A stretch of DNA of 64,000 bases, from positions 248,001-312,000 of the forward strand of contig NZ_JNKO01000001.1 of the NCBI RefSeq assembly GCF_000702885.1. The letters run 5' to 3'. Positions within the stretch are counted from its first letter, which is position 1; each line of letters begins with the position of its first letter. This document shows, piece after piece, positions 1-64,000 of the stretch. The DNA is from Oribacterium sp. P6A1. Its GTDB lineage: Bacteria > Bacillota > Clostridia > Lachnospirales > Lachnospiraceae. Below the pieces are notes generated by a model, which was not told the origin of the DNA, did no database searches, and worked only from the letters and a program-made list of their open reading frames with translations. The translations under genes and the position numbers were made by a program.

Positions 1-327
1 TCAGGCAGTATTTTAATATCCTTTTTGATAAATATGCGTTTCGTTAGCCACCTATAACTGCAGTTTTGTTCCATCCAGCACTATACACATTGTATAATTC
101 TATCATTTCTGTAACCGCTTTACATCATCATATTTATTGTTTTATCTTGATACAATATTATCAATGCCTATTTTTTCACAAAATAGACAAATTATTCTCT
201 TTTGTCATTAATTCTATAGCCGATAGTATAATTGTATTCGATTATACAAATTCGTACGGCTGATTATACCTATATAATGATGTAAGTCTATATCTCACAG
301 AATAAGCAACCACGAAAGGAGACTCTT
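1..327. other. AT-rich upstream region of the pectinesterase gene
   Basis: No convincing gene is seen in this stretch. A short ORF at 66-263 has no ribosome site and an atypical composition, so it is left out. A perfect TATAAT at 273-278 (+) lies about 50 nt before the pectinesterase start and could be its -10 box, but the -35 candidate (TTCGTA, 251-256) is weak. Confidence 0.35.
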
Positions 328-1413
328 ATGATCATTGTTTCCAAATCAAACGACGGAGATTTTAATACTATTCAGGATGCAGTAGACCATGCCGCTGCCG
401 GAGATACCATTTTCATCAGGGAAGGAATATATAACGAGCGTGTCACGGTAACAACTCCCAACATTAATATCATAGGAAGCAATACGGATTTCAGAAATTC
501 CGTACCCGCAGGCACTGATGATGAATCCTTCATAAATACTCATCTTGATTCAGACAAAACCATCATAAGTTTCGGTCTCTACGCAAAGATGCCCCGGGAG
601 GACATCGGCAAACTTGGTACCTTCAGGACTTATACCATGCTTATTGATGCAAATAATGTCAGTTTAAAGAACATTACCATCGAAAACAGCGCAGGTGCAG
701 GTCCGGAAATAGGTCAGGCCATAGCACTTTATGCCGAAGGCAATCATCTTGAATTTGAAAATGTCAGACTTTTAGGATGGCAGGACACACTTTTCACCGG
801 CCCTCTTCCGGAAAAAGAAATAGAAAAAAACGGATTCATCGGACCCAAACAGTATTCACCCCGTGTAAACGGAATTCAATATTATAAAAACTGCTATATA
901 GAAGGTGACATAGATTTCATTTTCGGATCATCAACAGCTTATTTTAAGGACTGCATGATTTTCCAGAAAGACAGAGCTAAACTTTTGAAAAGATTATGCA
1001 GTCAGGAAACTCCGAAATATATAGAAGAACCAGCAGCTCACGAAGAATCAAGAGAAATAAAAAGCTATGCAACCGCAGCATCCACCCCTGAGGGTCAGGA
1101 ATTCGGATATATTTTCGAAAATTGCCGTTTTGAATCAGACTGTCCCGATGAAAGCTGTTATTTAGGCAGGCCCTGGAGAAATTTTGCCCATGTGGCCATA
1201 TTGAAGAGCTATATCGGATCCCATATAAAATCCGAAGGTTTTCATAACTGGAACAAAAAGGATGCCGAGGATACAGTTGGATTTTTCGAATATGAAAATT
1301 ACGGTCCCGGCTCTGTAAATAATAAAAACAGAACCCCAAGGGCAGCATTTGTAAAGGAACTAAATAAGGAGGAAGCCAAAAAATATATAGACAGAGCTTC
1401 GATTTTGTTGTAA
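328..1413 (+). CDS. Cytoplasmic pectinesterase (CE8 family)
   Basis: Pectin methylesterase, which hydrolyses galacturonate methyl esters. The start is set by AAAGGAGA at 315-322. The family hallmarks appear in order: GIYNERV near residue 33, GQAIALY, GWQDTLF with the oxyanion glutamine, DFIFGSS with the catalytic aspartate, and LGRPW with the substrate-binding arginine. At 361 aa it is a normal single-domain length. There is no signal peptide or membrane segment, so it should act in the cytoplasm on imported methylated oligogalacturonides. It is followed 96 nt later by a phosphofructokinase gene on the same strand. No uronate pathway genes lie next to it, but a decayed TRAP transporter is 3 kb downstream. 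The family assignment is firm; the intracellular role is inferred from the missing signal peptide. Confidence 0.9.
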   Translation: MIIVSKSNDGDFNTIQDAVDHAAAGDTIFIREGIYNERVTVTTPNINIIGSNTDFRNSVPAGTDDESFINTHLDSDKTIISFGLYAKMPREDIGKLGTFRTYTMLIDANNVSLKNITIENSAGAGPEIGQAIALYAEGNHLEFENVRLLGWQDTLFTGPLPEKEIEKNGFIGPKQYSPRVNGIQYYKNCYIEGDIDFIFGSSTAYFKDCMIFQKDRAKLLKRLCSQETPKYIEEPAAHEESREIKSYATAASTPEGQEFGYIFENCRFESDCPDESCYLGRPWRNFAHVAILKSYIGSHIKSEGFHNWNKKDAEDTVGFFEYENYGPGSVNNKNRTPRAAFVKELNKEEAKKYIDRASILL

Positions 1414-1509
1414 AAATCTTAAGAATGTGATCTTTTTTAGCATATCTATTTTCATCTGAACCGATTATGAGGCATCACATCTACCAGATTTTATTTCAAA
1501 GGAGCAACA

Positions 1510-2736
1510 ATGAATAAGAATTTACTTGTAGCACAGTCAGGCGGACCCACAGCAGCCATCAACGCAACTCTTGCAGGCATCATCGAGGAAGCCCTCAGAT
1601 CTTCCGCCGTCAACAAGGTCTTCGGAGCAAAATACGGAATTCAGGGAGTGTTACGCGAAAACTTCATTGATCTCAGCGGAATAAACAATATAAGTGAGAT
1701 GCTGGATACCCTGGCTGTCACTCCGGCTGCAGCCCTTGGTTCATGCCGTTATAAGCTTAAGGATCCTTCTGTTGATCCATCTGAATTTCAGAATATCATA
1801 GACATTTTCAGAAAAAATGAAATAGGTTACTTCATATATATCGGCGGCAATGACTCCATGGATACTGTATGGAAGCTTTCCGAGTATATTAAGGATCATA
1901 ATATAGATGACATAGTCGTTATCGGTGCGCCAAAGACCATAGATAACGATCTTTACGGTATTGATCACTGCCCCGGCTTCGGTTCAGCAGCAAAATACAT
2001 CGCAACTTCCATCTCTGAACTCGAACGTGAACTTGAAGTTTATGATACACCTTATGTCATCGTGGTAGAAATGATGGGTCGTAATGCAGGCTGGCTCACA
2101 GCAGCGGCAGCTCTTGCAGTGGGAAACAACAGTAATGTTCCTTACCTTATCTATCTTGAAGAACACCCCTTCGACCTTAATAATTTCATTTCCGACGTTC
2201 GTGGGGAGCTCTCTGTATGCAACAATCTTATCGTTGCCATCAGTGAAGGAATCAGAGATAAAAGCGGCAAGATGATCTGTGATTACCAGGACCGCGATCA
2301 ATCAAAGGATGCTTTTGGTCACACCATAGCAACGGGCGCAGGCCATGTCCTTGAGAACGCTATCCGCTCCAACATAGGATGCAAGGTTCGTTATATCGAG
2401 CTTAATCTTTTACAGAGATGCGCCGGACACCTTCTTTCAGAAACAGATATAAAGGAATCTTTGGAGCTTGGAAGAAATGCAGTTCGACTTGCCTCAGAAG
2501 GTCAGAACGGAGTCATGTCCACTCTTACCCGTGTACCCGGAGAAAGCTATCAGGTCACCTACGGTTCCGCAGATATCTCCGAAATAGCAGACCGTGAGAA
2601 GAAAGTTCCTGCGGAATGGATAAATGACGAAGGAAACGGCGTAAAAGAAGAATTAATCAATTATCTTAAACCTCTTGTTCAGGGCGAGATGAGCTGTAAA
2701 TTTGAGAACGGAATTCCTAAATATATAGTTCTCTGA
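1510..2736 (+). CDS. pfp: PPi-dependent type 6-phosphofructokinase
   Basis: Phosphorylates fructose 6-phosphate to fructose 1,6-bisphosphate. The N-terminus AQSGGPTAAINAT binds phosphate. The motif GGNDSMDT carries Asp where ATP enzymes have Gly (GGDGS), and PKTIDNDL carries Lys where ATP enzymes have Gly (PGTIDND). Both substitutions are the established signature of pyrophosphate use, so the enzyme is probably reversible and PPi-linked. VEMMGRNAGWL is the F6P-binding segment. The 408 aa length matches the clostridial PPi-PFK group. The ribosome site is AAAGGAG just before the ATG. The gene ends 45 nt before a strong hairpin shared with the convergent transaldolase. The donor is inferred from the motif only. 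Confidence 0.88.
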   Translation: MNKNLLVAQSGGPTAAINATLAGIIEEALRSSAVNKVFGAKYGIQGVLRENFIDLSGINNISEMLDTLAVTPAAALGSCRYKLKDPSVDPSEFQNIIDIFRKNEIGYFIYIGGNDSMDTVWKLSEYIKDHNIDDIVVIGAPKTIDNDLYGIDHCPGFGSAAKYIATSISELERELEVYDTPYVIVVEMMGRNAGWLTAAAALAVGNNSNVPYLIYLEEHPFDLNNFISDVRGELSVCNNLIVAISEGIRDKSGKMICDYQDRDQSKDAFGHTIATGAGHVLENAIRSNIGCKVRYIELNLLQRCAGHLLSETDIKESLELGRNAVRLASEGQNGVMSTLTRVPGESYQVTYGSADISEIADREKKVPAEWINDEGNGVKEELINYLKPLVQGEMSCKFENGIPKYIVL

Positions 2737-2781
2737 TATTGTTCCAAAATATCCCGAATCATTAAAGACAGACATATCATA

Positions 2782-2825
2782 AGAGCCGGATGGATACCAT
2801 TTATAATCGGTACCCATCCGGCTCT
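2782..2825. terminator. Bidirectional terminator hairpin, pfp / transaldolase
   Basis: A 17-bp stem with one mismatch (AGAGCCGGATGG... pairing with ...CCATCCGGCTCT) sits between two convergent genes. The T-tracts on both sides are weak. Confidence 0.7.
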
Positions 2826-2855
2826 GTTAAATTATTATTTAAGATTCACAACTGT

Positions 2856-3512
2856 TTATTTTCCGAAAACAGACTCATAATCCTTCTTAAACTTATCGAT
2901 ACCGATATCCGTAAGAGGGTGCTTGACCATCTGCATAAGTACCTTGTATGGTACAGTTGCAATATCTGCCCCTGTCTTTGCACAATCAACGATATGCATC
3001 GGATGGCGAACAGAAGCACAAATCACATCTGTGTCTATATCAGGATACATCTGGAAGATATCCTCAATGTCCTGAATAAGAGCAATACCATCTGTGGAAA
3101 TATCATCAAGACGTCCAAGGAAAGGAGAAACATAGGTTGCTCCGGCCCTTGCAGCAAGAAGCGCCTGTCCGGCAGAGAAAATAAGGGTAACATTGGTCTT
3201 GATTCCTTCACTGGAAAGAACCTTAACAGCTTTGAGTCCTTCAGCCGTCATAGGAATCTTTACTACCATATTCTTGTGAAGTCTGGCAATTTCTCTTCCT
3301 TCTTCAATCATCCCCTCAGCAGTTACAGTGCTCGCCTTTACTTCGCCGGAGATAGGTCCGTCAACGATATCCGTTATCTCCTTCAGAGTCTCCATATAAT
3401 CTCTGCCCTCTTTTGCAATGAGGGAAGGATTTGTGGTTACACCGGAAATGATGCCCATATCATTTGCTTCTCTGATCTCCGAAACATTTGCCGTATCAAT
3501 AAAAAACCTCAT
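2856..3512 (-). CDS. Small transaldolase / fructose-6-phosphate aldolase family (copy 1)
   Basis: Class I aldolase of the short (TalC/FSA) transaldolase family, 218 aa, the usual length. It begins [10 protein letters not shown], the family's hallmark N-terminus. The Schiff-base lysine lies in VVKIPMT (about residue 85), and GVTTNPSLI and [10 protein letters not shown] are the other conserved blocks. The ribosome site AAGGAGG is immediately upstream. It is a close paralogue of the copy at 22.3-23.0 kb, which sits in the pentose operon. This copy instead lies beside a GntR regulator and a broken TRAP operon. Transaldolase versus F6P aldolase activity cannot be decided from sequence by eye. Confidence 0.88.
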
Positions 3513-3612
3513 ATTGCCTCCTTAATCTCATTCAAATATTTATATATTTATGAATTTACCATTTCTTTCATAAATAACAACTTCTGATTATAATTCTTTT
3601 TTCCAAAAAACT

Positions 3613-4299
3613 CTACATTACGATAATTCTTTCCATGTCCTCATCAATTAATTCAATGTGTCTCTTCATATACATCTCCGCTACATCAACATCCCTGTCG
3701 GTCAGAGCACGGAGTATCTTTCCATGAGCTTCTATGGCATTCTTAACATTATGACGTATCTTGAAGGTCTGGAATCTGAAATTCTTCATTTTCTTGTTCA
3801 TACTCTGATTGATCATCTCCATGATCTCGTTTCCGGTCATCTTCATGATCTGACTGTGAAACTCTTCATCGAGATACGCCAGTTTTTCATCATCCATGAT
3901 CATGGAAGTCTCTATAAAGGTCTCATGAATATCTGTCAGAGTTCGTATATCCTCATCCGTAGCCCTCTCGGCAGCCATACGCGCAGCGGCGGGTTCTATA
4001 ATATTTCTGAATTCCACATAGTCCTGAATCCTACCGCGATTCTTGGTAAACCAGCTGGCAACCGCATCATTATCATTCTGTGACTTTCTTACGATAAATG
4101 CGCCTTTACCCGGTTTGATGGAAAGATACCCCTCAGCCTCAAGATTTCTGAAAGCCTCCCTGACGGTACCTCTTCCTACCTTAAGCCTCTCGCAAACCTC
4201 TTTTTCGGTTGCAAGCTTATCACCGATCTTCGCTTCATCAGAAAGAAGATATTCTTTCAATTCATTTATCGTTTTCTGTGTAGCCGAAAGTCTGTTCAT
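3613..4299 (-). CDS. GntR-family (FadR/FCD) transcriptional regulator
   Basis: A winged-helix DNA-binding domain occupies about residues 10-75 (LATEKEVCERLKVGRGTVRE, then EAEGYLSIKPGKGAF). A helical FCD ligand-binding domain follows to the end, with acidic/histidine positions (LDEEFHSQI, RHIELIDED) typical of the metal-binding FCD type. I chose the ATG at 4299 (MNRLSATQK, 228 aa) because TGGAGA precedes it; the longer reading from 4332 has no ribosome site. FCD regulators commonly sense sugar acids or other carboxylates and regulate neighbouring TRAP transporters, and a TRAP operon lies just upstream. Since that transporter is broken, this may be an orphaned regulator. Confidence 0.85.
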   Translation of the reverse strand: MNRLSATQKTINELKEYLLSDEAKIGDKLATEKEVCERLKVGRGTVREAFRNLEAEGYLSIKPGKGAFIVRKSQNDNDAVASWFTKNRGRIQDYVEFRNIIEPAAARMAAERATDEDIRTLTDIHETFIETSMIMDDEKLAYLDEEFHSQIMKMTGNEIMEMINQSMNKKMKNFRFQTFKIRHNVKNAIEAHGKILRALTDRDVDVAEMYMKRHIELIDEDMERIIVM

Positions 4300-4393
4300 A
4301 AGATCTCCATTCCACCGCATAATCTGCGGCATTTATATAATCCATTTCCAAGTATCTGTTTTTCTCAGATAAAGCTTTTTGCCTGATTAATAA

Positions 4394-5116
4394 TCAGCCT
4401 AAAAGAGTATTCGGAAGCCATGTCACAAGCCCCGGAATATATGTACACATCATAAGTGTGACAAGAAGCGGGATAAGAAACGGCAGTATACCCTTATAGA
4501 GCATTTCAAGTCTCAGACGGGCCAGATCGCTTATGATAAACAGACATACGCCAAAAGGCGGAGTAACCTGTCCTATCATAAGGTTAAGTACCATGATAAC
4601 GCCAAAGTGAACCAGATCAAGTCCTATACCCTGTGCGATAGGTACAAGAACAGGAAGCATAAGTGTAAGTATGGCTCCGGGCTCCATAAACATTCCAAGT
4701 ATCAGAAGGATAATGTTTATGATCAGAAGTATCACCGCGGGATTCGAACTAATTCCCAGAATGAAGTTCGCTATATCCCTTGATATACCTTCCTTTACCA
4801 TTACATAGGTAAACAGAGTTGACGTTCCTATAATAAAAAGTGTATTGGCAGCTCCTACCGCAGAATCCTTTGCGCACTTTATAAAATCCTTTAGTTCTAT
4901 GGATCTGTAAACAAGAGCTGAGATTACAAGGGAATATACCACCGCTATGCAGGAAGCCTCAGTCGGTGTTATCCATCCGGTTGTGAATCCCGCAAGAATG
5001 ATGAGAGGTGTCACAAGAGAAAGTATGGAACCCTTGAAGCTTTCGGCCAGAGCCTTAAGATTGAAAGGAGTTCTTTCATAGCCTCTTTTAACCGCAAAGA
5101 TAAAGACAAGTAACCT
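4394..5116 (-). pseudogene. dctM: dctM remnant: TRAP transporter large permease, N-terminal ~180 residues missing
   Basis: The reading frame encodes only the C-terminal ~240 residues of a DctM subunit (family about 425 aa). It begins within RLLVFIFAVKRGY, which in intact proteins lies near residue 190. Conserved blocks follow: TPTEAS, then GMFMEPGAI and VTPPFGVCLF, with about six membrane segments. The ATG at 5146 belongs to the neighbouring dctQ sequence read in another frame and is not a real start. At about 5113 the dctQ and dctM sequences are joined, which implies an internal deletion of roughly 550 bp. The permease cannot be functional as encoded here. Confidence 0.8.
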
Positions 5117-5535
5117 CCCGCAATTGCCGATGGCAGATAATGCCATGCTTTTGTCAGTTTCTGCATGGTGGAGAACTTACTTGTGGCAAGTATCGGATAC
5201 ATATCCTTGTAGGAAATGATCATTACAATGCCAAGGAATATGGTGGCAAATCTAATGATTATCCAGAATATATTCCTGATATTATCAGGCACCCTGGCAT
5301 ATATCATATCGAGATTTATCATCCTGCTTTCATCCACAAGGATAATGAGTCCCATAAACGCCATCCACATGAACAAAAAGCCGTTTAGCTCTGTTGAAAA
5401 TCTGAAGGAAATATTGATGGTATTCCTGACTATCAGTTCCGATAACATGAGACAGACTATGCCCAGAATGCAAACGAGCATTATCACTGTGGAGATCAAT
5501 TTAAAAATGTCTAAAAATTTACGATACAGTCTCAC
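5113..5535 (-). pseudogene. dctQ: dctQ remnant: TRAP transporter small permease, cut at its 3' end
   Basis: Encodes most of a DctQ four-helix subunit. The GTG at 5535 is the best start because AAAGGG precedes it by 7 nt. The family core (TELNGFLFMWMAFMGLIILV, then NLDMIYARVPD) is intact, followed by two more membrane helices and KAWHYLPSAIAGG. Past about 5113 the frame runs out of phase into dctM sequence (YLSLSLRLKE...), giving a nonsense tail to 5011. It is therefore fused to the middle of dctM by a deletion. A hairpin terminator separates it from dctP, an arrangement often used to express the binding protein at a higher level. Confidence 0.75.
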
Positions 5536-5634
5536 AACTTTTCCCTTTCTGTTTCTAATCGGGTAAATCCGGAATTCAATTCTTATACCGGGATTTGTCA
5601 CGATAATACCCGCATTAAGGCGGATTATCTGTAT

Positions 5635-5674
5635 AAAAACAGCAGGATATCTTTAATGACTCCTGCTGTTTTTT
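5635..5674 (-). terminator. Intercistronic terminator between dctP and dctQ remnants
   Basis: AACAGCAGGA pairs with TCCTGCTGTT, followed on the minus strand by a T-run. It also has T's on the plus side. Partial termination after the binding-protein gene is typical of TRAP operons. Confidence 0.75.
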
Positions 5675-5759
5675 ATTGTTTCCCGTCTAAGTCCTTCTCC
5701 TCTTTAACATGAAAAGGTTAATTCACAGGGATGAAGGATCAGACATTTCATGTTCTCGA

Positions 5760-6521
5760 TTATTTATTAACTGCGAGAAGTGCATCAAGAAGCTCCTGAT
5801 CATACCAGCTCTCATTCTCATACTTCTTGTAGAAGTTAGGGATGTCAAGCTTATCCTTGAAGGACTGGATATCAGGGTTGTCATCAAACTGAACGCCTGC
5901 ATCTTCAAGAGTCTTTCTTGCTGTTACATTGTCCTCTTTGATGGTATCGAAAGAATACTTGGCAGCCTTCTTCGCTTCTTCTCTTAAGATAGTCTGATAC
6001 TGCTCCGGAAGAGCATCAAAGCTGTCCTTGTTTGCAGCCATGGTGCAGCCCATCCACATGTAGTTAATGAAGCTGAAGTACTTGATATCATCGTATGTTG
6101 CATTAGCAACAAGGTGATATGTAGCATTATCCTGACCCTCTGCAGTACCGTTTGAAAGTGCAATGGCAAGCTCGTTAAGTGCAAGAGCTACAGGATTTGC
6201 CCCAAGTGTCTGCCATACATCAAGATAAACCTGGCTGGTAGGAACACGAAGCTTCACACCTTCAACATCTGCTGCCGAATGAATCGGTCCACCTGCTTCT
6301 GTGGTGGAAACCTGTCTCATACCATTGTCGCCTTCAGCAAGATAAACAAGACCTACATCCTCAAATCCTTCAAAGATCTTGTCTCCCAGCTCTCCGTTAG
6401 TTACTTCATAAGCCTGATCTGCATCCTTAAAAAGGAATGGCATGTCAAGAATCTTTGCCTTGTCATAAAACTCTGTAAATCCTGAAGTGCCCGCAAATAT
6501 AAGGTCGATGGTTCCGACTGT
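5760..6521 (-). pseudogene. dctP: dctP remnant: TRAP solute-binding protein lacking its 5' end
   Basis: Encodes the C-terminal ~253 residues of a DctP-type binding protein (family about 330-340 aa). Recognisable blocks are PFLFKDADQAYEV, GVKLRVPTSQVYLDVWQTLG, ANPVALALNELAIALSNGTA and EGQDNATYHL; the usual substrate-contact arginine is in KLRVP. Reading upstream of the first ATG (6443), the frame stays homologous (TVGTIDLIFAGTSGFTEFYD) but meets TAA at 6522. No signal peptide or start exists, so about 80 N-terminal residues are lost. Upstream sequence to 6700 shows no trace of them. With the dctQ-dctM deletion, the whole transporter is dead. Confidence 0.8.
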
Positions 6522-6704
6522 TTACTTATCGAAAACACTAAATCATCTGTCATTATCGTAACACTTCAGCCTATGTTTGTCTAACACATTTTGTGCATTA
6601 TACACTATTTATCTGTCTACAAATCATGTTTTATTGATTTATTTATGAATTTTTCCGGTATGTGTGCTTTGATTTGTAGTACAATTTATACCCCTTTTCA
6701 TAGA

Positions 6705-6746
6705 CAAAAAAAGACCCTTTGTGACATTTTCATCGCAAAAGGTCTT
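6705..6746 (-). terminator. fbp terminator
   Basis: On the minus strand AAGACCTTTTG pairs with CAAAGGGTCTT and is followed by seven T's, 47 nt past the fbp stop. Confidence 0.75.
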
Positions 6747-6792
6747 GTATTACTTACTGTATGTACAGATAGGATTTTTACTCCCTTACATC

Positions 6793-8754
6793 CTATCTTT
6801 TCTTCGGGATGACTTCTCCCTGCTCGAGTATATCACCATTTCTGTATGCCCTGAGAAGCTCTTCCAGATCTCTGATCTGCCTCTTAAGCTCCTTACCGTT
6901 ATCGGTCTCACCCACACGTACTCTGGTCTTCATCTGTTCAACGATCTGAATCTCAGGTGTGTTCTCGGAGCCCTTCTTGAAGCCCTTATGCTCCGCAAGG
7001 GCGAGATGACGTGAATTGAAGATAAGGGTATAGCCTGCGATACCTGTTCTTGAGTGGTATGCCTTGGAGATACCGCCGTCGATGATGAACAGCTTTCCGT
7101 TGGCCTTTATAGGCGACTCTCCCATCTTGGTCTTTACAGGAACATGGCCGTTCACGATATGGCCCACCTCTGCATTAACACTGAACTCCTCAAATATCTT
7201 GTCAACATACTTTTCTTCCTTTACGAGATCATAGTATGCATTGAATCTTTCCTTGTGAGTTGCGGGATCCTCTATGAAGCAGTGTTCAAAGGTAGTGATC
7301 TTGTCCTTTCCGAAAAGTGGTGAGTTAGGGCCGCACCACATATACCAGAAAAAGTCTGTCGCATAAAGCTTGCCCTGAGGGTCATTTTCACCGTTAAGGA
7401 AATAGGCGTCTATAGCCTTATCGTTAAAATAATCAAGAAGTGCCTTTCCGGAGAATGTTCCGTCCGGTGTGGTTATCTTCCTGAAGCTTCCGTCCTTCTC
7501 CATAGGGATGCATCCATGATAGAGGATATTGTTGTTGACAACCTTATACATAGATCCGTTGGTAAAGAAGAAACGTATATGCTTCTGAAGAAGCTGTGAA
7601 TGGGTGAAGCTGTAAATAAGGGTCTTCATCAGAGCTTCTTCCCTCTCGGTAAGCTTGTAGGGATGTTTTGGATCGATGGTGGGGAAATTCTTATCCTTAA
7701 GAGAATAAACCTTACCGTCAATGTTCACTGTACCCTTCTCATAGTCCACCTTTTCAAGCAGAAGCCTGTGCTCCAGGTGATACTCCGGATGACGCTTTAT
7801 AAGAAGACCTTCCTCCTTCAGCATGATGATGGATATGGCTTTACACATCTTTGCGGCAAGGGCAGGGGATACCGAGTCGGAGACATTGGCATCCAGAAGA
7901 TGGGGCTGGAAACATTCACAGGGGTCGTCTCCGTAAACCTCCTCTGCATACATGGAAAGAGGTCTCAGGTTGATGCCGTAGCCGTCCTCCAGAACATCAA
8001 AGGAGTTGTAGGAAGTGGCGATTCGGAGAACATTGGCGATGCAGGCGGGATTGCCGCATACCGCACCCATCCAGTCAGCATCATGATTTCCCCACTGTAT
8101 ATCAACGTCATGGAAACTCATGAGTTCCTCCATGATACGGTCGGCATGTGGTCCTCTGTCGAAGATATCTCCTATGATATGGAGATTGTCGATTACCAGA
8201 TTCTGTATAAGCTCGCAGAGAGCGATGATAAAATCATCACCCATGTCAATGTCTATGATCGCATTCATGATTTCACGGAGATACCCCTTCTTATCCTCAT
8301 CGTGACTGTCGATGTGAAGAAGTTCGTCTATTGCGTAGGCATAGTTCTTGGGCATCTTTTTACGCACCTTTGAACGGGTGAACTTTGAGGAAACCACTCT
8401 GCAGATATTTATAAGCCGATGAATGGTTATTCTCTGCCACTCCGGTGAATCCTTCTCCTTATGTTTGGGGGAGGACAGGATGTCCCGTGGATAATAAATA
8501 AGATTTGCGAGCTCCAGCTGCTCTTCTTCAGGCAAAAGATTTCCGAAGGTCTCATCGATCTTATCTCTTACGATACCGGATGCAGAACGCATAAGGTAAA
8601 TGAAGGCGTCACTCTCGCCATGAAGATCCGAGAAGAAATACTCTGTTCCCTTAGGCAGGGCACAAATGGCACGCAGGTTAATGATCTCCGCACCTGCATC
8701 TGTTGCAGTAGGAAACTGCTTGGCTAATAACTTCAAATAATCAAGATCACGCAT
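6793..8754 (-). CDS. fbp: Class III fructose-1,6-bisphosphatase
   Basis: Gluconeogenic phosphatase of the Firmicute-specific class III, 653 aa, the normal family length. It carries the calcineurin-like metallophosphatase motifs in order: FFSDLHGESDAF (about residue 40), GDIFDRGPHAD (about 195), QWGNHDADWMG (about 220) and NGHVPVK (about 530). It is transcribed alone, with a terminator on its 3' side. A possible promoter has -10 TATAAT at 8844-8849 (minus) with a 4/6 -35. The PPi-PFK at 1.5 kb may also run backwards, so the cell would have two routes for this step. Confidence 0.95.
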   Translation of the reverse strand: MRDLDYLKLLAKQFPTATDAGAEIINLRAICALPKGTEYFFSDLHGESDAFIYLMRSASGIVRDKIDETFGNLLPEEEQLELANLIYYPRDILSSPKHKEKDSPEWQRITIHRLINICRVVSSKFTRSKVRKKMPKNYAYAIDELLHIDSHDEDKKGYLREIMNAIIDIDMGDDFIIALCELIQNLVIDNLHIIGDIFDRGPHADRIMEELMSFHDVDIQWGNHDADWMGAVCGNPACIANVLRIATSYNSFDVLEDGYGINLRPLSMYAEEVYGDDPCECFQPHLLDANVSDSVSPALAAKMCKAISIIMLKEEGLLIKRHPEYHLEHRLLLEKVDYEKGTVNIDGKVYSLKDKNFPTIDPKHPYKLTEREEALMKTLIYSFTHSQLLQKHIRFFFTNGSMYKVVNNNILYHGCIPMEKDGSFRKITTPDGTFSGKALLDYFNDKAIDAYFLNGENDPQGKLYATDFFWYMWCGPNSPLFGKDKITTFEHCFIEDPATHKERFNAYYDLVKEEKYVDKIFEEFSVNAEVGHIVNGHVPVKTKMGESPIKANGKLFIIDGGISKAYHSRTGIAGYTLIFNSRHLALAEHKGFKKGSENTPEIQIVEQMKTRVRVGETDNGKELKRQIRDLEELLRAYRNGDILEQGEVIPKKR

Positions 8755-9215
8755 TTCAAATACTCCATTAACAAATCTCTTTTGGTTAGACCTAATACTT
8801 TTAACTACTTCCCGAAAATTAAAAGACCAACAAACATGTCCTAATTATATAGGGCAAATTCATTAATATCTATACAAAGTGACTATTGTTTGTCTAAAAG
8901 AACCAAATTTCAACAATTTTTTAACAATTCTTATAATCACTACCTTTTTAGCAATCGATTGACATACAGCCGGTCCATAGCAGTGTGGAATTGTCAAAAA
9001 AGTAACATTTTTGACGCAAAAATAACAAAAAAGTCACAGACCTGAACCGGATGTTACGATAAAGGTCTGTGACTGATTGTTTTGTTTATAAATATGCTGA
9101 TATAAGGGTCAAAATCCTGTTCCCACGACAAGCTTTTTTGACGGTTGGGACAAGGCTTAATGTCCTGCCCGGCATCGAGCTCGAAGTGGGTTACAAGCCC
9201 CCGATTACCGGATGA
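8755..9215. other. Intergenic region between fbp and ftsH
   Basis: No gene or RNA was recognised here. The fbp-proximal half is AT-rich and carries the possible fbp -10 box (8844-8849). The ftsH-proximal part contains the ftsH terminator and a GC-richer stretch (9110-9215) of unknown role with only short imperfect inverted repeats. Confidence 0.5.
9026..9074 (-). terminator. ftsH terminator
   Basis: A perfect 12-bp stem (AGTCACAGACCT pairing with AGGTCTGTGACT) is followed on the minus strand by a T-run. It lies about 140 nt past the ftsH stop. Confidence 0.75.
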
Positions 9216-11285
9216 TCACATCTGTGATTCCTGAGACGGAGCTATAACGGAAGGATCGATCTCCTTTCTGTTCAGTATCTCCATGAACTCTGCACCGGTG
9301 ATGGTCTCCTTCTCATAAAGGAACTTTGTGATCTCATGAAGCTTGTTGATATTGTCCTGAAGAAGCTTGTATGCCTTGTCATGCTGTGACTTTACGAGAT
9401 CAACAGTCATCTTGTCGATCTTTGTCTGGGTCTCAGGTGAACAGGTGAGAGATGCGTCTCCGCCGAGATACTGGTTATGAAGCTGCTCCATGGCAACCAT
9501 ACCGATCTCATCCGCCATACCGTAGCGGGTTATCATGGCTCTCGCATACTTTGTGGCCTGCTCTATATCATTGCTTGCACCGGTGGTACATGTGTGGAAG
9601 ATAAGCTCCTCGGCACAGCGTCCGCCTGTAAGAGTTGCGATCTTGTTCTCCAGTTCTTCCTTTGAGTAAAGGTAATGATTACCCTCTTCCTCAACCTGCA
9701 TGGTATAACCGAGTGCACCCGAGGTTCTCGGAATGATGGTTATCTTCTGAACAGGTGCACTGTTCTTCTGAAGGGCTGCCACGAGAGCGTGACCAACCTC
9801 ATGATAAGAAACTATGAGCTTCTCCTTATCCGTCATAACCTTGTTCTTCTTCTGATAGCCTGCGATAACAACTTCGATGGACTCCTCAAGATCTGACTGG
9901 ATAACTCTCTCACGTCCCGCTCTTACAGCACGGAGAGCCGATTCATTGATGATGTTTGCAAGTTCTGCACCGCTGGCGCCTGCCGCAGCCTTTGCGATGG
10001 CTTCAAGATTGACATTCTCAGACATCTTGATGTCTCTGGCGTGAACCTTAAGGATATCTATTCTTCCCTGGAAATCCGGAAGCTCAACAGGAACTCTTCT
10101 GTCAAATCTTCCCGGACGAAGAAGGGCTGGATCCAGAGAATCCGGCTGGTTGGTGGCTGCCAGAATGATGATGGCCTTTGAAGAATCGAAACCATCCATC
10201 TCGGTAAGGAGCTGATTTAATGTCTGCTCACGCTCATCATTACCACCTACGGCACCACCGCCTCTCTTTTTACCGATTGCATCGATCTCATCGATAAATA
10301 CGATACAAGGTGCCTTTTTCTTTGCCTGATCAAAAAGATCTCTCACCTTGGCAGCACCCATACCTACAAACATCTCTACAAATTCGGAACCCGAAATAGA
10401 GAAGAAAGGTACATTTGCCTCACCTGCCACTGCCTTGGCAAGGAGGGTCTTACCTGTTCCGGGAGGACCTACAAGAAGAGCTCCCTTTGGAATATGGGCT
10501 CCTATCTCTGTATACTTGTCCGGCTCCTTCAGGTAATCAACCATCTCACTGAGAAGTTCCTTTGCTTCATCTTCTCCGGCAACATCCTTGAAGCTCACCT
10601 TGTTTGCACCGTTGGCTTCATACTCTCTTGCATTGGACTTTCCGAAGCCTCCGAACATTCCGCCGCCTCCCATGGAGCCCATGGATGAAGCCATTCTCTT
10701 GGAAAGCCAGTTTCCCAGTGCCCAGAAAATAAGTATGGGGAATATCCAGCTGAGCAGGAAGGAAAGAATAGGACTTGTCTCAACAGGAATGTCTTCCTCA
10801 AAATTAACATTCTGGCTGTTAAGTTTATCCAGCACCGACGCTTCAACAAACTGGTTTTTCAAACGTCCGGTACGGCAGGTGATGGCCTGGCCGTTGACAT
10901 TGGCAACATATACTATGGAATCATCATTCAGATTAACCTTTGTAACCGCGCTGTTGTTTACTGCATTTATAAACTCAGAATATGTGGTATCACGAACCGA
11001 ACGTGAAAGGAGTGACGGAAAAACAAAGGTATTCAAAAGAAGAATGATGATAAGCGCCACGAAATAATAAAAAATAAGAGGTTTTCTGTTTCGTGGCTTA
11101 TAACTGTTGCCGTTATTTTTTTGGTTATTCGGGTTAAACTGATTGAAAAAGTCGTTGAAATTATTGAAGTTATTGAACCCGTTGTCATTTTGATTGTTCT
11201 GATTGTTTCCGGGATAATTCTCATTCGCGAGATTCATCTGCGATGAAAGCATTTTCCTTTTAAATACATTGAAGGTATTTACCAT
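9216..11285 (-). CDS. ftsH: ATP-dependent zinc metalloprotease FtsH with Asn-rich N-terminus
   Basis: Membrane AAA+ protease that degrades unassembled membrane proteins and short-lived regulators. The order is an Asn-rich cytoplasmic N-terminus (about residues 20-65), a membrane helix (about 70-92), an extracytoplasmic domain, a second helix, and then the AAA domain with Walker A GPPGTGKT and Walker [11 protein letters not shown]. The arginine-finger block RPGRFDRR and the zinc site HEVGH (about residue 490) follow. At 689 aa it is slightly long because of the N-terminal extension. The start follows an AAAGGG site. The low-complexity extension is unusual; most FtsH proteins begin a few residues before the first helix. 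Confidence 0.96.
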
Positions 11286-11404
11286 AAGATGCCCTTTCTG
11301 CTACTACTCATCCTCTATGTTTCATTTGTGTAAATTAATGTGAATTAATGATACCAAATATACCGATTAAATGTGTATACATTGTGAAAAAACATAAATA
11401 AAAG

Positions 11405-11439
11405 ATAAAAATTTAGCAGTCGGATATTCCGACTGCTAA
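11405..11439 (-). terminator. Terminator downstream of the CsoR-family gene
   Basis: A perfect 11-bp stem (TTAGCAGTCGG pairing with CCGACTGCTAA) is followed on the minus strand by ATTTTTATC. Confidence 0.75.
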
Positions 11440-11526
11440 TCAACATAATTTTTTATACACTTGTACATCCTGCTTATATTCTAATCAGATAACAGTTTTC
11501 CGAATCAGATGCAGAAATGACTCTCT

Positions 11527-11841
11527 TCACTTCATTGTCTTTTTCAAAAGCTCACAGAGTTCATCCACTACCGCATCATTTCCTTCCCTGATATCATCAA
11601 CAACACAGGACTTTATATGTGCTGAAAGAAGCTCTTTATTAAAGGAATTCAGGGATGCCTGAACAGAACTGACCTGTATAAGTACATCAGGACAATACCT
11701 GTTTTCTTCTATCATCTTTTTGATCCCGCAGATCTGACCCTCTATCCGATTAAGTCTGGTAACCAGTGCCTTCACCTGTTCCGGTGTTCTTGGCTTATGC
11801 TTATGTCTTTCATTTTCATCTGCGCTGCAGCAACATGCCAT
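11527..11841 (-). CDS. csoR: CsoR-type copper-sensing repressor
   Basis: Small all-helical DUF156 repressor, 104 aa from the ATG at 11841. That start has GGAAGG at the right distance; the longer reading to 11901 would begin inside the promoter. The helix-1 arginine stretch TRLNRIEGQICGIKKM is present. The Cu(I) ligand triad Cys-His-Cys fits YCPDVL, then SAHIKSC, which is the CsoR rather than the RcnR/FrmR pattern. An extra Cys/His-rich head (ACCCSADENERHKHK) precedes the domain. The gene's promoter carries a G-tract operator, which points to autoregulation. No copper ATPase or chaperone lies beside it, so its targets must be elsewhere. A persulfide-sensing (CstR-like) role is an alternative, but CstR lacks the histidine. 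Confidence 0.85.
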   Translation of the reverse strand: MACCCSADENERHKHKPRTPEQVKALVTRLNRIEGQICGIKKMIEENRYCPDVLIQVSSVQASLNSFNKELLSAHIKSCVVDDIREGNDAVVDELCELLKKTMK

Positions 11842-11900
11842 GAAATATACCTTCCTTTTCAAAATCCCGAAGTCCCATGGACCTCTTCTGTCTAGTGTCA

Positions 11901-11929
11901 CTTATACCATCCGGGGGTATATGTGTCAA
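11901..11929 (-). promoter_or_regulatory. csoR promoter with embedded CsoR-type operator
   Basis: On the minus strand TTGACA (11924-11929), a 17-bp spacer and TATAAG (11901-11906) form a near-consensus promoter. The spacer and -10 box contain the pseudo-palindrome TATACC-ATCC-GGGGGTATA (11903-11921 read on plus). This is the G-tract inverted repeat typical of CsoR operators. Repressor binding would block polymerase directly. Confidence 0.8.
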
Positions 11930-12028
11930 TGAATATTATATTTGCAGCTTATTCATATAATATAGAATTCAAGTGAATGACCGGAACATTTGTCATGCCT
12001 GATATTCAGTTAATGCACTTTCCTGTAT

Positions 12029-12063
12029 CAAAAAACCTCCTTACCGGATGTCCGGTAAAGAGG
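12029..12063 (-). terminator. Terminator of the YjfB-like gene
   Basis: On the minus strand TTACCGGA-CA-TCCGGTAA, extended by CCTC/GGAGG, is followed by TTTTTT. Confidence 0.8.
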
Positions 12064-12096
12064 GAACATATCAATCTTTAGATGATGCTGATATAA

Positions 12097-12300
12097 TCAG
12101 GCTTTGTAATCGAAATTAGCACCCAGATCAAGATATGGATCAGGAATATCCTCCATAGTTTCCAAAACTGTCTCAGCTGCATCAATATTATCATCTTTTA
12201 ATGCCCTTGAGAGATTGGCTATGGCAACCTTCTGAATATTCTGTGCATAATGCATCTGGGTTGCTGCAGCAGCAAGATTTAATGAAAAATAATTAGACAT
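12097..12300 (-). CDS. Small protein resembling the YjfB putative motility family
   Basis: A 67 aa soluble protein with no membrane segment. Its pattern is a short N-terminal helix rich in Ala with a Gln/Met stretch (LAAAATQMHYAQNIQKVAIA), then a helix ending DAAETVLETME, and a tail PYLDLGANFDYKA. This resembles the YjfB family, whose members end in a similar Leu-Gly...Asp motif and are often linked to motility. AAAGGTGG precedes the ATG and a good terminator follows, so it is a real single-gene unit. No flagellar genes are in the window. The family assignment is by pattern only. Confidence 0.65.
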   Translation of the reverse strand: MSNYFSLNLAAAATQMHYAQNIQKVAIANLSRALKDDNIDAAETVLETMEDIPDPYLDLGANFDYKA

Positions 12301-12691
12301 AATCCCACCTTTCTATTACTTGCCGATGCTTTATGGAGAGTGCATGAACAATTTTGTTCGAAGCCTCGACAAGATTTGTTATTCGTACGGGCGTAGTCTA
12401 TTACTTAAAGCTTAAATGTCACTGAAAACAAAAAATATATTTGAAACTTATCAAAATATCAAACTAGCATCAAACTCTATAATTGAAATCAGACTCCGGC
12501 AAGGGCCAGGATACAATTTGCAGGAATTGTGAGAATAAGGCCTGTGCCCTCAACCATTTCCGGAGTGATGGCTACAAGAATAGGTCTTCCCAATTCGTCA
12601 TAGTATGTGCACATGATAATGTCGTCTGCACATTGGCATACTTACATGAAATCATAACGTTTTCATCATGACCTGATGGCTGTTCCCAAAT
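12301..12691. other. Intergenic region with a possible short remnant ORF
   Basis: AT-rich near the YjfB-like gene. On the minus strand, 12489-12641 is open and its residues look protein-like (YYDELGRPILVAITPEM, then GTGLILTIPANCILALAGV). It has a TAA just upstream, only a weak ATG (12614) and no ribosome site. It may be the 3' fragment of a lost gene. A plus-strand ORF over the same bases (12483-12671) looks like its shadow. Confidence 0.3.
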
Positions 12692-13141
12692 TTATTTATT
12701 TCTCAGATTCTTCACAAGAACGAGAACATTCTCATCCCCTTCTCTTTCATAAAGCACAGAATCCATAGACTTCTTCACCATAAAGATACCTAGTCCGCCA
12801 ATGTCTCTGTCCTCGGCGCTGAGGCTGACATCGGGATCGGATTTCTCCAGGGGATTATAGGCTATGCCCTTGTCCCTGAACATAATCTGGATATTCTCCC
12901 CGGTTTCATCCATAGAAAGCGAAATCCGGGCATTTCCATGAAGATCGGGAGAAATCTTTTTATATGCATAATGAGCTATGTTTACAAAAATCTCTTCACA
13001 GGCAACGCTTATCCTCATCTCCATAGCCATACTGCAGCCCTGTTCGGAAAGATAATCACTTATAAAATCAAGAACCTTTTCAAGTTCCTCAGTCTCTGCG
13101 TTCACTGTGAGCTCACTTTTATTATTTTCAACTAAATTCAT
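12692..13141 (-). CDS. RsbW-like anti-sigma factor / serine-protein kinase (HATPase_c_2)
   Basis: A 149 aa single GHKL ATPase domain. The N box is CEEIFVNIAHYAY (about residue 48), and the G1/G2 region is FRDKGIAYNP followed by DIGGLGIFMVKKSMD. This is the RsbW/SpoIIAB-type family that binds sigma factors or phosphorylates anti-sigma antagonists. In gut Firmicutes these genes often occur singly, as here. The start follows GGAGC. Neither a partner antagonist (STAS) gene nor a sigma-factor gene is adjacent, so its target is unknown. Confidence 0.85.
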   Translation of the reverse strand: MNLVENNKSELTVNAETEELEKVLDFISDYLSEQGCSMAMEMRISVACEEIFVNIAHYAYKKISPDLHGNARISLSMDETGENIQIMFRDKGIAYNPLEKSDPDVSLSAEDRDIGGLGIFMVKKSMDSVLYEREGDENVLVLVKNLRNK

Positions 13142-13280
13142 GGTAATGCTCCTATATCAACGAACCCTATATTCCCACATAAAATAATCATAACATAAAC
13201 TGAAGAGCTTGTGGCAATATAAAGTTTTTTATATAATTTTCACAGCAATTATATAACTACAGCTGTTATGATGTACGGAA

Positions 13281-13871
13281 ATGAACAAAAAACAGGCGGT
13301 GATGGTTATGAGCTTTTTATATGAATATTTCAAACATCCACGTAAAATAGGTGCAGTGGCTCCAAGCGGAAAGAATCTTTCACGAAAGATGATGAAACCG
13401 ATAAATTTTGACACTGCAAAAGTCATAGTTGAATACGGTCCGGGAACAGGTTCCTTTACAAAGGAGCTTGTAGCAAAGAGAAGACCTGATACCGTGCTTT
13501 TTCTCATAGAACAGAATGAAGAATTCTGTAAACAGCTGTCCCATGAGTTCAGGGGAGAGAAAAATATGTATCTCATACACGGAAACGCCGAACATGTTGT
13601 GGAATACCTGAAGGCCTACGGTTTTGACCATGCGGATTACATCGTTTCTGGACTTCCTTTCACATCTCTTCCGGGAGAGATTTCCGACCATATTCTTAAC
13701 GCCACCAAGAAAGCTCTGGGTGACAGAGGTGAGTTCATAACATTTCAGTACAGCCTTGTTAAGCGAGACTTTTTCGAGCGCTATCTCAGCATTAACGACA
13801 CCCTGAAAGAAATGCTGAACCTGCCGCCGGCTTATGTATTTGTCATGAAGAACCGGAAACTTGCTATATGA
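13281..13871 (+). CDS. Class I SAM-dependent methyltransferase (phospholipid N-methyltransferase / RsmA-like)
   Basis: A 196 aa Rossmann methyltransferase. SAM motif I is VEYGPGTGSFTKEL (about residue 50), the acidic motif II is LFLIEQNEEF, and motif IV is IVSGLPFTSLP (about 122), where KsgA-type enzymes have N-L-P-Y. The Ser-Gly-Leu-Pro-Phe form matches the phospholipid N-methyltransferase (PmtA-like) group more than rRNA dimethylases. The N-terminus has a short helix (FLYEYFKHPRKIGAVAPSG) typical of that group. The true start may be one of the nearby internal ATGs (13302, 13308), because no strong ribosome site precedes 13281. Substrate not determined. Confidence 0.8.
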   Translation: MNKKQAVMVMSFLYEYFKHPRKIGAVAPSGKNLSRKMMKPINFDTAKVIVEYGPGTGSFTKELVAKRRPDTVLFLIEQNEEFCKQLSHEFRGEKNMYLIHGNAEHVVEYLKAYGFDHADYIVSGLPFTSLPGEISDHILNATKKALGDRGEFITFQYSLVKRDFFERYLSINDTLKEMLNLPPAYVFVMKNRKLAI

Positions 13872-13878
13872 AATATAA

Positions 13879-13919
13879 AGTGCAGCTGACTTATCATATT
13901 TTGTCAGCTGCACTTTTTT
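13879..13919 (+). terminator. Terminator after the methyltransferase gene
   Basis: AAGTGCAGCTGAC pairs with GTCAGCTGCACTT and is followed by T's. It also separates the convergent mgtE. Confidence 0.85.
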
Positions 13920-13925
13920 ATCCGC

Positions 13926-15320
13926 TCAGGCAAGATTCATCATTCTGATGAGGAAAACCCATGCAAGACCATAATATGTAACTACCGCCACAAGGTCGTT
14001 AAGGGTGGTGATAAGCGGTCCTGAAGCAACCGCAGGGTCAATGTTCAGCTTATGGAAGAACATAGGCACCAGGGTACCCACAAGGCTTGAGATGACCATG
14101 GCGAGAAGCAGTGAGATACCAACGCAGGCCGAGATCAGAAATGCCTCATTCCATCCGTATCCCTTTACAACCGTGATGTATATTCCAAGGAAGATCACTG
14201 TCATGACTCCAAGGAGCATTCCGTTTCCGATACCTACCTTTGCCTCTTTTACAACCAGCATAAGCTTGTCTTTGCCCTTCAGATTCTCATCCATAAGAAC
14301 ACGGATGGTCACGGCAAGGGACTGGGTTCCCACATTTCCCGCCATATCAAGTATCAGGGACTGGAAACAGATGACAATGGGAAGAATCGCTACAACGCCC
14401 TCAAAGGCACCTACCACAGTGGAAACGAGCATTCCCAGGAACAGAAGCACTATGAGCCATGGAAGGCGCTTTTTGACGCTTTCTCCCGTGGTTTCACGAA
14501 GGTCCTCCTCCGAAGTGAGACCACCCAGCTTTGCGTAGTCATCTCCCAGCTCATCATCCACAGCTTCTATCACGCTCTGTGGAGTAAGTATGCCCACCAG
14601 TTTTTTATCTGAATTCAGGACCGGAAGAGAATCCTCTTCGTAGTCCTTTATTCTGTCGATACAATCGGAAATCTTTTCTTTATCCAGAAGGTACGGATAT
14701 GAATAGGATATGATGGAGTCCAGTTCATCTGTTTTTCTGGCAATGATAAGGTCCTTAAGGTCTATGGTTCCGCAATACTTCCCGTCTTCGTCATTGACAT
14801 AAATGGTTGAAATATTGTCATTTTCACCGGCCTGACGTATCAGCTCCTGAGTCGCCTCGGGTATGGTAAGATTCTTTTTTATCTCGATGTAGTTGGTGGT
14901 TATCAGGCTTCCGATTTCGTCATCATCATAGGAATTGATGAGGTTGATGTCCGCCTTTACATCTTCATCAAGGTAAGAGTTTATCTCGCTCTGTGTGCCT
15001 TCATCCAGCATCTCCAGAATGTCTGCAGCATCATCGGAATCCATCTCGTTGATGAAGGCTGCTATCTGCTTTGCTCCGAACTCCTTTATATATGGCTTTG
15101 GATCATCCACATAGGCAAAAACTTCGGAGCACCACTCTGTTCCAAGTATGGAGAACAGGCGTCTTCTTTCTGAAGGTTCAAGCTGTTCAAGGCTCTCTGC
15201 GATATCATTATCATGATAGTCTTCGAGCTTTGCTCTCAGTTCCGCATCGGAGCATCCGCTCCTTATAAGCTTTACTATATCGTTTACAAATACAGGTTCG
15301 TTCAATATCTCTTTATTCAT
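13926..15320 (-). CDS. mgtE: MgtE-type magnesium transporter
   Basis: A 464 aa Mg2+ channel of normal family length. The acidic cytoplasmic N domain (about residues 15-130) is followed by two CBS domains (about 135-255), whose acidic residues sense Mg2+. A plug helix comes next, then five membrane helices (about 285-462), including the pore segment VTIRVLMDE and GPLITTLNDLVAVVTYY. The ribosome site GAGAGGAGG directly follows a GC hairpin. The gene has a strong promoter and a ~240-nt leader containing a 30-codon ORF and alternative hairpins, so expression is probably controlled by transcription attenuation. Confidence 0.93.
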   Translation of the reverse strand: MNKEILNEPVFVNDIVKLIRSGCSDAELRAKLEDYHDNDIAESLEQLEPSERRRLFSILGTEWCSEVFAYVDDPKPYIKEFGAKQIAAFINEMDSDDAADILEMLDEGTQSEINSYLDEDVKADINLINSYDDDEIGSLITTNYIEIKKNLTIPEATQELIRQAGENDNISTIYVNDEDGKYCGTIDLKDLIIARKTDELDSIISYSYPYLLDKEKISDCIDRIKDYEEDSLPVLNSDKKLVGILTPQSVIEAVDDELGDDYAKLGGLTSEEDLRETTGESVKKRLPWLIVLLFLGMLVSTVVGAFEGVVAILPIVICFQSLILDMAGNVGTQSLAVTIRVLMDENLKGKDKLMLVVKEAKVGIGNGMLLGVMTVIFLGIYITVVKGYGWNEAFLISACVGISLLLAMVISSLVGTLVPMFFHKLNIDPAVASGPLITTLNDLVAVVTYYGLAWVFLIRMMNLA

Positions 15321-15353
15321 TTCAAGCCTCCTCTCCGCCCTGAAAAAGGGCGC

Positions 15354-15413
15354 AAAAAATCCATCGCGTAATTACACAACAGATGTGAAATGTCGTGAAA
15401 ATAAACGATGGAT
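15354..15413 (-). promoter_or_regulatory. Terminator arm of a predicted mgtE attenuator
   Basis: On the minus strand ATCCATCG (15406-15413) pairs perfectly with CGATGGAT (15359-15366), directly followed by TTTTTT. The loop holds a further 7-bp stem (CACGACA/TGTTGTG). The same 5' arm can instead pair over 9 bp with AACGATGGA (15492-15500) inside the upstream ORF. The two structures are mutually exclusive, which is the classic attenuator layout. Confidence 0.65.
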
Positions 15414-15443
15414 GAGACTTAATGAATATGAGGCAATAAAGCC

Positions 15444-15536
15444 TTACAGAATAAGGGTATACAAACAGACACTCTGAATACCCACAGTCTGTCCATCGTT
15501 ATGAAATATTCGACTTCGACTATCACAACTGTCCAT
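15444..15536 (-). CDS. Leader peptide ORF (30 codons) upstream of mgtE
   Basis: An ATG-initiated ORF of 30 codons (MDSCDSRSRIFHNDGQ..., ending CLYTLIL) begins 4-5 nt after a perfect AAAGGAGGAT site and about 25 nt after the predicted transcription start. It is too short to be an ordinary gene and has no family I recognise. Its codons 13-15 contain the sequence that competes for the downstream terminator arm. A ribosome on the ORF would therefore decide which hairpin forms. It contains no run of identical rare codons that would name an amino-acid signal. A role in Mg2+-dependent control is inferred from the downstream gene. Confidence 0.6.
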   Translation of the reverse strand: MDSCDSRSRIFHNDGQTVGIQSVCLYTLIL

Positions 15537-15568
15537 TTGTATCCTCCTTTTATTTATTAATGCAATGT

Positions 15569-15597
15569 GTTATATGCCGCATACAAGCTTATGACAA
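15569..15597 (-). promoter_or_regulatory. mgtE promoter
   Basis: On the minus strand TTGTCA (15592-15597), a 17-bp spacer and TATAAC (15569-15574) are present. This predicts transcription from about 15562 and a leader of about 240 nt. Confidence 0.7.
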
Positions 15598-15636
15598 TTT
15601 TTTGTCAATGTCAAATCGTGAAGATTTTCTTCAGGA

Positions 15637-16194
15637 TCATCCCAGTGTTATGCTCTTGATAACCTGTCCCTCGAAATCATAAACTGTGAAATCATCACCG
15701 TCCAGAATCGCATAGCTGTTCGGATTTCCACCCTTTGGAAGTGATGTGCTTCCCGGATTCAGATGATAAAAGCTCTTTCCGTCCTTCTCAAGCTTTTCAG
15801 CCTTAAGTAAGTGGGTGTGACCATGAAGCAGTGCATCTCCGTCCATAATCGGAGGAAGTTCCTCCTCATTGAAGAGGTGACCATGTGTGGTGAAAATGGT
15901 ATGTCCGTTAAGCACTAACACTGCATAATCAGACATGATAGGGAATTCAAGGACCATCTGGTCTATTTCCGCGTCACAGTTTCCACGTACTGCCCAGATA
16001 CGGTCCTTCAAAGGATTAAGAATAGAAATCACATCTTTAGGTGAATAGTCTTTTGGGAGCTCGTTACGAGGTCCGTGATAGAGGATGTCACCCAATATAA
16101 CAAGGCGCTCGGCACCGCTCTCGGAAAATGCTTCAAGAGTCTTTCTGCACCAGTATGCAGAGCCATGTATATCACTTGCGATAAAGTATTTCAT
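15637..16194 (-). CDS. YfcE/MJ0936-family metallophosphodiesterase
   Basis: A 185 aa calcineurin-like phosphodiesterase. The metal motifs appear in order: ASDIHGS at the N-terminus, GDILYHGPR (about residue 41), RGNCD (about 75), TTHGH (about 108) and HGHTHL (about 131). I chose the ATG at 16194 because AAGGAGA precedes it; the ORF's extra 14 residues upstream are not supported. The family hydrolyses model phosphodiesters and its natural substrate is unsettled. It follows argS on the same strand after a 320-nt stretch packed with hairpins. Confidence 0.88.
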   Translation of the reverse strand: MKYFIASDIHGSAYWCRKTLEAFSESGAERLVILGDILYHGPRNELPKDYSPKDVISILNPLKDRIWAVRGNCDAEIDQMVLEFPIMSDYAVLVLNGHTIFTTHGHLFNEEELPPIMDGDALLHGHTHLLKAEKLEKDGKSFYHLNPGSTSLPKGGNPNSYAILDGDDFTVYDFEGQVIKSITLG

Positions 16195-16241
16195 TTTTCT
16201 TTCTCCTTTTAAATAATTTGATGGACCGTTTAACAAGGGTC

Positions 16242-16509
16242 AACTCTGGTTCTGATAACCAGAGTTGATTTCCCTTCGGGAAACGGTTTTTCTTTCAGAA
16301 AAACCGCCATGACGGTCAGAGTTTTTCTGAAGAAAAACTCTTCCACTGCCATATCGTTCCGGAGTTTTCCTGAAGGAAAACTCTATTCTACTTGGCCGTA
16401 CCCGCTGGGTCCTCACCGGTTCTGAGACCGGTGAGGATTTTGCTTCGCAAAACAGTTTTTCTTTCGAAAAACTGCCATATCGTTCCGGAGTTTTCCTGAA
16501 GGAAAACTC
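16242..16509 (-). repeat. Tandem array of nine short hairpins with a 39-nt direct duplication
   Basis: Nine perfect or near-perfect small stem-loops follow each other at 16242-16266, 16269-16283, 16284-16306, 16319-16340, 16362-16383, 16411-16436, 16438-16452, 16453-16474 and 16488-16509. Two identical 39-nt copies (16345-16383 and 16471-16509) each end in the GAGTTTTCC/GGAAAACTC hairpin. The stretch fills the gap between argS and the phosphodiesterase gene. None has a classic long T-run. A related hairpin and a shared 19-mer recur at 38056-38124. Confidence 0.85.
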
Positions 16510-16515
16510 CTACAC

Positions 16516-18321
16516 TCACATTCTCTCAGGTGCGCTGAATCCCAGGGTGTTAATGCAGGTGTTGAGTACCTTCCATGTGAGCATGAGAAGAGCCATATAG
16601 CCCTGCTTCTTTGCTGTATCCTCTTCACTGAGGAACTTAACATCATGATAGAAGCTGTTGAATGCATTTGACACTTCATAAATATATGAACAGATACGGT
16701 GAGGAGCCAGATCCTTCCATGCGCCGTTTATCTCATCATGATATCTTGTGAGAAGTGTCTCCAGTGTCCGTCCGCTCTTATCTTCGATAGGAAGGATAGC
16801 GAAATCCACTGCATGATCCCTGATATAATCCTCTACCTTCACATCTCCTGATACACCCTGCTCCTCAATGAACTTACGGATGATAGAGCTTATACGAACG
16901 ATGGTATAAAGGATATATGGTCCTGTATTTCCTTCAAATGAAGTAAACTTATCAAGATCAAAGATGTAATCCTTTGTAGCCTGGTTGCTGAGATCTCCGT
17001 ACTTAAGAGCTGCAAGTCCAACGATGGAAGCGATGTTCTTTGCCTCTTCCTCTGTTATCTCATCACCTCTTGATTCTCTGATTCGCTCATAAACCTTATC
17101 GTTTGTCTCTCTGATGAGGTTCTCAAGACGGAGAACACCGCCCTCACGGGTCTTAAATGGCTTTCCGTCCTTACCGTTCATGGTACCGAATCCGATAAAC
17201 TTAAGCTCCTCCTCAGGTCTCACAAAGCCTGCCTTTCTTGCTACTCTGAAGAACTGGGTATAGTGAAGAGACTGACGGCTGTCAGCAATGTAAATGTATC
17301 CGTCCGGCTGATACAGCTTTTCACGCTCGATGATGGTACCAAGATCTGATGTGGCATAAAGAGCACCACCATCTGACTTACGAACCATACATGGAGGAAT
17401 CTCCTTAGGATCTGATTCTTCGCAAACATCTACAACGAGAGCTCCCTGTGACTCATAGGCAAGTCCCTTGTCCTGAAGATCCTGAATAAGTCCCGGAATA
17501 TAAGGCTGGGCATCACTCTCCCCCTTCCAGAGGTCGAAATGTACATCCAGATTTCCATAGTTCTTCTTAAGGTCTGCAACAGAAACTGCCATGATCTTCT
17601 TCCATACCTCACGGTACTTGGGATCACCCTCCTGAAGCTTAACAGTTGCTGTATGAGCACGCTCTGCAAACTCAGGGTTCACGAGAGTACCGTCCTCATT
17701 CTTATCCTTTGCCTTTTTAGAAGCAAATGGGTAGATTTCCTCAAGCTGTGAGATATTGAGATCTTCATCAAGCTGTCCTCTGTCCTCAAGCTCAGCGATG
17801 ATAAGTCCCATCTGAAGTCCCCAGTCACCGAGATGAACATCACCGATGACCTCATTACCCTGCTGCTTTGCCATACGCTTGATGGTCTCGCCGATAACAG
17901 CCGAACGAAGGTGACCTACATGAAGAGGCTTGGCAACATTGGCTCCGCCGTAGTCAACGATGATTTTCTTTCCCTCATGGGCATCCAGACCCAGATCCTC
18001 ATGGAATGTCATCTCATTAAGATATTTCTTAACCAGCTCTCCTGAGAGGTTAATGTTTATAAATCCCGGCATTACGGCTGTGACCTCTGAAAACATGACG
18101 GTATCGTCACGCTTCATGTCCTTAAGTTTCTCAACAACCTCATTTGCGATATCTATGGGCTTCTTATGATACTGCTTTGCGCCTGCCATGGCACCGTTGC
18201 ACTGATACTCACAAAGATCAGGACGATTGGATATAGTTATTTTTCCAAGTTCTGAATCATAGCCTGCAAGTGCGAAACCCGTTCTTACAGCATCTCCTAT
18301 AACATTAAGTATTGTAGTCAA
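16516..18321 (-). CDS. argS: Arginyl-tRNA synthetase
   Basis: Class Ia synthetase charging tRNA-Arg, 601 aa. The N-terminal Arg-specific domain runs to about residue 110. The HIGH-type motif is KPLHVGHLRSAVIGE (about 136), and GDVHLGDWGLQMG follows. The KMSKS loop is replaced by PFKTREGGVLRL, as is usual for bacterial ArgRS. A DALR anticodon-binding domain ends in FSAPERM, the standard C-terminus. The gene stands alone between efp and the hairpin array. Confidence 0.97.
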   Translation of the reverse strand: MTTILNVIGDAVRTGFALAGYDSELGKITISNRPDLCEYQCNGAMAGAKQYHKKPIDIANEVVEKLKDMKRDDTVMFSEVTAVMPGFININLSGELVKKYLNEMTFHEDLGLDAHEGKKIIVDYGGANVAKPLHVGHLRSAVIGETIKRMAKQQGNEVIGDVHLGDWGLQMGLIIAELEDRGQLDEDLNISQLEEIYPFASKKAKDKNEDGTLVNPEFAERAHTATVKLQEGDPKYREVWKKIMAVSVADLKKNYGNLDVHFDLWKGESDAQPYIPGLIQDLQDKGLAYESQGALVVDVCEESDPKEIPPCMVRKSDGGALYATSDLGTIIEREKLYQPDGYIYIADSRQSLHYTQFFRVARKAGFVRPEEELKFIGFGTMNGKDGKPFKTREGGVLRLENLIRETNDKVYERIRESRGDEITEEEAKNIASIVGLAALKYGDLSNQATKDYIFDLDKFTSFEGNTGPYILYTIVRISSIIRKFIEEQGVSGDVKVEDYIRDHAVDFAILPIEDKSGRTLETLLTRYHDEINGAWKDLAPHRICSYIYEVSNAFNSFYHDVKFLSEEDTAKKQGYMALLMLTWKVLNTCINTLGFSAPERM

Positions 18322-18346
18322 TGTAAAACTCCTTTTTAATTTTTAT

Positions 18347-18376
18347 AAAAAAAAGGTTTCCTTTCGGGAAACCTTT
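18347..18376 (-). terminator. efp terminator
   Basis: On the minus strand AAAGGTTTCC-CGAA-AGGAAACCTTTTTTTT. A second small hairpin (18382-18397) precedes it. Confidence 0.85.
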
Positions 18377-18418
18377 CTCAAAACGGAGATTTCTCCGTAA
18401 ATCTTTATTCAGGATATA

Positions 18419-18976
18419 TTAGCCACGAGACTCGTACTGACCTGTCTGTGTAGAAACGATAACCTTGTCTCCGATGTTTACGAAAAGAGGTACCTGAATC
18501 TCTACGCCTGTCTCAAGTGTTGCAGGCTTTGTAGCACCTGTAGCTGTGTTGCCCTTTACACCCGGCTCAGTGTGAACAACCTCAAGAGTAACCTTAAGAG
18601 GTGGCTCTACTGCAAATACCTTACCCTGGTAAGAATCAACACGAACTGTCTCGTTCTCCTTAACGAACTTCATTGAATCAGCAATCTCATCATGTGAAAG
18701 TGCGATCTGCTCGAATGTCTCAGGGTTCATGAAGTTGTACATCTCACCATCATCGTAAAGATACTGCATATCCTGTCTGTCGATATGTGCTGGCGGGAAC
18801 TTCTCTGTTGGACGGAATGTACGCTCTGTTACACCACCGTTGATAACGTTCTTAAGCTTTGTTCTTACGAAAGCTGCTCCCTTACCTGGCTTAACGTGCT
18901 GGAACTCAATGATCTGAACAACCTGGCCGTCGATCTCGAGTGTGACACCGTTTCTGAAATCACCTGCTGATACCAT
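18419..18976 (-). CDS. efp: Elongation factor P
   Basis: A translation factor of 185 aa that rescues ribosomes stalled at polyproline. It has the KOW-like domain I with the tip loop [10 protein letters not shown], whose lysine (about residue 32) enters the peptidyl-transferase centre, then two OB domains. The C-terminus has the EF-P signature block [20 protein letters not shown]. The usual modification enzymes are not nearby. AGGAGG precedes the ATG. Confidence 0.97.
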
Positions 18977-19237
18977 AAAATCCTCCTAAATAATGAAACC
19001 ACCGAATATTTCTATTCTGTTTTTATCTAATTTTTATTAAATAATAGTGCTTTGTGGCTTCATAATAAGCCTCTACTGGCATTCAAGCTCACAAAATACT
19101 GACATATTTTAATATATAAGTATTATTATTGCAAGACTTTTCTGAAAGCATATTTGTTTTAGACCTTTAGACCTTTAAGCTTTCAACAGTACGAGAGAAC
19201 CCGTGTCTTTAAATCAGAGTCTTAATTAATGCCTGTT

Positions 19238-20287
19238 TTATGAAAATCTGTATACTGTCCTGCTCTTCGCTGTCTCTCCGCCCTTTATGACAGGCTGTGC
19301 GAACCGAGGTACATTGATCGCATTTGGGAAGTACTGTGTTTCCAGACATACACCGCCGCGATGAGGTATCTTCTCACCCTTCAATCCTGTTACATCACCC
19401 TTAAGGAAGTTTCCTGTATACACCTGAAGCCCAGGAAGTGATGTATAGACCTCCATATTACGTCCGGTTTTGTCGTCATGAAGCTCTGCAGCGAAAAATA
19501 CATCCATGTTTTCCTGAGAATATCTCTTGCAGACATCCTTATGTGAAAGCACGTAATTATGGTCATAACCACCGGTATATTTTAGTTCCTCGAAATCAGC
19601 ATCAATCCTGTATCCGATTTTGCATGAGGCACGAAAATCCATCGGTGTACCGGAAACAGAGCATATATCACCATCCGGAATTGACTCTTTTCCTCCGGGA
19701 GTAAAGCATTCAGCATCAACCTTAAGCATTCCGGAAAGAATAGTTGTATCTTCCCCAAGATTAAAGTAAGAATGATTTGTGGGATTGAACAGAGTATCCA
19801 CATCACTCTTTCCTTCATAATCGATGATCAGTGCATCATCCTCTGTAACAGTATATGTGACGCAAAGATGCATCTCACCCGGAAATCCCATATCACCATC
19901 GGGACTTTCAATTTCAAAAGTCACGCTGTTATCGGTAACCGTGCTTATCTTCCAGTCACGGAAGCAAAGACAGTCCTTACCGCTATGGAGATTATTGTTA
20001 CCGTCATTTTTCTCAAGATCGTAGGTCTTGCCGTTTAATGTGAACCTGGCGCCGCCTATTCTGTTGCCGACACGTGCCACACATGCCCCAAAATAGTATG
20101 GATTTGTTTCATATAACGATTTATCCTCATACCCAAGCACCAGATGTCTGTCTCCGTTACCTTCTTCATAAGTAATATCTTCTACCGTAGCTCCGAGGCT
20201 CAGAACTTTAACTGTTACTTTAGTTCCTTTAATATAAACTCTTTCAACTTCTCTGCCTGATGGCAGTGTAAATTTCTCCTTTTTCAT
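19238..20287 (-). CDS. galM: Aldose 1-epimerase (mutarotase)
   Basis: Interconverts alpha and beta anomers of free aldoses. At 349 aa it has GalM-family residues: ARVGNRIGGARF (about residue 72), HSG in NNNLHSGKD, NHSYFNLG with the catalytic histidine (about 170), GGYDHNYVL (about 240) and the catalytic glutamate in GVCLETQYFPN (about 310). It is the last gene of the pentose/xylan locus. There it could supply the xylose anomer needed by the isomerase. It is separated from the transketolase genes by 150 nt with a hairpin, so its expression may be partly independent. GGAGGG precedes the ATG. Confidence 0.92.
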   Translation of the reverse strand: MKKEKFTLPSGREVERVYIKGTKVTVKVLSLGATVEDITYEEGNGDRHLVLGYEDKSLYETNPYYFGACVARVGNRIGGARFTLNGKTYDLEKNDGNNNLHSGKDCLCFRDWKISTVTDNSVTFEIESPDGDMGFPGEMHLCVTYTVTEDDALIIDYEGKSDVDTLFNPTNHSYFNLGEDTTILSGMLKVDAECFTPGGKESIPDGDICSVSGTPMDFRASCKIGYRIDADFEELKYTGGYDHNYVLSHKDVCKRYSQENMDVFFAAELHDDKTGRNMEVYTSLPGLQVYTGNFLKGDVTGLKGEKIPHRGGVCLETQYFPNAINVPRFAQPVIKGGETAKSRTVYRFS

Positions 20288-20308
20288 ACTTTTCCCTCCA
20301 ATAAATAA

Positions 20309-20333
20309 GGAACCCCCCTTTTCGGACGGTTCC
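20309..20333 (-). terminator. Intercistronic hairpin upstream of galM
   Basis: GGAACC.CC pairs with GG..GGTTCC, followed on the minus strand by TTATTTATT. It is a modest terminator or processing site between the transketolase genes and galM. Confidence 0.45.
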
Positions 20334-20439
20334 CCAGAAACAAAACAAGATACTTCTCTATATCAAATCAATCTATGCATGAAAAAATCACGCTCAAAAT
20401 CTTATATTGCCAGAGTCAATGTTTCGTTGTTAATGTATA

Positions 20440-21381
20440 TTATTTCAATGCATCCTTAACCTGCTCTGCGATACCAACAGCATCAAGCTTATACTTATGA
20501 AGCAGTTCCTTCGCCGGGCCTGATTCTCCGAATACATCCTGCATTCCTATCTTGGTTATCTTCACAGGGTACTTTTCAGAAAGAACCTCTGAAACTGCAG
20601 ATCCAAGACCTCCGATTACAGAATGCTCTTCTACTGTAAAAATCCTTCCTGTCTTTTTAGCAGCAGCGAGTACAAGTTCCTCATCCAGCGGCTTGATAGT
20701 ATGAATATTTATCACCTGAACGCTGATGTTTTCTTTTGAAAGCAGCTCTGCCGCATCCAGAGACTCAGAAACCTCGAGACCTGTAGCTATGATAGTGCAG
20801 TCACTTCCGTCACGAAGCTCTACACCCTTTCCAATCTCAAACTTATAATCAGGCTTATCATTGATAACAGGCACTGCCAGACGGCCAAAACGGAGATATA
20901 CAGGGCCTTCATGCTCATATGCTGCAAAAACAGCGGCTCTTGCCTCAACAGCATCAGATGGGTTGATGATTGTCATGCCAGGGATTGCACGCATGAGAGC
21001 GATATCTTCGTTACACTGGTGTGTGGCTCCGTCCTCTCCTACTGAAATACCTGCATGAGTAGCACCGATCTTGACATTGAGCCTTGGATATCCGATGGAA
21101 TTACGTACCTGCTCAAAAGCTCGTCCTGCTGCAAACATAGCAAAAGAACTGATAAAAGGTACATATCCGCAAGTCGAAAGACCTGCTGCCATGGATGTCA
21201 TGTTACACTCTGCGATACCGCAATCTATATGACGCTCAGGAAATTCCTTTTTAAACACGCCTGTTTTGGTGGCTGCTGCAAGATCCGCATCAAATACAAT
21301 GACATTTTCATGCTGCTTACCAAGCTCAACCAAAGCATTTCCATAACCATCTCTGGTAGCAACTCTCTTTACTTCTGACAT
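20440..21381 (-). CDS. Transketolase, C-terminal (Pyr plus C) subunit
   Basis: A 313 aa half-transketolase. The pyrimidine-binding domain has IAECNMTSMAAGLSTCG with the catalytic glutamate (about residue 58). TPP-dimer contacts and GEDGATHQCNEDIALMR follow, then the transketolase C domain (about 190-305). It overlaps the N-terminal subunit gene by 13 nt, so translation is coupled and the two proteins form one enzyme. It transfers two-carbon units in the non-oxidative pentose phosphate pathway, working with the transaldolase upstream. Confidence 0.94.
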   Translation of the reverse strand: MSEVKRVATRDGYGNALVELGKQHENVIVFDADLAAATKTGVFKKEFPERHIDCGIAECNMTSMAAGLSTCGYVPFISSFAMFAAGRAFEQVRNSIGYPRLNVKIGATHAGISVGEDGATHQCNEDIALMRAIPGMTIINPSDAVEARAAVFAAYEHEGPVYLRFGRLAVPVINDKPDYKFEIGKGVELRDGSDCTIIATGLEVSESLDAAELLSKENISVQVINIHTIKPLDEELVLAAAKKTGRIFTVEEHSVIGGLGSAVSEVLSEKYPVKITKIGMQDVFGESGPAKELLHKYKLDAVGIAEQVKDALK

Positions 21382-22208
21382 AACGCTTTACCTGCTTTCT
21401 CCAATTCTTCCATGGCAATCTTGTACTCTTCATCATTAGGAGCTTTACCATGCCAACCAACCTGATTCTCCATATAGGATACGCCTTTACCCTTTAATGT
21501 CTTGGCAATGATAACTGTCGGCATACCCTTGGTCTCTCTGGCTTCTTTAAATGCTGCGCGGAGCTCGTCAAAATCATTACCGTTTTCTACATTGATAACA
21601 TGGAAATTGAAAGCTCTGAACTTCTCATCTATAGGATAAGGTGAACATACTTCACTCACAGCACCGTCGATCTGGAGATTGTTGTTATCCACAATTACAA
21701 CCAGGTTATCCAGTTTTCTGTGACCTGCAAACATCGCAGCTTCCCAGATCTGTCCTTCCTGAATCTCACCATCTCCTGTTAATGCATACACGCGGTAATC
21801 CTTTTTTGAAAGCTTACCTGCAAGTGCCATACCAACAGCTGCTGAAACGCCCTGTCCCAGAGAGCCTGATGACATATCTACTCCTGGAATGTGCTTCATA
21901 TCAGGATGTCCCTGCAGATAACTTCCGGTATGACGAAGTGTCAGAAGATCTTCAACCGGAAAATATCCTCTGTTTGCAAGTGCCGCATAGTATCCAGGAG
22001 CAGTATGTCCCTTTGAAAGAACAAATCTGTCTCTGTTCTCATCTTTCGGATTCTCCGGATTTATATTCATCTCTTCAAAATAAAGAAATGTAAATATCTC
22101 TGCCGCAGAAAGTGATCCACCCGGATGACCTGCCTTTGCACTATGTGTCGATGATACAATGCCTTTTCTGACATTCACAGCCATCTTCTGTAATTCTATA
22201 TTTTCCAT
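21369..22208 (-). CDS. Transketolase, N-terminal (TPP-binding) subunit
   Basis: A 279 aa TPP-binding half. AGHPGGSLSAAEI lies near residue 26, and the TPP/Mg motif runs from TGDGEIQEGQIWEAAMFA (about 145) to VDNNNLQIDG. SKGHTAPGYYAAL carries the active-site histidine. It is translated with the C-terminal subunit (13-nt overlap). Split transketolases are common in Clostridia and archaea. It lies 130 nt after the transaldolase gene in the xylose pathway cluster. Confidence 0.94.
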   Translation of the reverse strand: MENIELQKMAVNVRKGIVSSTHSAKAGHPGGSLSAAEIFTFLYFEEMNINPENPKDENRDRFVLSKGHTAPGYYAALANRGYFPVEDLLTLRHTGSYLQGHPDMKHIPGVDMSSGSLGQGVSAAVGMALAGKLSKKDYRVYALTGDGEIQEGQIWEAAMFAGHRKLDNLVVIVDNNNLQIDGAVSEVCSPYPIDEKFRAFNFHVINVENGNDFDELRAAFKEARETKGMPTVIIAKTLKGKGVSYMENQVGWHGKAPNDEEYKIAMEELEKAGKALCQK

Positions 22209-22338
22209 CTACATACCTTCCTTTTTAAATGTCATTGAGCCTTATCTCCTTTAAAAGCATGTTTGCAACTATTTCTCTATGATACACACACATAGAACAA
22301 ATTGGCTACACATTTTCTCAAAAAAAACAGAAAGGCTT

Positions 22339-22992
22339 TTACTCTCCAAAAACTGCTATATAGTCTTTCTTGAATTTTTCGATACCGGCATCAGTAAGCG
22401 GATGTTTTGTCATAGCTTCGATAACCTTGTAAGGAATGGTTGCGATATCAGCTCCGGCAAGAGCACAATCAGTTACATGTATCGGATTTCTGATTGATGC
22501 TGCAATTATCTCTGTCTCATATCCATAGATGTCAAAAACCTGTGCTATCTCACGGATGAGATCAACACCACGCACACTTATATCATCAAGACGGCCGAGA
22601 AATGGTGATACATATGTAGCTCCGGCATTGGCAGCAAGGATAGCCTGGTTAACATTGAAGATCAAAGTTACATTGGTTTTGATTCCTTCCTTAGAGAGAA
22701 CATTGGTGGCCTTTAAGCCTTCAACGGTCATAGGAATCTTAACTACCATGTTAGGATGGATCTTGGCGATTTCACGGCCTTCTCTGATCATGCCCTCAGC
22801 ATCTTCAGTTGTTGCCTTAACCTCACCACTGATAGGACCATCTACGATAGAAGTGATCTCGCGGATTACTTCATTGAAATCACGTCCTTCCTTTGCGATA
22901 AGTGAAGGATTGGTAGTAACTCCGCAGATTACTCCCATATCATTTGCTTTTTTAATTTCCTCAACATTTGCAGTATCAATAAAAAATTTCAT
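22339..22992 (-). CDS. Small transaldolase / F6P aldolase family (copy 2)
   Basis: A paralogue of the enzyme at 2.9-3.5 kb with the same opening ([10 protein letters not shown]), catalytic VVKIPMT lysine and [10 protein letters not shown] block. I start it at the ATG at 22992, because GGAGG immediately precedes it; the ATG four codons earlier is part of that ribosome site. The product is 217 aa. Between the isomerase and transketolase genes, its role is clearly the transaldolase step of pentose catabolism. A hairpin in the gap before it (23030-23052) may stabilise or attenuate the message. Confidence 0.92.
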
Positions 22993-23029
22993 AACTTCCT
23001 CCATTTGTTTTTAACGTCTCATCATAAAT

Positions 23030-23052
23030 GAGCGGCAGAACTCCTGCCACTC
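23030..23052 (-). other. Intercistronic stem-loop before the pentose-operon transaldolase
   Basis: GAGTGGCAG pairs with CTGCCGCTC around a 5-nt loop. No long T-run follows, so RNA processing or stability control is as likely as termination. Confidence 0.45.
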
Positions 23053-23098
23053 ACTTATTATAGCTTTAATTTGATGTTTTAAATTATTGAATGATCAT

Positions 23099-24589
23099 TT
23101 ATTTGAAAGGATTCTCTGTAGGATATGGCAGAGATGCAGGCTGGTTGTAGTTGAGATCCTCTACAGGTACGCCGATATACTTGAACAGATCATAGAGTGC
23201 ACTTCCGTAATGTCCAAAAGCAACTGCACCGTGATGCGGATAGTTCTTCTCGATCAGAACGTGGCGATAGAATCTGCCCATCTCAGGTATTGCAAATACT
23301 GCAATACTTCCAAAGGAACGAGTAGCAACAGGAAGTATCTCACCTTCAGCAACATATGCACGGAGAAGTCCGTCTGAAGTACTCTGTAAACGATAGAATG
23401 TTATCTCACCCGGAGCGATGTCACCCTCAAGTGTACCATTTGTAACCTCTTCAGGAAGTGAACGAGCCATGATCTTCTGGTTTCTCATCTCACATGAAGA
23501 CATTTTCTTAGAGCAGGTATTGCCGCAGTGGAAGCCCATGAACGTATCACTGTGCTTGTAGTCAAACTTGCCCTCTATGGATTCCTTGTACATATCCTTA
23601 GGTACGGAATTGTTTATATCAAGAAGTGTTACGATATCATCACTTATGCAGGTTCCGATAAACTCTGAAAGAGCTCCATAGATATCAACCTCACAGCTTA
23701 CAGGAATGCCACGGCCTGTGAGACGACTGTTAACATAGCAAGGAACAAATCCGAACTGTGTCTGGAATGCCGGCCAGCATTTTCCTGCAATAGCTACATA
23801 CTTGCGATATCCCTTATGTGCATCGATCCAGTCAAGAAGTGTAAGCTCATACTGAGCAAGCTTACGAAGGATTTCCGGCTTCTTGTTGCCTGTGCCGAGC
23901 TCCTCTTCCATATCCTTAACAACACTGTCGATTCTATCATCATCAGCATGCTTGTTAAAGGCTTCAAAAAGGTCAAGCTCTGAATTTTCTTCAATTTCTA
24001 CACCAAGATTGTAAAGCTGCTTGATAGGAGCGTTACATGCAAGGAAATTCTGTGGACGAGGTCCGAAAGAAATTATCTTCAGCTCAGAAAGACCGACCAT
24101 GGCCTTTGCAATAGGAACAAACTTGTGAATTTCCTCTGCGAGATCCTCTGCATCACCTACAGGATTTTCAGGGATAAATGCCTTGACATTTCTGAGTCTC
24201 AGATTGTAGCTTGCATTTAAGAGACCGCAATAAGCATCTCCTCTTCCATCCTGTAAGGAATCCTGTGTCTCCTCAGCTGCTGCAAGGAAGATCTTTGGAC
24301 CGTCAAAATGCTTTGCAAGAAGTGTTTCTGAAATCTCAGGTCCGAAATTTCCGAGATATACACAGAGGGCATTGCAGCCTGCCTTCTTGATGTCTAGAAG
24401 CGCCTCAACCATCTGTATCTCGCTCTCAACGATACAAACAGGGCACTCATAAATCTCCTTTGTGTCATACTTCTTTCCATATGCAGCTACAAGAGCCTTA
24501 CGACGCTCTACTGAGAGGCTCTCAGGAAAACAGTCACGGCTTACAGCCACGATACCAATCTTTACTTCAGGTACATTTGCAAAACTCAT
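23099..24589 (-). CDS. L-fucose/L-arabinose isomerase-family protein, probable pentose isomerase
   Basis: A 496 aa sugar isomerase of the FucI/AraA superfamily. I begin at 24589 (MSFANVPEV) because GGAGATA precedes it. The N-terminal two-thirds are Rossmann-like. Candidate Mn2+ ligands match FucI: Glu in SCEVDIYGAL (about residue 300), Asp in LLDINNS (about 324) and His in PHHGAVAFGHYG (about 452). The gene lies between xylulokinase and transaldolase, where D-xylose isomerase is expected, and no xylA is seen in the window. I infer it converts D-xylose to D-xylulose, but L-arabinose, D-arabinose or L-fucose activity cannot be excluded by sequence alone. Confidence 0.8.
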   Translation of the reverse strand: MSFANVPEVKIGIVAVSRDCFPESLSVERRKALVAAYGKKYDTKEIYECPVCIVESEIQMVEALLDIKKAGCNALCVYLGNFGPEISETLLAKHFDGPKIFLAAAEETQDSLQDGRGDAYCGLLNASYNLRLRNVKAFIPENPVGDAEDLAEEIHKFVPIAKAMVGLSELKIISFGPRPQNFLACNAPIKQLYNLGVEIEENSELDLFEAFNKHADDDRIDSVVKDMEEELGTGNKKPEILRKLAQYELTLLDWIDAHKGYRKYVAIAGKCWPAFQTQFGFVPCYVNSRLTGRGIPVSCEVDIYGALSEFIGTCISDDIVTLLDINNSVPKDMYKESIEGKFDYKHSDTFMGFHCGNTCSKKMSSCEMRNQKIMARSLPEEVTNGTLEGDIAPGEITFYRLQSTSDGLLRAYVAEGEILPVATRSFGSIAVFAIPEMGRFYRHVLIEKNYPHHGAVAFGHYGSALYDLFKYIGVPVEDLNYNQPASLPYPTENPFK

Positions 24590-24772
24590 ATTATCTCCAT
24601 TCCGTTGCCCATCAGGCAGCACTTACCAATATCATTTGATATTTGAAGTGAATCACAAGATCTTTGTCACTCACATTTTTTTACTTTTTCGACTCACATA
24701 AAACAGTGTCATAAACGTGTGACGTATCAAATAAAGTGCATCATACTATTCAGATACACTTACATATAATGT

Positions 24773-26239
24773 TCAAAGTTTCCCATATACATCCTTAAGT
24801 GCCGGATAGAGCTTACGGAAACTCCGGTATCTTTCTTCATATTTCTTAACAAGCTCAGCGTCAGGTTCGCAGGTACTCTTCACTGATACGATGGCATTGG
24901 CCGCATCCTCAACAGTTGCATATTTTCCATCAGCTACCATCGCAAGCATTGCGCCGCCCATACCAGGGCCCTCCTCACAGTTCGGGATATCGATGCTGAT
25001 GTTCAGGATATTGGCTATCATCTTCTGCCATAAAGGACTCTTGGCACCTCCGCCGCAGATCATGGAATGTTCAAGACTTATACCCGCTGACCTTGCAGCT
25101 TCATACATATCCCTTGTGGCAAATGCTACGCCCTCAAGGACTGCCTGAACCATATCCTCTCTTTTTGTATCAAGGCCCATTCCGACAAAGGCGCCTCTCG
25201 CCATCGGATCATTCCATGGACTTCTTTCACCCATAAGATACGGCAGGAAGTAAACATGGTTTTCACCAAGCTTAACTATATCTTTCTGTTCCTCAGCATA
25301 CCTGTCGGTTTTCAGAATATTGTCCATCCACCATTTATTGCAGGAAGCTGCTGAAAGCATGCACCCCATGAGATGATACTTTCCATCTGCATGGGCAAAT
25401 GCATGAAGCGCATTGTTTGCATCAACCCTGAAACAATCCGATGTGATAAAGATGGTCCCGCTGGTTCCAAGGGAAATGTTACACTTGTTCTTTCCAACGG
25501 TTCCTGTACCTACTGCTGCCGCAGCATTATCACCTGCTCCTGCTGCAATCACAACATCCCGCTTCATACCAAGGCTGTCTGCAATCTCAGATTTAAGATA
25601 TCCGACTGCCTCATAGCTCTCATAAAGTTTCGGAAGTATGTCTTTTGTAATTCCGCAAAGTTCACACATAGGCTCTGACCAGCATTTATGCTCCACATCC
25701 AGAAGAAGCATTCCTGATGCATCGGAATAATCTGTAGAGAAGCTTCCTGAAAGCTTATATGCAAGATAATCCTTAGGTAACATTATTTTTTTTATTTTTG
25801 CAAAAAGCTCAGGCTCATGTTTCTTCATCCAGAGGATCTTTGGTGCGGTAAATCCGGCAAATGCTATGTTTCCCGTATAACCGGAAATCACCTTCTTACC
25901 GATAGTCTCGTTAAAGTAAACAACCTCTTCCTGCGATCTGCCATCATTCCATAGAATTGCAGGTCTGATAACATTGTCATCCTCATCCAAGGCGACAAGT
26001 CCATGCATCTGCCCGCCGAAACTGATTCCCGCTATTTCCTTGGGATCAACTGCATGAACCAGTTTCTTTAATCCATCAAGAGTCTGCCTGTACCAGTCCT
26101 CCGGATTCTGCTCGCTCCAGCCAGGCTGAGGAAATGAAAGCTCATACTCTCTTGAAACCACATTTTCGATCTTACCGTCTTCTCTCATGAGAAGAAGTTT
26201 CACAGCCGAGGTTCCAAGGTCAATTCCTACATAGTACAT
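24773..26239 (-). CDS. xylB: Xylulokinase
   Basis: A FGGY-family kinase of 488 aa phosphorylating D-xylulose to xylulose 5-phosphate. The N-terminal phosphate loop is GIDLGTSAVKLLLM. The xylulokinase hallmark FGGQMHGLV (about residue 75) and the catalytic aspartate region with ASGMLLLD follow. The second ATPase half contains SLGTSGTIF, GVAFATRDM and CGGGAKSPLWQKM. It starts 30 nt after the GH120 xylosidase gene on the same strand, so xylose released inside the cell can be fed directly into the pathway. Confidence 0.93.
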   Translation of the reverse strand: MYYVGIDLGTSAVKLLLMREDGKIENVVSREYELSFPQPGWSEQNPEDWYRQTLDGLKKLVHAVDPKEIAGISFGGQMHGLVALDEDDNVIRPAILWNDGRSQEEVVYFNETIGKKVISGYTGNIAFAGFTAPKILWMKKHEPELFAKIKKIMLPKDYLAYKLSGSFSTDYSDASGMLLLDVEHKCWSEPMCELCGITKDILPKLYESYEAVGYLKSEIADSLGMKRDVVIAAGAGDNAAAAVGTGTVGKNKCNISLGTSGTIFITSDCFRVDANNALHAFAHADGKYHLMGCMLSAASCNKWWMDNILKTDRYAEEQKDIVKLGENHVYFLPYLMGERSPWNDPMARGAFVGMGLDTKREDMVQAVLEGVAFATRDMYEAARSAGISLEHSMICGGGAKSPLWQKMIANILNISIDIPNCEEGPGMGGAMLAMVADGKYATVEDAANAIVSVKSTCEPDAELVKKYEERYRSFRKLYPALKDVYGKL

Positions 26240-26269
26240 ATTTTTTACCTATCCCCTTATATCAGTTCT

Positions 26270-28273
26270 TTAAAAAAGTTTCTTCTTTAGCTGCTCCCCG
26301 CAAGCAAAGGGTCCCGCAATCGGACATACTTCCCTGTGATCACCAAAGTAGTCTTCATTGAAAATGATCTCACTGCCGTCCGGATTTTCAAATCGCATCT
26401 CCGGTTCAAATGCATAGCCCAAAGTGGCTGTTGAAACGGTTCTTACATTCTTTTCAGGAAGATACTCATAAAGGTTTGTCTCAAGAACCGGTTCTTTATC
26501 GCTGCCTGTCAGCCTCCATTTGACCTTATGTGCATCATCCACATAGGCGTCCTTTTCCATATCGCCGCTTTCTGCACCGTTGAAATACAGATTGCCTGCT
26601 GCATCCACAGGGAAATGCTCATAATATTTATCCTTGGCACCCTCATCGGAAAACTTCCACGGGCCAAAATTCTTTAAGTACTCTTCTGTTGTGGGATATC
26701 CGTTATAAACAGAAAGACCGCACACAAAATTGTATTCCTTCTCTGTCTTGGTTTCCTTTGCGTAATCCTTATAATCCTGAAGGATGTCGGGCTGGAGGAA
26801 GATGTTGTTGTAGAAACGCATATCACCGTGATTAAAGGTCATAAAGCCTGCCACATCTGTCTTGTGAGGCACATGATATGGCGTATAACGTGGTGTAGGA
26901 AGATATGCACCTCCGTTTTCAACTCCGGCATCAACATAAGTGATAGCCCCGCCTATCAGATTATGAACACAGGCTATACCCTGAGCACTGATACGCATTG
27001 ACAGTGGTGAAAGGAACAGATTGTTGTCGAGAAGTGTGGGGCCATGAGATACCTCTACCCAGATATCCTCACCAAGTCCCAGAAGACTTGTGATCTTTAT
27101 GCCCTTCGGCGGCGTATTGTCATGGAAAAGGCTCTGTGTGACCCTTGTTCCCTGTGCCTGCCAGTCAAGCCACATTCCTCTTGTGCAGTGATGTATATGA
27201 TTTCTGCGGAAGATAACATCGATTGCAGCATGCATCTTTATACCGCCGATTTCCGCTCCGGCGAGATCCTGCTTATTGTTGATGTTATGTATATGATTAT
27301 CCTCGATAATAGAAAAGGCTCCGCCAAGATGACCTACGATACCGGTCTGTCCGCAATGATGTATATGACAGCGGCGGATGATATGTGAACCTACTGTCTC
27401 CTTTGACCATCCTTCATTGACAGCCTGCATCACACAGTCTCTCTGTGTCTGAGTGCCATCCTTCAGGCCGAAGCGTGTCCACTTGTTGTCATTTTCAGGC
27501 TGAAGATACTTTCCGAGACTTATTCCCGAGCATCTTGAATCACTGATCTCGCAATCCTCGATGATCCAGCCCTTTGACCAGTGAGGCCCCACCATTCCGT
27601 CCTGATATGCAGTTGGCGGTGCCCAGGTGGTTGCTGCTTGTTTGATAGTAAATCCGGAAACTGTAATATAGCCTATCCCCTCTTTCGATGGCATAAAGCA
27701 GTTTCTGCGGACATTAAACTCCATATCATGCTCTCTCGGATCTGCTCCGAGGTTTACATAGATCAGAGTATCATTGCCATCCTGCTCCGTATACCATTTG
27801 CGTACAGAAACCTCTTCAGGTTCCCATGACATAGGAGCCGGTTCCGGATTCAGAAGCTCCTCTTTCTTCATTACCTCGTAAAGCTGTACCCCATCCATAT
27901 AGACTTCACCGGTATGTACAGGAAGCTCTGCAAAGTACCAGTCTCCCTTTACCATAGTTGTGTAAGGATTGTAATCACCGAAAAGTCCATTGCCGATCCG
28001 AGCCACATAAACATTTCCTTCAGCATGCTCCCATCCCGTAAGCTTTTCTGCGCCTGTGATTACTGCCTCCCCGGGTTTTTCCGAACGATATACGATACGT
28101 GCTTCCTGTGTTCCTGCGTGAGCTGGATTTACATACTCACGGTAAACTCCGGGAGCTACTATTATTTCATCACCTGGCTTTGCTATCATTGCCGCCTCGG
28201 AAATCTTTTTGAAAGGTCTCTCTTTAGTGCCATCACCACTTCTGAAGGCTTTCTCTGACACATGATATACCAT
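26270..28273 (-). CDS. GH120 beta-xylosidase (right-handed beta-helix)
   Basis: A 667 aa cytoplasmic glycosidase of the parallel beta-helix GH120 family, whose type member is Thermoanaerobacterium saccharolyticum XylC. Recognisable blocks are VYREYVNPAHAG, SGFTIKQAATTWAPPTAYQ, HWSKGWIIEDCEISD and GIVGHLGGAFS. The expected catalytic pair is the Asp in MWLDWQAQGTRV (about residue 380) and the Glu in VEVSHGP (about 410). There is no signal peptide, so it acts on imported xylo-oligosaccharides. It lies between the AraC regulator and xylB. The assignment rests on remembered family motifs and is strong. Confidence 0.87.
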   Translation of the reverse strand: MVYHVSEKAFRSGDGTKERPFKKISEAAMIAKPGDEIIVAPGVYREYVNPAHAGTQEARIVYRSEKPGEAVITGAEKLTGWEHAEGNVYVARIGNGLFGDYNPYTTMVKGDWYFAELPVHTGEVYMDGVQLYEVMKKEELLNPEPAPMSWEPEEVSVRKWYTEQDGNDTLIYVNLGADPREHDMEFNVRRNCFMPSKEGIGYITVSGFTIKQAATTWAPPTAYQDGMVGPHWSKGWIIEDCEISDSRCSGISLGKYLQPENDNKWTRFGLKDGTQTQRDCVMQAVNEGWSKETVGSHIIRRCHIHHCGQTGIVGHLGGAFSIIEDNHIHNINNKQDLAGAEIGGIKMHAAIDVIFRRNHIHHCTRGMWLDWQAQGTRVTQSLFHDNTPPKGIKITSLLGLGEDIWVEVSHGPTLLDNNLFLSPLSMRISAQGIACVHNLIGGAITYVDAGVENGGAYLPTPRYTPYHVPHKTDVAGFMTFNHGDMRFYNNIFLQPDILQDYKDYAKETKTEKEYNFVCGLSVYNGYPTTEEYLKNFGPWKFSDEGAKDKYYEHFPVDAAGNLYFNGAESGDMEKDAYVDDAHKVKWRLTGSDKEPVLETNLYEYLPEKNVRTVSTATLGYAFEPEMRFENPDGSEIIFNEDYFGDHREVCPIAGPFACGEQLKKKLF

Positions 28274-28370
28274 ATTGTTTTTTCCTTCTCTTTCATTTAT
28301 TTTTCTTCCGGTTCTCAGGAGACCGTAAGATAAAGCATTACTTAAGCTTTTGATCCGCTGTATATTTCAC

Positions 28371-29165
28371 TCACTCAACCCATCCGGGTATAAGAATAGA
28401 CGGATTCACGCCTACAGATTTTTTAAAGGCCTTACTGAAATAGTAAATATCCGAAAAGCCGCATTGCTCCGCAACCTGAGATACACTGTACTCTCCGCTG
28501 TAAAGCATATTTTTGGCTACCTCCATACGGATCTCCATGAGTTTTTGATTAAAACTCACCCCTGTGATTTTTTTAAATATATTGCCGTAATAGTTTGGAT
28601 GAAGACCGTAGTGTTCCGCAGCCCCTGTGATACTGAGAGGCTCGTGAAAATGCTGTTTCATATACTTGATGGTTTCGGTAATACGGGGATCCGCCTGTTC
28701 ACTCAGTTTCTTTTCATAGACTGACATCACCTCCGCCACATAAAGGCATGCAAGTCCCCGGGCTTTAAGCTGATACCCCGGCTCTCTGCCTGTCCAGACC
28801 ACTTCAAGATCATGCAGTATTTCCAGTACCTTCGGCTGCTGACGAATGTTTGTGATAGTATCAAGCGGCAGCTGTACATCCTGTCCCTGTGTATCTTTAA
28901 ACATCAAATTTACAGCGTAGCATTCCATCAGATCATCGGTGACACACTCTGCCTGCCGTCGTGATCCTTTTGGAATGTAGATGATATCTCCTGCTTTTGC
29001 TATATAGGTCTTGTCATTGATGTGATAGACTGCCGCTCCCTTTACAACATAGGTGAAATCAGTGAAGGGAATCGTCATTGGTGTAATGCACCATTCCGGG
29101 GTGCATTTTCTGTGAATGAAATAATGCACCTCCGGAACGAGATTGCTGTAGTTGTATACGTTCAT
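28371..29165 (-). CDS. AraC-family transcriptional regulator of the xylan locus
   Basis: 264 aa from the ATG at 29165, which lies just past the stop of the preceding permease gene; the longer ORF would overlap that gene by over 100 nt. An N-terminal cupin-like sensing domain (about residues 30-100, with YIPKGSRRQAEC) is followed by a C-terminal double helix-turn-helix of about 100 residues. The latter shows LSITGAAEHYGLHPNYYGNIF and the signature CGFSDIYYFSKAFKKSVG. Its position inside the transporter-hydrolase operon suggests it activates that operon in response to a xylo-oligosaccharide or xylose. Confidence 0.9.
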   Translation of the reverse strand: MNVYNYSNLVPEVHYFIHRKCTPEWCITPMTIPFTDFTYVVKGAAVYHINDKTYIAKAGDIIYIPKGSRRQAECVTDDLMECYAVNLMFKDTQGQDVQLPLDTITNIRQQPKVLEILHDLEVVWTGREPGYQLKARGLACLYVAEVMSVYEKKLSEQADPRITETIKYMKQHFHEPLSITGAAEHYGLHPNYYGNIFKKITGVSFNQKLMEIRMEVAKNMLYSGEYSVSQVAEQCGFSDIYYFSKAFKKSVGVNPSILIPGWVE

Positions 29166-29176
29166 AATTTGTGTTT

Positions 29177-30118
29177 TTAACCCTTTACGCCGGATGCTGC
29201 TATACCTTCTGTGAAATACTTCTGCGCTACAAAATAAAGGATGATAGCCGGTAACAGTGCGATGAAAGACATTGCCAGAATCTGATTCCATGCTACTACA
29301 CCACTTGAAGTATCTACGGACATCTTAAGTGCCAGTGATACAGGATACTTCACAAGGCTTGTGATATAGATAAGGGGTCCCAGGAAATCATTGAAACTCC
29401 AGATAAACTGGAAGATAAGACAGCTTACAATGGTCGGTTTAAGTATAGGCAATATGATAAGGATAAGACGCTGGAACGAATTACATCCGTCCAGAGTTGC
29501 CGCTTCATCAAGATAGGTCGGTGTTGATCTCAGGAACTGGATGATCATGAACACAAAGAAAGGTTCATTGGCAAAAACCGAGGTAGCGATCAACGGTACA
29601 TAAGTATCCAAAAGGCCGAACTTTTTCCACATAAGGTACAGCGGAATGCGGATAACTACCTGTGGCAAAAACAGGGTGGACATAAACAGCGCGAAAAGAA
29701 TCTTTTTGAAAGGAAACTCAAATCTCGCAAACCCGTATGCCACCAGTGTGCTGGATGCTACCGTAAAGAAAAGCTTTGGAATTACATACATAAAAGTATT
29801 TAGATAGTATTTTCCGAAATTATATTGTGTTCTTGTGTGCCAGCCATCCTGATATGCCTTAAAGTCAATATGGGACGGTATAAAGTTTATGGATGTGAAG
29901 ATCTCACTGTTGTCCTTGAAGGTTCCGCCGATAAGCCAAAGAATAGGATAGATCATGATGAAAGCCCCGATCGTAAGGACGATGTATCTTATCACCTTAC
30001 TGATCTGTTCATTTCTCTGTCTCAGTAATTCTCTGGATATCTTTTTATTATCTGTACTCATCATATCAGCCCTCACCTGAATGGTATTATTGTCCATTTT
30101 CATAGCATCAACCCTCAT
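29177..30118 (-). CDS. Sugar ABC transporter permease (MalG/UgpE type)
   Basis: A six-helix permease with the EAA loop LDEAATLDGCNSFQRLILI (about residue 205), the MalG-like group of CUT1 importers. The first membrane helix is about 40-60. The start is uncertain. The ORF opens at 30118, but two near-identical initiation regions (ATTCAGRTGAGGGYTGAT) occur, one at the ORF start and one before ATGATG at 30061-30064. The second gives a 294-295 aa protein of normal length. It overlaps the upstream permease gene if the long start is used. No ATPase gene is in the operon, as is usual for CUT1 systems sharing a MsmK-type ATPase. Confidence 0.9.
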   Translation of the reverse strand: MRVDAMKMDNNTIQVRADMMSTDNKKISRELLRQRNEQISKVIRYIVLTIGAFIMIYPILWLIGGTFKDNSEIFTSINFIPSHIDFKAYQDGWHTRTQYNFGKYYLNTFMYVIPKLFFTVASSTLVAYGFARFEFPFKKILFALFMSTLFLPQVVIRIPLYLMWKKFGLLDTYVPLIATSVFANEPFFVFMIIQFLRSTPTYLDEAATLDGCNSFQRLILIILPILKPTIVSCLIFQFIWSFNDFLGPLIYITSLVKYPVSLALKMSVDTSSGVVAWNQILAMSFIALLPAIILYFVAQKYFTEGIAASGVKG

Positions 30119-30977
30119 CTGAATAGAATACCCATTTATCCTGCGTATAGAACAGAATCATTGTAATTACCACAATAATGCTGAACAGAACCCAGCTTGC
30201 TGCACTTGCATAACCCATCCTGTAATACTTGAACGCATTGTCATAGATAAACATGGAAGTCATGTAGGTTGCATTCAAAGGACCGTTTCCTGTTACAAGA
30301 TATGGACCATTGAACTCCTGGAATGCATTGTTTAACTGCATGACCAGATTAAAGAAAATTGTTGGTGTGATGAGGGGTACTGTTATTGTGAAAAACTGAC
30401 GTATCTTTCTGGCACCGTCTACATCAGCAGCCTCGTAGAGCTCCTTGGGAACATTTTTCAATGCTGCAAGGAAGATAAGCATTGAAGAACCGAACTGCCA
30501 TATCTTAAGAAGTATGATTATGGTCATGGCTCCCGAAGGGTTTGAAAACCAGCCTATAGGGGCTATACCGAATTTACCGAGGATGAAATTTACCACTCCG
30601 TTCTGCTGGAACATAAATCTCCAAAGTACAGCTACTGCAACGTTTCCGCCAAGGATTGACGGTATATAATAGGCCGTTCTGTAAAAACGTATGCCCTTCA
30701 GTTCAAAATTCAGTATAAAAGCTACTATAAGTGAAAATGCAAGCTGTAAAGGCACTGTCAGCAGTGTGTAAAAAAAGGTGTTATTCAGGGTTTTGATAAA
30801 ATCCTTTTGAGTGAACAGTGTAAGGTAATTCTTTATTCCCACAAAGTTGGCAGAACCGATGAGGTTGTAATCTGTAAAGCTTGTTGCCAGAGCATTTAAA
30901 AAGGGATAAGCCGTCAGAAAGATAAATCCCACAAGCCATGGAAGAATGTACAAAAGGCCGACTTTACTTTTTTTCAT
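30108..30977 (-). CDS. Sugar ABC transporter permease (MalF/UgpA type)
   Basis: A 289 aa permease of the MalF-like CUT1 group with six membrane helices; the EAA loop is LYEAADVDGARKIRQFFTI (about residue 185). I chose the ATG at 30977 (MKKSKVGLLY), which has AGGAGA at 7 nt; the upstream ORF extension has none. It pairs with the following MalG-like permease to form the channel and with the preceding lipoprotein as receptor. Substrate is inferred to be (glucurono)xylo-oligosaccharide from the neighbouring GH67 and GH120 genes. Confidence 0.92.
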   Translation of the reverse strand: MKKSKVGLLYILPWLVGFIFLTAYPFLNALATSFTDYNLIGSANFVGIKNYLTLFTQKDFIKTLNNTFFYTLLTVPLQLAFSLIVAFILNFELKGIRFYRTAYYIPSILGGNVAVAVLWRFMFQQNGVVNFILGKFGIAPIGWFSNPSGAMTIIILLKIWQFGSSMLIFLAALKNVPKELYEAADVDGARKIRQFFTITVPLITPTIFFNLVMQLNNAFQEFNGPYLVTGNGPLNATYMTSMFIYDNAFKYYRMGYASAASWVLFSIIVVITMILFYTQDKWVFYSDEG

Positions 30978-31037
30978 AGATATTCTCCTGAAACCATACT
31001 GCCGGAGCCTGTCCGGCAGCATATTAATTTTTATCAA

Positions 31038-32390
31038 TTACTGATTCTGAGCCTTCAGTGTTTCAAGTGCAGAAGCATTGGCCTCATATATAGCCTTTCC
31101 GCAATCCTCAGCAGAAATCTGACCGTACTCAAACTGTTCGTAATTATCCTGATATGCCTTGTTGAAGTCAGCAGATTCAAAGAACGCTACCTCATTGATT
31201 ACCTGAGCCTTTGCTGTAAACTCATAGGCTTCCTTAACGATATCTGTGATCTGTCCATCCTCTTCCAAAGTCTTCTGTGCAGCCTTAGATGCCACCATGC
31301 CTCTCTTTGTGCCCATGAGCTTAACTCCCTCAGGATCATTCAGAATATACTGAAGGAACTTTGCGGCCTCCTTTGTGTTCTTGCAGTTCTTGTCGATGGC
31401 GAGAAGCAGTGAAGGCTTTGCCATAGTTCCGGTAAACTTGGCATTATCAATAGTCGGAAGCTCAGCGATAACCAGTGAATCACCTTTTTCCTTTAATGTT
31501 GCTTCATTGGATGCAACACCGCCGGTCCACTCCATAACACCGAGATATCCTGCATTAAGGAACTTCTCATTCTGTGCTACTGACTTAGGATCGTTGCCGA
31601 CATTTTCCACATAGTCCTCTCTTGAACAGAAAACATGCTTGTCAGCCATATCCTTATACCACTTTACAGCCTCTGTATAATCGTCTGCTGTCCAGTTCAT
31701 GGTGTAATCATCATTGAACTCTCCCTTACCTGTCTTCTGCTGAAGATAATAGGTTGCCGCAAAACGGATAGTGGGACTTACTACAAGGTAATTGTCAGGA
31801 TCCTTTGCTGTTACGATAGCTGCATCCTTCTCATAATCCTCAAATGTCTTGGGAAGTTCTGTGATACCGTATCTTTCAAAGGCTGACTTGTTTAAGTAAA
31901 ATCCCATGGTGTTCTGTCCGTATGGGATTGCTTCCTGAACTCCGTTCATCATACCTGTTTTCAGGAAGGCTTCATCGTACTGGGAAAAATCAAAGCTGTC
32001 TTTAATGGTGCTGAGATCAAGGAATCCGTCGCCCTTTGATCCAAAGGTTGCAAGCCAGTCGAAATTCAGTGTCATGACCTCTGCATTGGTTCCGCCTACA
32101 TAACGTGTCGCAAAGGTCTCCTGCAGATTGTCAAAGCCTGTGGGTTCTCCGGTTATGGTTATGCCCTCGCCGTTGGTACTGTTGAACTGATCGATTGCCT
32201 GCTGTGTTGCCTGATGACGATCATCATTGCCCCACCATGAGAAACGAAGCTGTACTCCGTCTCCGGATGCTGCCTGCTGTGATGAGCCGGCACCTTTAGA
32301 TGCTGCAGGCATTTCATTGGTTGTACTGCATCCCGCAAGTAATGATACTGCCATAGCTGTTGCCACTATTCCTGATACTCTTCTTTTCAT
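31038..32390 (-). CDS. Sugar ABC transporter substrate-binding lipoprotein
   Basis: A 450 aa lipoprotein. The signal peptide ends in the lipobox LLAGC (Cys about residue 21), followed by a Ser/Ala-rich linker and a family-1 extracellular solute-binding fold (FSWWGNDDRHQATQQAI at the start of the domain). It anchors to the outer face of the membrane and delivers oligosaccharide to the two permeases encoded next. GGAGGAAT precedes the ATG. It starts 59 nt after the GH67 stop, consistent with one transcript. Confidence 0.93.
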   Translation of the reverse strand: MKRRVSGIVATAMAVSLLAGCSTTNEMPAASKGAGSSQQAASGDGVQLRFSWWGNDDRHQATQQAIDQFNSTNGEGITITGEPTGFDNLQETFATRYVGGTNAEVMTLNFDWLATFGSKGDGFLDLSTIKDSFDFSQYDEAFLKTGMMNGVQEAIPYGQNTMGFYLNKSAFERYGITELPKTFEDYEKDAAIVTAKDPDNYLVVSPTIRFAATYYLQQKTGKGEFNDDYTMNWTADDYTEAVKWYKDMADKHVFCSREDYVENVGNDPKSVAQNEKFLNAGYLGVMEWTGGVASNEATLKEKGDSLVIAELPTIDNAKFTGTMAKPSLLLAIDKNCKNTKEAAKFLQYILNDPEGVKLMGTKRGMVASKAAQKTLEEDGQITDIVKEAYEFTAKAQVINEVAFFESADFNKAYQDNYEQFEYGQISAEDCGKAIYEANASALETLKAQNQ

Positions 32391-32449
32391 TTCATTTATT
32401 CCTCCATTATTGAGCTTTAATACTCATTTTTTAAAATTCACTGAAAACA

Positions 32450-34429
32450 TCAATCATAGATTTTTCTATGCTGTTCATCCTGTATTCCGGACTTACGATA
32501 GAAATAAGTGTTTATGGTATCTCTCCACTCTGTTGCTGCAGCAAGCTGTCTCTCAGCTCTCTCCAGTATGTTGTCATAATCCGTGTCCCTGATTTTTCCC
32601 TTCAGGCTTCTGATAAAATCCAAATACTTTTCCACAGCTTCAACACCTTTAAAGTGTGTATCGTAAATGTGCTGTATCACTGTCTTTCCGGAATGTAAAA
32701 CGTGATTGTAAGGTACATGATGCATAAACAGGAGCAGTTCATCCGGACAGGTTTTCAAATCTTCATATTCTTTAAACCGTCTGTCCGAATAACGTCTTGT
32801 ATATCCGGTTCCCGATGAAAGGCTTCGTTCACGCCCTACCCCGTTTCTGTCGGCACAATGATAAGTTCCCCATCTGTCATATTCATATCCGTCAACATCA
32901 ACTCCGTAATGTACGTTAGGCTTGCACATGAAGCCGACTCCCAAAGGACAGGTATAATCCTCGTAGGTATCCCTTGATGTCATAAGCATACGGACCATGC
33001 CCTCTTCATCCTTCTCATCAAGAGAAAAGCACAATCTCACAAAGCGTCTTGCTATTTCATCTGATGTTAATGCATTATTCCAGCACATAAGACCGTATCC
33101 GAACAGATTGGCCTGCGCCATTTTGTTGCCGGTCCAGTTCTCATCCATGCCAACATTGACTACCGCAGCGATACCGCTGTTTTTCTTTACCGGAGAGCAG
33201 TCTCTCACTATGTCCTTCACCAAAGATGAGCCTTCATATTTGGTATCAAAGTCCATAACCTCCTTCCACATAGGAAGCAGATAACACTGATCTATCTGAT
33301 GTCCGGTGTACTCCTGAGTGATCTGGAACTCTATAATCTGATTGGTTTTATGAAGCACTCCAAACAGTGGTGATACCGGTTCACGGATCTGAAAATCTAT
33401 GGGTCCGTTTTTGATCTGAAGTATGACATTATCAGAAAACTCACCATCCAGAGTGCTGAACAAGTCATAGGCTGCATTGGCACGGTCCAGGCTCCTGTCT
33501 TTCCAGGACTGCTGACAGTTATAGACGAAGCATCGCCATATGATGATCCCCCCATGTGGTTCGATGGCTTCCGCAAGCATATTGGCTCCATCCGAATGAG
33601 TTCTGTTGTAGGTAAACGGTCCCGGCTCTCCCTCCGAATCAGCCTTCACCAAAAACCCTCCAAACTGAGGGATTTCCCGATATATGGCATCAATGGTCTC
33701 TGTCCACCATTTTTTAACCCTGGTGTCACATGGATCCGCCGTATCCAATCCTCCTGCAATTATAGGGGCTGCAAAATTAATTGATAAAAACAGCCTAATT
33801 CCATAAGCTTCGAAGATATCCGCTATTTTTCTTATATGCTGAAGTGCAGGTTTCTCTACAAAGAACACTTCCAAATGATGTACATTAACATTGTTTATGG
33901 AAACTGCATTAATTCCTACCGAACACAGAAGTCTTGCATATTGAGTGATGAGGTCTGAATCATCCCGGAATTCATTGTGATCATAAAATATCGATCTGCC
34001 CGCGTAGCCTCTCTCGATGGTCCCGTCGAAATTGTCCCAATGGTTCAGCATGCGAATGCTCTGGTCCGGTACAGATCTATATGGAAAAGCAGCTTCTCTC
34101 CTGCCCGCGATCATCTCATAAAGGGAAAACAGACCATATAGATAACCCTTTTCTTCGGATGCATAGATCTTTACTGTTCCGTCCCGCTCCTTATCAATGG
34201 TGAATCCCTCTCCGAGATCATCTTCTGTTTTTACAAACTGAAGCTTTCCCTCATGAAGTGCTGTTTCAGCTGCATTTGGAAATAACCTAGATACTTCTTT
34301 ACAGATTGTTTCATGAATCTTCAATGACACATCCCCTGTAAAATCATCTATGGAATATGTTGAAAATCGATCCGGAATAGCTGTAACAAGCCAGCATTTA
34401 TCCCGTTTCGTTGTAAATTCTGTTTCCAT
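32450..34429 (-). CDS. GH67 alpha-glucuronidase
   Basis: A 659 aa cytoplasmic enzyme removing (4-O-methyl)glucuronic acid from the non-reducing end of xylo-oligosaccharides. The catalytic residues expected from the Cellvibrio and Geobacillus enzymes are visible: general acid Glu in KADSEGEPGPF (about residue 278), and the base pair Asp in KNGPIDFQIREP (about 350) and Glu in FQITQEYTGH (about 378). The N-terminal domain and (beta/alpha)8 core are full length. There is no signal peptide. It probably heads the transporter operon. GH67 with GH120 inside the cell is diagnostic of a glucuronoxylan-oligosaccharide uptake strategy. Confidence 0.92.
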   Translation of the reverse strand: METEFTTKRDKCWLVTAIPDRFSTYSIDDFTGDVSLKIHETICKEVSRLFPNAAETALHEGKLQFVKTEDDLGEGFTIDKERDGTVKIYASEEKGYLYGLFSLYEMIAGRREAAFPYRSVPDQSIRMLNHWDNFDGTIERGYAGRSIFYDHNEFRDDSDLITQYARLLCSVGINAVSINNVNVHHLEVFFVEKPALQHIRKIADIFEAYGIRLFLSINFAAPIIAGGLDTADPCDTRVKKWWTETIDAIYREIPQFGGFLVKADSEGEPGPFTYNRTHSDGANMLAEAIEPHGGIIIWRCFVYNCQQSWKDRSLDRANAAYDLFSTLDGEFSDNVILQIKNGPIDFQIREPVSPLFGVLHKTNQIIEFQITQEYTGHQIDQCYLLPMWKEVMDFDTKYEGSSLVKDIVRDCSPVKKNSGIAAVVNVGMDENWTGNKMAQANLFGYGLMCWNNALTSDEIARRFVRLCFSLDEKDEEGMVRMLMTSRDTYEDYTCPLGVGFMCKPNVHYGVDVDGYEYDRWGTYHCADRNGVGRERSLSSGTGYTRRYSDRRFKEYEDLKTCPDELLLFMHHVPYNHVLHSGKTVIQHIYDTHFKGVEAVEKYLDFIRSLKGKIRDTDYDNILERAERQLAAATEWRDTINTYFYRKSGIQDEQHRKIYD

Positions 34430-34603
34430 TTTTCACAAATCCTTTTTTTGTAGATTTAATTCTTTATTCATTTTTACTATACTATAGCGAATGAAAAAGT
34501 CTTTATAAATGGAAAAACTAACACTCATTTGTAAATTTCAAAGATTTATATCAGGGGGTGCTGCCACAGCACAATCTGTCTTTGATTTTTCTAAAATAAA
34601 CCG

Positions 34604-34664
34604 CAAAAAAAGAAAGTCAATTTGCTCATGATGATTCTGATCTGCAAATGACTTTCTTTTTTTT
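34604..34664 (-). terminator. Terminator after the acetylesterase gene
   Basis: On the minus strand AGAAAGTCATTTGC pairs with GCAAATTGACTTTCT, followed by seven T's. It separates the esterase transcript from the GH67 operon. Confidence 0.8.
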
Positions 34665-36585
34665 ACTTACTGATAACAAATGGACTCATAGGATAACCTG
34701 ACGAATTATAAATCAGTCCTCCGTAATTTGTATCGCTATAGAGATATCTGATTTCACTGATGCTCTCTTTTGGTACATTGACATAAAGCTCTATAAGATG
34801 GTCCCCAAGCATCGCCTCGGCACTTATTTCGGTGCCACTTACATCAATCACCGAGAAATCCTTTATTTCACTTCCTTTATCCTGTGAAGAAGCATATAAA
34901 CCATCTGCATGGGACAGCCTTAGCTCCACTCTGCATCCCTCAGAGCTTTCTTTTACAGTGAAGCTTTCGGGAACAGGCCCTGTATATTCTCCTTCTGCAC
35001 CATAGACCATATGAAGAGCCTGATCTGCCAAACGTTCACCTATCCTCTTCTTTCCATGAGGGTGAAGATCATTGTCCTCACCGAGATCCATGCTGACGAT
35101 CATACCTGTATGCGGTTCTCTTGCCGCCTGTCTTTGACATTCACGCAGTGCAGGCCATTTTCCGGAGATATTACTGTACCTTTCCATGTAGTTCGGAAGC
35201 TGAACAAAGAGATATGGTAATTCTTCGTCTTTCCAGAGTTCACGGTAACCCTTTATCTGTCTTTTTGTAAGATCCAGATAGTCCCATTTGAGAGGTGCGT
35301 TTTCTTCTCCCTGATACCATACGATACCTTCTACAGGGTAAGCAGTACAAGGTGCACACATTGCGTTGAACAGACCTGTTGCTTTCCAGTTAACGAAATC
35401 CGTTTCCGGGATACTCTTTGAGACACCCCCGATTTTATAGCCCCAGCTTCCGCTTAAGTCTATGACTCCCTGCTCATTGAACAAAAAGTACCCTTTTTCA
35501 GGTGTCCATCTGCCCTGACCGTTTTCAACTATCAGTCTCACCACGAGTGTATTGACTCCGGCATGAAGAAGTTTTTCCGGAACAAGATATTTTCTTGGGG
35601 GATACTGGTACCCGGTCTCGCCTATCTTTACACCGTTCAGATAAACTGTATCGGAATCCACCATGGTACCCATCCATAAATGAGCCGGTTTACCTGCCAT
35701 TTCTTTGGGTACTGTAAACTTCTTTTCAAACCAGACACTGCCCGTGAAGCCTTTAAGTTCGGTTTCCTCAAACACAGCAGGAAGCATGATTTCTTTTTCA
35801 TCTCCCTCCGTAAGCCCATTTCTCCATGACTCAAGAATACCCTCATCCTTTTCATCCAATGCCTTGTGCCATTCCATGAAACTTAACTCATTTCTTCGTA
35901 TCTGCCCTTCCAGATATGAATCATCACTGTACATTTTTGCTTCTGAAAGTAGTTCATCATATCCTTCCAGCATCTCTTTGGACATCCAGCCATGTATCCT
36001 GGAGCCTCCCAGTGATGCGTGAAGGATTCCCACACAAAGTCCTGTTTTCTCTCTGAGCTTTCTTGCAAAAAAATAAGCGGTAGCAGAGAACTCAAGGATG
36101 TTGTTCGGCTCAGCCTTTTTCCATTCACCACTTTCCGGTTCCTGAAGCGGTCCATGATAGTTCACTGAAGTTGCGATTTTAAAGTTTCTGATACCGTCAT
36201 CCGCACAATCGGAAATGATATCCGGATAACTGTCCTTTACCCGATCCATCATAAGATCCATATTGGACTGCCCTGAGCAGTACCATACCGCACCGACCAT
36301 GATATCTTTTACGATCACCTGGTTACTGAGATCATCCCTTACCAACAGTTCATAAGGGCCACCTGCTTCATGAACAGGAAAACTGATATCAAAGCGTCCA
36401 TCCTTCCCGATTTCACCACACTCGGTAATACCATCAAAAACAGCTGTCACCTTAGCCCCCGGTGTACCATAGCCCCATATATGAACAGGCTTTTTATGTT
36501 CCAGTACTGCCCCGTCACTTAAAAATCTTGTGAGTTTTAATGATGTCTTTTCACCATCACCATTTCCATGCACTATCTGTTCCAT
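34663..36585 (-). CDS. SGNH-type acetylesterase (sialate O-acetylesterase / acetylxylan esterase family)
   Basis: A 640 aa cytoplasmic carbohydrate esterase. The SGNH motifs are VWYCSGQSNMDL with the nucleophile serine (about residue 105), LHASLGGSRIHGW with the glycine (about 190), VEGIVWYQGEENA (about 425) and DLHPHGKKRIGERLA with the Asp-His pair (about 520). A jelly-roll insert (about 280-380, WFEKKFTVP to VRLIVENG) interrupts the catalytic domain, as in related xylan esterases. No signal peptide. In this locus it most likely removes acetyl groups from imported xylo-oligosaccharides. A good TTGACA (36676-36681, minus) may mark its promoter, but the -10 is poor. Confidence 0.85.
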   Translation of the reverse strand: MEQIVHGNGDGEKTSLKLTRFLSDGAVLEHKKPVHIWGYGTPGAKVTAVFDGITECGEIGKDGRFDISFPVHEAGGPYELLVRDDLSNQVIVKDIMVGAVWYCSGQSNMDLMMDRVKDSYPDIISDCADDGIRNFKIATSVNYHGPLQEPESGEWKKAEPNNILEFSATAYFFARKLREKTGLCVGILHASLGGSRIHGWMSKEMLEGYDELLSEAKMYSDDSYLEGQIRRNELSFMEWHKALDEKDEGILESWRNGLTEGDEKEIMLPAVFEETELKGFTGSVWFEKKFTVPKEMAGKPAHLWMGTMVDSDTVYLNGVKIGETGYQYPPRKYLVPEKLLHAGVNTLVVRLIVENGQGRWTPEKGYFLFNEQGVIDLSGSWGYKIGGVSKSIPETDFVNWKATGLFNAMCAPCTAYPVEGIVWYQGEENAPLKWDYLDLTKRQIKGYRELWKDEELPYLFVQLPNYMERYSNISGKWPALRECQRQAAREPHTGMIVSMDLGEDNDLHPHGKKRIGERLADQALHMVYGAEGEYTGPVPESFTVKESSEGCRVELRLSHADGLYASSQDKGSEIKDFSVIDVSGTEISAEAMLGDHLIELYVNVPKESISEIRYLYSDTNYGGLIYNSSGYPMSPFVISK

Positions 36586-36798
36586 AATGACGTATCCCCC
36601 CTTTAAATGTCATTCTTTGATACATTTTTGTTTAATGCTTAATCCGTTTCCATACTCATCAGATAATGATGTAAGTGTCAAAAGTATTTGCCACTCACTG
36701 ATAACACAACTGCACACATTCTTATGCAAAGTGCTTTTGAACACTCATATAATTCCACATTTTTTCATAAAATGATAGAGATTTATCAATGATTCAAT

Positions 36799-36846
36799 AA
36801 AAAAATCTCCGAAACCGATTTGTGTCTCGGTTTCGGAGATTTTTTA
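36799..36846. terminator. Terminator after citC
   Basis: ATCTCCGAAACCGA pairs perfectly with TCGGTTTCGGAGAT and is flanked by A/T runs on both sides. It ends the cit operon on the minus strand. Confidence 0.9.
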
Positions 36847-36876
36847 ACAATGTGCCACGTCGTTTTCAGACTGATT

Positions 36877-38022
36877 TTAATAATGAACTACATCGCTTTC
36901 TGCCTTAATTCTCTCAATGACAGGTTCAGCCTCTTCACTTGTGAAAAAGCGGTATGTAGTCTCAGGAACAAGATCCTTTATTGCTTCAGTATTCCCGTCA
37001 TGTATAAGCTTTCTCACAGTGGAAGCCGAGATAGCCTTGCCCTCAAATTCTTTTCTCGGGATGATATAACACTCCACTCCTGCCTTCGGAAGAGCCTCAG
37101 CCATGATATCATTGTAGATACCGGTAACAAGAGAAGTGGGTTCATCACCCACATAACGGGCATTTACATGGAGTTTATCTGCTATACCTTCAAATACATG
37201 AAGATCGATACCGGCCTGGCTCTTAATAACAGCATTGTCTCCCTTCTGGAAGTATGCCGGAAAGGTTGCAGAGCTTATGATATATGAGCCGGAATCATGA
37301 TAAATGATGTTCCCAAGGTCGGAAGTCCCTTCCTCAATAAGTTTCTTTCTTACGCTGAAAGGCACGAGACTGGCATCCTCGGAAACCATAAAGAGGTGAA
37401 GTATGTCACAGCCCTCCATGGCCTTTTCCACAAGGTAACGGTGTCCCATGGTAAAGGGATTTGCATTCATGACTACAGCACCGATCTTTATACCCTCTGC
37501 CGGCTTCAGACCTGAATCTTCACCATCAGACCTGAGTACAGAAAGATATGAGGATGCTGTATCGCCTTCCATCTTTTCAAGCTGTTCAATGGATTCCTTC
37601 CGAAGATTCTCGAGGTAGTCCTTAAATCCGGTCCTCTTGTTCTCCATGAAGACGATATTTTCCTCTTCCATTCTGGCGATCTCTCTGAATCCGAGACTGT
37701 TGAAGAAAAGCGCCGTGTTGCACTTCGTGTACATGAAAAGATGATAGTTGCCTCTCATGTACTGATACTCTATGAGATGCGATACTATATCGTTCATCAG
37801 CGCTTCACCCTGATGGTCCGAGCTTACAGCCATACATCTCAAAGTATTACCGAAGCAGCTTCCCGTGGCGATGACATTGTAATCATCGTCCAGCATGGCT
37901 GCTGTATAGTCGAGATTTTTATCAAGGTGGATGCCTTCTTTTTCAAGAAGGTTCTCCACCAGCTCCATCATGTATTTGTCGCCTTTTCCTACTGAAGATA
38001 TCGCGTAATTTGCTTCTGCCAT
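36877..38022 (-). CDS. citC: [Citrate (pro-3S)-lyase] ligase
   Basis: Acetylates the CitD prosthetic group using acetate and ATP, activating citrate lyase. At 381 aa it has an N-terminal GNAT-like domain (about residues 10-130, with HQGEALMNDIVSHL). The C-terminal nucleotidyltransferase domain has the HxGH-type motif VMNANPFTMGHRYLVEKA (about 187) and KAISASTVRKLI (about 340). It is the last gene of the cit operon, separated from citG by two genes not normally part of such operons and by a 107-nt hairpin spacer. Confidence 0.95.
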   Translation of the reverse strand: MAEANYAISSVGKGDKYMMELVENLLEKEGIHLDKNLDYTAAMLDDDYNVIATGSCFGNTLRCMAVSSDHQGEALMNDIVSHLIEYQYMRGNYHLFMYTKCNTALFFNSLGFREIARMEEENIVFMENKRTGFKDYLENLRKESIEQLEKMEGDTASSYLSVLRSDGEDSGLKPAEGIKIGAVVMNANPFTMGHRYLVEKAMEGCDILHLFMVSEDASLVPFSVRKKLIEEGTSDLGNIIYHDSGSYIISSATFPAYFQKGDNAVIKSQAGIDLHVFEGIADKLHVNARYVGDEPTSLVTGIYNDIMAEALPKAGVECYIIPRKEFEGKAISASTVRKLIHDGNTEAIKDLVPETTYRFFTSEEAEPVIERIKAESDVVHY

Positions 38023-38055
38023 ATTAATATATTTTCCTTTTCTGGTTAATTGGGT

Positions 38056-38124
38056 TACTTGGCCGTACCCGCTGCAATCCTATGGTCATGTTCGGCCTTG
38101 GGAGTTTTCCTGATGGAAAACTCC
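38056..38124 (-). repeat. Copy of the dispersed hairpin repeat, between citC and the TPM gene
   Basis: TACTTGGCCGTACCCGCTG (38056-38074) is identical over 19 nt to 16389-16407. It is followed by a GGAGTTTTCC/GGAAAACTCC hairpin (38101-38124) nearly identical to those at 16361 and 16487. This shows a mobile or amplified intergenic element. Confidence 0.75.
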
Positions 38125-38129
38125 TCCAC

Positions 38130-39041
38130 TCAGAATCTATGACTGCCGCCACCGCCATGGTGTCCGCCTCCGCCACTGCTGTGGAAGCCTCCGCCGCCAC
38201 CGCTTCGATGGCTTCCGCCACCTCCTCCGCTGCTTGATGAAGGCGGAATATATTTCTTTGTCTGTCTCAGGAACTGCTCCACACAGGCACCAAGCACAAA
38301 GCTGTTCACCGTATGCACCAGCACCTCATCGCTCTTAATCTCCTTTGTGTATCTTTTTCTCGAAAAAGAAAGAAGACCGTAATTCATAAGGAGAGCCAGA
38401 ATGATGGCGAGAACAGCATTGCTGGTATACTTCATAGGCTCGGCTATACGTCCGCCCTCAAGTACCTTCAGGATCTGTTCAAAAGCCAGAACCGCGCAGG
38501 CATAATACTCACCTCTTCCTGCGGCTCTGTAGGCATTGTCCGTAATGGTCTCTGCCTTGTCATTTGTAATGTGCTCGTAAATTTCTCCGTCACTGTGTAT
38601 GCATATCTCTCTGTCCGCCATATCGATCATGAACATGGATCCGCTTTCTATTCCAAAGAGCTCCATGTATTTTCTCTCTGTGAAATATACTGTGGAATCG
38701 CTGTGAGACTCTTCACTGGTCATGAATGCGGCATTACCGTATTCCGTGATACCCTTCATGGTGGTCACAAGACTTTCTTCCTCTTCATCTGTGATGAGAT
38801 CTGCCCTGTCATCTATGTACACTACATAATTTGTGGAAGGGTTTGTATACTTCACTTCATAGGCAAAGCTCTCAGAGGCACAGAGAAAAACAATGGCTGC
38901 CAGTCCAAACAGCACTCTGATAAATGACGAAAATCTGTTGTTCCTTATTTCGTCCCTATGAGCCTTATACTGCTTCATGATATTTCTCATGGTTAGATCC
39001 GCCAGTAACATTCTGACAAAACCAGCTTTCTTCTTAAGCAT
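38130..39041 (-). CDS. TPM-domain (YgcG/Psb32 family) membrane protein
   Basis: 303 aa from the ATG at 39041, which follows GGAGG by 8 nt and overlaps the stop of the preceding gene. The order is a short basic N-terminus, a membrane or signal segment (about residues 38-60), an exported TPM domain (about 62-190, with VYIDDRADLITDEEEESLV), a second membrane helix (about 205-225), and a Gly/Ser/His-rich tail (about 265-303). The tail contains repeated GGGG and HH, typical of YgcG-like proteins. Function unknown; TPM domains are linked to photosystem repair in plants and to envelope processes in bacteria. Its translational coupling to the zinc-ribbon protein suggests a pair. Confidence 0.8.
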   Translation of the reverse strand: MLKKKAGFVRMLLADLTMRNIMKQYKAHRDEIRNNRFSSFIRVLFGLAAIVFLCASESFAYEVKYTNPSTNYVVYIDDRADLITDEEEESLVTTMKGITEYGNAAFMTSEESHSDSTVYFTERKYMELFGIESGSMFMIDMADREICIHSDGEIYEHITNDKAETITDNAYRAAGRGEYYACAVLAFEQILKVLEGGRIAEPMKYTSNAVLAIILALLMNYGLLSFSRKRYTKEIKSDEVLVHTVNSFVLGACVEQFLRQTKKYIPPSSSSGGGGGSHRSGGGGGFHSSGGGGHHGGGGSHRF

Positions 39042-40830
39042 GAATGTTACCTCCTTCTCTGTCAAAGTACTCAGGTATCGGATGAGTGGACAGGATATTG
39101 TATTTCCTGATGATTCCGGTGATGGTATAAACTATTCCCGCAAAGGCCGCTGTACTTGCCACATAGAAGATGATATCCTCCACCGGATTCCATATAAGTA
39201 CCACGACAGAGATCACAAGGCCGACGATCACACCCAGCATCTCAGTGTAGCTGTACTTCTTAGCCGCCTTTTTATCACCCTTTTTCTTTGCCTTATCGGC
39301 TTTTTTGCTGTCCAGCATATACACTGCAAGAACGAATATACCAACGAGAAAAAGTACACCAACAAGAATGTACCAGTACTCCATGATGATTAAGATTGCT
39401 CCCAGAACTATCTCCAGCACCCAGTACGCGATAAACAGGTATCCCAGTACAGTACCGCATCCGTCAAAATGATAGTGCTTTTTAGCTGCCGTATTTTCCT
39501 TGAAATCCTTGTAGGCATTGACCCCTACCCTGTCACCGTTCTTGAAGGTTCCGTTGCATCTTGCAGCCACATAACCCTGATCCTCTCCGGGATCTTCCTG
39601 CTTCTCGATCTTGTCTATTTCCCTCATGTACAGAATCGCAGTGACCAGTGCCATAATGATCGAGAATATAAGTACAGATCTGGGCTGTATCGTAAACTGC
39701 AGATTAAGCAATATGAATACAGGTATAGCCAGCAGGAAAGATGTGATATAGAACTTTTTGAAATCCACAGGTATGTCTGCGGACAGCTTTCCCGTGACAC
39801 CGTTCATAACGGAATAGCAGACTCTGTCTCCCTTTCTGTAGGTCAGGAACCATACCGGCAGCATAGCCTCCTTTTCTCCTCCGTACTTCAGATTCACTAT
39901 ACCTTCAGCAGTCGAGGCACTACTGAGACTGTCTCTGTCGAATCCCCTCTTTTTACACTCCTTATCGATGGAGCTGAAGGTATGCTTAAGTACATAGACC
40001 TCCGCATCGTCCCTGTACGTTTCTAACGGAACATCCGGCACATCAGCATAAAATCCGCAGAGGAATGAGGGCGTGAACTCTATCATGTCCTTTGCATCAT
40101 AAGGCGCTATGACCTCAGCTATATGATCACTGAAGGAGCTTGAAGCGTCAAATGCTATGCCATCGAACTTTCCGTCCAGATCCATGGTGAGACTGAATTT
40201 ATCTGTTATCTCATATCGCCCCTGGGTTTTGGTTCTGGAAACAGGAACCTCAGCCTTTGGACCGATAGAAAATCCATATACCCAGTACGGCATGTAGATG
40301 CCCACAAAGCCTGAAAGAGCATCAGGATCCGTAAGCTCCTTGGGAGCATAAAGTGCCCCCTTCATCCTGCTGACGAACATCTCCTTGCAGGCAGCCTTGT
40401 CTATCTTAAAGGGTATGATCTTCTCAGGACGTCTTTCATTACTCACCCTTGACGAGAACACCGCAGGCTGGCCGCAGTAGCTGCAGAATCCGGCTGCACT
40501 GAGATTCGTACTGGATATCTCCGCTCCGCAGCTCCTGCAGGTAAATATGGTCATCTGCATGCTCTTCTTGGGATTATCTCCTTCACCTGAGTCTTTCCCC
40601 GCAGCATTTCCTTTTTTTCCGGAACGGGCTGCCTTTTTATTCCCGGAGCCTGATCCGTCCCCCGACTTTTCTCCGGAATCCTCTTCAAAAACTTCGACCT
40701 TGTGCTCTTCCGCATCCTCCTCAACAACTACTGAATACGGATCAAAGGTTGTATCACAATGCTCACACCGTAACTTCTGTGAAGGTATATCAAATCTCAG
40801 ATCCCCTCCGCAATTCGGACACTCATACAT
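39034..40830 (-). CDS. Zinc-ribbon polytopic membrane protein inside the cit operon
   Basis: A 598 aa protein I cannot name. It opens with a zinc ribbon (CPNCGG ... CEHCDTTF, residues 4-25), then a charged Lys/Gly/Ser linker (about 40-90), then a second ribbon (CRSCGAEI ... CSYCGQ, about 98-118). A soluble domain with IPFKIDKA and GIYMPYWVYGF runs to about 350. At least five or six membrane helices lie between about 360 and 580. It resembles uncharacterised TFIIB-type zinc-ribbon membrane proteins of Clostridia. It overlaps citG by 8 nt and the TPM gene by 8 nt, so it is locked into the cit operon by translation coupling. AGAGGGGAT precedes the ATG. Confidence 0.75.
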   Translation of the reverse strand: MYECPNCGGDLRFDIPSQKLRCEHCDTTFDPYSVVVEEDAEEHKVEVFEEDSGEKSGDGSGSGNKKAARSGKKGNAAGKDSGEGDNPKKSMQMTIFTCRSCGAEISSTNLSAAGFCSYCGQPAVFSSRVSNERRPEKIIPFKIDKAACKEMFVSRMKGALYAPKELTDPDALSGFVGIYMPYWVYGFSIGPKAEVPVSRTKTQGRYEITDKFSLTMDLDGKFDGIAFDASSSFSDHIAEVIAPYDAKDMIEFTPSFLCGFYADVPDVPLETYRDDAEVYVLKHTFSSIDKECKKRGFDRDSLSSASTAEGIVNLKYGGEKEAMLPVWFLTYRKGDRVCYSVMNGVTGKLSADIPVDFKKFYITSFLLAIPVFILLNLQFTIQPRSVLIFSIIMALVTAILYMREIDKIEKQEDPGEDQGYVAARCNGTFKNGDRVGVNAYKDFKENTAAKKHYHFDGCGTVLGYLFIAYWVLEIVLGAILIIMEYWYILVGVLFLVGIFVLAVYMLDSKKADKAKKKGDKKAAKKYSYTEMLGVIVGLVISVVVLIWNPVEDIIFYVASTAAFAGIVYTITGIIRKYNILSTHPIPEYFDREGGNIHA

Positions 40831-41875
40831 AGCTTATCCCCTCTAGCTTTAATAGTAATATGGTTACAGCAAGAATATCTGCAGCCCCACCCGGACTGAT
40901 ATTCTTCTCTATACATTTTACATTAAGTTCCTCTATTGCCGAAAGACCTTCTTCACTGAATGCGGCACCTATTTTCACTATCTCAGCGCTCTCCCCTTTC
41001 AGCCACTCCATATCCTCGTATGAGCTTCTGGTGAGCACATTGGTATCGTTGAGATCGGACATTATGGCTATCAGGGTGCTGATGTTCACGGCATTTTCAA
41101 AATGCTCATCCCTCATGCTTCCTTCATCTTCAAGAAGCCTATGTCTCAATGTCGCTCTCTCTGCGATCTCACTTCTAAGCTCAGTATCCCCTGCTATACT
41201 TAAATACTTCCTCATAGCCGGCAGTCCAATCTCCTTTATGATAGGAAAGCCCTCCATAGCCTGCCCACGGATGCCCTTTTCTCCGTATTTGTGAAAAAGT
41301 TTTTCTCCGTGGGATCTCGGTTCACGCTTCGCCATCTCAAGGAAATCCTTCTCCAGTATCCTGTATGACATGTTCCTGCCTGTTTCGAGAATTCTATCGA
41401 TATCAAAGAACCGGAATTCTACACGTTCATGGCTTTTACAGGAGTCATTCTGTTGAGCGTCACTGAACCTACTCAGTTTTTCACCTGCGATTAATCCCGC
41501 CGCCGCAAGAAGTATTCCCATTGTGAATATCATGCCCTTATGGGTGTTGACATTGCCGGTGGCAGCATACATGGCTTTCTCCGCCTCCATACCTGTCTTT
41601 CTTATACCGAGAAAGACATTTTCAGGATTCTCTGTGTTTCCGCCGCTTCTAAGCCCCTCTTCGAACATTTCCGCAAGATAAGGAGTGATGGCTTCTGTGC
41701 TTAAAAGAAAGGTCTCGTAAGACATATCACTGTGTGAGCCTGTATCTCTTCTGTCCACAAGCCCCGGCTTCGGCGTGGCATAAACCTCTCCCAGCAGGGC
41801 ATTACGCACATTCCAGCCGACTATTTCCACCAGTTCTTCAGCATTATGAAATTCCGCCCCGTGTCTATCCTGCAT
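40823..41875 (-). CDS. citG: Triphosphoribosyl-dephospho-CoA synthase
   Basis: Makes the precursor of the citrate lyase prosthetic group from ATP and dephospho-CoA. At 350 aa it has family motifs ATPKPGLVDRRDTGSHSDM (about residue 34), NVNTHKGMIFTMG (about 108), RGQAMEGFPI (about 200) and SPGGAADILAVT near the end. It lies after citX, the usual partner, and overlaps the start of the zinc-ribbon gene by 8 nt. Confidence 0.94.
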   Translation of the reverse strand: MQDRHGAEFHNAEELVEIVGWNVRNALLGEVYATPKPGLVDRRDTGSHSDMSYETFLLSTEAITPYLAEMFEEGLRSGGNTENPENVFLGIRKTGMEAEKAMYAATGNVNTHKGMIFTMGILLAAAGLIAGEKLSRFSDAQQNDSCKSHERVEFRFFDIDRILETGRNMSYRILEKDFLEMAKREPRSHGEKLFHKYGEKGIRGQAMEGFPIIKEIGLPAMRKYLSIAGDTELRSEIAERATLRHRLLEDEGSMRDEHFENAVNISTLIAIMSDLNDTNVLTRSSYEDMEWLKGESAEIVKIGAAFSEEGLSAIEELNVKCIEKNISPGGAADILAVTILLLKLEGISYV

Positions 41876-41967
41876 AAAACATCCCTTTACCTTTGTGTTT
41901 CTTTTTCTTCTGTTATGATCCGAGCATTTCTGCTCTGTAAATCCCGGGCATACTAAGGCTTAACTGT

Positions 41968-42507
41968 TCACGCCCCGGCAAATGATTCTTTGATTATCCT
42001 GTGTATCTCTTCCACCATGGACTTAACGGTGTGAGTCCTGTTTCTCGCACAGATATGCGCTTCCAGCTCGCACATGAGACATTTTCTCGGGCCCATGCCG
42101 AACTCCTCACGACTGACCTTACTTCCATCGGTACGGAGAACATCTATATCGAAGATCCTGCCTATCCTGTCCTTCTCCTCAATCTCACACATGGCTTTTT
42201 TAATGTCTACGGCGTCAGCATCCACTGAAACATAATAGATATATCCCGTCACAAAGGCTTCTTCCTTCTCCGCATCCTTTTTCATTCCATGCTTTTCCAG
42301 GGCTTCATTAATATTTTTCACCCCATATCTGAAAGCCTTCTCAAATTCTTCTCCCACCTTGTGAGGGCCCGGAACATTCAGCATAAAACACACCACAGGA
42401 TGCTGAAACTCAGCTATGAGTTTTCTCTGCATCACCACTCTGTGGTCTCTTGCATACATCATCTCGGGAACAGTCACTTCATGTTCATAATCAAGCTTTA
42501 CTTCCAT
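41968..42507 (-). CDS. citX: Apo-citrate lyase phosphoribosyl-dephospho-CoA transferase
   Basis: Attaches the prosthetic group to the CitD serine. It is 179 aa from the ATG at 42507, chosen because GGAGAT precedes it. The family signature GRIFDIDVLRTDG, then REEFGMGPRKCLMCELEAH (about residues 118-155), is intact. It lies between the CitC-like GNAT gene and citG. Confidence 0.93.
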   Translation of the reverse strand: MEVKLDYEHEVTVPEMMYARDHRVVMQRKLIAEFQHPVVCFMLNVPGPHKVGEEFEKAFRYGVKNINEALEKHGMKKDAEKEEAFVTGYIYYVSVDADAVDIKKAMCEIEEKDRIGRIFDIDVLRTDGSKVSREEFGMGPRKCLMCELEAHICARNRTHTVKSMVEEIHRIIKESFAGA

Positions 42508-42628
42508 TTCATCTCCAATTTCATTTTTAATTGAAATCATCAGTTATATCATCAAAAGTGCCACTGGCTCATGATGCTGAGCATAATCTCAGTAATGTAC
42601 GCTGTCCTGCCGTACACTCTGTTCATAT

Positions 42629-43306
42629 TCACATGACAGCTTCAGCTATTGTCTCTTTAAGCTTATCAAAAAGCTCCTGCCTGTAGCTCATTGAGTTTTC
42701 TTTATCAGGTATAAAATAGTCAGGCATATCCTGTGGAGGTATCAGATACCCAGGAAAAACATCTGTGTCCGGTGAGCCTGCATCAGCACAGCTCCTGATT
42801 TCCTCTTCCACTATTTCTTCACAGATTTCTCTCATCACTTCATCGTTTCTTTCCGAAGCTCTTTCTTCTGTCATTCTGTCTGCCTTTTCTCTAAGCTTAG
42901 TAAGAAACTTAGTGAACTCATCCTTTCGATTCTCGAGATAAATGATATGTTCTGTTGAAACTATGGGGTAAAGCCCCATATGACTGAAAACAGGAAGATT
43001 TTTAGGCTTGGTGAAACCGACAAAATGAGCAGTTCCCTTACTGAACATGATCTCATAGAGCTTGGTCATCAGTTCATTCAGAAGTCCCTGTCCATGATGC
43101 CTTTCTGAAACTGCAACACACTTCAGTATTATACCACTAAGAGACCCTGTAGCTGCTATTTCACCGGTATCTTCATCCATGATGCATACTGTATGTGTGA
43201 TCTTTTCATCGTAATCAAGGCCTCTTTGTTTAAGAAAAGCCTTCAGTCTGTCAAGTTCCCTTCCCGAAAAGGGCTGACCCTCTGCAAAATATAAATTATC
43301 TGTCAT
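42629..43306 (-). CDS. CitC-like GNAT protein lacking the ligase domain
   Basis: A 225 aa protein related to the N-terminal third of CitC. KITHTVCIMDEDTGEIAATG, LKCVAVSERHHGQGLLNELM and MGLYPIVSTEHIIYLENRKD match the GNAT-like domain of the citC product, including the GQG acetyl-CoA loop. After residue 135 the nucleotidyltransferase domain is absent. It is replaced by a Glu-rich helical stretch and a tail (VFPGYLIPPQDMPDYFIPD) with no recognised family. The gene sits between citF and citX in the lyase operon with normal spacing, so it is expressed. It could be a modifying acetyltransferase for the lyase or a relic of a second citC. Confidence 0.75.
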   Translation of the reverse strand: MTDNLYFAEGQPFSGRELDRLKAFLKQRGLDYDEKITHTVCIMDEDTGEIAATGSLSGIILKCVAVSERHHGQGLLNELMTKLYEIMFSKGTAHFVGFTKPKNLPVFSHMGLYPIVSTEHIIYLENRKDEFTKFLTKLREKADRMTEERASERNDEVMREICEEIVEEEIRSCADAGSPDTDVFPGYLIPPQDMPDYFIPDKENSMSYRQELFDKLKETIAEAVM

Positions 43307-43401
43307 AGTCCATTTTCCGAAACAGAAAGACGGCGTTGTGGCTTATCCCCCTGATCGCCACAACGCCGTATTCTTTACACTATATTTAAATTCAAACCAT
43401 A

Positions 43402-44964
43402 TCAGTTACTGAACTCAAACTTCTTGATCTGACGAACGACGTCCATGATAGTTCCATCACGTCCCTCGATGATACCAACTACACGATCACCGAACTGAAC
43501 CTTCTCTGGCTCGCCTGTGATGCTGTAAGCAATATCTCTGAGCTCCTCGATAGTCTTGAGAGGAAGTCCCTTATCCTTTGTAGCCTCGATAAGATCTGTT
43601 CTCTTAGGATTGATTGCGATACCGTAATCAGTAACAACAACGTCAACGTCCTCACCCGGAGTTGTAACAGTTGTACAATCTGTGCAGATTGTAGGAATTC
43701 TTCCCTGCATGATAGGTGCGATAACGATAGTACACTTAGCACCTGCAGCAGTATCAGGATGTCCGCCCTGAGCACCTGTGATGACACCGTCAGAACCTAC
43801 TACTACGTTACAGTTGAAGTGTGTATCAACCTCAAGAGCTGCAAGGATAACGAAGTCAAGCTTGTTAACATAAGCGCCCTTGTTGAAAGGATCAGCATAC
43901 TCACTTGCTGTGATGTAGTGATGGTTAGGATTTGTTGCAACAGACTTGATAGCATCCTGATCGAAGTCCTGTGTATCTACAAGAGTCTTGATGAGACCCT
44001 CCTCAAGGAGATCACACATTGGCTTAGCGATACCACCGACACCGAAGGACATGTGAATGTTCTTCTCTCTCATGATCTCAGCAAGGAACTTTGTTGAAGC
44101 GATAGAAGCTCCGCCGACACCTGTCTGATATGAGAAGCCTTCCTTGAAATAAGGAGTAGCTACAACGAAGTCTGTGCAGTACTTAGCCATGAGAAGCTTT
44201 CTCTGGTCTGTTGTAGGCTTTGCAGCACCTGTAGCGATCTTTGTAGGATCTCCGATCTCGTCAACCTTAACTACATAGTCAACATAAGTCTGTGTGATCT
44301 GTGCAGGAAGATTAGGGAATGGAACAAGTGTATCTGTAATAGCAACTACGCGGTCTGCATACATAGCATCTGCTGCTGAATATGAAAGAACACCGCAGTC
44401 TGCCTTACCGCCGTTAGCATTAAGGTTACCGTACTCATCTGCTGTAGGAGCACCGATAAATGCGATATCGATGTGAGTCTCGCCGCTCTCGATAGCTCTT
44501 GAACGTGCGCCGTGTGAACGCATGATAGCAAGTCCCTGAAGTCTTCCCTCTGAGATTGCCTTACCAATCTGTCCACGAACACCGGATGACTGGATCTCTG
44601 TGATTGTTCCGTCATCAAGCATGTATACGATAGGATCATTCTGGCTTCCAAGTGATGAAGCACATATTGTAATGTTCTTGATACCCATCTTATGTACTTC
44701 TTCCATAACCATGTTAAGAACCTTATCACCGTTACGGAAGTGGTGATGGAATGAAAGTGTCATGCCATCCTTGATTCCGCACTTAACAAGTACATCATGA
44801 ATATTGTCAACAAGCTTTGTGCCGTTTGAATTAATTACGCACTTTACCTTATGAGAAGCTGTCTGATACTCATAACCATCAAAGTGATGAGTACCCTGGA
44901 AAACTTCCTTACCTGTTGCCTTTAAGATTTCCTCAGGTATATCTCTACCAACTGCATTAATCAT
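43402..44964 (-). CDS. citF: Citrate lyase alpha subunit (citrate:acetyl-ACP transferase)
   Basis: A 520 aa CoA-transferase-like subunit that swaps citrate for acetate on the CitD thioester. Conserved blocks include LSFHHHFRNGDKVLN (about residue 70), GSQNDPIVYMLDDG, IGAPTADEYGN (about 170), QTGVGGASIASTKF (about 275) and VVGSDGVITGAQGGHPD (about 390). Full family length. It starts 3 nt after citE ends. AAGGGGG precedes the ATG. Confidence 0.96.
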   Translation of the reverse strand: MINAVGRDIPEEILKATGKEVFQGTHHFDGYEYQTASHKVKCVINSNGTKLVDNIHDVLVKCGIKDGMTLSFHHHFRNGDKVLNMVMEEVHKMGIKNITICASSLGSQNDPIVYMLDDGTITEIQSSGVRGQIGKAISEGRLQGLAIMRSHGARSRAIESGETHIDIAFIGAPTADEYGNLNANGGKADCGVLSYSAADAMYADRVVAITDTLVPFPNLPAQITQTYVDYVVKVDEIGDPTKIATGAAKPTTDQRKLLMAKYCTDFVVATPYFKEGFSYQTGVGGASIASTKFLAEIMREKNIHMSFGVGGIAKPMCDLLEEGLIKTLVDTQDFDQDAIKSVATNPNHHYITASEYADPFNKGAYVNKLDFVILAALEVDTHFNCNVVVGSDGVITGAQGGHPDTAAGAKCTIVIAPIMQGRIPTICTDCTTVTTPGEDVDVVVTDYGIAINPKRTDLIEATKDKGLPLKTIEELRDIAYSITGEPEKVQFGDRVVGIIEGRDGTIMDVVRQIKKFEFSN

Positions 44965-44966
44965 AA

Positions 44967-45872
44967 TTACAGATCCCCCTTATAAACTCCGGCAGCCTTT
45001 GCAAGCATGATGTTTCTCTTTGCACCGTCATAGAAAGCGATATCGATCATCTTTCCGTCAACAGTGAATACACCGATGCCCTTTGCCTTCTTGTCATCGA
45101 TTTCCTTGATAACCTTCTCAGCGAAGATGATTTCCTTCTGAGTAGGGGTATAAATATCATGAACGATATCGATCTGACGAGGGTTGATACATGACTTACC
45201 ATCAAATCCCATATCATGTATCATCTGTACTTCCTTACGGAAACCTTCCATATCATCAAGGTTTGTCCAAACTGTATCAAAGCACTGAACACCGGCTGCA
45301 CGAGCTGCGATGATCATCTGCTGACGAGCACCCATGAGCTCAACACCTGTTCCGGTGATACGTGTCTGAAGATCCTTTGTATAGTCACCGCCTGAAAGGG
45401 CAACACCGATCATACGATCTGATGATGTACATACTTCGTATGCATTCATAACACCCTTGCAGGACTCAAGAGCTGACATGATGAGAGTTGAACCCGGCTC
45501 TCTTCCGAACTCTTCCTCAGCTGCTACGATCTTCTCTTCAACCGCGCGAACCATGGAAGCATCCTCTGTCTTGGGGATACGGATAACATCTGCACCACCT
45601 GCTACGCAAACACGGATATCCTCTTCCCAGAGATCAGTATCGAGACCGTTGATACGTACTACACGCTCTGATCCTCTGTAATCGATGGTCTGAAGAGCAT
45701 GATAAAGAGAAAATCTTGCAGTATCCTTTGCAGTTACAGCAACGGCATCCTCAAGATCCAGCATGAGAGAGTCAATCTTGTAAATATACGGATCCTTAAT
45801 GAGTGAAGGCTTCTGAGCATTCAGGAACATCATGGATCTTCTTAATCTTTTCTTATTAGGATTCTCAATCAT
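44967..45872 (-). CDS. citE: Citrate lyase beta subunit (citryl-ACP lyase)
   Basis: Cleaves citryl-ACP to acetyl-ACP and oxaloacetate. It is 301 aa from the ATG at 45872, which has GGGAGG at 9 nt and overlaps the citD stop as ATGA. HpcH/HpaI-type TIM barrel: RRSMMFLNAQKPSLI at the start, SLMLDLEDAV with Mg-binding acidic residues (about 38), VVRINGLDT with the substrate arginine, ALESCKGVMNA with the metal glutamate (about 135) and ALSGGDYTKDL. It sits in the standard citDEF order. Confidence 0.95.
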   Translation of the reverse strand: MIENPNKKRLRRSMMFLNAQKPSLIKDPYIYKIDSLMLDLEDAVAVTAKDTARFSLYHALQTIDYRGSERVVRINGLDTDLWEEDIRVCVAGGADVIRIPKTEDASMVRAVEEKIVAAEEEFGREPGSTLIMSALESCKGVMNAYEVCTSSDRMIGVALSGGDYTKDLQTRITGTGVELMGARQQMIIAARAAGVQCFDTVWTNLDDMEGFRKEVQMIHDMGFDGKSCINPRQIDIVHDIYTPTQKEIIFAEKVIKEIDDKKAKGIGVFTVDGKMIDIAFYDGAKRNIMLAKAAGVYKGDL

Positions 45873-46168
45873 CTGATTGCACCTCCCCATGGTAAATCTT
45901 TATACTGGTCTACTGAACGGAACACAGCTCCCTCGATACGAGCCTTGATTGTGCAGTCAAGAGCGCCCTTATCAACGATGGAAATCTTTACGTTATCAAC
46001 GCCAAGATTTTTAAGTGTCTCAAGTGTTACCTTTTTGATCTGATTTCCGAACTGATGAGCAACTGCAGAGTCCAAAGTGAAATCGATCTTTCCCTCTCCA
46101 GGCTCAACAGTAACCTGGCAGTCACTGGATTCCATAGTGCCCGCTACAGCAGGTTTCTTAATTTCCAT
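45869..46168 (-). CDS. citD: Citrate lyase acyl carrier protein (gamma subunit)
   Basis: 99 aa from the ATG at 46168 (AAGGAGG precedes it; the ORF extension to 46213 has no site). The prosthetic-group serine lies in AGTMESSDCQVTV (about residue 12-13). It is the first gene of the cit operon and is translationally coupled to citE by an ATGA overlap. A long ~235-nt leader separates it from the predicted promoter. Confidence 0.94.
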   Translation of the reverse strand: MEIKKPAVAGTMESSDCQVTVEPGEGKIDFTLDSAVAHQFGNQIKKVTLETLKNLGVDNVKISIVDKGALDCTIKARIEGAVFRSVDQYKDLPWGGAIR

Positions 46169-46411
46169 AGTTTCCTCCTTGGATGCAGGATCTTTCCCCT
46201 TAATCCCGCGCAAACAATGTTACATAAAGTTCTTCTTACGATGAGTCTCTAAAGTCGCAAAATATGCGATAAAAGCGGCTTTTTGTCCTCATCATATTCA
46301 CATCCCACAGCGCTTAGGTTTCACGCCCCAACTACTAGCAATTATATCCTAGCAATGGTGGAATTTAAACTTTTTAATTGTAGTATTTTAATAATAATAC
46401 CCACGACGACC

Positions 46412-46457
46412 ATAGTAAAATAGTTATATCGTTATGGCAGTCATAGGTTTTTCCTAT
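46412..46457 (-). promoter_or_regulatory. cit operon promoter with LysR-type inverted repeat
   Basis: On the minus strand CTGCCA (46435-46440), a 17-bp spacer and TACTAT (46412-46417) form a weak promoter. Two bases upstream lies ATAGG-N5-CCTAT (46443-46457), an inverted repeat in the activator position. The same elements with the same spacing precede the hydratase gene at 48981. Confidence 0.7.
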
Positions 46458-46618
46458 TATTTTCACCATGAAAACGCTTTATCATGTCTTAAATTATTAT
46501 AAAATAATTTTTCATTTTCCTTTTTAAGAGTTTTCCGACACTTATGATTACGAATATTTATCCTTATTAAAATTCTTAATTTTTAATTAAGAGCATATTT
46601 CACCCGTTCTTAATGACG

Positions 46619-46650
46619 GAAAAAAAGCCCCGGACAGCTGTCCGGGGCTT
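46619..46650 (-). terminator. Terminator of hydratase gene 1
   Basis: AAGCCCCGGACAG pairs with CTGTCCGGGGCTT and is followed on the minus strand by T's. Confidence 0.9.
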
Positions 46651-46677
46651 ATAAATACTGATTTATCCGATTTTAAA

Positions 46678-48981
46678 TTATGCAAAATTCTTTGAGTGTC
46701 CGAACTTGTTAAAGTTGATGAGGCATCCGTCCTGAACGATCTGACGCTCATTAGGAGTCATAGGAAGAACATAAAGCTCTATCTCTATAGCCTTGCCCTC
46801 CTTTATTACATAAGCCTTTATTTCCTCAAGCTTATCATCCTGAAGCGCCTTCCTGATGCCAGGTACATAGATGTAATCATCTACATCGAACTTGTCAGGC
46901 TCTCCTTTGAGATGGAAAGGTACCATGCCCCAGTTCATACAGTTGGATCTGTATCTCTTTGTAGCATATTCCTGAGTGATATTAGCAAGTCCGCCAAGTA
47001 CTCTCTGACATGAAGCAGCCTGCTCACGGGCCGAACCATCACCCGGCTTGTTTGCGTAGATGGTTGAACCGATCTCTACGTCGGAAGCATTAACACCTTC
47101 CTGACCCGGAATTGTGTTGATAACCTTAAATACATCAGCGATCTCAGCAGGAACAGTACCCTTCTTTCGATTATCCTCAAGATCTCTTACAGCCTTTGCA
47201 CGGCCTACGTATTCAGGATCTCTTCTTGAAAGTGTGAACTCGGCGAGTCCCAGCGGATTTGATCTGTAGGACGAAGTCTCTCCTGAAGGAATGAGCTCAT
47301 CGGTTGTAGTAACAGGATCAAGAATCTTTGAAGCCACCTTGAGAAGGATGTTGTCTGTCATAGACTCCTGCTCAGGCCAGTCCTTGATGTTCGGTCCGAA
47401 ACGGAGCTCCTGATCCAGATCAGCCTTACCCCAGCCCTGATATAATCTGTTGCGGTAAGCCTTGTCATCATAGTTGTACTCAGGGATATCGCCCCAGCAG
47501 TCAAGCTCTTCAGCAGAAGTGAGCTTACCGCCATTAGCTGCTGTTGCAGCGATAGAACGTGCATCCATAAGACATACAGCTGACATCTGTCCGTTACCCG
47601 GCTTTGAACCCTCACGGTTAGGGAAGTTACGTGTTGTATGACGGATTGAAAGTGCGTTGTTGGCAGGTGTATCACCGGCACCGAAGCAAGGTCCGCAGAA
47701 TGCTGAACGGATGATAGCACCTGCATCCATAAGGTCTGCAAGAAGACCCTTACGGTCAAGATCTGTGTAAACAGGCTGTGATGACGGATATACGCTGAGA
47801 TAGAACTCACCGTCACCTATGCTCTTGCCCTTGAGTGCATGAGCCGCCTCAACAACGTTTGTATAGTTACCGCCGGCACATCCTGCGATGATACCCTGCT
47901 GTACCTGAAGCTTGTGATCCTTAGTGATCTTGTCAAGAAGTGTAAAGTGCGCTCTTCCTTCAGCTACTCTCTCGGCTTCCTTCTCTGTCTCACGAAGGAT
48001 ATCCTCAAGATTGTCATAGAGCTCTGTGATCTCGTATGCATTTGAAGGATGGAAAGGAAGTGCTATCATAGGACGAACCTCTGAAAGATCAACCTCTACG
48101 CAGCCGTCATAGTATGCAACCTGTGCAGGATCAAGCTTTTTGAAGTCATCCCCTCTGCCATGCATGGTAAGGAATGCCTTAGTATCATCGTCTGTTCTCC
48201 ATACAGATGAAAGACAGGTTGTCTCTGTTGTCATAACGTCGACACCGTTTCTGAAATCTGTTGTCATGGAAGATACGCCCGGGCCTACAAACTCCATTAC
48301 CTTATTCTTTACGTATCCGTTCTTGAATACAGCTCTCTCGATGGCAAGAGCAATATCATGAGGTCCTACAAACGGTGCAGGCTTTCCTGTAAGGTATACG
48401 CAAACAACACCCGGATATGCAACATCGTATGTCTGCTCAAGAAGCTGCTTTGAAAGCTCTCCGCCGCCTTCTCCGATAGCCATGGTTCCAAGTGCGCCGT
48501 AACGTGTGTGTGAATCTGATCCAAGGATCATCTTTCCGCCGCCTGCATACTTCTCACGCATAAACTGGTGGCAAACAGCTACATGAGGAGGTACATAAAC
48601 TCCGCCGTACTTCTTTGCAGCTGAAAGACCGAAATAATGGTCATCATCGTTAATGGTTCCGCCTACTGCACAAAGTGAATTGTGGCAGCATGTAAGAACG
48701 TAAGGAAGCGGGAACTTCTCCATACCTGAAGCTCTTGCTGTCTGAATGATACCTACGAATGTGATATCATGAGATACCATAGCATCGAACCTGATCTTAA
48801 GATTATCCATAGTATCACTTGTGTTGTGTGACTTCATGATACCATAAGCGATGGTACCCTTCTTTGCCTCTGCCTTATCTGCAGCCTTGCCAGTGAGCTG
48901 CTCAACCTTTGCTTCCTCTGCCTCGGGAACAAGTTCTGTTCCGTTTACCAGATATACGCCGCCTTCATGAAGCTTGACCAT
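46678..48981 (-). CDS. YbhJ-type aconitase-family hydratase (copy 1)
   Basis: A 767 aa [4Fe-4S] (de)hydratase of the aconitase superfamily. The three cluster cysteines lie in [12 protein letters not shown] (C368) and [10 protein letters not shown] (C429, C432), spaced as in aconitase. [13 protein letters not shown] (about 155) and SSYRSNP (about 555), [11 protein letters not shown] (about 630) and TKRYRSN contribute the active site. The overall form matches E. coli YbhJ, an uncharacterised hydratase. It has its own promoter with two LysR-type boxes and a terminator. Flanked by the tricarboxylate carrier and citrate lyase genes, it likely interconverts cis-aconitate, citrate and isocitrate. 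Substrate is inferred. Confidence 0.85.
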
Positions 48982-49162
48982 AATAAACCTCCTTAGTGAT
49001 ATCCCTTTGGGGGAACAACATTAAACATAAGAGCTCTTAGATACTAAGCAATCTATACAATATTTCACATTTATATCGATAACAAACATGTCTATTATAT
49101 CGCTTTTTTCTATTTCTCTGTGTTTTATTTTTTATGTATTTATTCTAATTTGACATGGCACA

Positions 49163-49241
49163 ATAGTAAAATATTTATATCTATATGCCAACTATAGGCT
49201 TATCCTATTGTATACATTTTGATGTATAGGATTGTACCTAT
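49163..49241 (-). promoter_or_regulatory. Hydratase 1 promoter with tandem LysR-type boxes
   Basis: On the minus strand TTGGCA (49186-49191), a 17-bp spacer and TACTAT (49163-49168) are present. ATAGG-N5-CCTAT at 49194-49208 begins 2 nt from the -35 box, exactly as in the cit promoter. A second, longer palindrome GTATAGG-N6-CCTATAC lies at 49224-49243, 32 bp (about three helical turns) further upstream. Confidence 0.7.
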
Positions 49242-49252
49242 ACCATATACAA

Positions 49253-49303
49253 TAAAAATGTACCGGTCTTACTTATAACCAGTTTTCAATAAAACCGGTA
49301 CTT
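49253..49303 (-). terminator. Terminator of the tricarboxylate carrier gene
   Basis: GTACCGGT pairs with ACCGGTAC and is followed on the minus strand by ATTTTTATTG. Confidence 0.75.
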
Positions 49304-49311
49304 TTAAATCC

Positions 49312-50577
49312 TTAGTAGAACAGTCCGCCGAGGTTAAATACTCCGAGAGCTGCCATAACTACATTGATAACAACGTTCATTACTGATAAGAGGAAAAGAG
49401 TTTTGAACATCTTGTTCATCTCATCTGTTGTTGTCTCCTTGGCTGCTGAGTAAGATGACATGATGATAGCACCGCCTGTCGAAAGAGGGCTGATAGCTGC
49501 AGCAAAAGATGTAGCTGTAACCGCCGATATAAGCTCTACATAGCTTACATTTGATCCGAATGTCTTAACAATGTTGTCACAGATAGGATAAAGTGTAGGC
49601 ATTACAACACCTGTTGTTGAACTCACCCATGAAAGAATACCTGAAGTAGCTGCCATAACAGGCGCTGCTGTATGCTCGTTCATATGTGCGCTTAAGAAAT
49701 CAGATACAAGTGTGATACCGCCGAGCTTGTCTATAACATTTACAAGTACGCCTACACCACAGATAAGCATCAGTGTTCCCCAGGGAATTGACTTGATAGC
49801 CTTCTTCTCATCTGCACATCCGAGAAGGATAAGTACTGCTGCTGCAACGAAAGCGAAAAGTCCTGTGTCAAGCTTGAAACCGATACATGCTACAACCATG
49901 ATAACGATTGCTGCAACAGTGATCTTCTGGTCTCTGTTAAATGCAGGGATATCTGAAAGCTTGAGAGGGTTGTCTCCCTTTACCTTGTAGCCTTTGTAGT
50001 AGATATAAAGGATAAGTGTGAAGACAAAGCCTGATAGAAGAGTTGTAAGGAAAAGATGAGTACCGAAACCTGTATATCCGAGAGGCTCGCTAAGGTTCTT
50101 TGCAAGAATACCCGTCATTGACAGTGTTGAAGCGCATCCTGCATTGGCACCGAGCTTTGCGTAAAGAGCTGTAGCCATGGGGTTGATATCAAGCTCAAAA
50201 GCAAGATATACAGCAAATGTTGTCATGAGGATTCCGGCAGCGATATGTCCGGGTCCGATGGCTGAAATAAATGCTGAAAGTGCAAACATGAGAATCGGAA
50301 TAAGATAAGTTCTCTTTCCTACGAGAGCTACGATTTTCTTTGAGAACAGGTCAAGTGTACCATTCTGTGAAGCCATTCCGAAGAAGAGGGTAACACCTAC
50401 AAGAGTTACAAACATGGAGCTTGAAAAGCCCTTTGAAATCTCTTTTGCGGTCATATCTCCCGCCATTCCGAGAACAAATGCTGCTCCGACTGAAAAGAAT
50501 CCGATGTTTATCTTCTTTATGAAGCCGACTGCCACCACGATAGCCAGTACGACAAGGGAAATCAATGCGAAATTCAT
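49312..50577 (-). CDS. MatC-like carboxylate carrier (ion transporter superfamily)
   Basis: A 421 aa membrane protein with about 11-12 helices. It begins MNFALISLVVLAIVVAVGF at the ATG at 50577, which has AGGAGAT upstream. The N-terminal half (NIGFFSVGAAFVLGM to SAIGPGHIAAGILM) matches the MatC dicarboxylate carrier N-domain. The C-terminal half carries the helix-break motif AAAISPLSTGGAIIMSS, as in ArsB/NhaD-type transporters. It follows the PrpF-family gene by 120 nt on the same strand. Context suggests a tricarboxylate such as trans-aconitate or citrate as substrate. Confidence 0.82.
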   Translation of the reverse strand: MNFALISLVVLAIVVAVGFIKKINIGFFSVGAAFVLGMAGDMTAKEISKGFSSSMFVTLVGVTLFFGMASQNGTLDLFSKKIVALVGKRTYLIPILMFALSAFISAIGPGHIAAGILMTTFAVYLAFELDINPMATALYAKLGANAGCASTLSMTGILAKNLSEPLGYTGFGTHLFLTTLLSGFVFTLILYIYYKGYKVKGDNPLKLSDIPAFNRDQKITVAAIVIMVVACIGFKLDTGLFAFVAAAVLILLGCADEKKAIKSIPWGTLMLICGVGVLVNVIDKLGGITLVSDFLSAHMNEHTAAPVMAATSGILSWVSSTTGVVMPTLYPICDNIVKTFGSNVSYVELISAVTATSFAAAISPLSTGGAIIMSSYSAAKETTTDEMNKMFKTLFLLSVMNVVINVVMAALGVFNLGGLFY

Positions 50578-50696
50578 AATATTTATCTCCTGAAATATTT
50601 GATGATCATTTACCTGTGCATCCCCTTCCCCGGGATACACAAGAATATGACGAAATATATGTATCTTTTTATCTATACTCTATGATTAAAATACTT

Positions 50697-51863
50697 TCAT
50701 CCCAGTCGTATGACTGCATTTCCTTCCATAATGAGGTTTGCAGTTCTGAAGCCAAAGGTATCATCTATCTTCGGCACATCAGGATTCTCTGTATTTTCCG
50801 CATAATCAACTCCACACTCAAGCACTCCGCTTGCATGTCCTATACGGATAAACTGTGTGTCAGTTCCCTTTGAAAGAACCTGATTGACCACACTTCCCTT
50901 TACAACTGCTGCTGCAGCAGTACACATGGCTCCTGTCATGGCGTAGCTTGGATGAGCCTTCTGCATCGACATCATTCTGGAAAGAAGGTCAATGTCTTCT
51001 TTCTTAATTTCCTTGCCGTCAGCTGTAACATAATCTGCTGATTCAGCAACAAATGTCATCTTCGGAATTCCCGGTGTCTCCCATGCTGACTTTGTATAGT
51101 CGTCAATGAGACCAAGCTTTACAGCCGCAAGACCTCTTACCTTCTCAAGAAGCAAAAGCTTCTCTTCATCACCGTTTATCTCATCAGGTGTTTCTCCGCC
51201 CTTAAGGCCAAGGTCTGAAGCTTTGGCAAAAACCAGCGGATTTGCCGCATCCACTATGGATACCTCTACCTTACCGTATCCCGGAACCTCCAGAACATCA
51301 ACAACATTTCCTGTAGGAAGAAGTCCGCTTCCCAGTGTTCCTGACGGATCAACAAACTTAAGCTTTATAGGTGAAGCAGTTCCGGGCACACCAGCGATGT
51401 TGAAATCGCCGTCGTACTGTACCTCTCCGTTACTGGTCTTTACTTCTTCAACGATTATTTTGTCTGTGTTTGTATTATATATACGTACGCTTGTAGTTCC
51501 TTCCTGAGCCTCTACAAGACCCTTTTCTATTGCGAAAGGTCCGACACCTGAAGAAATATTACCGCAGTTTCCTTTGTAACTTACTATTGGCTTATCTACC
51601 GATACCTGGGCAAATGTATAATCAACATCCGCATCAGGTCTGTCTGACTTTTTGATGATTGCCACTTTACTTGTAACGGACTGAGACCCGCCAAGTCCGT
51701 CTATCTGCTTTCGGTCAGGACTTCCCATCATTCTGAGAAGAACCTTGTCCCATTCGTTTTTATCCTTTGGAAGATCCTCTTCCAAAATATATACACCCTT
51801 GCTGGTTCCTCCTCTGATGATGGAAACCGGCAGCTTGATCATACCCTCATGCACTCCTGTCAT
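50697..51863 (-). CDS. PrpF-family aconitate/methylaconitate isomerase
   Basis: 388 aa with the two-fold epimerase (DAP-epimerase-like) architecture of PrpF. The start at 51863 is set by AAGGAGG; the ORF's first ATG is inside that site. Family motifs are SIIRGGTSKGVYI at the N-terminus, GNCGNISSGVGPFAIE with the conserved cysteine (about residue 100), MQKAHPSYAMTGAMC (about 300) and FRTANLIMEGNAV at the end. PrpF isomerises 2-methylaconitate and binds trans-aconitate, and the fungal relative Adi1 interconverts cis- and trans-aconitate. No 2-methylcitrate synthase or lyase is present here, so I favour aconitate isomerase. Confidence 0.85.
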   Translation of the reverse strand: MTGVHEGMIKLPVSIIRGGTSKGVYILEEDLPKDKNEWDKVLLRMMGSPDRKQIDGLGGSQSVTSKVAIIKKSDRPDADVDYTFAQVSVDKPIVSYKGNCGNISSGVGPFAIEKGLVEAQEGTTSVRIYNTNTDKIIVEEVKTSNGEVQYDGDFNIAGVPGTASPIKLKFVDPSGTLGSGLLPTGNVVDVLEVPGYGKVEVSIVDAANPLVFAKASDLGLKGGETPDEINGDEEKLLLLEKVRGLAAVKLGLIDDYTKSAWETPGIPKMTFVAESADYVTADGKEIKKEDIDLLSRMMSMQKAHPSYAMTGAMCTAAAAVVKGSVVNQVLSKGTDTQFIRIGHASGVLECGVDYAENTENPDVPKIDDTFGFRTANLIMEGNAVIRLG

Positions 51864-52270
51864 GCAAACCTCCTTCATATAGTCCCATACCCTGAAAAAC
51901 GGATACAGAAACAGCTAAAGTGACAGATTCCGTAAACCTTTTCACTTTTCGGAAATATCTCTCGCCGGGGGATGATGAGAGATATCTCCCTGAGTTTTCA
52001 ATGAACAGCGCGCATCTGTTTATCTATGTCTATAAAATACCATTTGTATTTTTATATATCCAATGCATTTATTCGATAAAATATATGCATTGGACGTATA
52101 CTTATACAATGACTTAAAATATAATAAGCCTGGATGGTTTTCCCGGGTTTATATTTCATCCGCCGGTAAACACATCTGCCGGTAAATATTTATTATTTTT
52201 ATAAAACACGGAAGGGAACTGCTACAGATGATTTATCTTTCCGGTTTTTAATGTTTCCAAAGGAGTTATC
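51864..52270. promoter_or_regulatory. Divergent regulatory region between prpF-like and lysR genes
   Basis: A perfect 10-bp inverted repeat, TCCAATGCAT (52059-52068) and ATGCATTGGA (52085-52094) with a 16-bp spacer, lies midway. Its left arm overlaps a candidate minus-strand -35 (TTGGAT) for the prpF-like gene. A strong stem-loop (51951-51963 pairing with 51977-51989, one mismatch) lies in that gene's leader. The arrangement fits LysR autoregulation with divergent activation. Confidence 0.65.
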
Positions 52271-53185
52271 ATGGATTTCAAAGATCTCACATACATCATT
52301 GCAATAGAAAAGTATGGCAATATCTCCAAAGCTGCGGAAGCACTGTTCCTTACCCAGCCTTCACTTTCAAGGTTTCTTCAGAATACCGAATCCCATGTAG
52401 GACAGCCTTTGTTCAATCGTATCGGAAACAAATATATTCCGACATATGTCGGACAACGCTATCTTGCAAGAGCAAAAGAAATATTGAATATAAAAAAAGA
52501 GCTGGATCAGGAAGTGGGAGACATTCTCAAAAATGATTCCGGTCTGCTGAATGTAGGATTCCCCGCCATGAGAGGCACCTATATGCTGCCCTGTACCCTG
52601 CCCATCTTCCACAGCCTGTATCCTAATGTGAGAATCCAGATACACGAAGCCAGTTCCAGCCATCTGAATGAACTGATACTGAACGGAGACATTGATCTTG
52701 CATTCTACAATCAGCCTGATGAGAATCCGAATATCGAAACAGAGGTCATCAGCCACGAGGAGATGGTTCTGGTAATGTCTCCGGAGAACCCTTTGTGCGA
52801 GTTGGCTTACCCTTTGGAAGGCTGCCGCTATCCTCACCTGGATCTTAAGCTCCTTGAAGAAAATGGTCAGGGAGTCATCATGCAGAACCCGAACCAGCGA
52901 ACCAGAACCATTGTGGACAGGCTCTTTAAACAGCATCATGTCACTCCCAACGTAATTCTCGAAACAAGCAATATCCGTGCCGAAGCCGAGCTTGCCTCCA
53001 GAAATTACGGTGTCTGCTTCATAACGGAAACTCATTTAAAGCACATGAAGCTTGATAAGCCACTAAGTTTCTTTTCAGTCGGAGATCCAAGTACACCCAT
53101 CAATTTTGTAGCGGCCTACAGAAAAAACAGTTACCTGCCCTATCATGCAACCGAGTATATAAAGATAGTCAGAGACTTCACTTAA
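52271..53185 (+). CDS. LysR-family regulator (divergent from the prpF-like gene)
   Basis: 304 aa. The N-terminal winged HTH is MDFKDLTYIIAIEKYGNISKAAEALFLTQPSLSRFLQ, followed by the LysR substrate-binding domain (about residues 90-300). It is divergently transcribed from the isomerase-carrier operon, the usual LysR layout. AAAGGAG precedes the ATG. It is the best candidate for binding the inverted repeat at 52059-52094, and perhaps the ATAGG-N5-CCTAT boxes at the hydratase and cit promoters. Confidence 0.93.
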   Translation: MDFKDLTYIIAIEKYGNISKAAEALFLTQPSLSRFLQNTESHVGQPLFNRIGNKYIPTYVGQRYLARAKEILNIKKELDQEVGDILKNDSGLLNVGFPAMRGTYMLPCTLPIFHSLYPNVRIQIHEASSSHLNELILNGDIDLAFYNQPDENPNIETEVISHEEMVLVMSPENPLCELAYPLEGCRYPHLDLKLLEENGQGVIMQNPNQRTRTIVDRLFKQHHVTPNVILETSNIRAEAELASRNYGVCFITETHLKHMKLDKPLSFFSVGDPSTPINFVAAYRKNSYLPYHATEYIKIVRDFT

Positions 53186-53267
53186 ACCGAAGCGGAATTT
53201 CTCTTTTTCCCATCCGTTTGGCTTATCCACGACATAAGTATTTGATTCCATTCAAAAACAATCTCAA

Positions 53268-53306
53268 AAAAAAGAGCAGCTCATCCTAAACCGGATGTCC
53301 TGCTCT
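53268..53306. terminator. Bidirectional terminator, lysR / secreted protein
   Basis: AGAGCAG..CATCC pairs with GGATG..CTGCTCT, with A-rich and T-rich flanks, between convergent genes. Confidence 0.7.
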
Positions 53307-53368
53307 TCTTCATTTTACGTATTTCTCAAAGATACCGATGCCCAAAATGATTTCGTTTTAAATTATGT

Positions 53369-53947
53369 TTAATCTATTTTTCCAAAATACTTTGTCACAT
53401 CAAATTCTACAGAGTACTCCCCTTCCCCTGCTCCTTCTTTAGATCCATAGGTTATAACGAGATTGTTTCCTGTGGAGAATTTCATGGATTCCGGCCAATA
53501 ATACCGGTTGTCTATGCTTTCCACCCTGCTTACGGTTTTCCCGTCTTTATCAATCACATAAAGATCAGGGCCATAATATCCACACATATAAAGTTTACCT
53601 GATGAGCTGAACACCCATAAAGCACTTGCTCCTCCGAAATCAGGATTCTCTTTTTTTACGGCCCCTGTCTCAGGATCAAGCATCATTACAGTTCCTCCAT
53701 GAAGGACATAGGCATAGCCGTTATTTATCCCGAGAAACTGGGATCTTGTCAATTCTGTCGCCGGTAATGGATCCAGATTTTTACTCCACATAATAGATCC
53801 ATTGGTCCTGTTTTTGCATGTCAAAGTACTGTATTCATAGCAGTCAACATATTTTATGTTCATGCTTATCTTTGGTTCAGCTGCAAAGATTGTTGTACAT
53901 AATCCCAAAATAAAGCCCACAATACCGATAACTATTTTCTTAAGCAT
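53369..53947 (-). CDS. Secreted protein with short beta-propeller-like repeats
   Basis: 192 aa with a signal peptide (MLKKIVIGIVGFILGLC, cleavage after FAA), so exported. The rest shows two or three PQQ/WD-like strands: GSIMWSKNLDP, VMMLDPETGAVKKENPDFGG and LYVIDKDGKTVSRVE. A complete propeller needs six to eight such blades, so this is either a fragment or a small derived protein. No cofactor residues are evident. It is not obviously linked to its neighbours; AGGGGGAAG precedes the ATG and a terminator follows. Confidence 0.65.
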   Translation of the reverse strand: MLKKIVIGIVGFILGLCTTIFAAEPKISMNIKYVDCYEYSTLTCKNRTNGSIMWSKNLDPLPATELTRSQFLGINNGYAYVLHGGTVMMLDPETGAVKKENPDFGGASALWVFSSSGKLYMCGYYGPDLYVIDKDGKTVSRVESIDNRYYWPESMKFSTGNNLVITYGSKEGAGEGEYSVEFDVTKYFGKID

Positions 53948-54078
53948 ATCTTCCCCCTCAAAAATAGTAAAGTTTGACTATTCCTTCCCAAACTTATTAT
54001 CGACGCCAGATCATTAATTATTAACTATTGTCGGTATCTAACCGCTTTGCACTCATATCTTAGTATAGAAAATCAAAT

Positions 54079-54129
54079 CAAAAAAACACAGAGGCCGCAC
54101 CAAGTTTTTCCTTGATAGACCTCTGTGTA
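54079..54129 (-). terminator. Terminator of the isocitrate dehydrogenase gene
   Basis: ACACAGAGG pairs with CCTCTGTGT and is followed on the minus strand by seven T's, about 140 nt past the stop. Confidence 0.8.
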
Positions 54130-54270
54130 CATTTTCCGGGAACAGCAGAATTTTGCACCCTGCCAACTCATTAATAAGCTTAATTTATTGCCTTACGCCC
54201 CTTCGTGCCTTTTGCCTGAATATCTTTTTATCCATCCTGCTTCCGGCACCCGGGATGCCATTCATATATC

Positions 54271-55314
54271 TTATGCAGCCATTGCGAGAAGCTTCTTAAC
54301 CTCATTAATCACAGCATCTGTGTACTCGGTTGTGGAAGCTTTTCCGCCGATATCCTTTGTTGTATGGATACCTTCGTCCATAACATTCTTGATAGCTGTA
54401 CGGATCATATCACCATACTCATTGAGTCCGATATGATCGAGCATCATACATGCTGACCAGAGGAATGCTGTAGGATTTGCTATATTCTTTCCTGCGATAT
54501 CAGGAGCTGAACCGTGCACTGCCTCGAACATGGCCATATCGGTTCCCACATTGGCAGAAGGCATAAGACCTACGCCTCCGATAAGCCCGGATGTAAGATC
54601 TGTGATGATGTCTCCGTAAAGATTCTCTGTTACCATAACGTCGAACTTTGAAGGATCAAGAACCAGATTCATGCAGCATGCATCTACGATCATGTCCTTT
54701 GCTTCGATATCCGGATAATCCTTTGCTACCTCATAGAATACATCCAGGAAAAGTCCGTCTGTAAGCTTCATGATATTGGCCTTGTGAATACATGTAACCT
54801 TCTTACGTCCGTTCTGTACTGCAAAATCGAAAGCTGAGCGGCAGATTCTCTCTGACTTGTCTCTTGTGATGATCTTGATGCTGTGCATCTCATTGTCTGA
54901 AATCTTCTCCTCAACTCCTGCATACAGGTCTTCGGTATTCTCACGGAATGTGACAATGTCTGTATTCGGGAATGGTGTCGGAACCGCTGAATTTGACTTC
55001 GCCGGACGGAAGTTTGCATAAAGATCATACTTCTTTCTCATTGTTACATTGAGAGAACGGAATCCCTTACCAACAGGTGTTGTGATAGGGCTCTTAAGAA
55101 GAACCTTTGTCTTTTCAAAAGATGTAAACGCATCATCAGGAATAAGCTTTCCGTTTCTGTTATACTCTGCTTCTCCCACATCAAATATCTCAAACTTAAC
55201 GGGAACATGTGCAGCCTGGAAAATGGCAAATACTGAATCTGAAATTTCAGGTCCGATTCCGTCGCCTCTGAAAAATGTTACTGTCTTTACTGCTTTGTCA
55301 TCTGCTGCTCTCAT
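54271..55314 (-). CDS. Isocitrate dehydrogenase, NAD-type (IDH/IPMDH family)
   Basis: 347 aa, the short form of the beta-decarboxylating dehydrogenases. [12 protein letters not shown] starts the fold. [14 protein letters not shown] (about residue 120) and the [16 protein letters not shown] arginine/serine substrate site favour isocitrate over isopropylmalate. [30 protein letters not shown] carries the metal aspartates, and [14 protein letters not shown] contacts NAD. It follows hydratase 2 (citrate to isocitrate) with about 285 nt between, and yields 2-oxoglutarate for glutamate synthesis. It has its own promoter. Homoisocitrate or tartrate dehydrogenase activity is possible but less likely here. 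Confidence 0.87.
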
Positions 55315-55430
55315 GGCTTACCTCCCGCTTCTTTGCTCTTTGTTTGTTCGTTTGTGTTAGATGTCAGTCAATATTTATGTTTGTTATCGGTTATCATCAA
55401 TATCAGCTAACTTAGTATCACGTTATTTTG

Positions 55431-55505
55431 GACTTGTTTCGTGTGTCCTTATCTCTTATGGTTCATATCATAAACCAGTAATAAAGACTTGTCAACCGTG
55501 TCCTT
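55431..55505 (-). promoter_or_regulatory. Isocitrate dehydrogenase promoter bracketed by 20-bp direct repeats
   Basis: On the minus strand TTGACA (55490-55495), a 17-bp spacer and TATGAT (55467-55472) make a near-consensus promoter. Two copies of AAGGACAC-N5-ACAAGTC occur at 55486-55505 (over the -35) and 55431-55450 (just past the start site), in the same orientation and 55 bp apart. They look like repressor sites. Confidence 0.7.
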
Positions 55506-55535
55506 ATTATTTTTCCGAATATCTCCTATAACGCA

Positions 55536-55567
55536 TAAAAAACGCGCTCCAAACAGAACGCGTTTTT
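55536..55567. terminator. Terminator of hydratase gene 2
   Basis: ACGCG pairs with CGCGT around a 12-nt loop, with T-runs on both strands. Confidence 0.7.
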
Positions 55568-55599
55568 CTTTCAAGTTTACGTTTAAAGACATATGAGAC

Positions 55600-57888
55600 T
55601 TATTTTTTGTAGTAATTGATGAGACTGCCGGAAATTATGATATCTCTTTCTTCCACCGTTAACTTATCAAGAGTAGCCTTAATGCTGCCTGTCCTGTGCT
55701 TTTCTATATCCGAAGCGCTGAGTCCTTTAAGCTCTTCTTCACTGTTCACTTCGAAATCACCGTCAAGAATCATGATTTCAGGCTCGCTTTCTCCGTTTTT
55801 CAGTATGCTTTTTATATCCTTGATATAAAGGTAAGATCCAACGGATATGTTCAGAGCCTCCTCTGTCCGGAGAGGAAGCAGTCCCCAGTTAATAAGATTG
55901 CTCCTGTAACGTTTTGTTGAGTACTCATTTGCAAGATTTGCAAATCCACCCAGAACCTTCTGACAGGATGCTGCCTGCTCACGGCTTGAACCGTCACCAA
56001 TCTGATCAGAGATCATGACAGACCCGAAGGTAACAGCATTGGCAGTTTCCTGAAGATTAGGTCTGGTACTTATGTCTCTTATTGCTTTTGCCAGAGGTAC
56101 ATACTGCGGATCTCTGGATACCATGGTATAGCCTGAGATCTTTTCAGGATTTGAACGATATGAGCTTATCTCTCCCGAGGGTATAAGCTCGTCTGTTGTA
56201 ACAGAGCCCTTATATGATCCTGCGACCTTCAGAAGAAGATCATCCTTCAGTCCCGTCATTTCAGGCCAGTCAGCGATATTAGGACCCTTGACTATTTCTG
56301 CATCGGGATCTGCATGTCCAAAATTGTCAAACACCTGATTTTCATAAATCTTTTTGTTGAAAATGTGCCTTATATCACGATATTCAACATCCTGAAGCTC
56401 TGTGGCAGCGGTAAGCCTTCCGCCGTTCCTTACGGTTGCAGCTATTGATCTTGCATCCATAAGGCACACCGCAGCCATCTGTCCCTGTGTAGGTTTACTA
56501 CCTTCACGGTTTGGATAGTTTCTTGTCACATGACGTATGGAAAGCTGGTCGTTGGCCGGAGCATCGGTTACTCCGAAGCATGGCCCGCATATACATGGAC
56601 GCATGGTAACACCTGCCTGTGCAAGTTCGGAACCTATTCCTCTGGTCATTAAATCTTCCATTATAGGAAGTGATGCCGGGTTCACATGAAGATTAAGCTC
56701 CTGTCCTTTAATTCCGTAAATCCCATTTCCGGTGCCTGATTTAAGAATGTCAGAAACAGCTACGATGTTCTCGAAAAGTCCTCCGGCACATCCGGATACC
56801 AGGGCCTGATCAGGATAGAATGCCCCATCTTTTATATGCTGCCTGAGGCTGAAAGGTTTTCCTTTATCTCCCTTTATTGCATTACCTGCATCCTCAACTT
56901 CTCTCAGAATCCTGTCCATATCAGATTTGAATTCTCTGATGCTCATGGCATGGGAGGGATGGAATGGAAGCGCGATCATAGGTTCTGCTGAATCCATATC
57001 TATTTCTATAAATTTATCATAGTAGGCGCCAGCCTCCGGTTCCAGTCTCTTATATGCCTCTGCTCTTCCGTGCTCCGCAAGGTACTCTTCCGTCAGCTCA
57101 TCCGTACACCATATAGAACTCAGGGCTGCGGATTCCGTAGTCATGACGTCTATGCCCATACGGAATTCCATGGAAAGATTTCTGATTCCCGGACCCATAA
57201 ACTCCAGAACATTGTTCTTGCAGAAACCATTGGAAAAAGTCTTTCCTATAAGTGAAAGCGCCACATCCATCGGACCTACTCCCGGCTTTGGACTTCCTGT
57301 GAGTCTTACACCGATTACCTTTGGATACGGAATGTCATAGGTATGTCCAACGAGCTGCTTTACCAGTTCTCCTCCGCCTTCTCCTATACCCATAGTGCCC
57401 AGCGCACCGTAACGGGTATGAGAATCTGAGCCAAGGATCATCTTCTCTCCGCCTGCCATCATTTCACGCATATACTGATGAAGCACTCCTCTGTATGGAG
57501 GCAGGAAGATACCACCGTATTTCCTGACATTGGAAAGACCAAATGCATGATCGTCCTCAAGAATGGTTCCGCCTACGGCGCAAAGTGTATTGTGGCAGTT
57601 TGAAAGCACATAAGGTATATTAAATTCCTTAAGTCCCGCAGCTCTCGCTGTCTGAAGGATATTTACATAATTGTTATCGGGAGAGACCATACAGTCAAAC
57701 CCGAGTTTCAGATTCTTCATGTCTCCGCTATGATTATGCCCGGACAATATCCTGTAGGCCATGGTTTTTTTACGGCCTTCTTCGACTTCCGAAGCATCTT
57801 CCGGAGCTCCCATCGGTCTTTCAGATAAGCCTGGAATCATCTCATACTTTTCATCAATAAAAACACCGTGATCAGTCAGTCTAACCAT
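55600..57888 (-). CDS. YbhJ-type aconitase-family hydratase (copy 2)
   Basis: A 762 aa paralogue of the hydratase at 46.7-49.0 kb, with the same layout. Cluster cysteines are in LVSGCAGGLFEN and CICGPCFGVTDAP, and [30 protein letters not shown] and [12 protein letters not shown] are retained. Compared with copy 1 the C-terminus differs and the cluster region reads GVTDAPANDQ instead of GAGDTPANN. It lies between isocitrate dehydrogenase and a LysR gene, all on the minus strand, so it probably serves as the biosynthetic aconitase. AAAGGAG precedes the ATG; a terminator-like hairpin lies just upstream of that site. Confidence 0.85.
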   Translation of the reverse strand: MVRLTDHGVFIDEKYEMIPGLSERPMGAPEDASEVEEGRKKTMAYRILSGHNHSGDMKNLKLGFDCMVSPDNNYVNILQTARAAGLKEFNIPYVLSNCHNTLCAVGGTILEDDHAFGLSNVRKYGGIFLPPYRGVLHQYMREMMAGGEKMILGSDSHTRYGALGTMGIGEGGGELVKQLVGHTYDIPYPKVIGVRLTGSPKPGVGPMDVALSLIGKTFSNGFCKNNVLEFMGPGIRNLSMEFRMGIDVMTTESAALSSIWCTDELTEEYLAEHGRAEAYKRLEPEAGAYYDKFIEIDMDSAEPMIALPFHPSHAMSIREFKSDMDRILREVEDAGNAIKGDKGKPFSLRQHIKDGAFYPDQALVSGCAGGLFENIVAVSDILKSGTGNGIYGIKGQELNLHVNPASLPIMEDLMTRGIGSELAQAGVTMRPCICGPCFGVTDAPANDQLSIRHVTRNYPNREGSKPTQGQMAAVCLMDARSIAATVRNGGRLTAATELQDVEYRDIRHIFNKKIYENQVFDNFGHADPDAEIVKGPNIADWPEMTGLKDDLLLKVAGSYKGSVTTDELIPSGEISSYRSNPEKISGYTMVSRDPQYVPLAKAIRDISTRPNLQETANAVTFGSVMISDQIGDGSSREQAASCQKVLGGFANLANEYSTKRYRSNLINWGLLPLRTEEALNISVGSYLYIKDIKSILKNGESEPEIMILDGDFEVNSEEELKGLSASDIEKHRTGSIKATLDKLTVEERDIIISGSLINYYKK

Positions 57889-57902
57889 GTTTTCTCCTTT
57901 AC

Positions 57903-57981
57903 AAAAATCCCTACAATCATAATTTGATTATAGGGATTTCGTAGTCATAAGTACAATATATTGAAATGTATGTTTATTATA
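57903..57981 (-). promoter_or_regulatory. Hydratase 2 leader: -10 box and terminator-like hairpin
   Basis: On the minus strand TATAAT (57976-57981) lacks a good -35. A stem AAATCCCTA.AATCA/TGATT.TAGGGATTT with a five-base loop (57906-57938) runs into TTTTTG, only a few nt before the AAAGGAG site. It could terminate lysR read-through or attenuate the hydratase. Confidence 0.6.
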
Positions 57982-58045
57982 GTTGATTTCTATTAAATAG
58001 CGGGTTTTCTATTGGATCAGACTCATACCTATCATTCCGGAACTC

Positions 58046-58996
58046 TCAGGACATCATCTCCGGCTTTATTCCCTGATATCTGGCAAACACCTCTCTCATG
58101 GTTCTTATGAGAGCCCTCTCCGCTTCATCCAGGTATACGTTTTCCTTATAGACGATGTTCACATCCCAGCTGTCGCTTTCCTCACTGTAATTGAAAACCT
58201 CAAAGCCTGCATTTTTCAGCGGTTCTATGGCCCTTTCCGGGACTATGGTGATTCCGAGGCCTGAGCTTGCGAGCTGTGTAGCCGAAATGCAGCTCGATAC
58301 CTCCATTATTTCCTTCGGAACAAAATCGAATCTTCTGAAAACATCATCCACCTTACGGCGTATATACTGACCTTTCTTCATAATGATGAAGGGAAAAACA
58401 TTGAGCTTACTTAAATCCACTTCAGGAATAGTTTCCTCGGTTCCGGGATTGATGATCATATCATCAGTTATCATGCCCTTTCCGGCAACAAGATACAGCT
58501 TTTCGGTATAGATATACTCGACATTCACTCCCGCAGGCAAATGTTCTTTCCCTCCCGGAAGTACACAGAATGCGATCTTATCATTCATCAGATTATTTAT
58601 TATTTCCTCTGATCTGGACTCCTGAAGATATATCTTGATGTTCGGATATATCTCCCTGAAGGCTCCTATGACTTTTGGAAGCATATATCCTGCACGCTCA
58701 GTCGGGATGCCTATGTTAATGCGCCCTTTCTTTCCGTGTCCGATATCCGAAAGCTCACGCCTCAGATTGTCCTTCAGCACCAGTATCTGTCTGGCTGTCT
58801 TGACATATCGTTCACCGGCATAGGTAAGAGTTATGGGATTAGTCTTTCTGTCAAAGAGCTTAACCCCGAGATCCTCTTCCACCTTTGAAATAATATAACT
58901 TAATGAAGGCTGTGAAATATACAGCTGTTTTGCTGCTTCAGTGACTGAGTGGTTATCGGCAACAGCAGTTATGTAAGTCAATTCTCTAAAATCCAT
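58046..58996 (-). CDS. LysR-family regulator upstream of hydratase 2
   Basis: 316 aa. HTH domain MDFRELTYITAVADNHSVTEAAKQLYISQPSLSYIIS, then a LysR substrate-binding domain (about residues 90-300). It is a paralogue of the LysR protein at 52.3 kb. Unusually for the family, it is co-directional with and directly upstream of its probable target (157-nt gap with a hairpin). AAAGGGATT precedes the ATG. Confidence 0.93.
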   Translation of the reverse strand: MDFRELTYITAVADNHSVTEAAKQLYISQPSLSYIISKVEEDLGVKLFDRKTNPITLTYAGERYVKTARQILVLKDNLRRELSDIGHGKKGRINIGIPTERAGYMLPKVIGAFREIYPNIKIYLQESRSEEIINNLMNDKIAFCVLPGGKEHLPAGVNVEYIYTEKLYLVAGKGMITDDMIINPGTEETIPEVDLSKLNVFPFIIMKKGQYIRRKVDDVFRRFDFVPKEIMEVSSCISATQLASSGLGITIVPERAIEPLKNAGFEVFNYSEESDSWDVNIVYKENVYLDEAERALIRTMREVFARYQGIKPEMMS

Positions 58997-59026
58997 AGAT
59001 CCAATCCCTTTTAATGATAATGTCTG

Positions 59027-60535
59027 TCACTCTTCATTATAAACGATTTCTTTCACTTCTTCGCCTACAAATTCTATAACAGACGGATCCATTATGACAT
59101 GATCACCTTCCTTTATACCATCTACTTCCGTCATCTGATCATCTCTGAGACCTGTAGTTACATATACCTTGGTAACAACGCCTTCTTTAATCATATAAAT
59201 ATACGAGCCCTCATCATCATCGAAGATGCATTCATTAGGCACTCCCAGAGTATCTGCTCTTTCATCCAGCTTCAAAGTAACATCCGCATCCAGTCCGACT
59301 ATCAGTTCATCCTTTGTATTCAGCCTTATCTCTACTACGGCCTTGGCTTTACCGCTTGAATCATTTTCCGCTGACTGATTAATTCTTTCTACTTCGCCTT
59401 CATATAACTTGTCACCGATTCTTACATCTGCTTTCTGACCGATATTCACTGATGTTATATCAAACTTTGAAACCTTCATCTTTATAAGGTATTCATCATC
59501 AGATTCTATCTCCATTATAGCTGCGCCCTTTTCAACTGCAGCACCTTTATCTACAAAGCAGGCAGTTATGATACCGTCTGCTGTGGCTGAAGTTCCTTTT
59601 TGTGCGGCAGCATAATTCTTTTCAGCATTCTCAAGATTCCTGTCATCCAAAGCAACCTGCTGTTCTCTGCTCTCTATATATCCGTTAGTCAAAAGCATGG
59701 TCTGGGCAAATTCCTTTTGTGCCCTTGCTTCCGTCCACATTCTCATGACTGTTTCCATGTTTGATTGTATCTCCAGATACTTCTCATGTGTGGCGGCATC
59801 CATACCTTCCTCCGGGAGAGTGGTCTTATCGACCTCAATATCAGTAAGCTTTCTGTTCAACTCTGATATGCTCTCCAGGTAATCAATTGCCTTATCCGTT
59901 TTTTTGTCCACTTTTTCTTTGCTGGCTTCCTCTTCATCACCTGTGAGCAATTCAATTTTCTTTAGTTCAACCTCTGTCTGCGCAACACTATTCTGCTTTT
60001 GGCTGATTTGCTGCTGGAGCTTTAGGATATCCGAGTCATACTGCTTTTTCACATCAGCTATAAAACGATCATCCGCATAGCTTTCATTGGTCATGGTTCT
60101 CAGCTTCTCTTCCAGCTGTGTATATGTCATGGCACAGTTATTTATCTGTGCTGTGGCATCATTCATCATCCTTTCATACCTGGCCTTTTGATCCTTATCG
60201 GCACTTAGTATCTTCTTACTGTATTCGGCATCGGTTCTGGCCAGATCCACCAAAAGCTGTTGATTGTCCATGACATAATTCACCAGTTTGTCTCCCGACT
60301 TCACCCTGTCACCTATCTGAACCGTTTTTGAATCCACTATACCGGACACATCAGAATATACAGTTATCTTTTTCCCTCCGGAGATTCTTCCGGTACCGTT
60401 GATTTCGGGGCTTATGGTGCTTTTCTCTGCCACGACAACTATCATTTCTTCAGGCTGAAGAAAATACCAGACAGCTGCACCCACACAAGCTATACATAAA
60501 AGAGCTATTATTCCACGTTTAACATTTTTAATCAT
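59027..60535 (-). CDS. HlyD/MacA-type membrane-fusion adaptor of an ABC exporter
   Basis: 502 aa. A membrane anchor lies at residues 7-27, followed by a biotinyl-lipoyl-like half (GKKITVYSDVSGIVDSK). A long coiled coil (about 90-340, rich in Glu/Lys/Gln) comes next, then the second lipoyl half (TADGIITACFVDKGAAVEKG), a beta-barrel domain and a membrane-proximal domain. It joins the FtsX-like permease gene by a TAATG overlap. In Gram-positives such adaptors assist export of peptides or lipophilic compounds. Cargo unknown. Confidence 0.87.
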   Translation of the reverse strand: MIKNVKRGIIALLCIACVGAAVWYFLQPEEMIVVVAEKSTISPEINGTGRISGGKKITVYSDVSGIVDSKTVQIGDRVKSGDKLVNYVMDNQQLLVDLARTDAEYSKKILSADKDQKARYERMMNDATAQINNCAMTYTQLEEKLRTMTNESYADDRFIADVKKQYDSDILKLQQQISQKQNSVAQTEVELKKIELLTGDEEEASKEKVDKKTDKAIDYLESISELNRKLTDIEVDKTTLPEEGMDAATHEKYLEIQSNMETVMRMWTEARAQKEFAQTMLLTNGYIESREQQVALDDRNLENAEKNYAAAQKGTSATADGIITACFVDKGAAVEKGAAIMEIESDDEYLIKMKVSKFDITSVNIGQKADVRIGDKLYEGEVERINQSAENDSSGKAKAVVEIRLNTKDELIVGLDADVTLKLDERADTLGVPNECIFDDDEGSYIYMIKEGVVTKVYVTTGLRDDQMTEVDGIKEGDHVIMDPSVIEFVGEEVKEIVYNEE

Positions 60536-62868
60536 TACTCTACTCCCTTTAATGCATCAACCATATTTATAGTTTTTACCCGTGATGAGATTACGGCATT
60601 GACTGTGACTGAAAGAACAAATGAAACTAATATCGAAAGCAGATACGGCATCAGACTGATTTTATAAATAAAATCAGATGAATAATCTATATTGTCCATA
60701 GTAAAAACCAGTATCGTCTTTCCCAGTATGAGCCCCAGGACAGTGCCTATACCATCGATGATTATACTTTGCTGATTCAGAATCCAACGGATATTCCCGG
60801 TTGAAAAGCCAAGTACCTTGAGTGTGGCCACCTCCCTGACCTTTTCCACAAATGACAAAATACCGAGATTATACATAACGACTATTCCGAGCATCACTGC
60901 AATAGTCATTACATAATAAACCTCCTGGTCCGTTGCGGCTCTTTTCAGATTCATCGCTCTTATGTACTCGTTCTTCGAAAAAACGCTCAGTATTTCTTCT
61001 CTTTCCGTAACATATCGTTTAGGCACAGTCATGTTGGTAAACAGAAGATTTGGCTTAAATTCTCCATTAATGCTTTCAAAGTACTCTCGTTTCATGGCTA
61101 TGCCCTGTTCATCGGGTGCCTTAAAAACATCACAGATCCTGACCTTGAATTTATCCCTGACACCGGGAATCCGGAAGCTTACCTCGTCTCCGATATTCAG
61201 CCCCATCTCATTCATAACCTTTGAGCTTACAGCAGCTCCCCTTTCCGGCAGGTTCATGAAGTTCCCATCGCCATCCTGAAACATATACAGGTTTCCCTTA
61301 TCCATCACAGTTACATAATACAGACCTATTTCGTCGCCTTTTGTCACATCGGTCTGCACCTTTTCGACCATCTGTCCCCTGAATCTCCTGGAGTAGTCGT
61401 AAACGGTGTTGTAATCGGTCCCGGCTGTAAACCCGACCTCGAAATTAGCAGGTGTGAGTCTCAGATATTTCCAGTTCTCAACTCCCTTGTTGAGTTCATC
61501 CATACCAAAAGCCGTAAGCATCAGAGCTGTACATAGCATAACTCCGACTATACCTGCCAGGGTCCTCACCCTATTCCTGTTAATGTCTCTGATATTCCAT
61601 CTGCTGGCAAAGCTCAGCTTGTTCCAGATTGGTGTTTTTTCTATAAATCCCGCACCTGACATGGCAGGGGGCTCAGGTCTTAATATCTCTGAGGCTCTCA
61701 AAGACAGGATACCTCTGCAGGATAAGTAATTGGTCATGGCCGACATCGCTGCGACAATAGATATGACTATCACTACTCTTGATGATAGTTCCATCCTGCC
61801 GAAGGGATGACTGTAATACAGTTTAAGAACATCAAAGATATATATACCCAAACTGTACCATCCTGCCACAGCACCTGTTATGCATCCCATAAGACATACC
61901 ACAACCGAGTATGTTATATAGTGTATAAAAACGGTCTCCTGGGCGAATCCCAGCGCCTTAAATGTTCCTATTATGGTTCGCTGCTTCAGGACAAGTCTTG
62001 TCATGGTAGACACGATACCGAGAAGTGCGATGGAGATGAAAAGGCAGGGAAAAACTATTTCCAGAGTCTCATCCGCATCAAGATCACTGTGTATCGAATC
62101 ATATCCTCCATCATCCTTTTTTGATACGCAGGTAATATTCCTATCTTTAAAAAGCTCCTGTATCTCTGACTTGGCTTTTTCTATCTCCCTTTTATCAGCA
62201 TCGGTAAGCTCAAATTGATTAGTGACATTTTTCAGATCTATGTACATGCTGTCGAACTGAAAGTCCTGTCCCGGATAATCTCCTGAATCCAGAAATGCAT
62301 ACCCGTATGCTCCTATATCAGGCTCCGTATATGTATCATCTATCTTAAAGTATGTGTGATCGGGATTCTCCATTATCCCCATGACTATCTCATCAAATGC
62401 TGTACTATCACATATAAGCGAGAGATTATCTCCTACATCTATACCCTGCTTCTCGGCGAAATACCTGTCTATCCATATACCGTGCAAATCCCTTTCATAC
62501 TGGACTCCCTTGTGGAGCAGCATCTTTGAAATCGCATTATCTTCGATAAAATTGAATTCCAGCTTTTTTTCTACGCCATTCAGATTTATCTTTCCGTTAA
62601 CTGTATGCCGGAGCTCTGCTTTTTTTACCGCCGGAAGATTCTGCACCAGTGACAGATCCTCTCTGGAAAAGCTCTCACCCTCAACATACACATCCATAAA
62701 ATTTGTTATAAAAAAGTACTCATCTACAGATTTTCCCAGTCCGGAAACAACAGAGTCAAAGGCTTCCATTATGAACATGGCAAAAAAGCACATCAAAAAA
62801 ATAGCAAGGAACTGTACTGCATTTTCCTTCAAATCCCTGATAAGCTTGATTCCAAGATTTTTACTCAT
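60535..62868 (-). CDS. FtsX-like ABC exporter permease
   Basis: 777 aa with an N-terminal helix (about residues 17-38), a large extracytoplasmic domain, and a first FtsX module of three helices (about 265-395). A second extracytoplasmic domain follows (about 440-650, containing KNLYMFQDGDGNFMNLPERG), then a second FtsX module of three helices (about 655-770). This double-module form is typical of Firmicute MacB-like exporters. It lies 6 nt after the ATPase gene and overlaps the adaptor gene by 1 nt, so the three form one complex. Confidence 0.88.
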   Translation of the reverse strand: MSKNLGIKLIRDLKENAVQFLAIFLMCFFAMFIMEAFDSVVSGLGKSVDEYFFITNFMDVYVEGESFSREDLSLVQNLPAVKKAELRHTVNGKINLNGVEKKLEFNFIEDNAISKMLLHKGVQYERDLHGIWIDRYFAEKQGIDVGDNLSLICDSTAFDEIVMGIMENPDHTYFKIDDTYTEPDIGAYGYAFLDSGDYPGQDFQFDSMYIDLKNVTNQFELTDADKREIEKAKSEIQELFKDRNITCVSKKDDGGYDSIHSDLDADETLEIVFPCLFISIALLGIVSTMTRLVLKQRTIIGTFKALGFAQETVFIHYITYSVVVCLMGCITGAVAGWYSLGIYIFDVLKLYYSHPFGRMELSSRVVIVISIVAAMSAMTNYLSCRGILSLRASEILRPEPPAMSGAGFIEKTPIWNKLSFASRWNIRDINRNRVRTLAGIVGVMLCTALMLTAFGMDELNKGVENWKYLRLTPANFEVGFTAGTDYNTVYDYSRRFRGQMVEKVQTDVTKGDEIGLYYVTVMDKGNLYMFQDGDGNFMNLPERGAAVSSKVMNEMGLNIGDEVSFRIPGVRDKFKVRICDVFKAPDEQGIAMKREYFESINGEFKPNLLFTNMTVPKRYVTEREEILSVFSKNEYIRAMNLKRAATDQEVYYVMTIAVMLGIVVMYNLGILSFVEKVREVATLKVLGFSTGNIRWILNQQSIIIDGIGTVLGLILGKTILVFTMDNIDYSSDFIYKISLMPYLLSILVSFVLSVTVNAVISSRVKTINMVDALKGVE

Positions 62869-62874
62869 AGCATC

Positions 62875-63591
62875 TTACCAATTCAATTCAAAAGCATCTT
62901 TCGGATTATCGTTAATGACTATTTCATCTATCGTACCGTTTTTAACCATGATAACTTTATCCGCAATCTCAGCGAACAAAGCATTATGTGTGACCATGAC
63001 AACGGTTCTTCCCTCTACCCTGCTCTGATCCTGCAGAAGCTTAAGAACTTCACGGCCTGTATTTGTATCGAGAGCTCCGGTAGGCTCATCGCACAAAAGA
63101 AGCCTGGGCTTTTTGGCTATAGCTCTGGCTATGGCGATTCTTTGCTGCTGACCACCTGACATCTGGGAAGGAAAATTATCCTTTTTATCTTTAAGTCCGA
63201 CGAGGTCGAGAGCATCCAGGGGATTCATGATGTCTATACCAAGGTCTCTCATAAGGTCTACATTTTCATAGGCTGTAAGGGATGGAACCAGATTATAGAA
63301 CTGGAATATGATTCCCACATCCCTGGCTCTGAACTGTCCCAGTCTTCTGTCATCGAATGCAGTTATTTCTTCTCCGCCAAAAAAGATAGAACCTCCTGTG
63401 GCTGCATCCAGTCCTCCAACCAGATTAAGCAAAGTACTCTTTCCTGATCCGCTGGGACCCAGTATGACAACAAGTTCGCCTTCCATGATTTCTACATTCA
63501 CATCATGCAGCGCCTCATAGACTATTTGGCCGTTTCTGTAGATTTTTCCTACATTATTAAGTTTAATAAGTAATTTCGTATTTTCTTCCAT
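62875..63591 (-). CDS. ABC exporter ATPase (MacB/LolD type)
   Basis: 238 aa from the ATG at 63591; the longer reading begins at a TTG and is not supported. Walker A LGPSGSGKSTLL, Q-loop FQFYNLVPSL, signature SQMSGGQQQRIAIARAI, Walker B RLLLCDEPTGALD and H-loop VMVTHN are all present. The sequence is of the LolD/MacB group that drives FtsX-like permeases. First gene of the exporter operon. Confidence 0.94.
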   Translation of the reverse strand: MEENTKLLIKLNNVGKIYRNGQIVYEALHDVNVEIMEGELVVILGPSGSGKSTLLNLVGGLDAATGGSIFFGGEEITAFDDRRLGQFRARDVGIIFQFYNLVPSLTAYENVDLMRDLGIDIMNPLDALDLVGLKDKKDNFPSQMSGGQQQRIAIARAIAKKPRLLLCDEPTGALDTNTGREVLKLLQDQSRVEGRTVVMVTHNALFAEIADKVIMVKNGTIDEIVINDNPKDAFELNW

Positions 63592-63764
63592 ACCTATACA
63601 GCGACAAATGATCAAAAATGATAAAATAAATAATTATTTCTATTAATTTTACTTTATATTTTATTTTAACTATTTTTATTTATTATAAGTATATCAAATT
63701 TTTTTATTTCGTTACTATTTATCTTTAATTTAGTTAGTTCCTGAATCGGTCTTAACTTTTTCGC

Positions 63765-63812
63765 AAAAAAAGATGCAGGTTTAAGCGTCTGACACGCTCC
63801 TTAACCTGCATC
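63765..63812 (-). terminator. Terminator of the partial PrpF-like gene at the right edge
   Basis: On the minus strand GATGCAGGTTAAGGAGCG pairs with CGCTTAAACCTGCATC, followed by seven T's. Confidence 0.85.
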
Positions 63813-63862
63813 CGTCTTTAATCGGCCTTACCGGCCTATATATGATCTATAAGATTATTTCA

Positions 63863-64000
63863 TCATCTGATATATACATATCCGTCCATGATTCTTCTTG
63901 CTGTTCTCTGTACTGCAACTCCCGGAATCTTATAGTCCGCAGGATTTCTTCCTTCCTTTACCACAGTAGGAACCATAGTCATCACACCGCTTGGATGTCC
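63863..64000 (-). CDS. C-terminus of a second PrpF-family protein (cut by window edge)
   Basis: The last 45 residues of a gene entering from the right. GHPSGVMTMVP and VAVQRTARRIMDGYVYIR are the typical PrpF-family ending (HPSG, then RTAR.lMdG). This differs from the PrpF-like protein at 50.7 kb, which ends FRTANLIMEG, so it is a distinct paralogue. It may resemble 3-methylitaconate or oxalomesaconate isomerases. A terminator lies 51 nt past the stop. Confidence 0.7.
   Translation of the reverse strand, partial: GHPSGVMTMVPTVVKEGRNPADYKIPGVAVQRTARRIMDGYVYIR

Follow-up and report, generated by a model that had tools for sequence, protein, structure and literature searches.

What a PrpF-family isomerase, a MatC-like carrier and a YbhJ protein do directly beside the citrate lyase genes of Oribacterium sp. 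P6A1 (G000) is the question raised by this locus. Profile scores across the window, by which we mean the whole stretch of 64,000 nucleotides analysed, bear out the genes named in the initial annotation (PrpF, a MatC-like carrier, two YbhJ, an isocitrate dehydrogenase (IDH), two LysR regulators and the cit genes). We propose, with a probability of about 0.74 and on the strength of sequence comparison, that LysR1 and the divergent PrpF1-MatC-YbhJ1 genes form a trans-aconitate utilisation cassette, which would make citrate for the neighbouring citrate lyase. The cassette comprises:

46678-48981, minus strand: YbhJ1, predicted cis-aconitate/citrate hydratase of the aconitase type (NF008503, 1342.9 bits, cut-off 641)
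49312-50640, minus strand: MatC/CitMHS-type tricarboxylate carrier (PF03600, 107.5 bits; PF07158, 103.5 bits)
50697-51878, minus strand: PrpF1, predicted aconitate (cis/trans) isomerase (PF04303, 444.6 bits)
52059-52094, no strand: predicted LysR1 operator TCCAATGCAT-N16-ATGCATTGGA, lying between the divergent LysR1 and PrpF1 genes
52271-53185, plus strand: LysR1, divergent regulator of the cassette (PF00126, PF03466; A. fermentans orthologue, 61%, in the equivalent position)

The probable start of PrpF1 is at 51863, preceded by AGGAGG, and the PF00694 match of YbhJ1 in the profile search (21.7 bits) lies slightly below the cut-off of 22.8.

In the proposed route, MatC would bring in the tricarboxylate, LysR1 would sense the imported acid at a conserved operator, and PrpF1, judging from its family chemistry, would convert trans- to cis-aconitate via an allylic proton shift. 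YbhJ1, as an Fe-S hydratase of the aconitase fold with a variant active site, would then convert cis-aconitate to citrate, as its context suggests, and citrate lyase, from its own transcription unit just downstream, would split citrate into acetate and oxaloacetate, which is established chemistry for its family. This sequence of steps, already outlined in the initial annotation, is the best-supported one because the cassette is also present in the trans-aconitate fermenter A. fermentans, PrpF1 falls outside both the 3-methylitaconate isomerase (Mii) and the SoPrpF/propionate clades of the PrpF tree, PrpF and citrate lyase are found elsewhere with YbhJ or with an ordinary aconitase in its place, and 13 genomes have YbhJ as their sole member of the aconitase family.

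The cassette is conserved. In A. fermentans VR4 (G624), tblastn placed the four genes in the same order and with the same divergence as in the window (identities of 61% for LysR1, 70% for PrpF1, 81% for MatC and 68% for YbhJ1). It also occurs in five genomes that we take to be Negativicutes (class and phylum names of the relatives' genomes are our assumption throughout), in which the fetched stretch holds no cit genes (L177, L180, L182, L187, L191). A. fermentans can use trans-aconitate as sole energy source, fermenting it via citrate and oxaloacetate (PMC3035267, citing Hartel & Buckel 1996), the route that we propose for the window. Its genome paper assigns the MatC and aconitase-domain pair Acfer_0630/0631 to trans-aconitate, with no isomerase gene named for the pathway in Table 6, and there, unlike in the window, the cassette lies apart from the cit genes (Acfer_0408-0410, PMC3035267). 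The cassette offers candidate genes for an anaerobic pathway known biochemically from A. fermentans since the 1990s.

PrpF1 keeps K73 and C107 of SoPrpF as K71 and C105, and its clade has 14 members including the window and A. fermentans. The co-occurrence in other genomes that the initial annotation had proposed as a check was found within this clade, where a MatC carrier accompanies 13 of the 14, YbhJ lies within 8 kb of 11 and citrate lyase is near four. In a 250-genome sample from a class other than that of the window, YbhJ lay within 5 kb at 23/67 PrpF places (69 rows less two G735 fragments; the counts, but not the tree, include L226 and L228), against about one or fewer expected by chance on our own estimate, given few YbhJ copies and genomes of 1.3-6 Mb; the link is therefore more than chance. 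It is weaker in the samples of the window's own class and family, where 3/17 PrpF places outside G000 have YbhJ within 8 kb, two have an ordinary aconitase only, six have LeuCD-like genes and six have none of these.

We then considered whether YbhJ can be an aconitase. Structurally, the YbhJ1 model has the four-domain aconitase fold, mitochondrial aconitase taking Foldseek ranks 1-7 (TM 0.69-0.71 over about 780-800 columns); its active-site loops are of low confidence, and it is hence uninformative on Cys99. The three [4Fe-4S] cysteines of aconitase, together with R447, R452, R580, S642 and R644, are kept in 119/119 aligned YbhJ, while N446 is replaced by Thr in 119/119 and S643 by Ala in 115/119. 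The residue before H101, which is D100 in aconitase, is Cys in 119/119, at a position where the aligner inserts a one-residue gap and which aligns gap-free against 1aco. In the pig enzyme, mutational studies have marked Asp100 as important. YbhJ is the sole PF00330 (aconitase-family) gene in 13/13 genomes, these being drafts that are 73-100% complete where stated, and 12 of them having been chosen from the class sample for their single match (14 qualified; G023 and G084 were omitted). Citrate synthase is present in nine of them, a PF00180 gene in 12 and both in eight. In Colibacter massiliensis, ybhJ was the one aconitase-family gene found. With no other gene of that family in the 13 genomes, eight of which have citrate synthase and an IDH-family gene, YbhJ probably works as an aconitase despite the altered Asp100 position.

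The initial annotation expected this context to give the YbhJ family a substrate; the aconitase role fits, and the family is not bound to trans-aconitate, since citrate synthase was found at 12 and PrpF at 11 of the best 80 of 510 relatives' loci (L077 and L138 appear to be one contig). YbhJ scored over the cut-off in 63/245 sampled genomes of the window's class. A wider view, to which we would give a little under even odds, is that YbhJ is a second, overlooked single-chain aconitase, active with Cys for Asp100 and the sole aconitase of many anaerobes, that ybhHIJ of E. coli K-12 is a dormant tricarboxylate pathway, and that the three PrpF/YbhJ pairs of G000 are parallel routes for different tricarboxylates, those of the PrpF2 and PrpF3 kinds perhaps serving tricarboxylates that form lactones. 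If YbhJ is active, aconitase annotation would change in many gut anaerobes, and the aconitase active site would tolerate the loss of Asp100; the cassette context makes the function of the family directly testable.

The cassette might instead serve another tricarboxylate (4-oxalomesaconate, 2-methylaconitate, homoaconitate or a lactone-forming hydroxytricarboxylate), with PrpF1 and YbhJ1 tuned to it. Substrates do vary among PrpF proteins, E. coli YbhH, to which PrpF1 is 38% identical, being the sister of a gallate-pathway 4-oxalomesaconate tautomerase in the tree, and the altered D100 position would suit a different substrate, as would the lactonase that adjoins the paralogous PrpF2 and PrpF3 modules. 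However, no homologue of that lactonase was found in the window, R580 is invariant in YbhJ, citrate lyase genes lie near YbhJ at nine loci besides the window (among the best 80 of 510), and the physiology of A. fermentans points to trans-aconitate, which together make this alternative unlikely.

The relation of the cassette to citrate lyase depends on the following features.

46625-46650, minus strand: terminator-like hairpin downstream of YbhJ1 (11-pair stem, 8 G-C pairs, T run)
46341-46369, minus strand: promoter-like site upstream of citD (10/12 consensus matches; shuffles give such sites about as often)
45869-46213, minus strand: CitD, citrate lyase acyl carrier protein (TIGR01608, 122 bits, cut-off 63.5)
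44967-45890, minus strand: CitE, citrate lyase beta subunit (TIGR01588, 372.8 bits, below the cut-off of 443.4)
43402-44964, minus strand: CitF, citrate lyase alpha subunit (TIGR01584, 687.4 bits, cut-off 501.45)
42629-43306, minus strand: GNAT protein, like the N-terminal part of CitC only (TIGR00124 positions 13-133 of 335; PF00583)
41968-42540, minus strand: CitX, holo-ACP synthase (TIGR03124, 173.8 bits, cut-off 105.25)
40823-41875, minus strand: CitG-like triphosphoribosyl-dephospho-CoA synthase (TIGR03125, 244 bits, below the cut-off of 272.3)
36877-38022, minus strand: CitC, citrate lyase ligase (TIGR00124, 286.2 bits, cut-off 262.1)

All cit genes of the operon proposed in the initial annotation are present, citE and the citG-like gene scoring below their cut-offs, and the complement (citD, citE, citF, citX, citG-like, citC) resembles that of citCDEFXG operons. 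It differs from these in having the aconitate cassette as its neighbour and no citrate carrier over the cut-off among its own scanned genes; MatC was the only carboxylate carrier over the cut-off among the genes scanned beside it, and a sub-threshold MFS match lies nearby (39034-40830). A single transcript for cassette and cit genes was rejected in view of the terminator-like hairpin and the promoter-like site before citD, whose TATAAT falls within sequence that two Oribacterium loci conserve. From the sequence signals, these are probably two transcription units. Rfam and tRNA searches of the window gave no match.

The palindromic operator AATKCAT-N16-ATGMATT is exact in 6/14 LysR1/PrpF1 gaps (three of the 14, L025, L053 and L136, being long and spanning other genes), namely those of the window, two Oribacterium and three presumed Negativicutes genomes including A. 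fermentans. It is absent from 7/14 with one mismatch allowed. Among 264 sequences (3.19 Mb), no exact copy occurred beyond re-fetched copies of those gaps, and one-mismatch copies outside the gaps numbered three (L199, L201, L247). With two mismatches allowed, the operator occurs once in the window, and this single site led us to reject the idea that LysR1 also controls the cit genes or YbhJ2-IDH.

Another reading is that YbhJ1 supplies citrate lyase from isocitrate or cis-aconitate, with PrpF1-MatC a separate unit that is a mere neighbour. YbhJ does occur near citrate lyase where PrpF1 is absent (L016, L034, L047, L057, L085), and PrpF1-MatC without a nearby YbhJ (L133, L135). The intact cassette of the five presumed Negativicutes without cit genes in the fetched stretch argues against such a split, which we consider improbable. 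In line with the trans-aconitate reading, PrpF and citrate lyase are found with an ordinary aconitase replacing YbhJ at L126, L199, L201, L211 and L237, and with YbhJ and a YbhI-type carrier at L189.

PrpF-type aconitate isomerases and the assimilation of trans-aconitate by PrpF homologues are already known (PMC11495376). In tarR-tarAB of Bacillus velezensis FZB42, with TarA compared by description, a regulator likewise adjoins an operon that encodes a carrier and an aconitate isomerase of the PrpF superfamily, with a common promoter region and a carbon-source logic (PMC11495376). The carrier TarB is of the MFS class, unlike the PF03600/PF07158 (MatC/CitMHS) carrier of the window, and cis-aconitate enters the TCA cycle there, whereas the window adds a YbhJ hydratase and then citrate lyase (PMC11495376). 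PrpF-type isomerases are also described as reversible and favouring trans-aconitate formation (PMC11495376), which would allow the cassette to produce and export trans-aconitate like TbrA/TbrB of B. thuringiensis; with citrate lyase adjoining, and the cassette also in a known trans-aconitate consumer, this is very improbable.

The arrangement is also seen in E. coli, where the LysR gene ybhD diverges from genes for a PrpF-type isomerase, a carrier and YbhJ (ybhH-ybhI-ybhJ, PMC9068703), the carrier being YbhI and citrate lyase not adjoining. Published work associates these genes with growth on L-malate and with stress involving NADPH and H2O2. E. coli YbhJ, 69% identical to YbhJ1 and called uncharacterised in the initial annotation, has been termed catalytically inactive (PMC4054840).

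Two further readings were rejected as scarcely credible. A Mii of nicotinate-type fermentation is suggested by the highest-scoring solved relative of PrpF1 (3g7k), but PrpF1 lies outside the 3g7k clade, whose 29 loci have LeuCD-like genes within 8 kb in 22 and YbhJ or an ordinary aconitase in none. A PrpF/AcnD pair of the 2-methylcitrate cycle would agree with PF04303 membership, a TIGR02334 score of 339.3 bits and the PrpB-family gene over the cut-off in an Oribacterium relative (G549), but the TIGR02334 cut-off (440.55) is missed, PrpF1 lies outside the SoPrpF clade, no PrpB-type lyase exceeds the cut-off in G000 (best 23.5 bits against 31.5), and the single citrate-synthase-family gene of G000 is on another contig, as the initial annotation had anticipated in finding no 2-methylcitrate synthase or lyase. 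PrpF proteins adjoining YbhJ or aconitase are also found beside the SoPrpF clade (L238, L239, L242).

Within the region that the initial annotation grouped together, the remaining genes form a second module outside the linear trans-aconitate path:

54271-55314, minus strand: IDH (PF00180, 345.3 bits)
55600-57888, minus strand: YbhJ2, divergent YbhJ paralogue (NF008503, 954.6 bits, cut-off 641)
58046-58996, minus strand: LysR2, regulator of the module (profile search; adjoins YbhJ2 in L016 and L141)
63863-64000 and on to 65008 beyond the window, minus strand: PrpF3, isomerase of the module (lies near it in L016)

The PrpF gene at the edge, which the initial annotation suggested may extend the region, is real and belongs to this module: the three other members of the YbhJ2 clade in the tree adjoin PrpF3, and in L016 no more than 2.7 kb separate the start of a PrpF3 gene from LysR2-YbhJ2-IDH. 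Besides PrpF1 and YbhJ1, G000 carries two more PrpF, two more YbhJ and one ordinary aconitase, which tells against the trans-aconitate reading of the cassette. The IDH scores under the cut-offs of all NCBIfam models listed, so that the NAD type given in the initial annotation is tentative; it is 64-69% identical to IDHs adjoining citrate synthase and YbhJ (L045, L071, L082, L090, L092, L094). The module may draw isocitrate to 2-oxoglutarate.

Finally, some grasses contain abundant trans-aconitate (PMC11495376) and hemicellulose genes adjoin the cit genes within the window, which makes a niche in the rumen or gut plausible.

On the minus strand of the window, LysR2, YbhJ2 and IDH come first in order of transcription. 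LysR1, a plus-strand gene, is next and diverges from PrpF1-MatC-YbhJ1; downstream of YbhJ1 come citD-citE-citF, then a GNAT protein, then citX and a citG-like gene, with citC further away. Individual features of the stretch are:

26270-36585, GH67, GH120 and esterase-like genes (hemicellulose locus), beyond citC, beside the citrate genes
36877-38022, citC, full length
42629-43306, GNAT protein between citF and citX, resembling the N-terminal part only of citrate lyase ligase
52059-52094, TCCAATGCAT-N16-ATGCATTGGA in the LysR1/PrpF1 gap, predicted LysR1 operator
53369-53947, 192-residue protein between LysR1 and IDH, with a signal-like N-terminal stretch by eye and no match in a Pfam search

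The GH67, GH120 and esterase-like set is fitting for a hemicellulose user. Among the matches listed from a species-level genome collection, the closest relatives by YbhJ1 are two Oribacterium isolates (92%), and the block LysR1<>PrpF1-MatC-YbhJ1-citDEF-citX-citG is also present in their loci L015 and L020 (identity to the window: LysR1 92-93%, PrpF1 87-88%, MatC 95-97%, YbhJ1 92%).

The initial annotation had read the region as a candidate trans-aconitate system, and this reading is strengthened by the finding of the four cassette genes in Acidaminococcus fermentans, a known trans-aconitate fermenter according to PMC3035267. At about 731-737 kb of its genome (G624), LysR1 (61%) is divergent from PrpF1 (70%), MatC (81%) and YbhJ1 (68%). 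The same paper states that A. fermentans can use trans-aconitate as sole energy source, fermenting it via citrate, oxaloacetate and pyruvate, and names Acfer_0630 (MatC) and Acfer_0631 (aconitase domain) as pathway genes, which fits the place of the G624 cassette. An identical four-gene arrangement was found in four further loci (L180, L182, L187 and L191), and likewise in L195 with an extra dehydrogenase gene. PrpF was searched for in a sample of 250 genomes from the class of Colibacter massiliensis, which we take to be the Negativicutes; 53 of them gave a match, at 67 places once two fragments were dropped, and the surroundings of all 67 were fetched. YbhJ was present within 5 kb of PrpF at 23 of the 67 places, an ordinary aconitase without YbhJ at 15, only LeuCD-like genes at 17 and none of these at 12. 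As to the co-occurrence of these genes in other genomes, the cassette recurs in Negativicutes, including A. fermentans; among 17 PrpF places from genomes of the same class and family as the window, its own genome excluded, 3 have YbhJ within 8 kb (aconitase only, 2; LeuCD-like only, 6; none, 6). The PrpF-YbhJ link is looser here than in the Negativicutes sample.

A PrpF tree of 100 extracted proteins, the window's PrpF1 and three solved ones placed PrpF1 within a 14-member clade (support 0.99) that includes the A. fermentans protein. Within this clade, YbhJ lies within 8 kb in 11/14 cases, the MatC carrier is present in 13/14 (12 at ≥60% identity) and citrate lyase in 4/14 (window, L015, L020 and L053). 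A separate clade of 29 loci contains the solved 3-methylitaconate isomerase; within 8 kb, 22 of these loci have LeuCD-like genes and none has YbhJ or an ordinary aconitase. A third clade contains the Shewanella PrpF, and its sister group takes in PrpF genes with YbhJ or aconitase as neighbours (L238, L239 and L242). E. coli YbhH groups with the gallate-pathway tautomerase of a Klebsiella plasmid and joins, with modest support (0.74), a clade in which most members neighbour YbhI-type carriers and either aconitase or YbhJ, with citrate lyase too in L189, L199, L201, L211 and L237. The L126 operon, in which citC-citDEF-citX stands with an ordinary aconitase and PrpF, shows the same logic minus YbhJ. 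That hydratase and carrier families are exchanged around PrpF and citrate lyase is, together with A. fermentans, the best evidence for the order of the predicted pathway.

The motif AATKCAT-N16-ATGMATT occurs exactly in 6 of 14 LysR1/PrpF1 gaps (window, L015, L020, G624, G633 and G649), and exact matches elsewhere in 264 sequences (3.19 Mb) were confined to re-fetched copies of those gaps. Allowing one mismatch added a seventh gap (L182), a second site in A. fermentans and three copies outside gaps (L199, L201 and L247), and left 7/14 gaps without the operator; mononucleotide-shuffled gaps gave 0.02 matches per set at ≤1 mismatch. Since no second operator was found in the window, even at two mismatches, LysR1 probably controls neither the cit genes nor YbhJ2-IDH. 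The cassette does adjoin the cit operon, as initially annotated, but a strong terminator-like hairpin 3′ of YbhJ1 and a promoter-like site ahead of citD lie between them.

YbhJ of E. coli had been considered uncharacterised. PMC4054840, pointing to Blank 2002, terms YbhJ a catalytically inactive aconitase paralogue, and reports that the ybhJ mutant has low NADPH and is sensitive to peroxide. PMC10972114 annotates ybhJ to the step from cis-aconitate to isocitrate, and its transcript is up 18-fold there in algal co-culture; no YbhJ enzymology was met in the passages on ybhJ examined from the open-access literature. YbhJ is the sole PF00330 gene in 13/13 genomes examined, 12 of which had been selected for a single match in an earlier scan, the thirteenth being C. 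massiliensis, where IDH, citrate synthase and YbhJ are side by side. Citrate synthase is present in 9 of the 13, a PF00180 gene in 12 and both in 8; PF00180 includes LeuB as well, and no LeuC was found in the 13. These 13 genomes count against YbhJ inactivity. Among the best 80 of 510 relatives, citrate synthase was present in the fetched surroundings at 12 YbhJ loci and an IDH-family gene at 13, and in the tree E. coli YbhJ is nested between clades containing loci of this kind (node supports 0.68-0.92). At 20 positions, which we take as the aconitase active site numbered after the pig enzyme, all 119 aligned YbhJ proteins keep the three cysteines, H101, H147, D165, S166, H167, E262, R447, R452, D568, R580, S642 and R644. 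The D100 position, preceding H101, is Cys in 119/119, where the aligner opens a one-residue gap versus ordinary aconitases; Thr replaces N446 in 119, N258 is replaced by Val in 109 and by Thr in 9, S643 by Ala in 115, and in place of Q72 there is His (105), Tyr (9) or Pro (5). Over its whole length, the predicted YbhJ1 fold resembles that of mitochondrial aconitase (TM 0.69-0.71). Because of the sole-aconitase genomes, the kept and altered residues and the predicted fold, YbhJ is assigned not as a canonical aconitase but as a predicted aconitase-like hydratase whose active site is a variant of the usual one.

The second PrpF at the window's right edge, PrpF3, had been noted as a possible extension of the region; it is a real gene, probably of a second module. 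In L016, PrpF3 starts ≤2.7 kb from LysR2-YbhJ2-IDH (YbhJ2 there being split across two ORFs), so that the edge PrpF3 is probably the partner of YbhJ2-IDH. YbhJ2 is in a small clade whose three other tree members adjoin PrpF3, and each of the nine YbhJ3-type genes included there adjoins PrpF2. The IDH suggests isocitrate as one end of the conversion. Over the window's whole genome there are three copies of PrpF and three of YbhJ, besides one ordinary aconitase and two LeuC-like genes, and the three PrpF/YbhJ pairs seem to be systems that act in parallel on related acids. On contig C10 of this genome (L013:4530-8480), PrpF2, a small gene (VOC-like by eye, without a Pfam match) and the third YbhJ stand in a row, adjoining a D-glutamate cyclase gene and a LysR gene.

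PMC11495376 describes how B. velezensis assimilates trans-aconitate with the help of a regulator, a PrpF-type isomerase and a carrier, and predicts the system to be widespread, naming Acidaminococcus and Peptoniphilus ovalis. Among the matches listed from the open-access literature, we did not meet the four-gene cassette with an operator common to two lineages, its location next to a citrate lyase operon, the argument for YbhJ from sole-aconitase genomes or the altered Asp100 position.

Genes for a seven-bladed lactonase (PF10282) are found repeatedly next to PrpF2-YbhJ3-MatC-like modules, and also next to PrpF3, an ordinary aconitase or both (L178:3029-4228 in A. fermentans; also L179, L183, L184, L188, L190, L192, L194, L138, L077, L038 and L238), which hints that the substrate is a lactone-forming hydroxytricarboxylate. 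E. coli pgl, presumably a member of PF10282, adjoins ybhD-ybhHIJ. An MmgE/PrpD-type dehydratase gene (40-42% to an L129 gene) is near PrpF2 in L183, L184, L185, L188 and L192, and neighbours YbhJ3 too in four of these five. In L139:1953-8790, PrpF stands next to LeuCD-like genes and to a set resembling citDEF at low identity (35-45%), which may encode a lyase acting on a different hydroxy acid. Genome G179 has broken PrpF pieces (C1:2258763-2259787 and 2329180-2329275) in addition to two full-length copies, and retains citrate lyase next to YbhJ.
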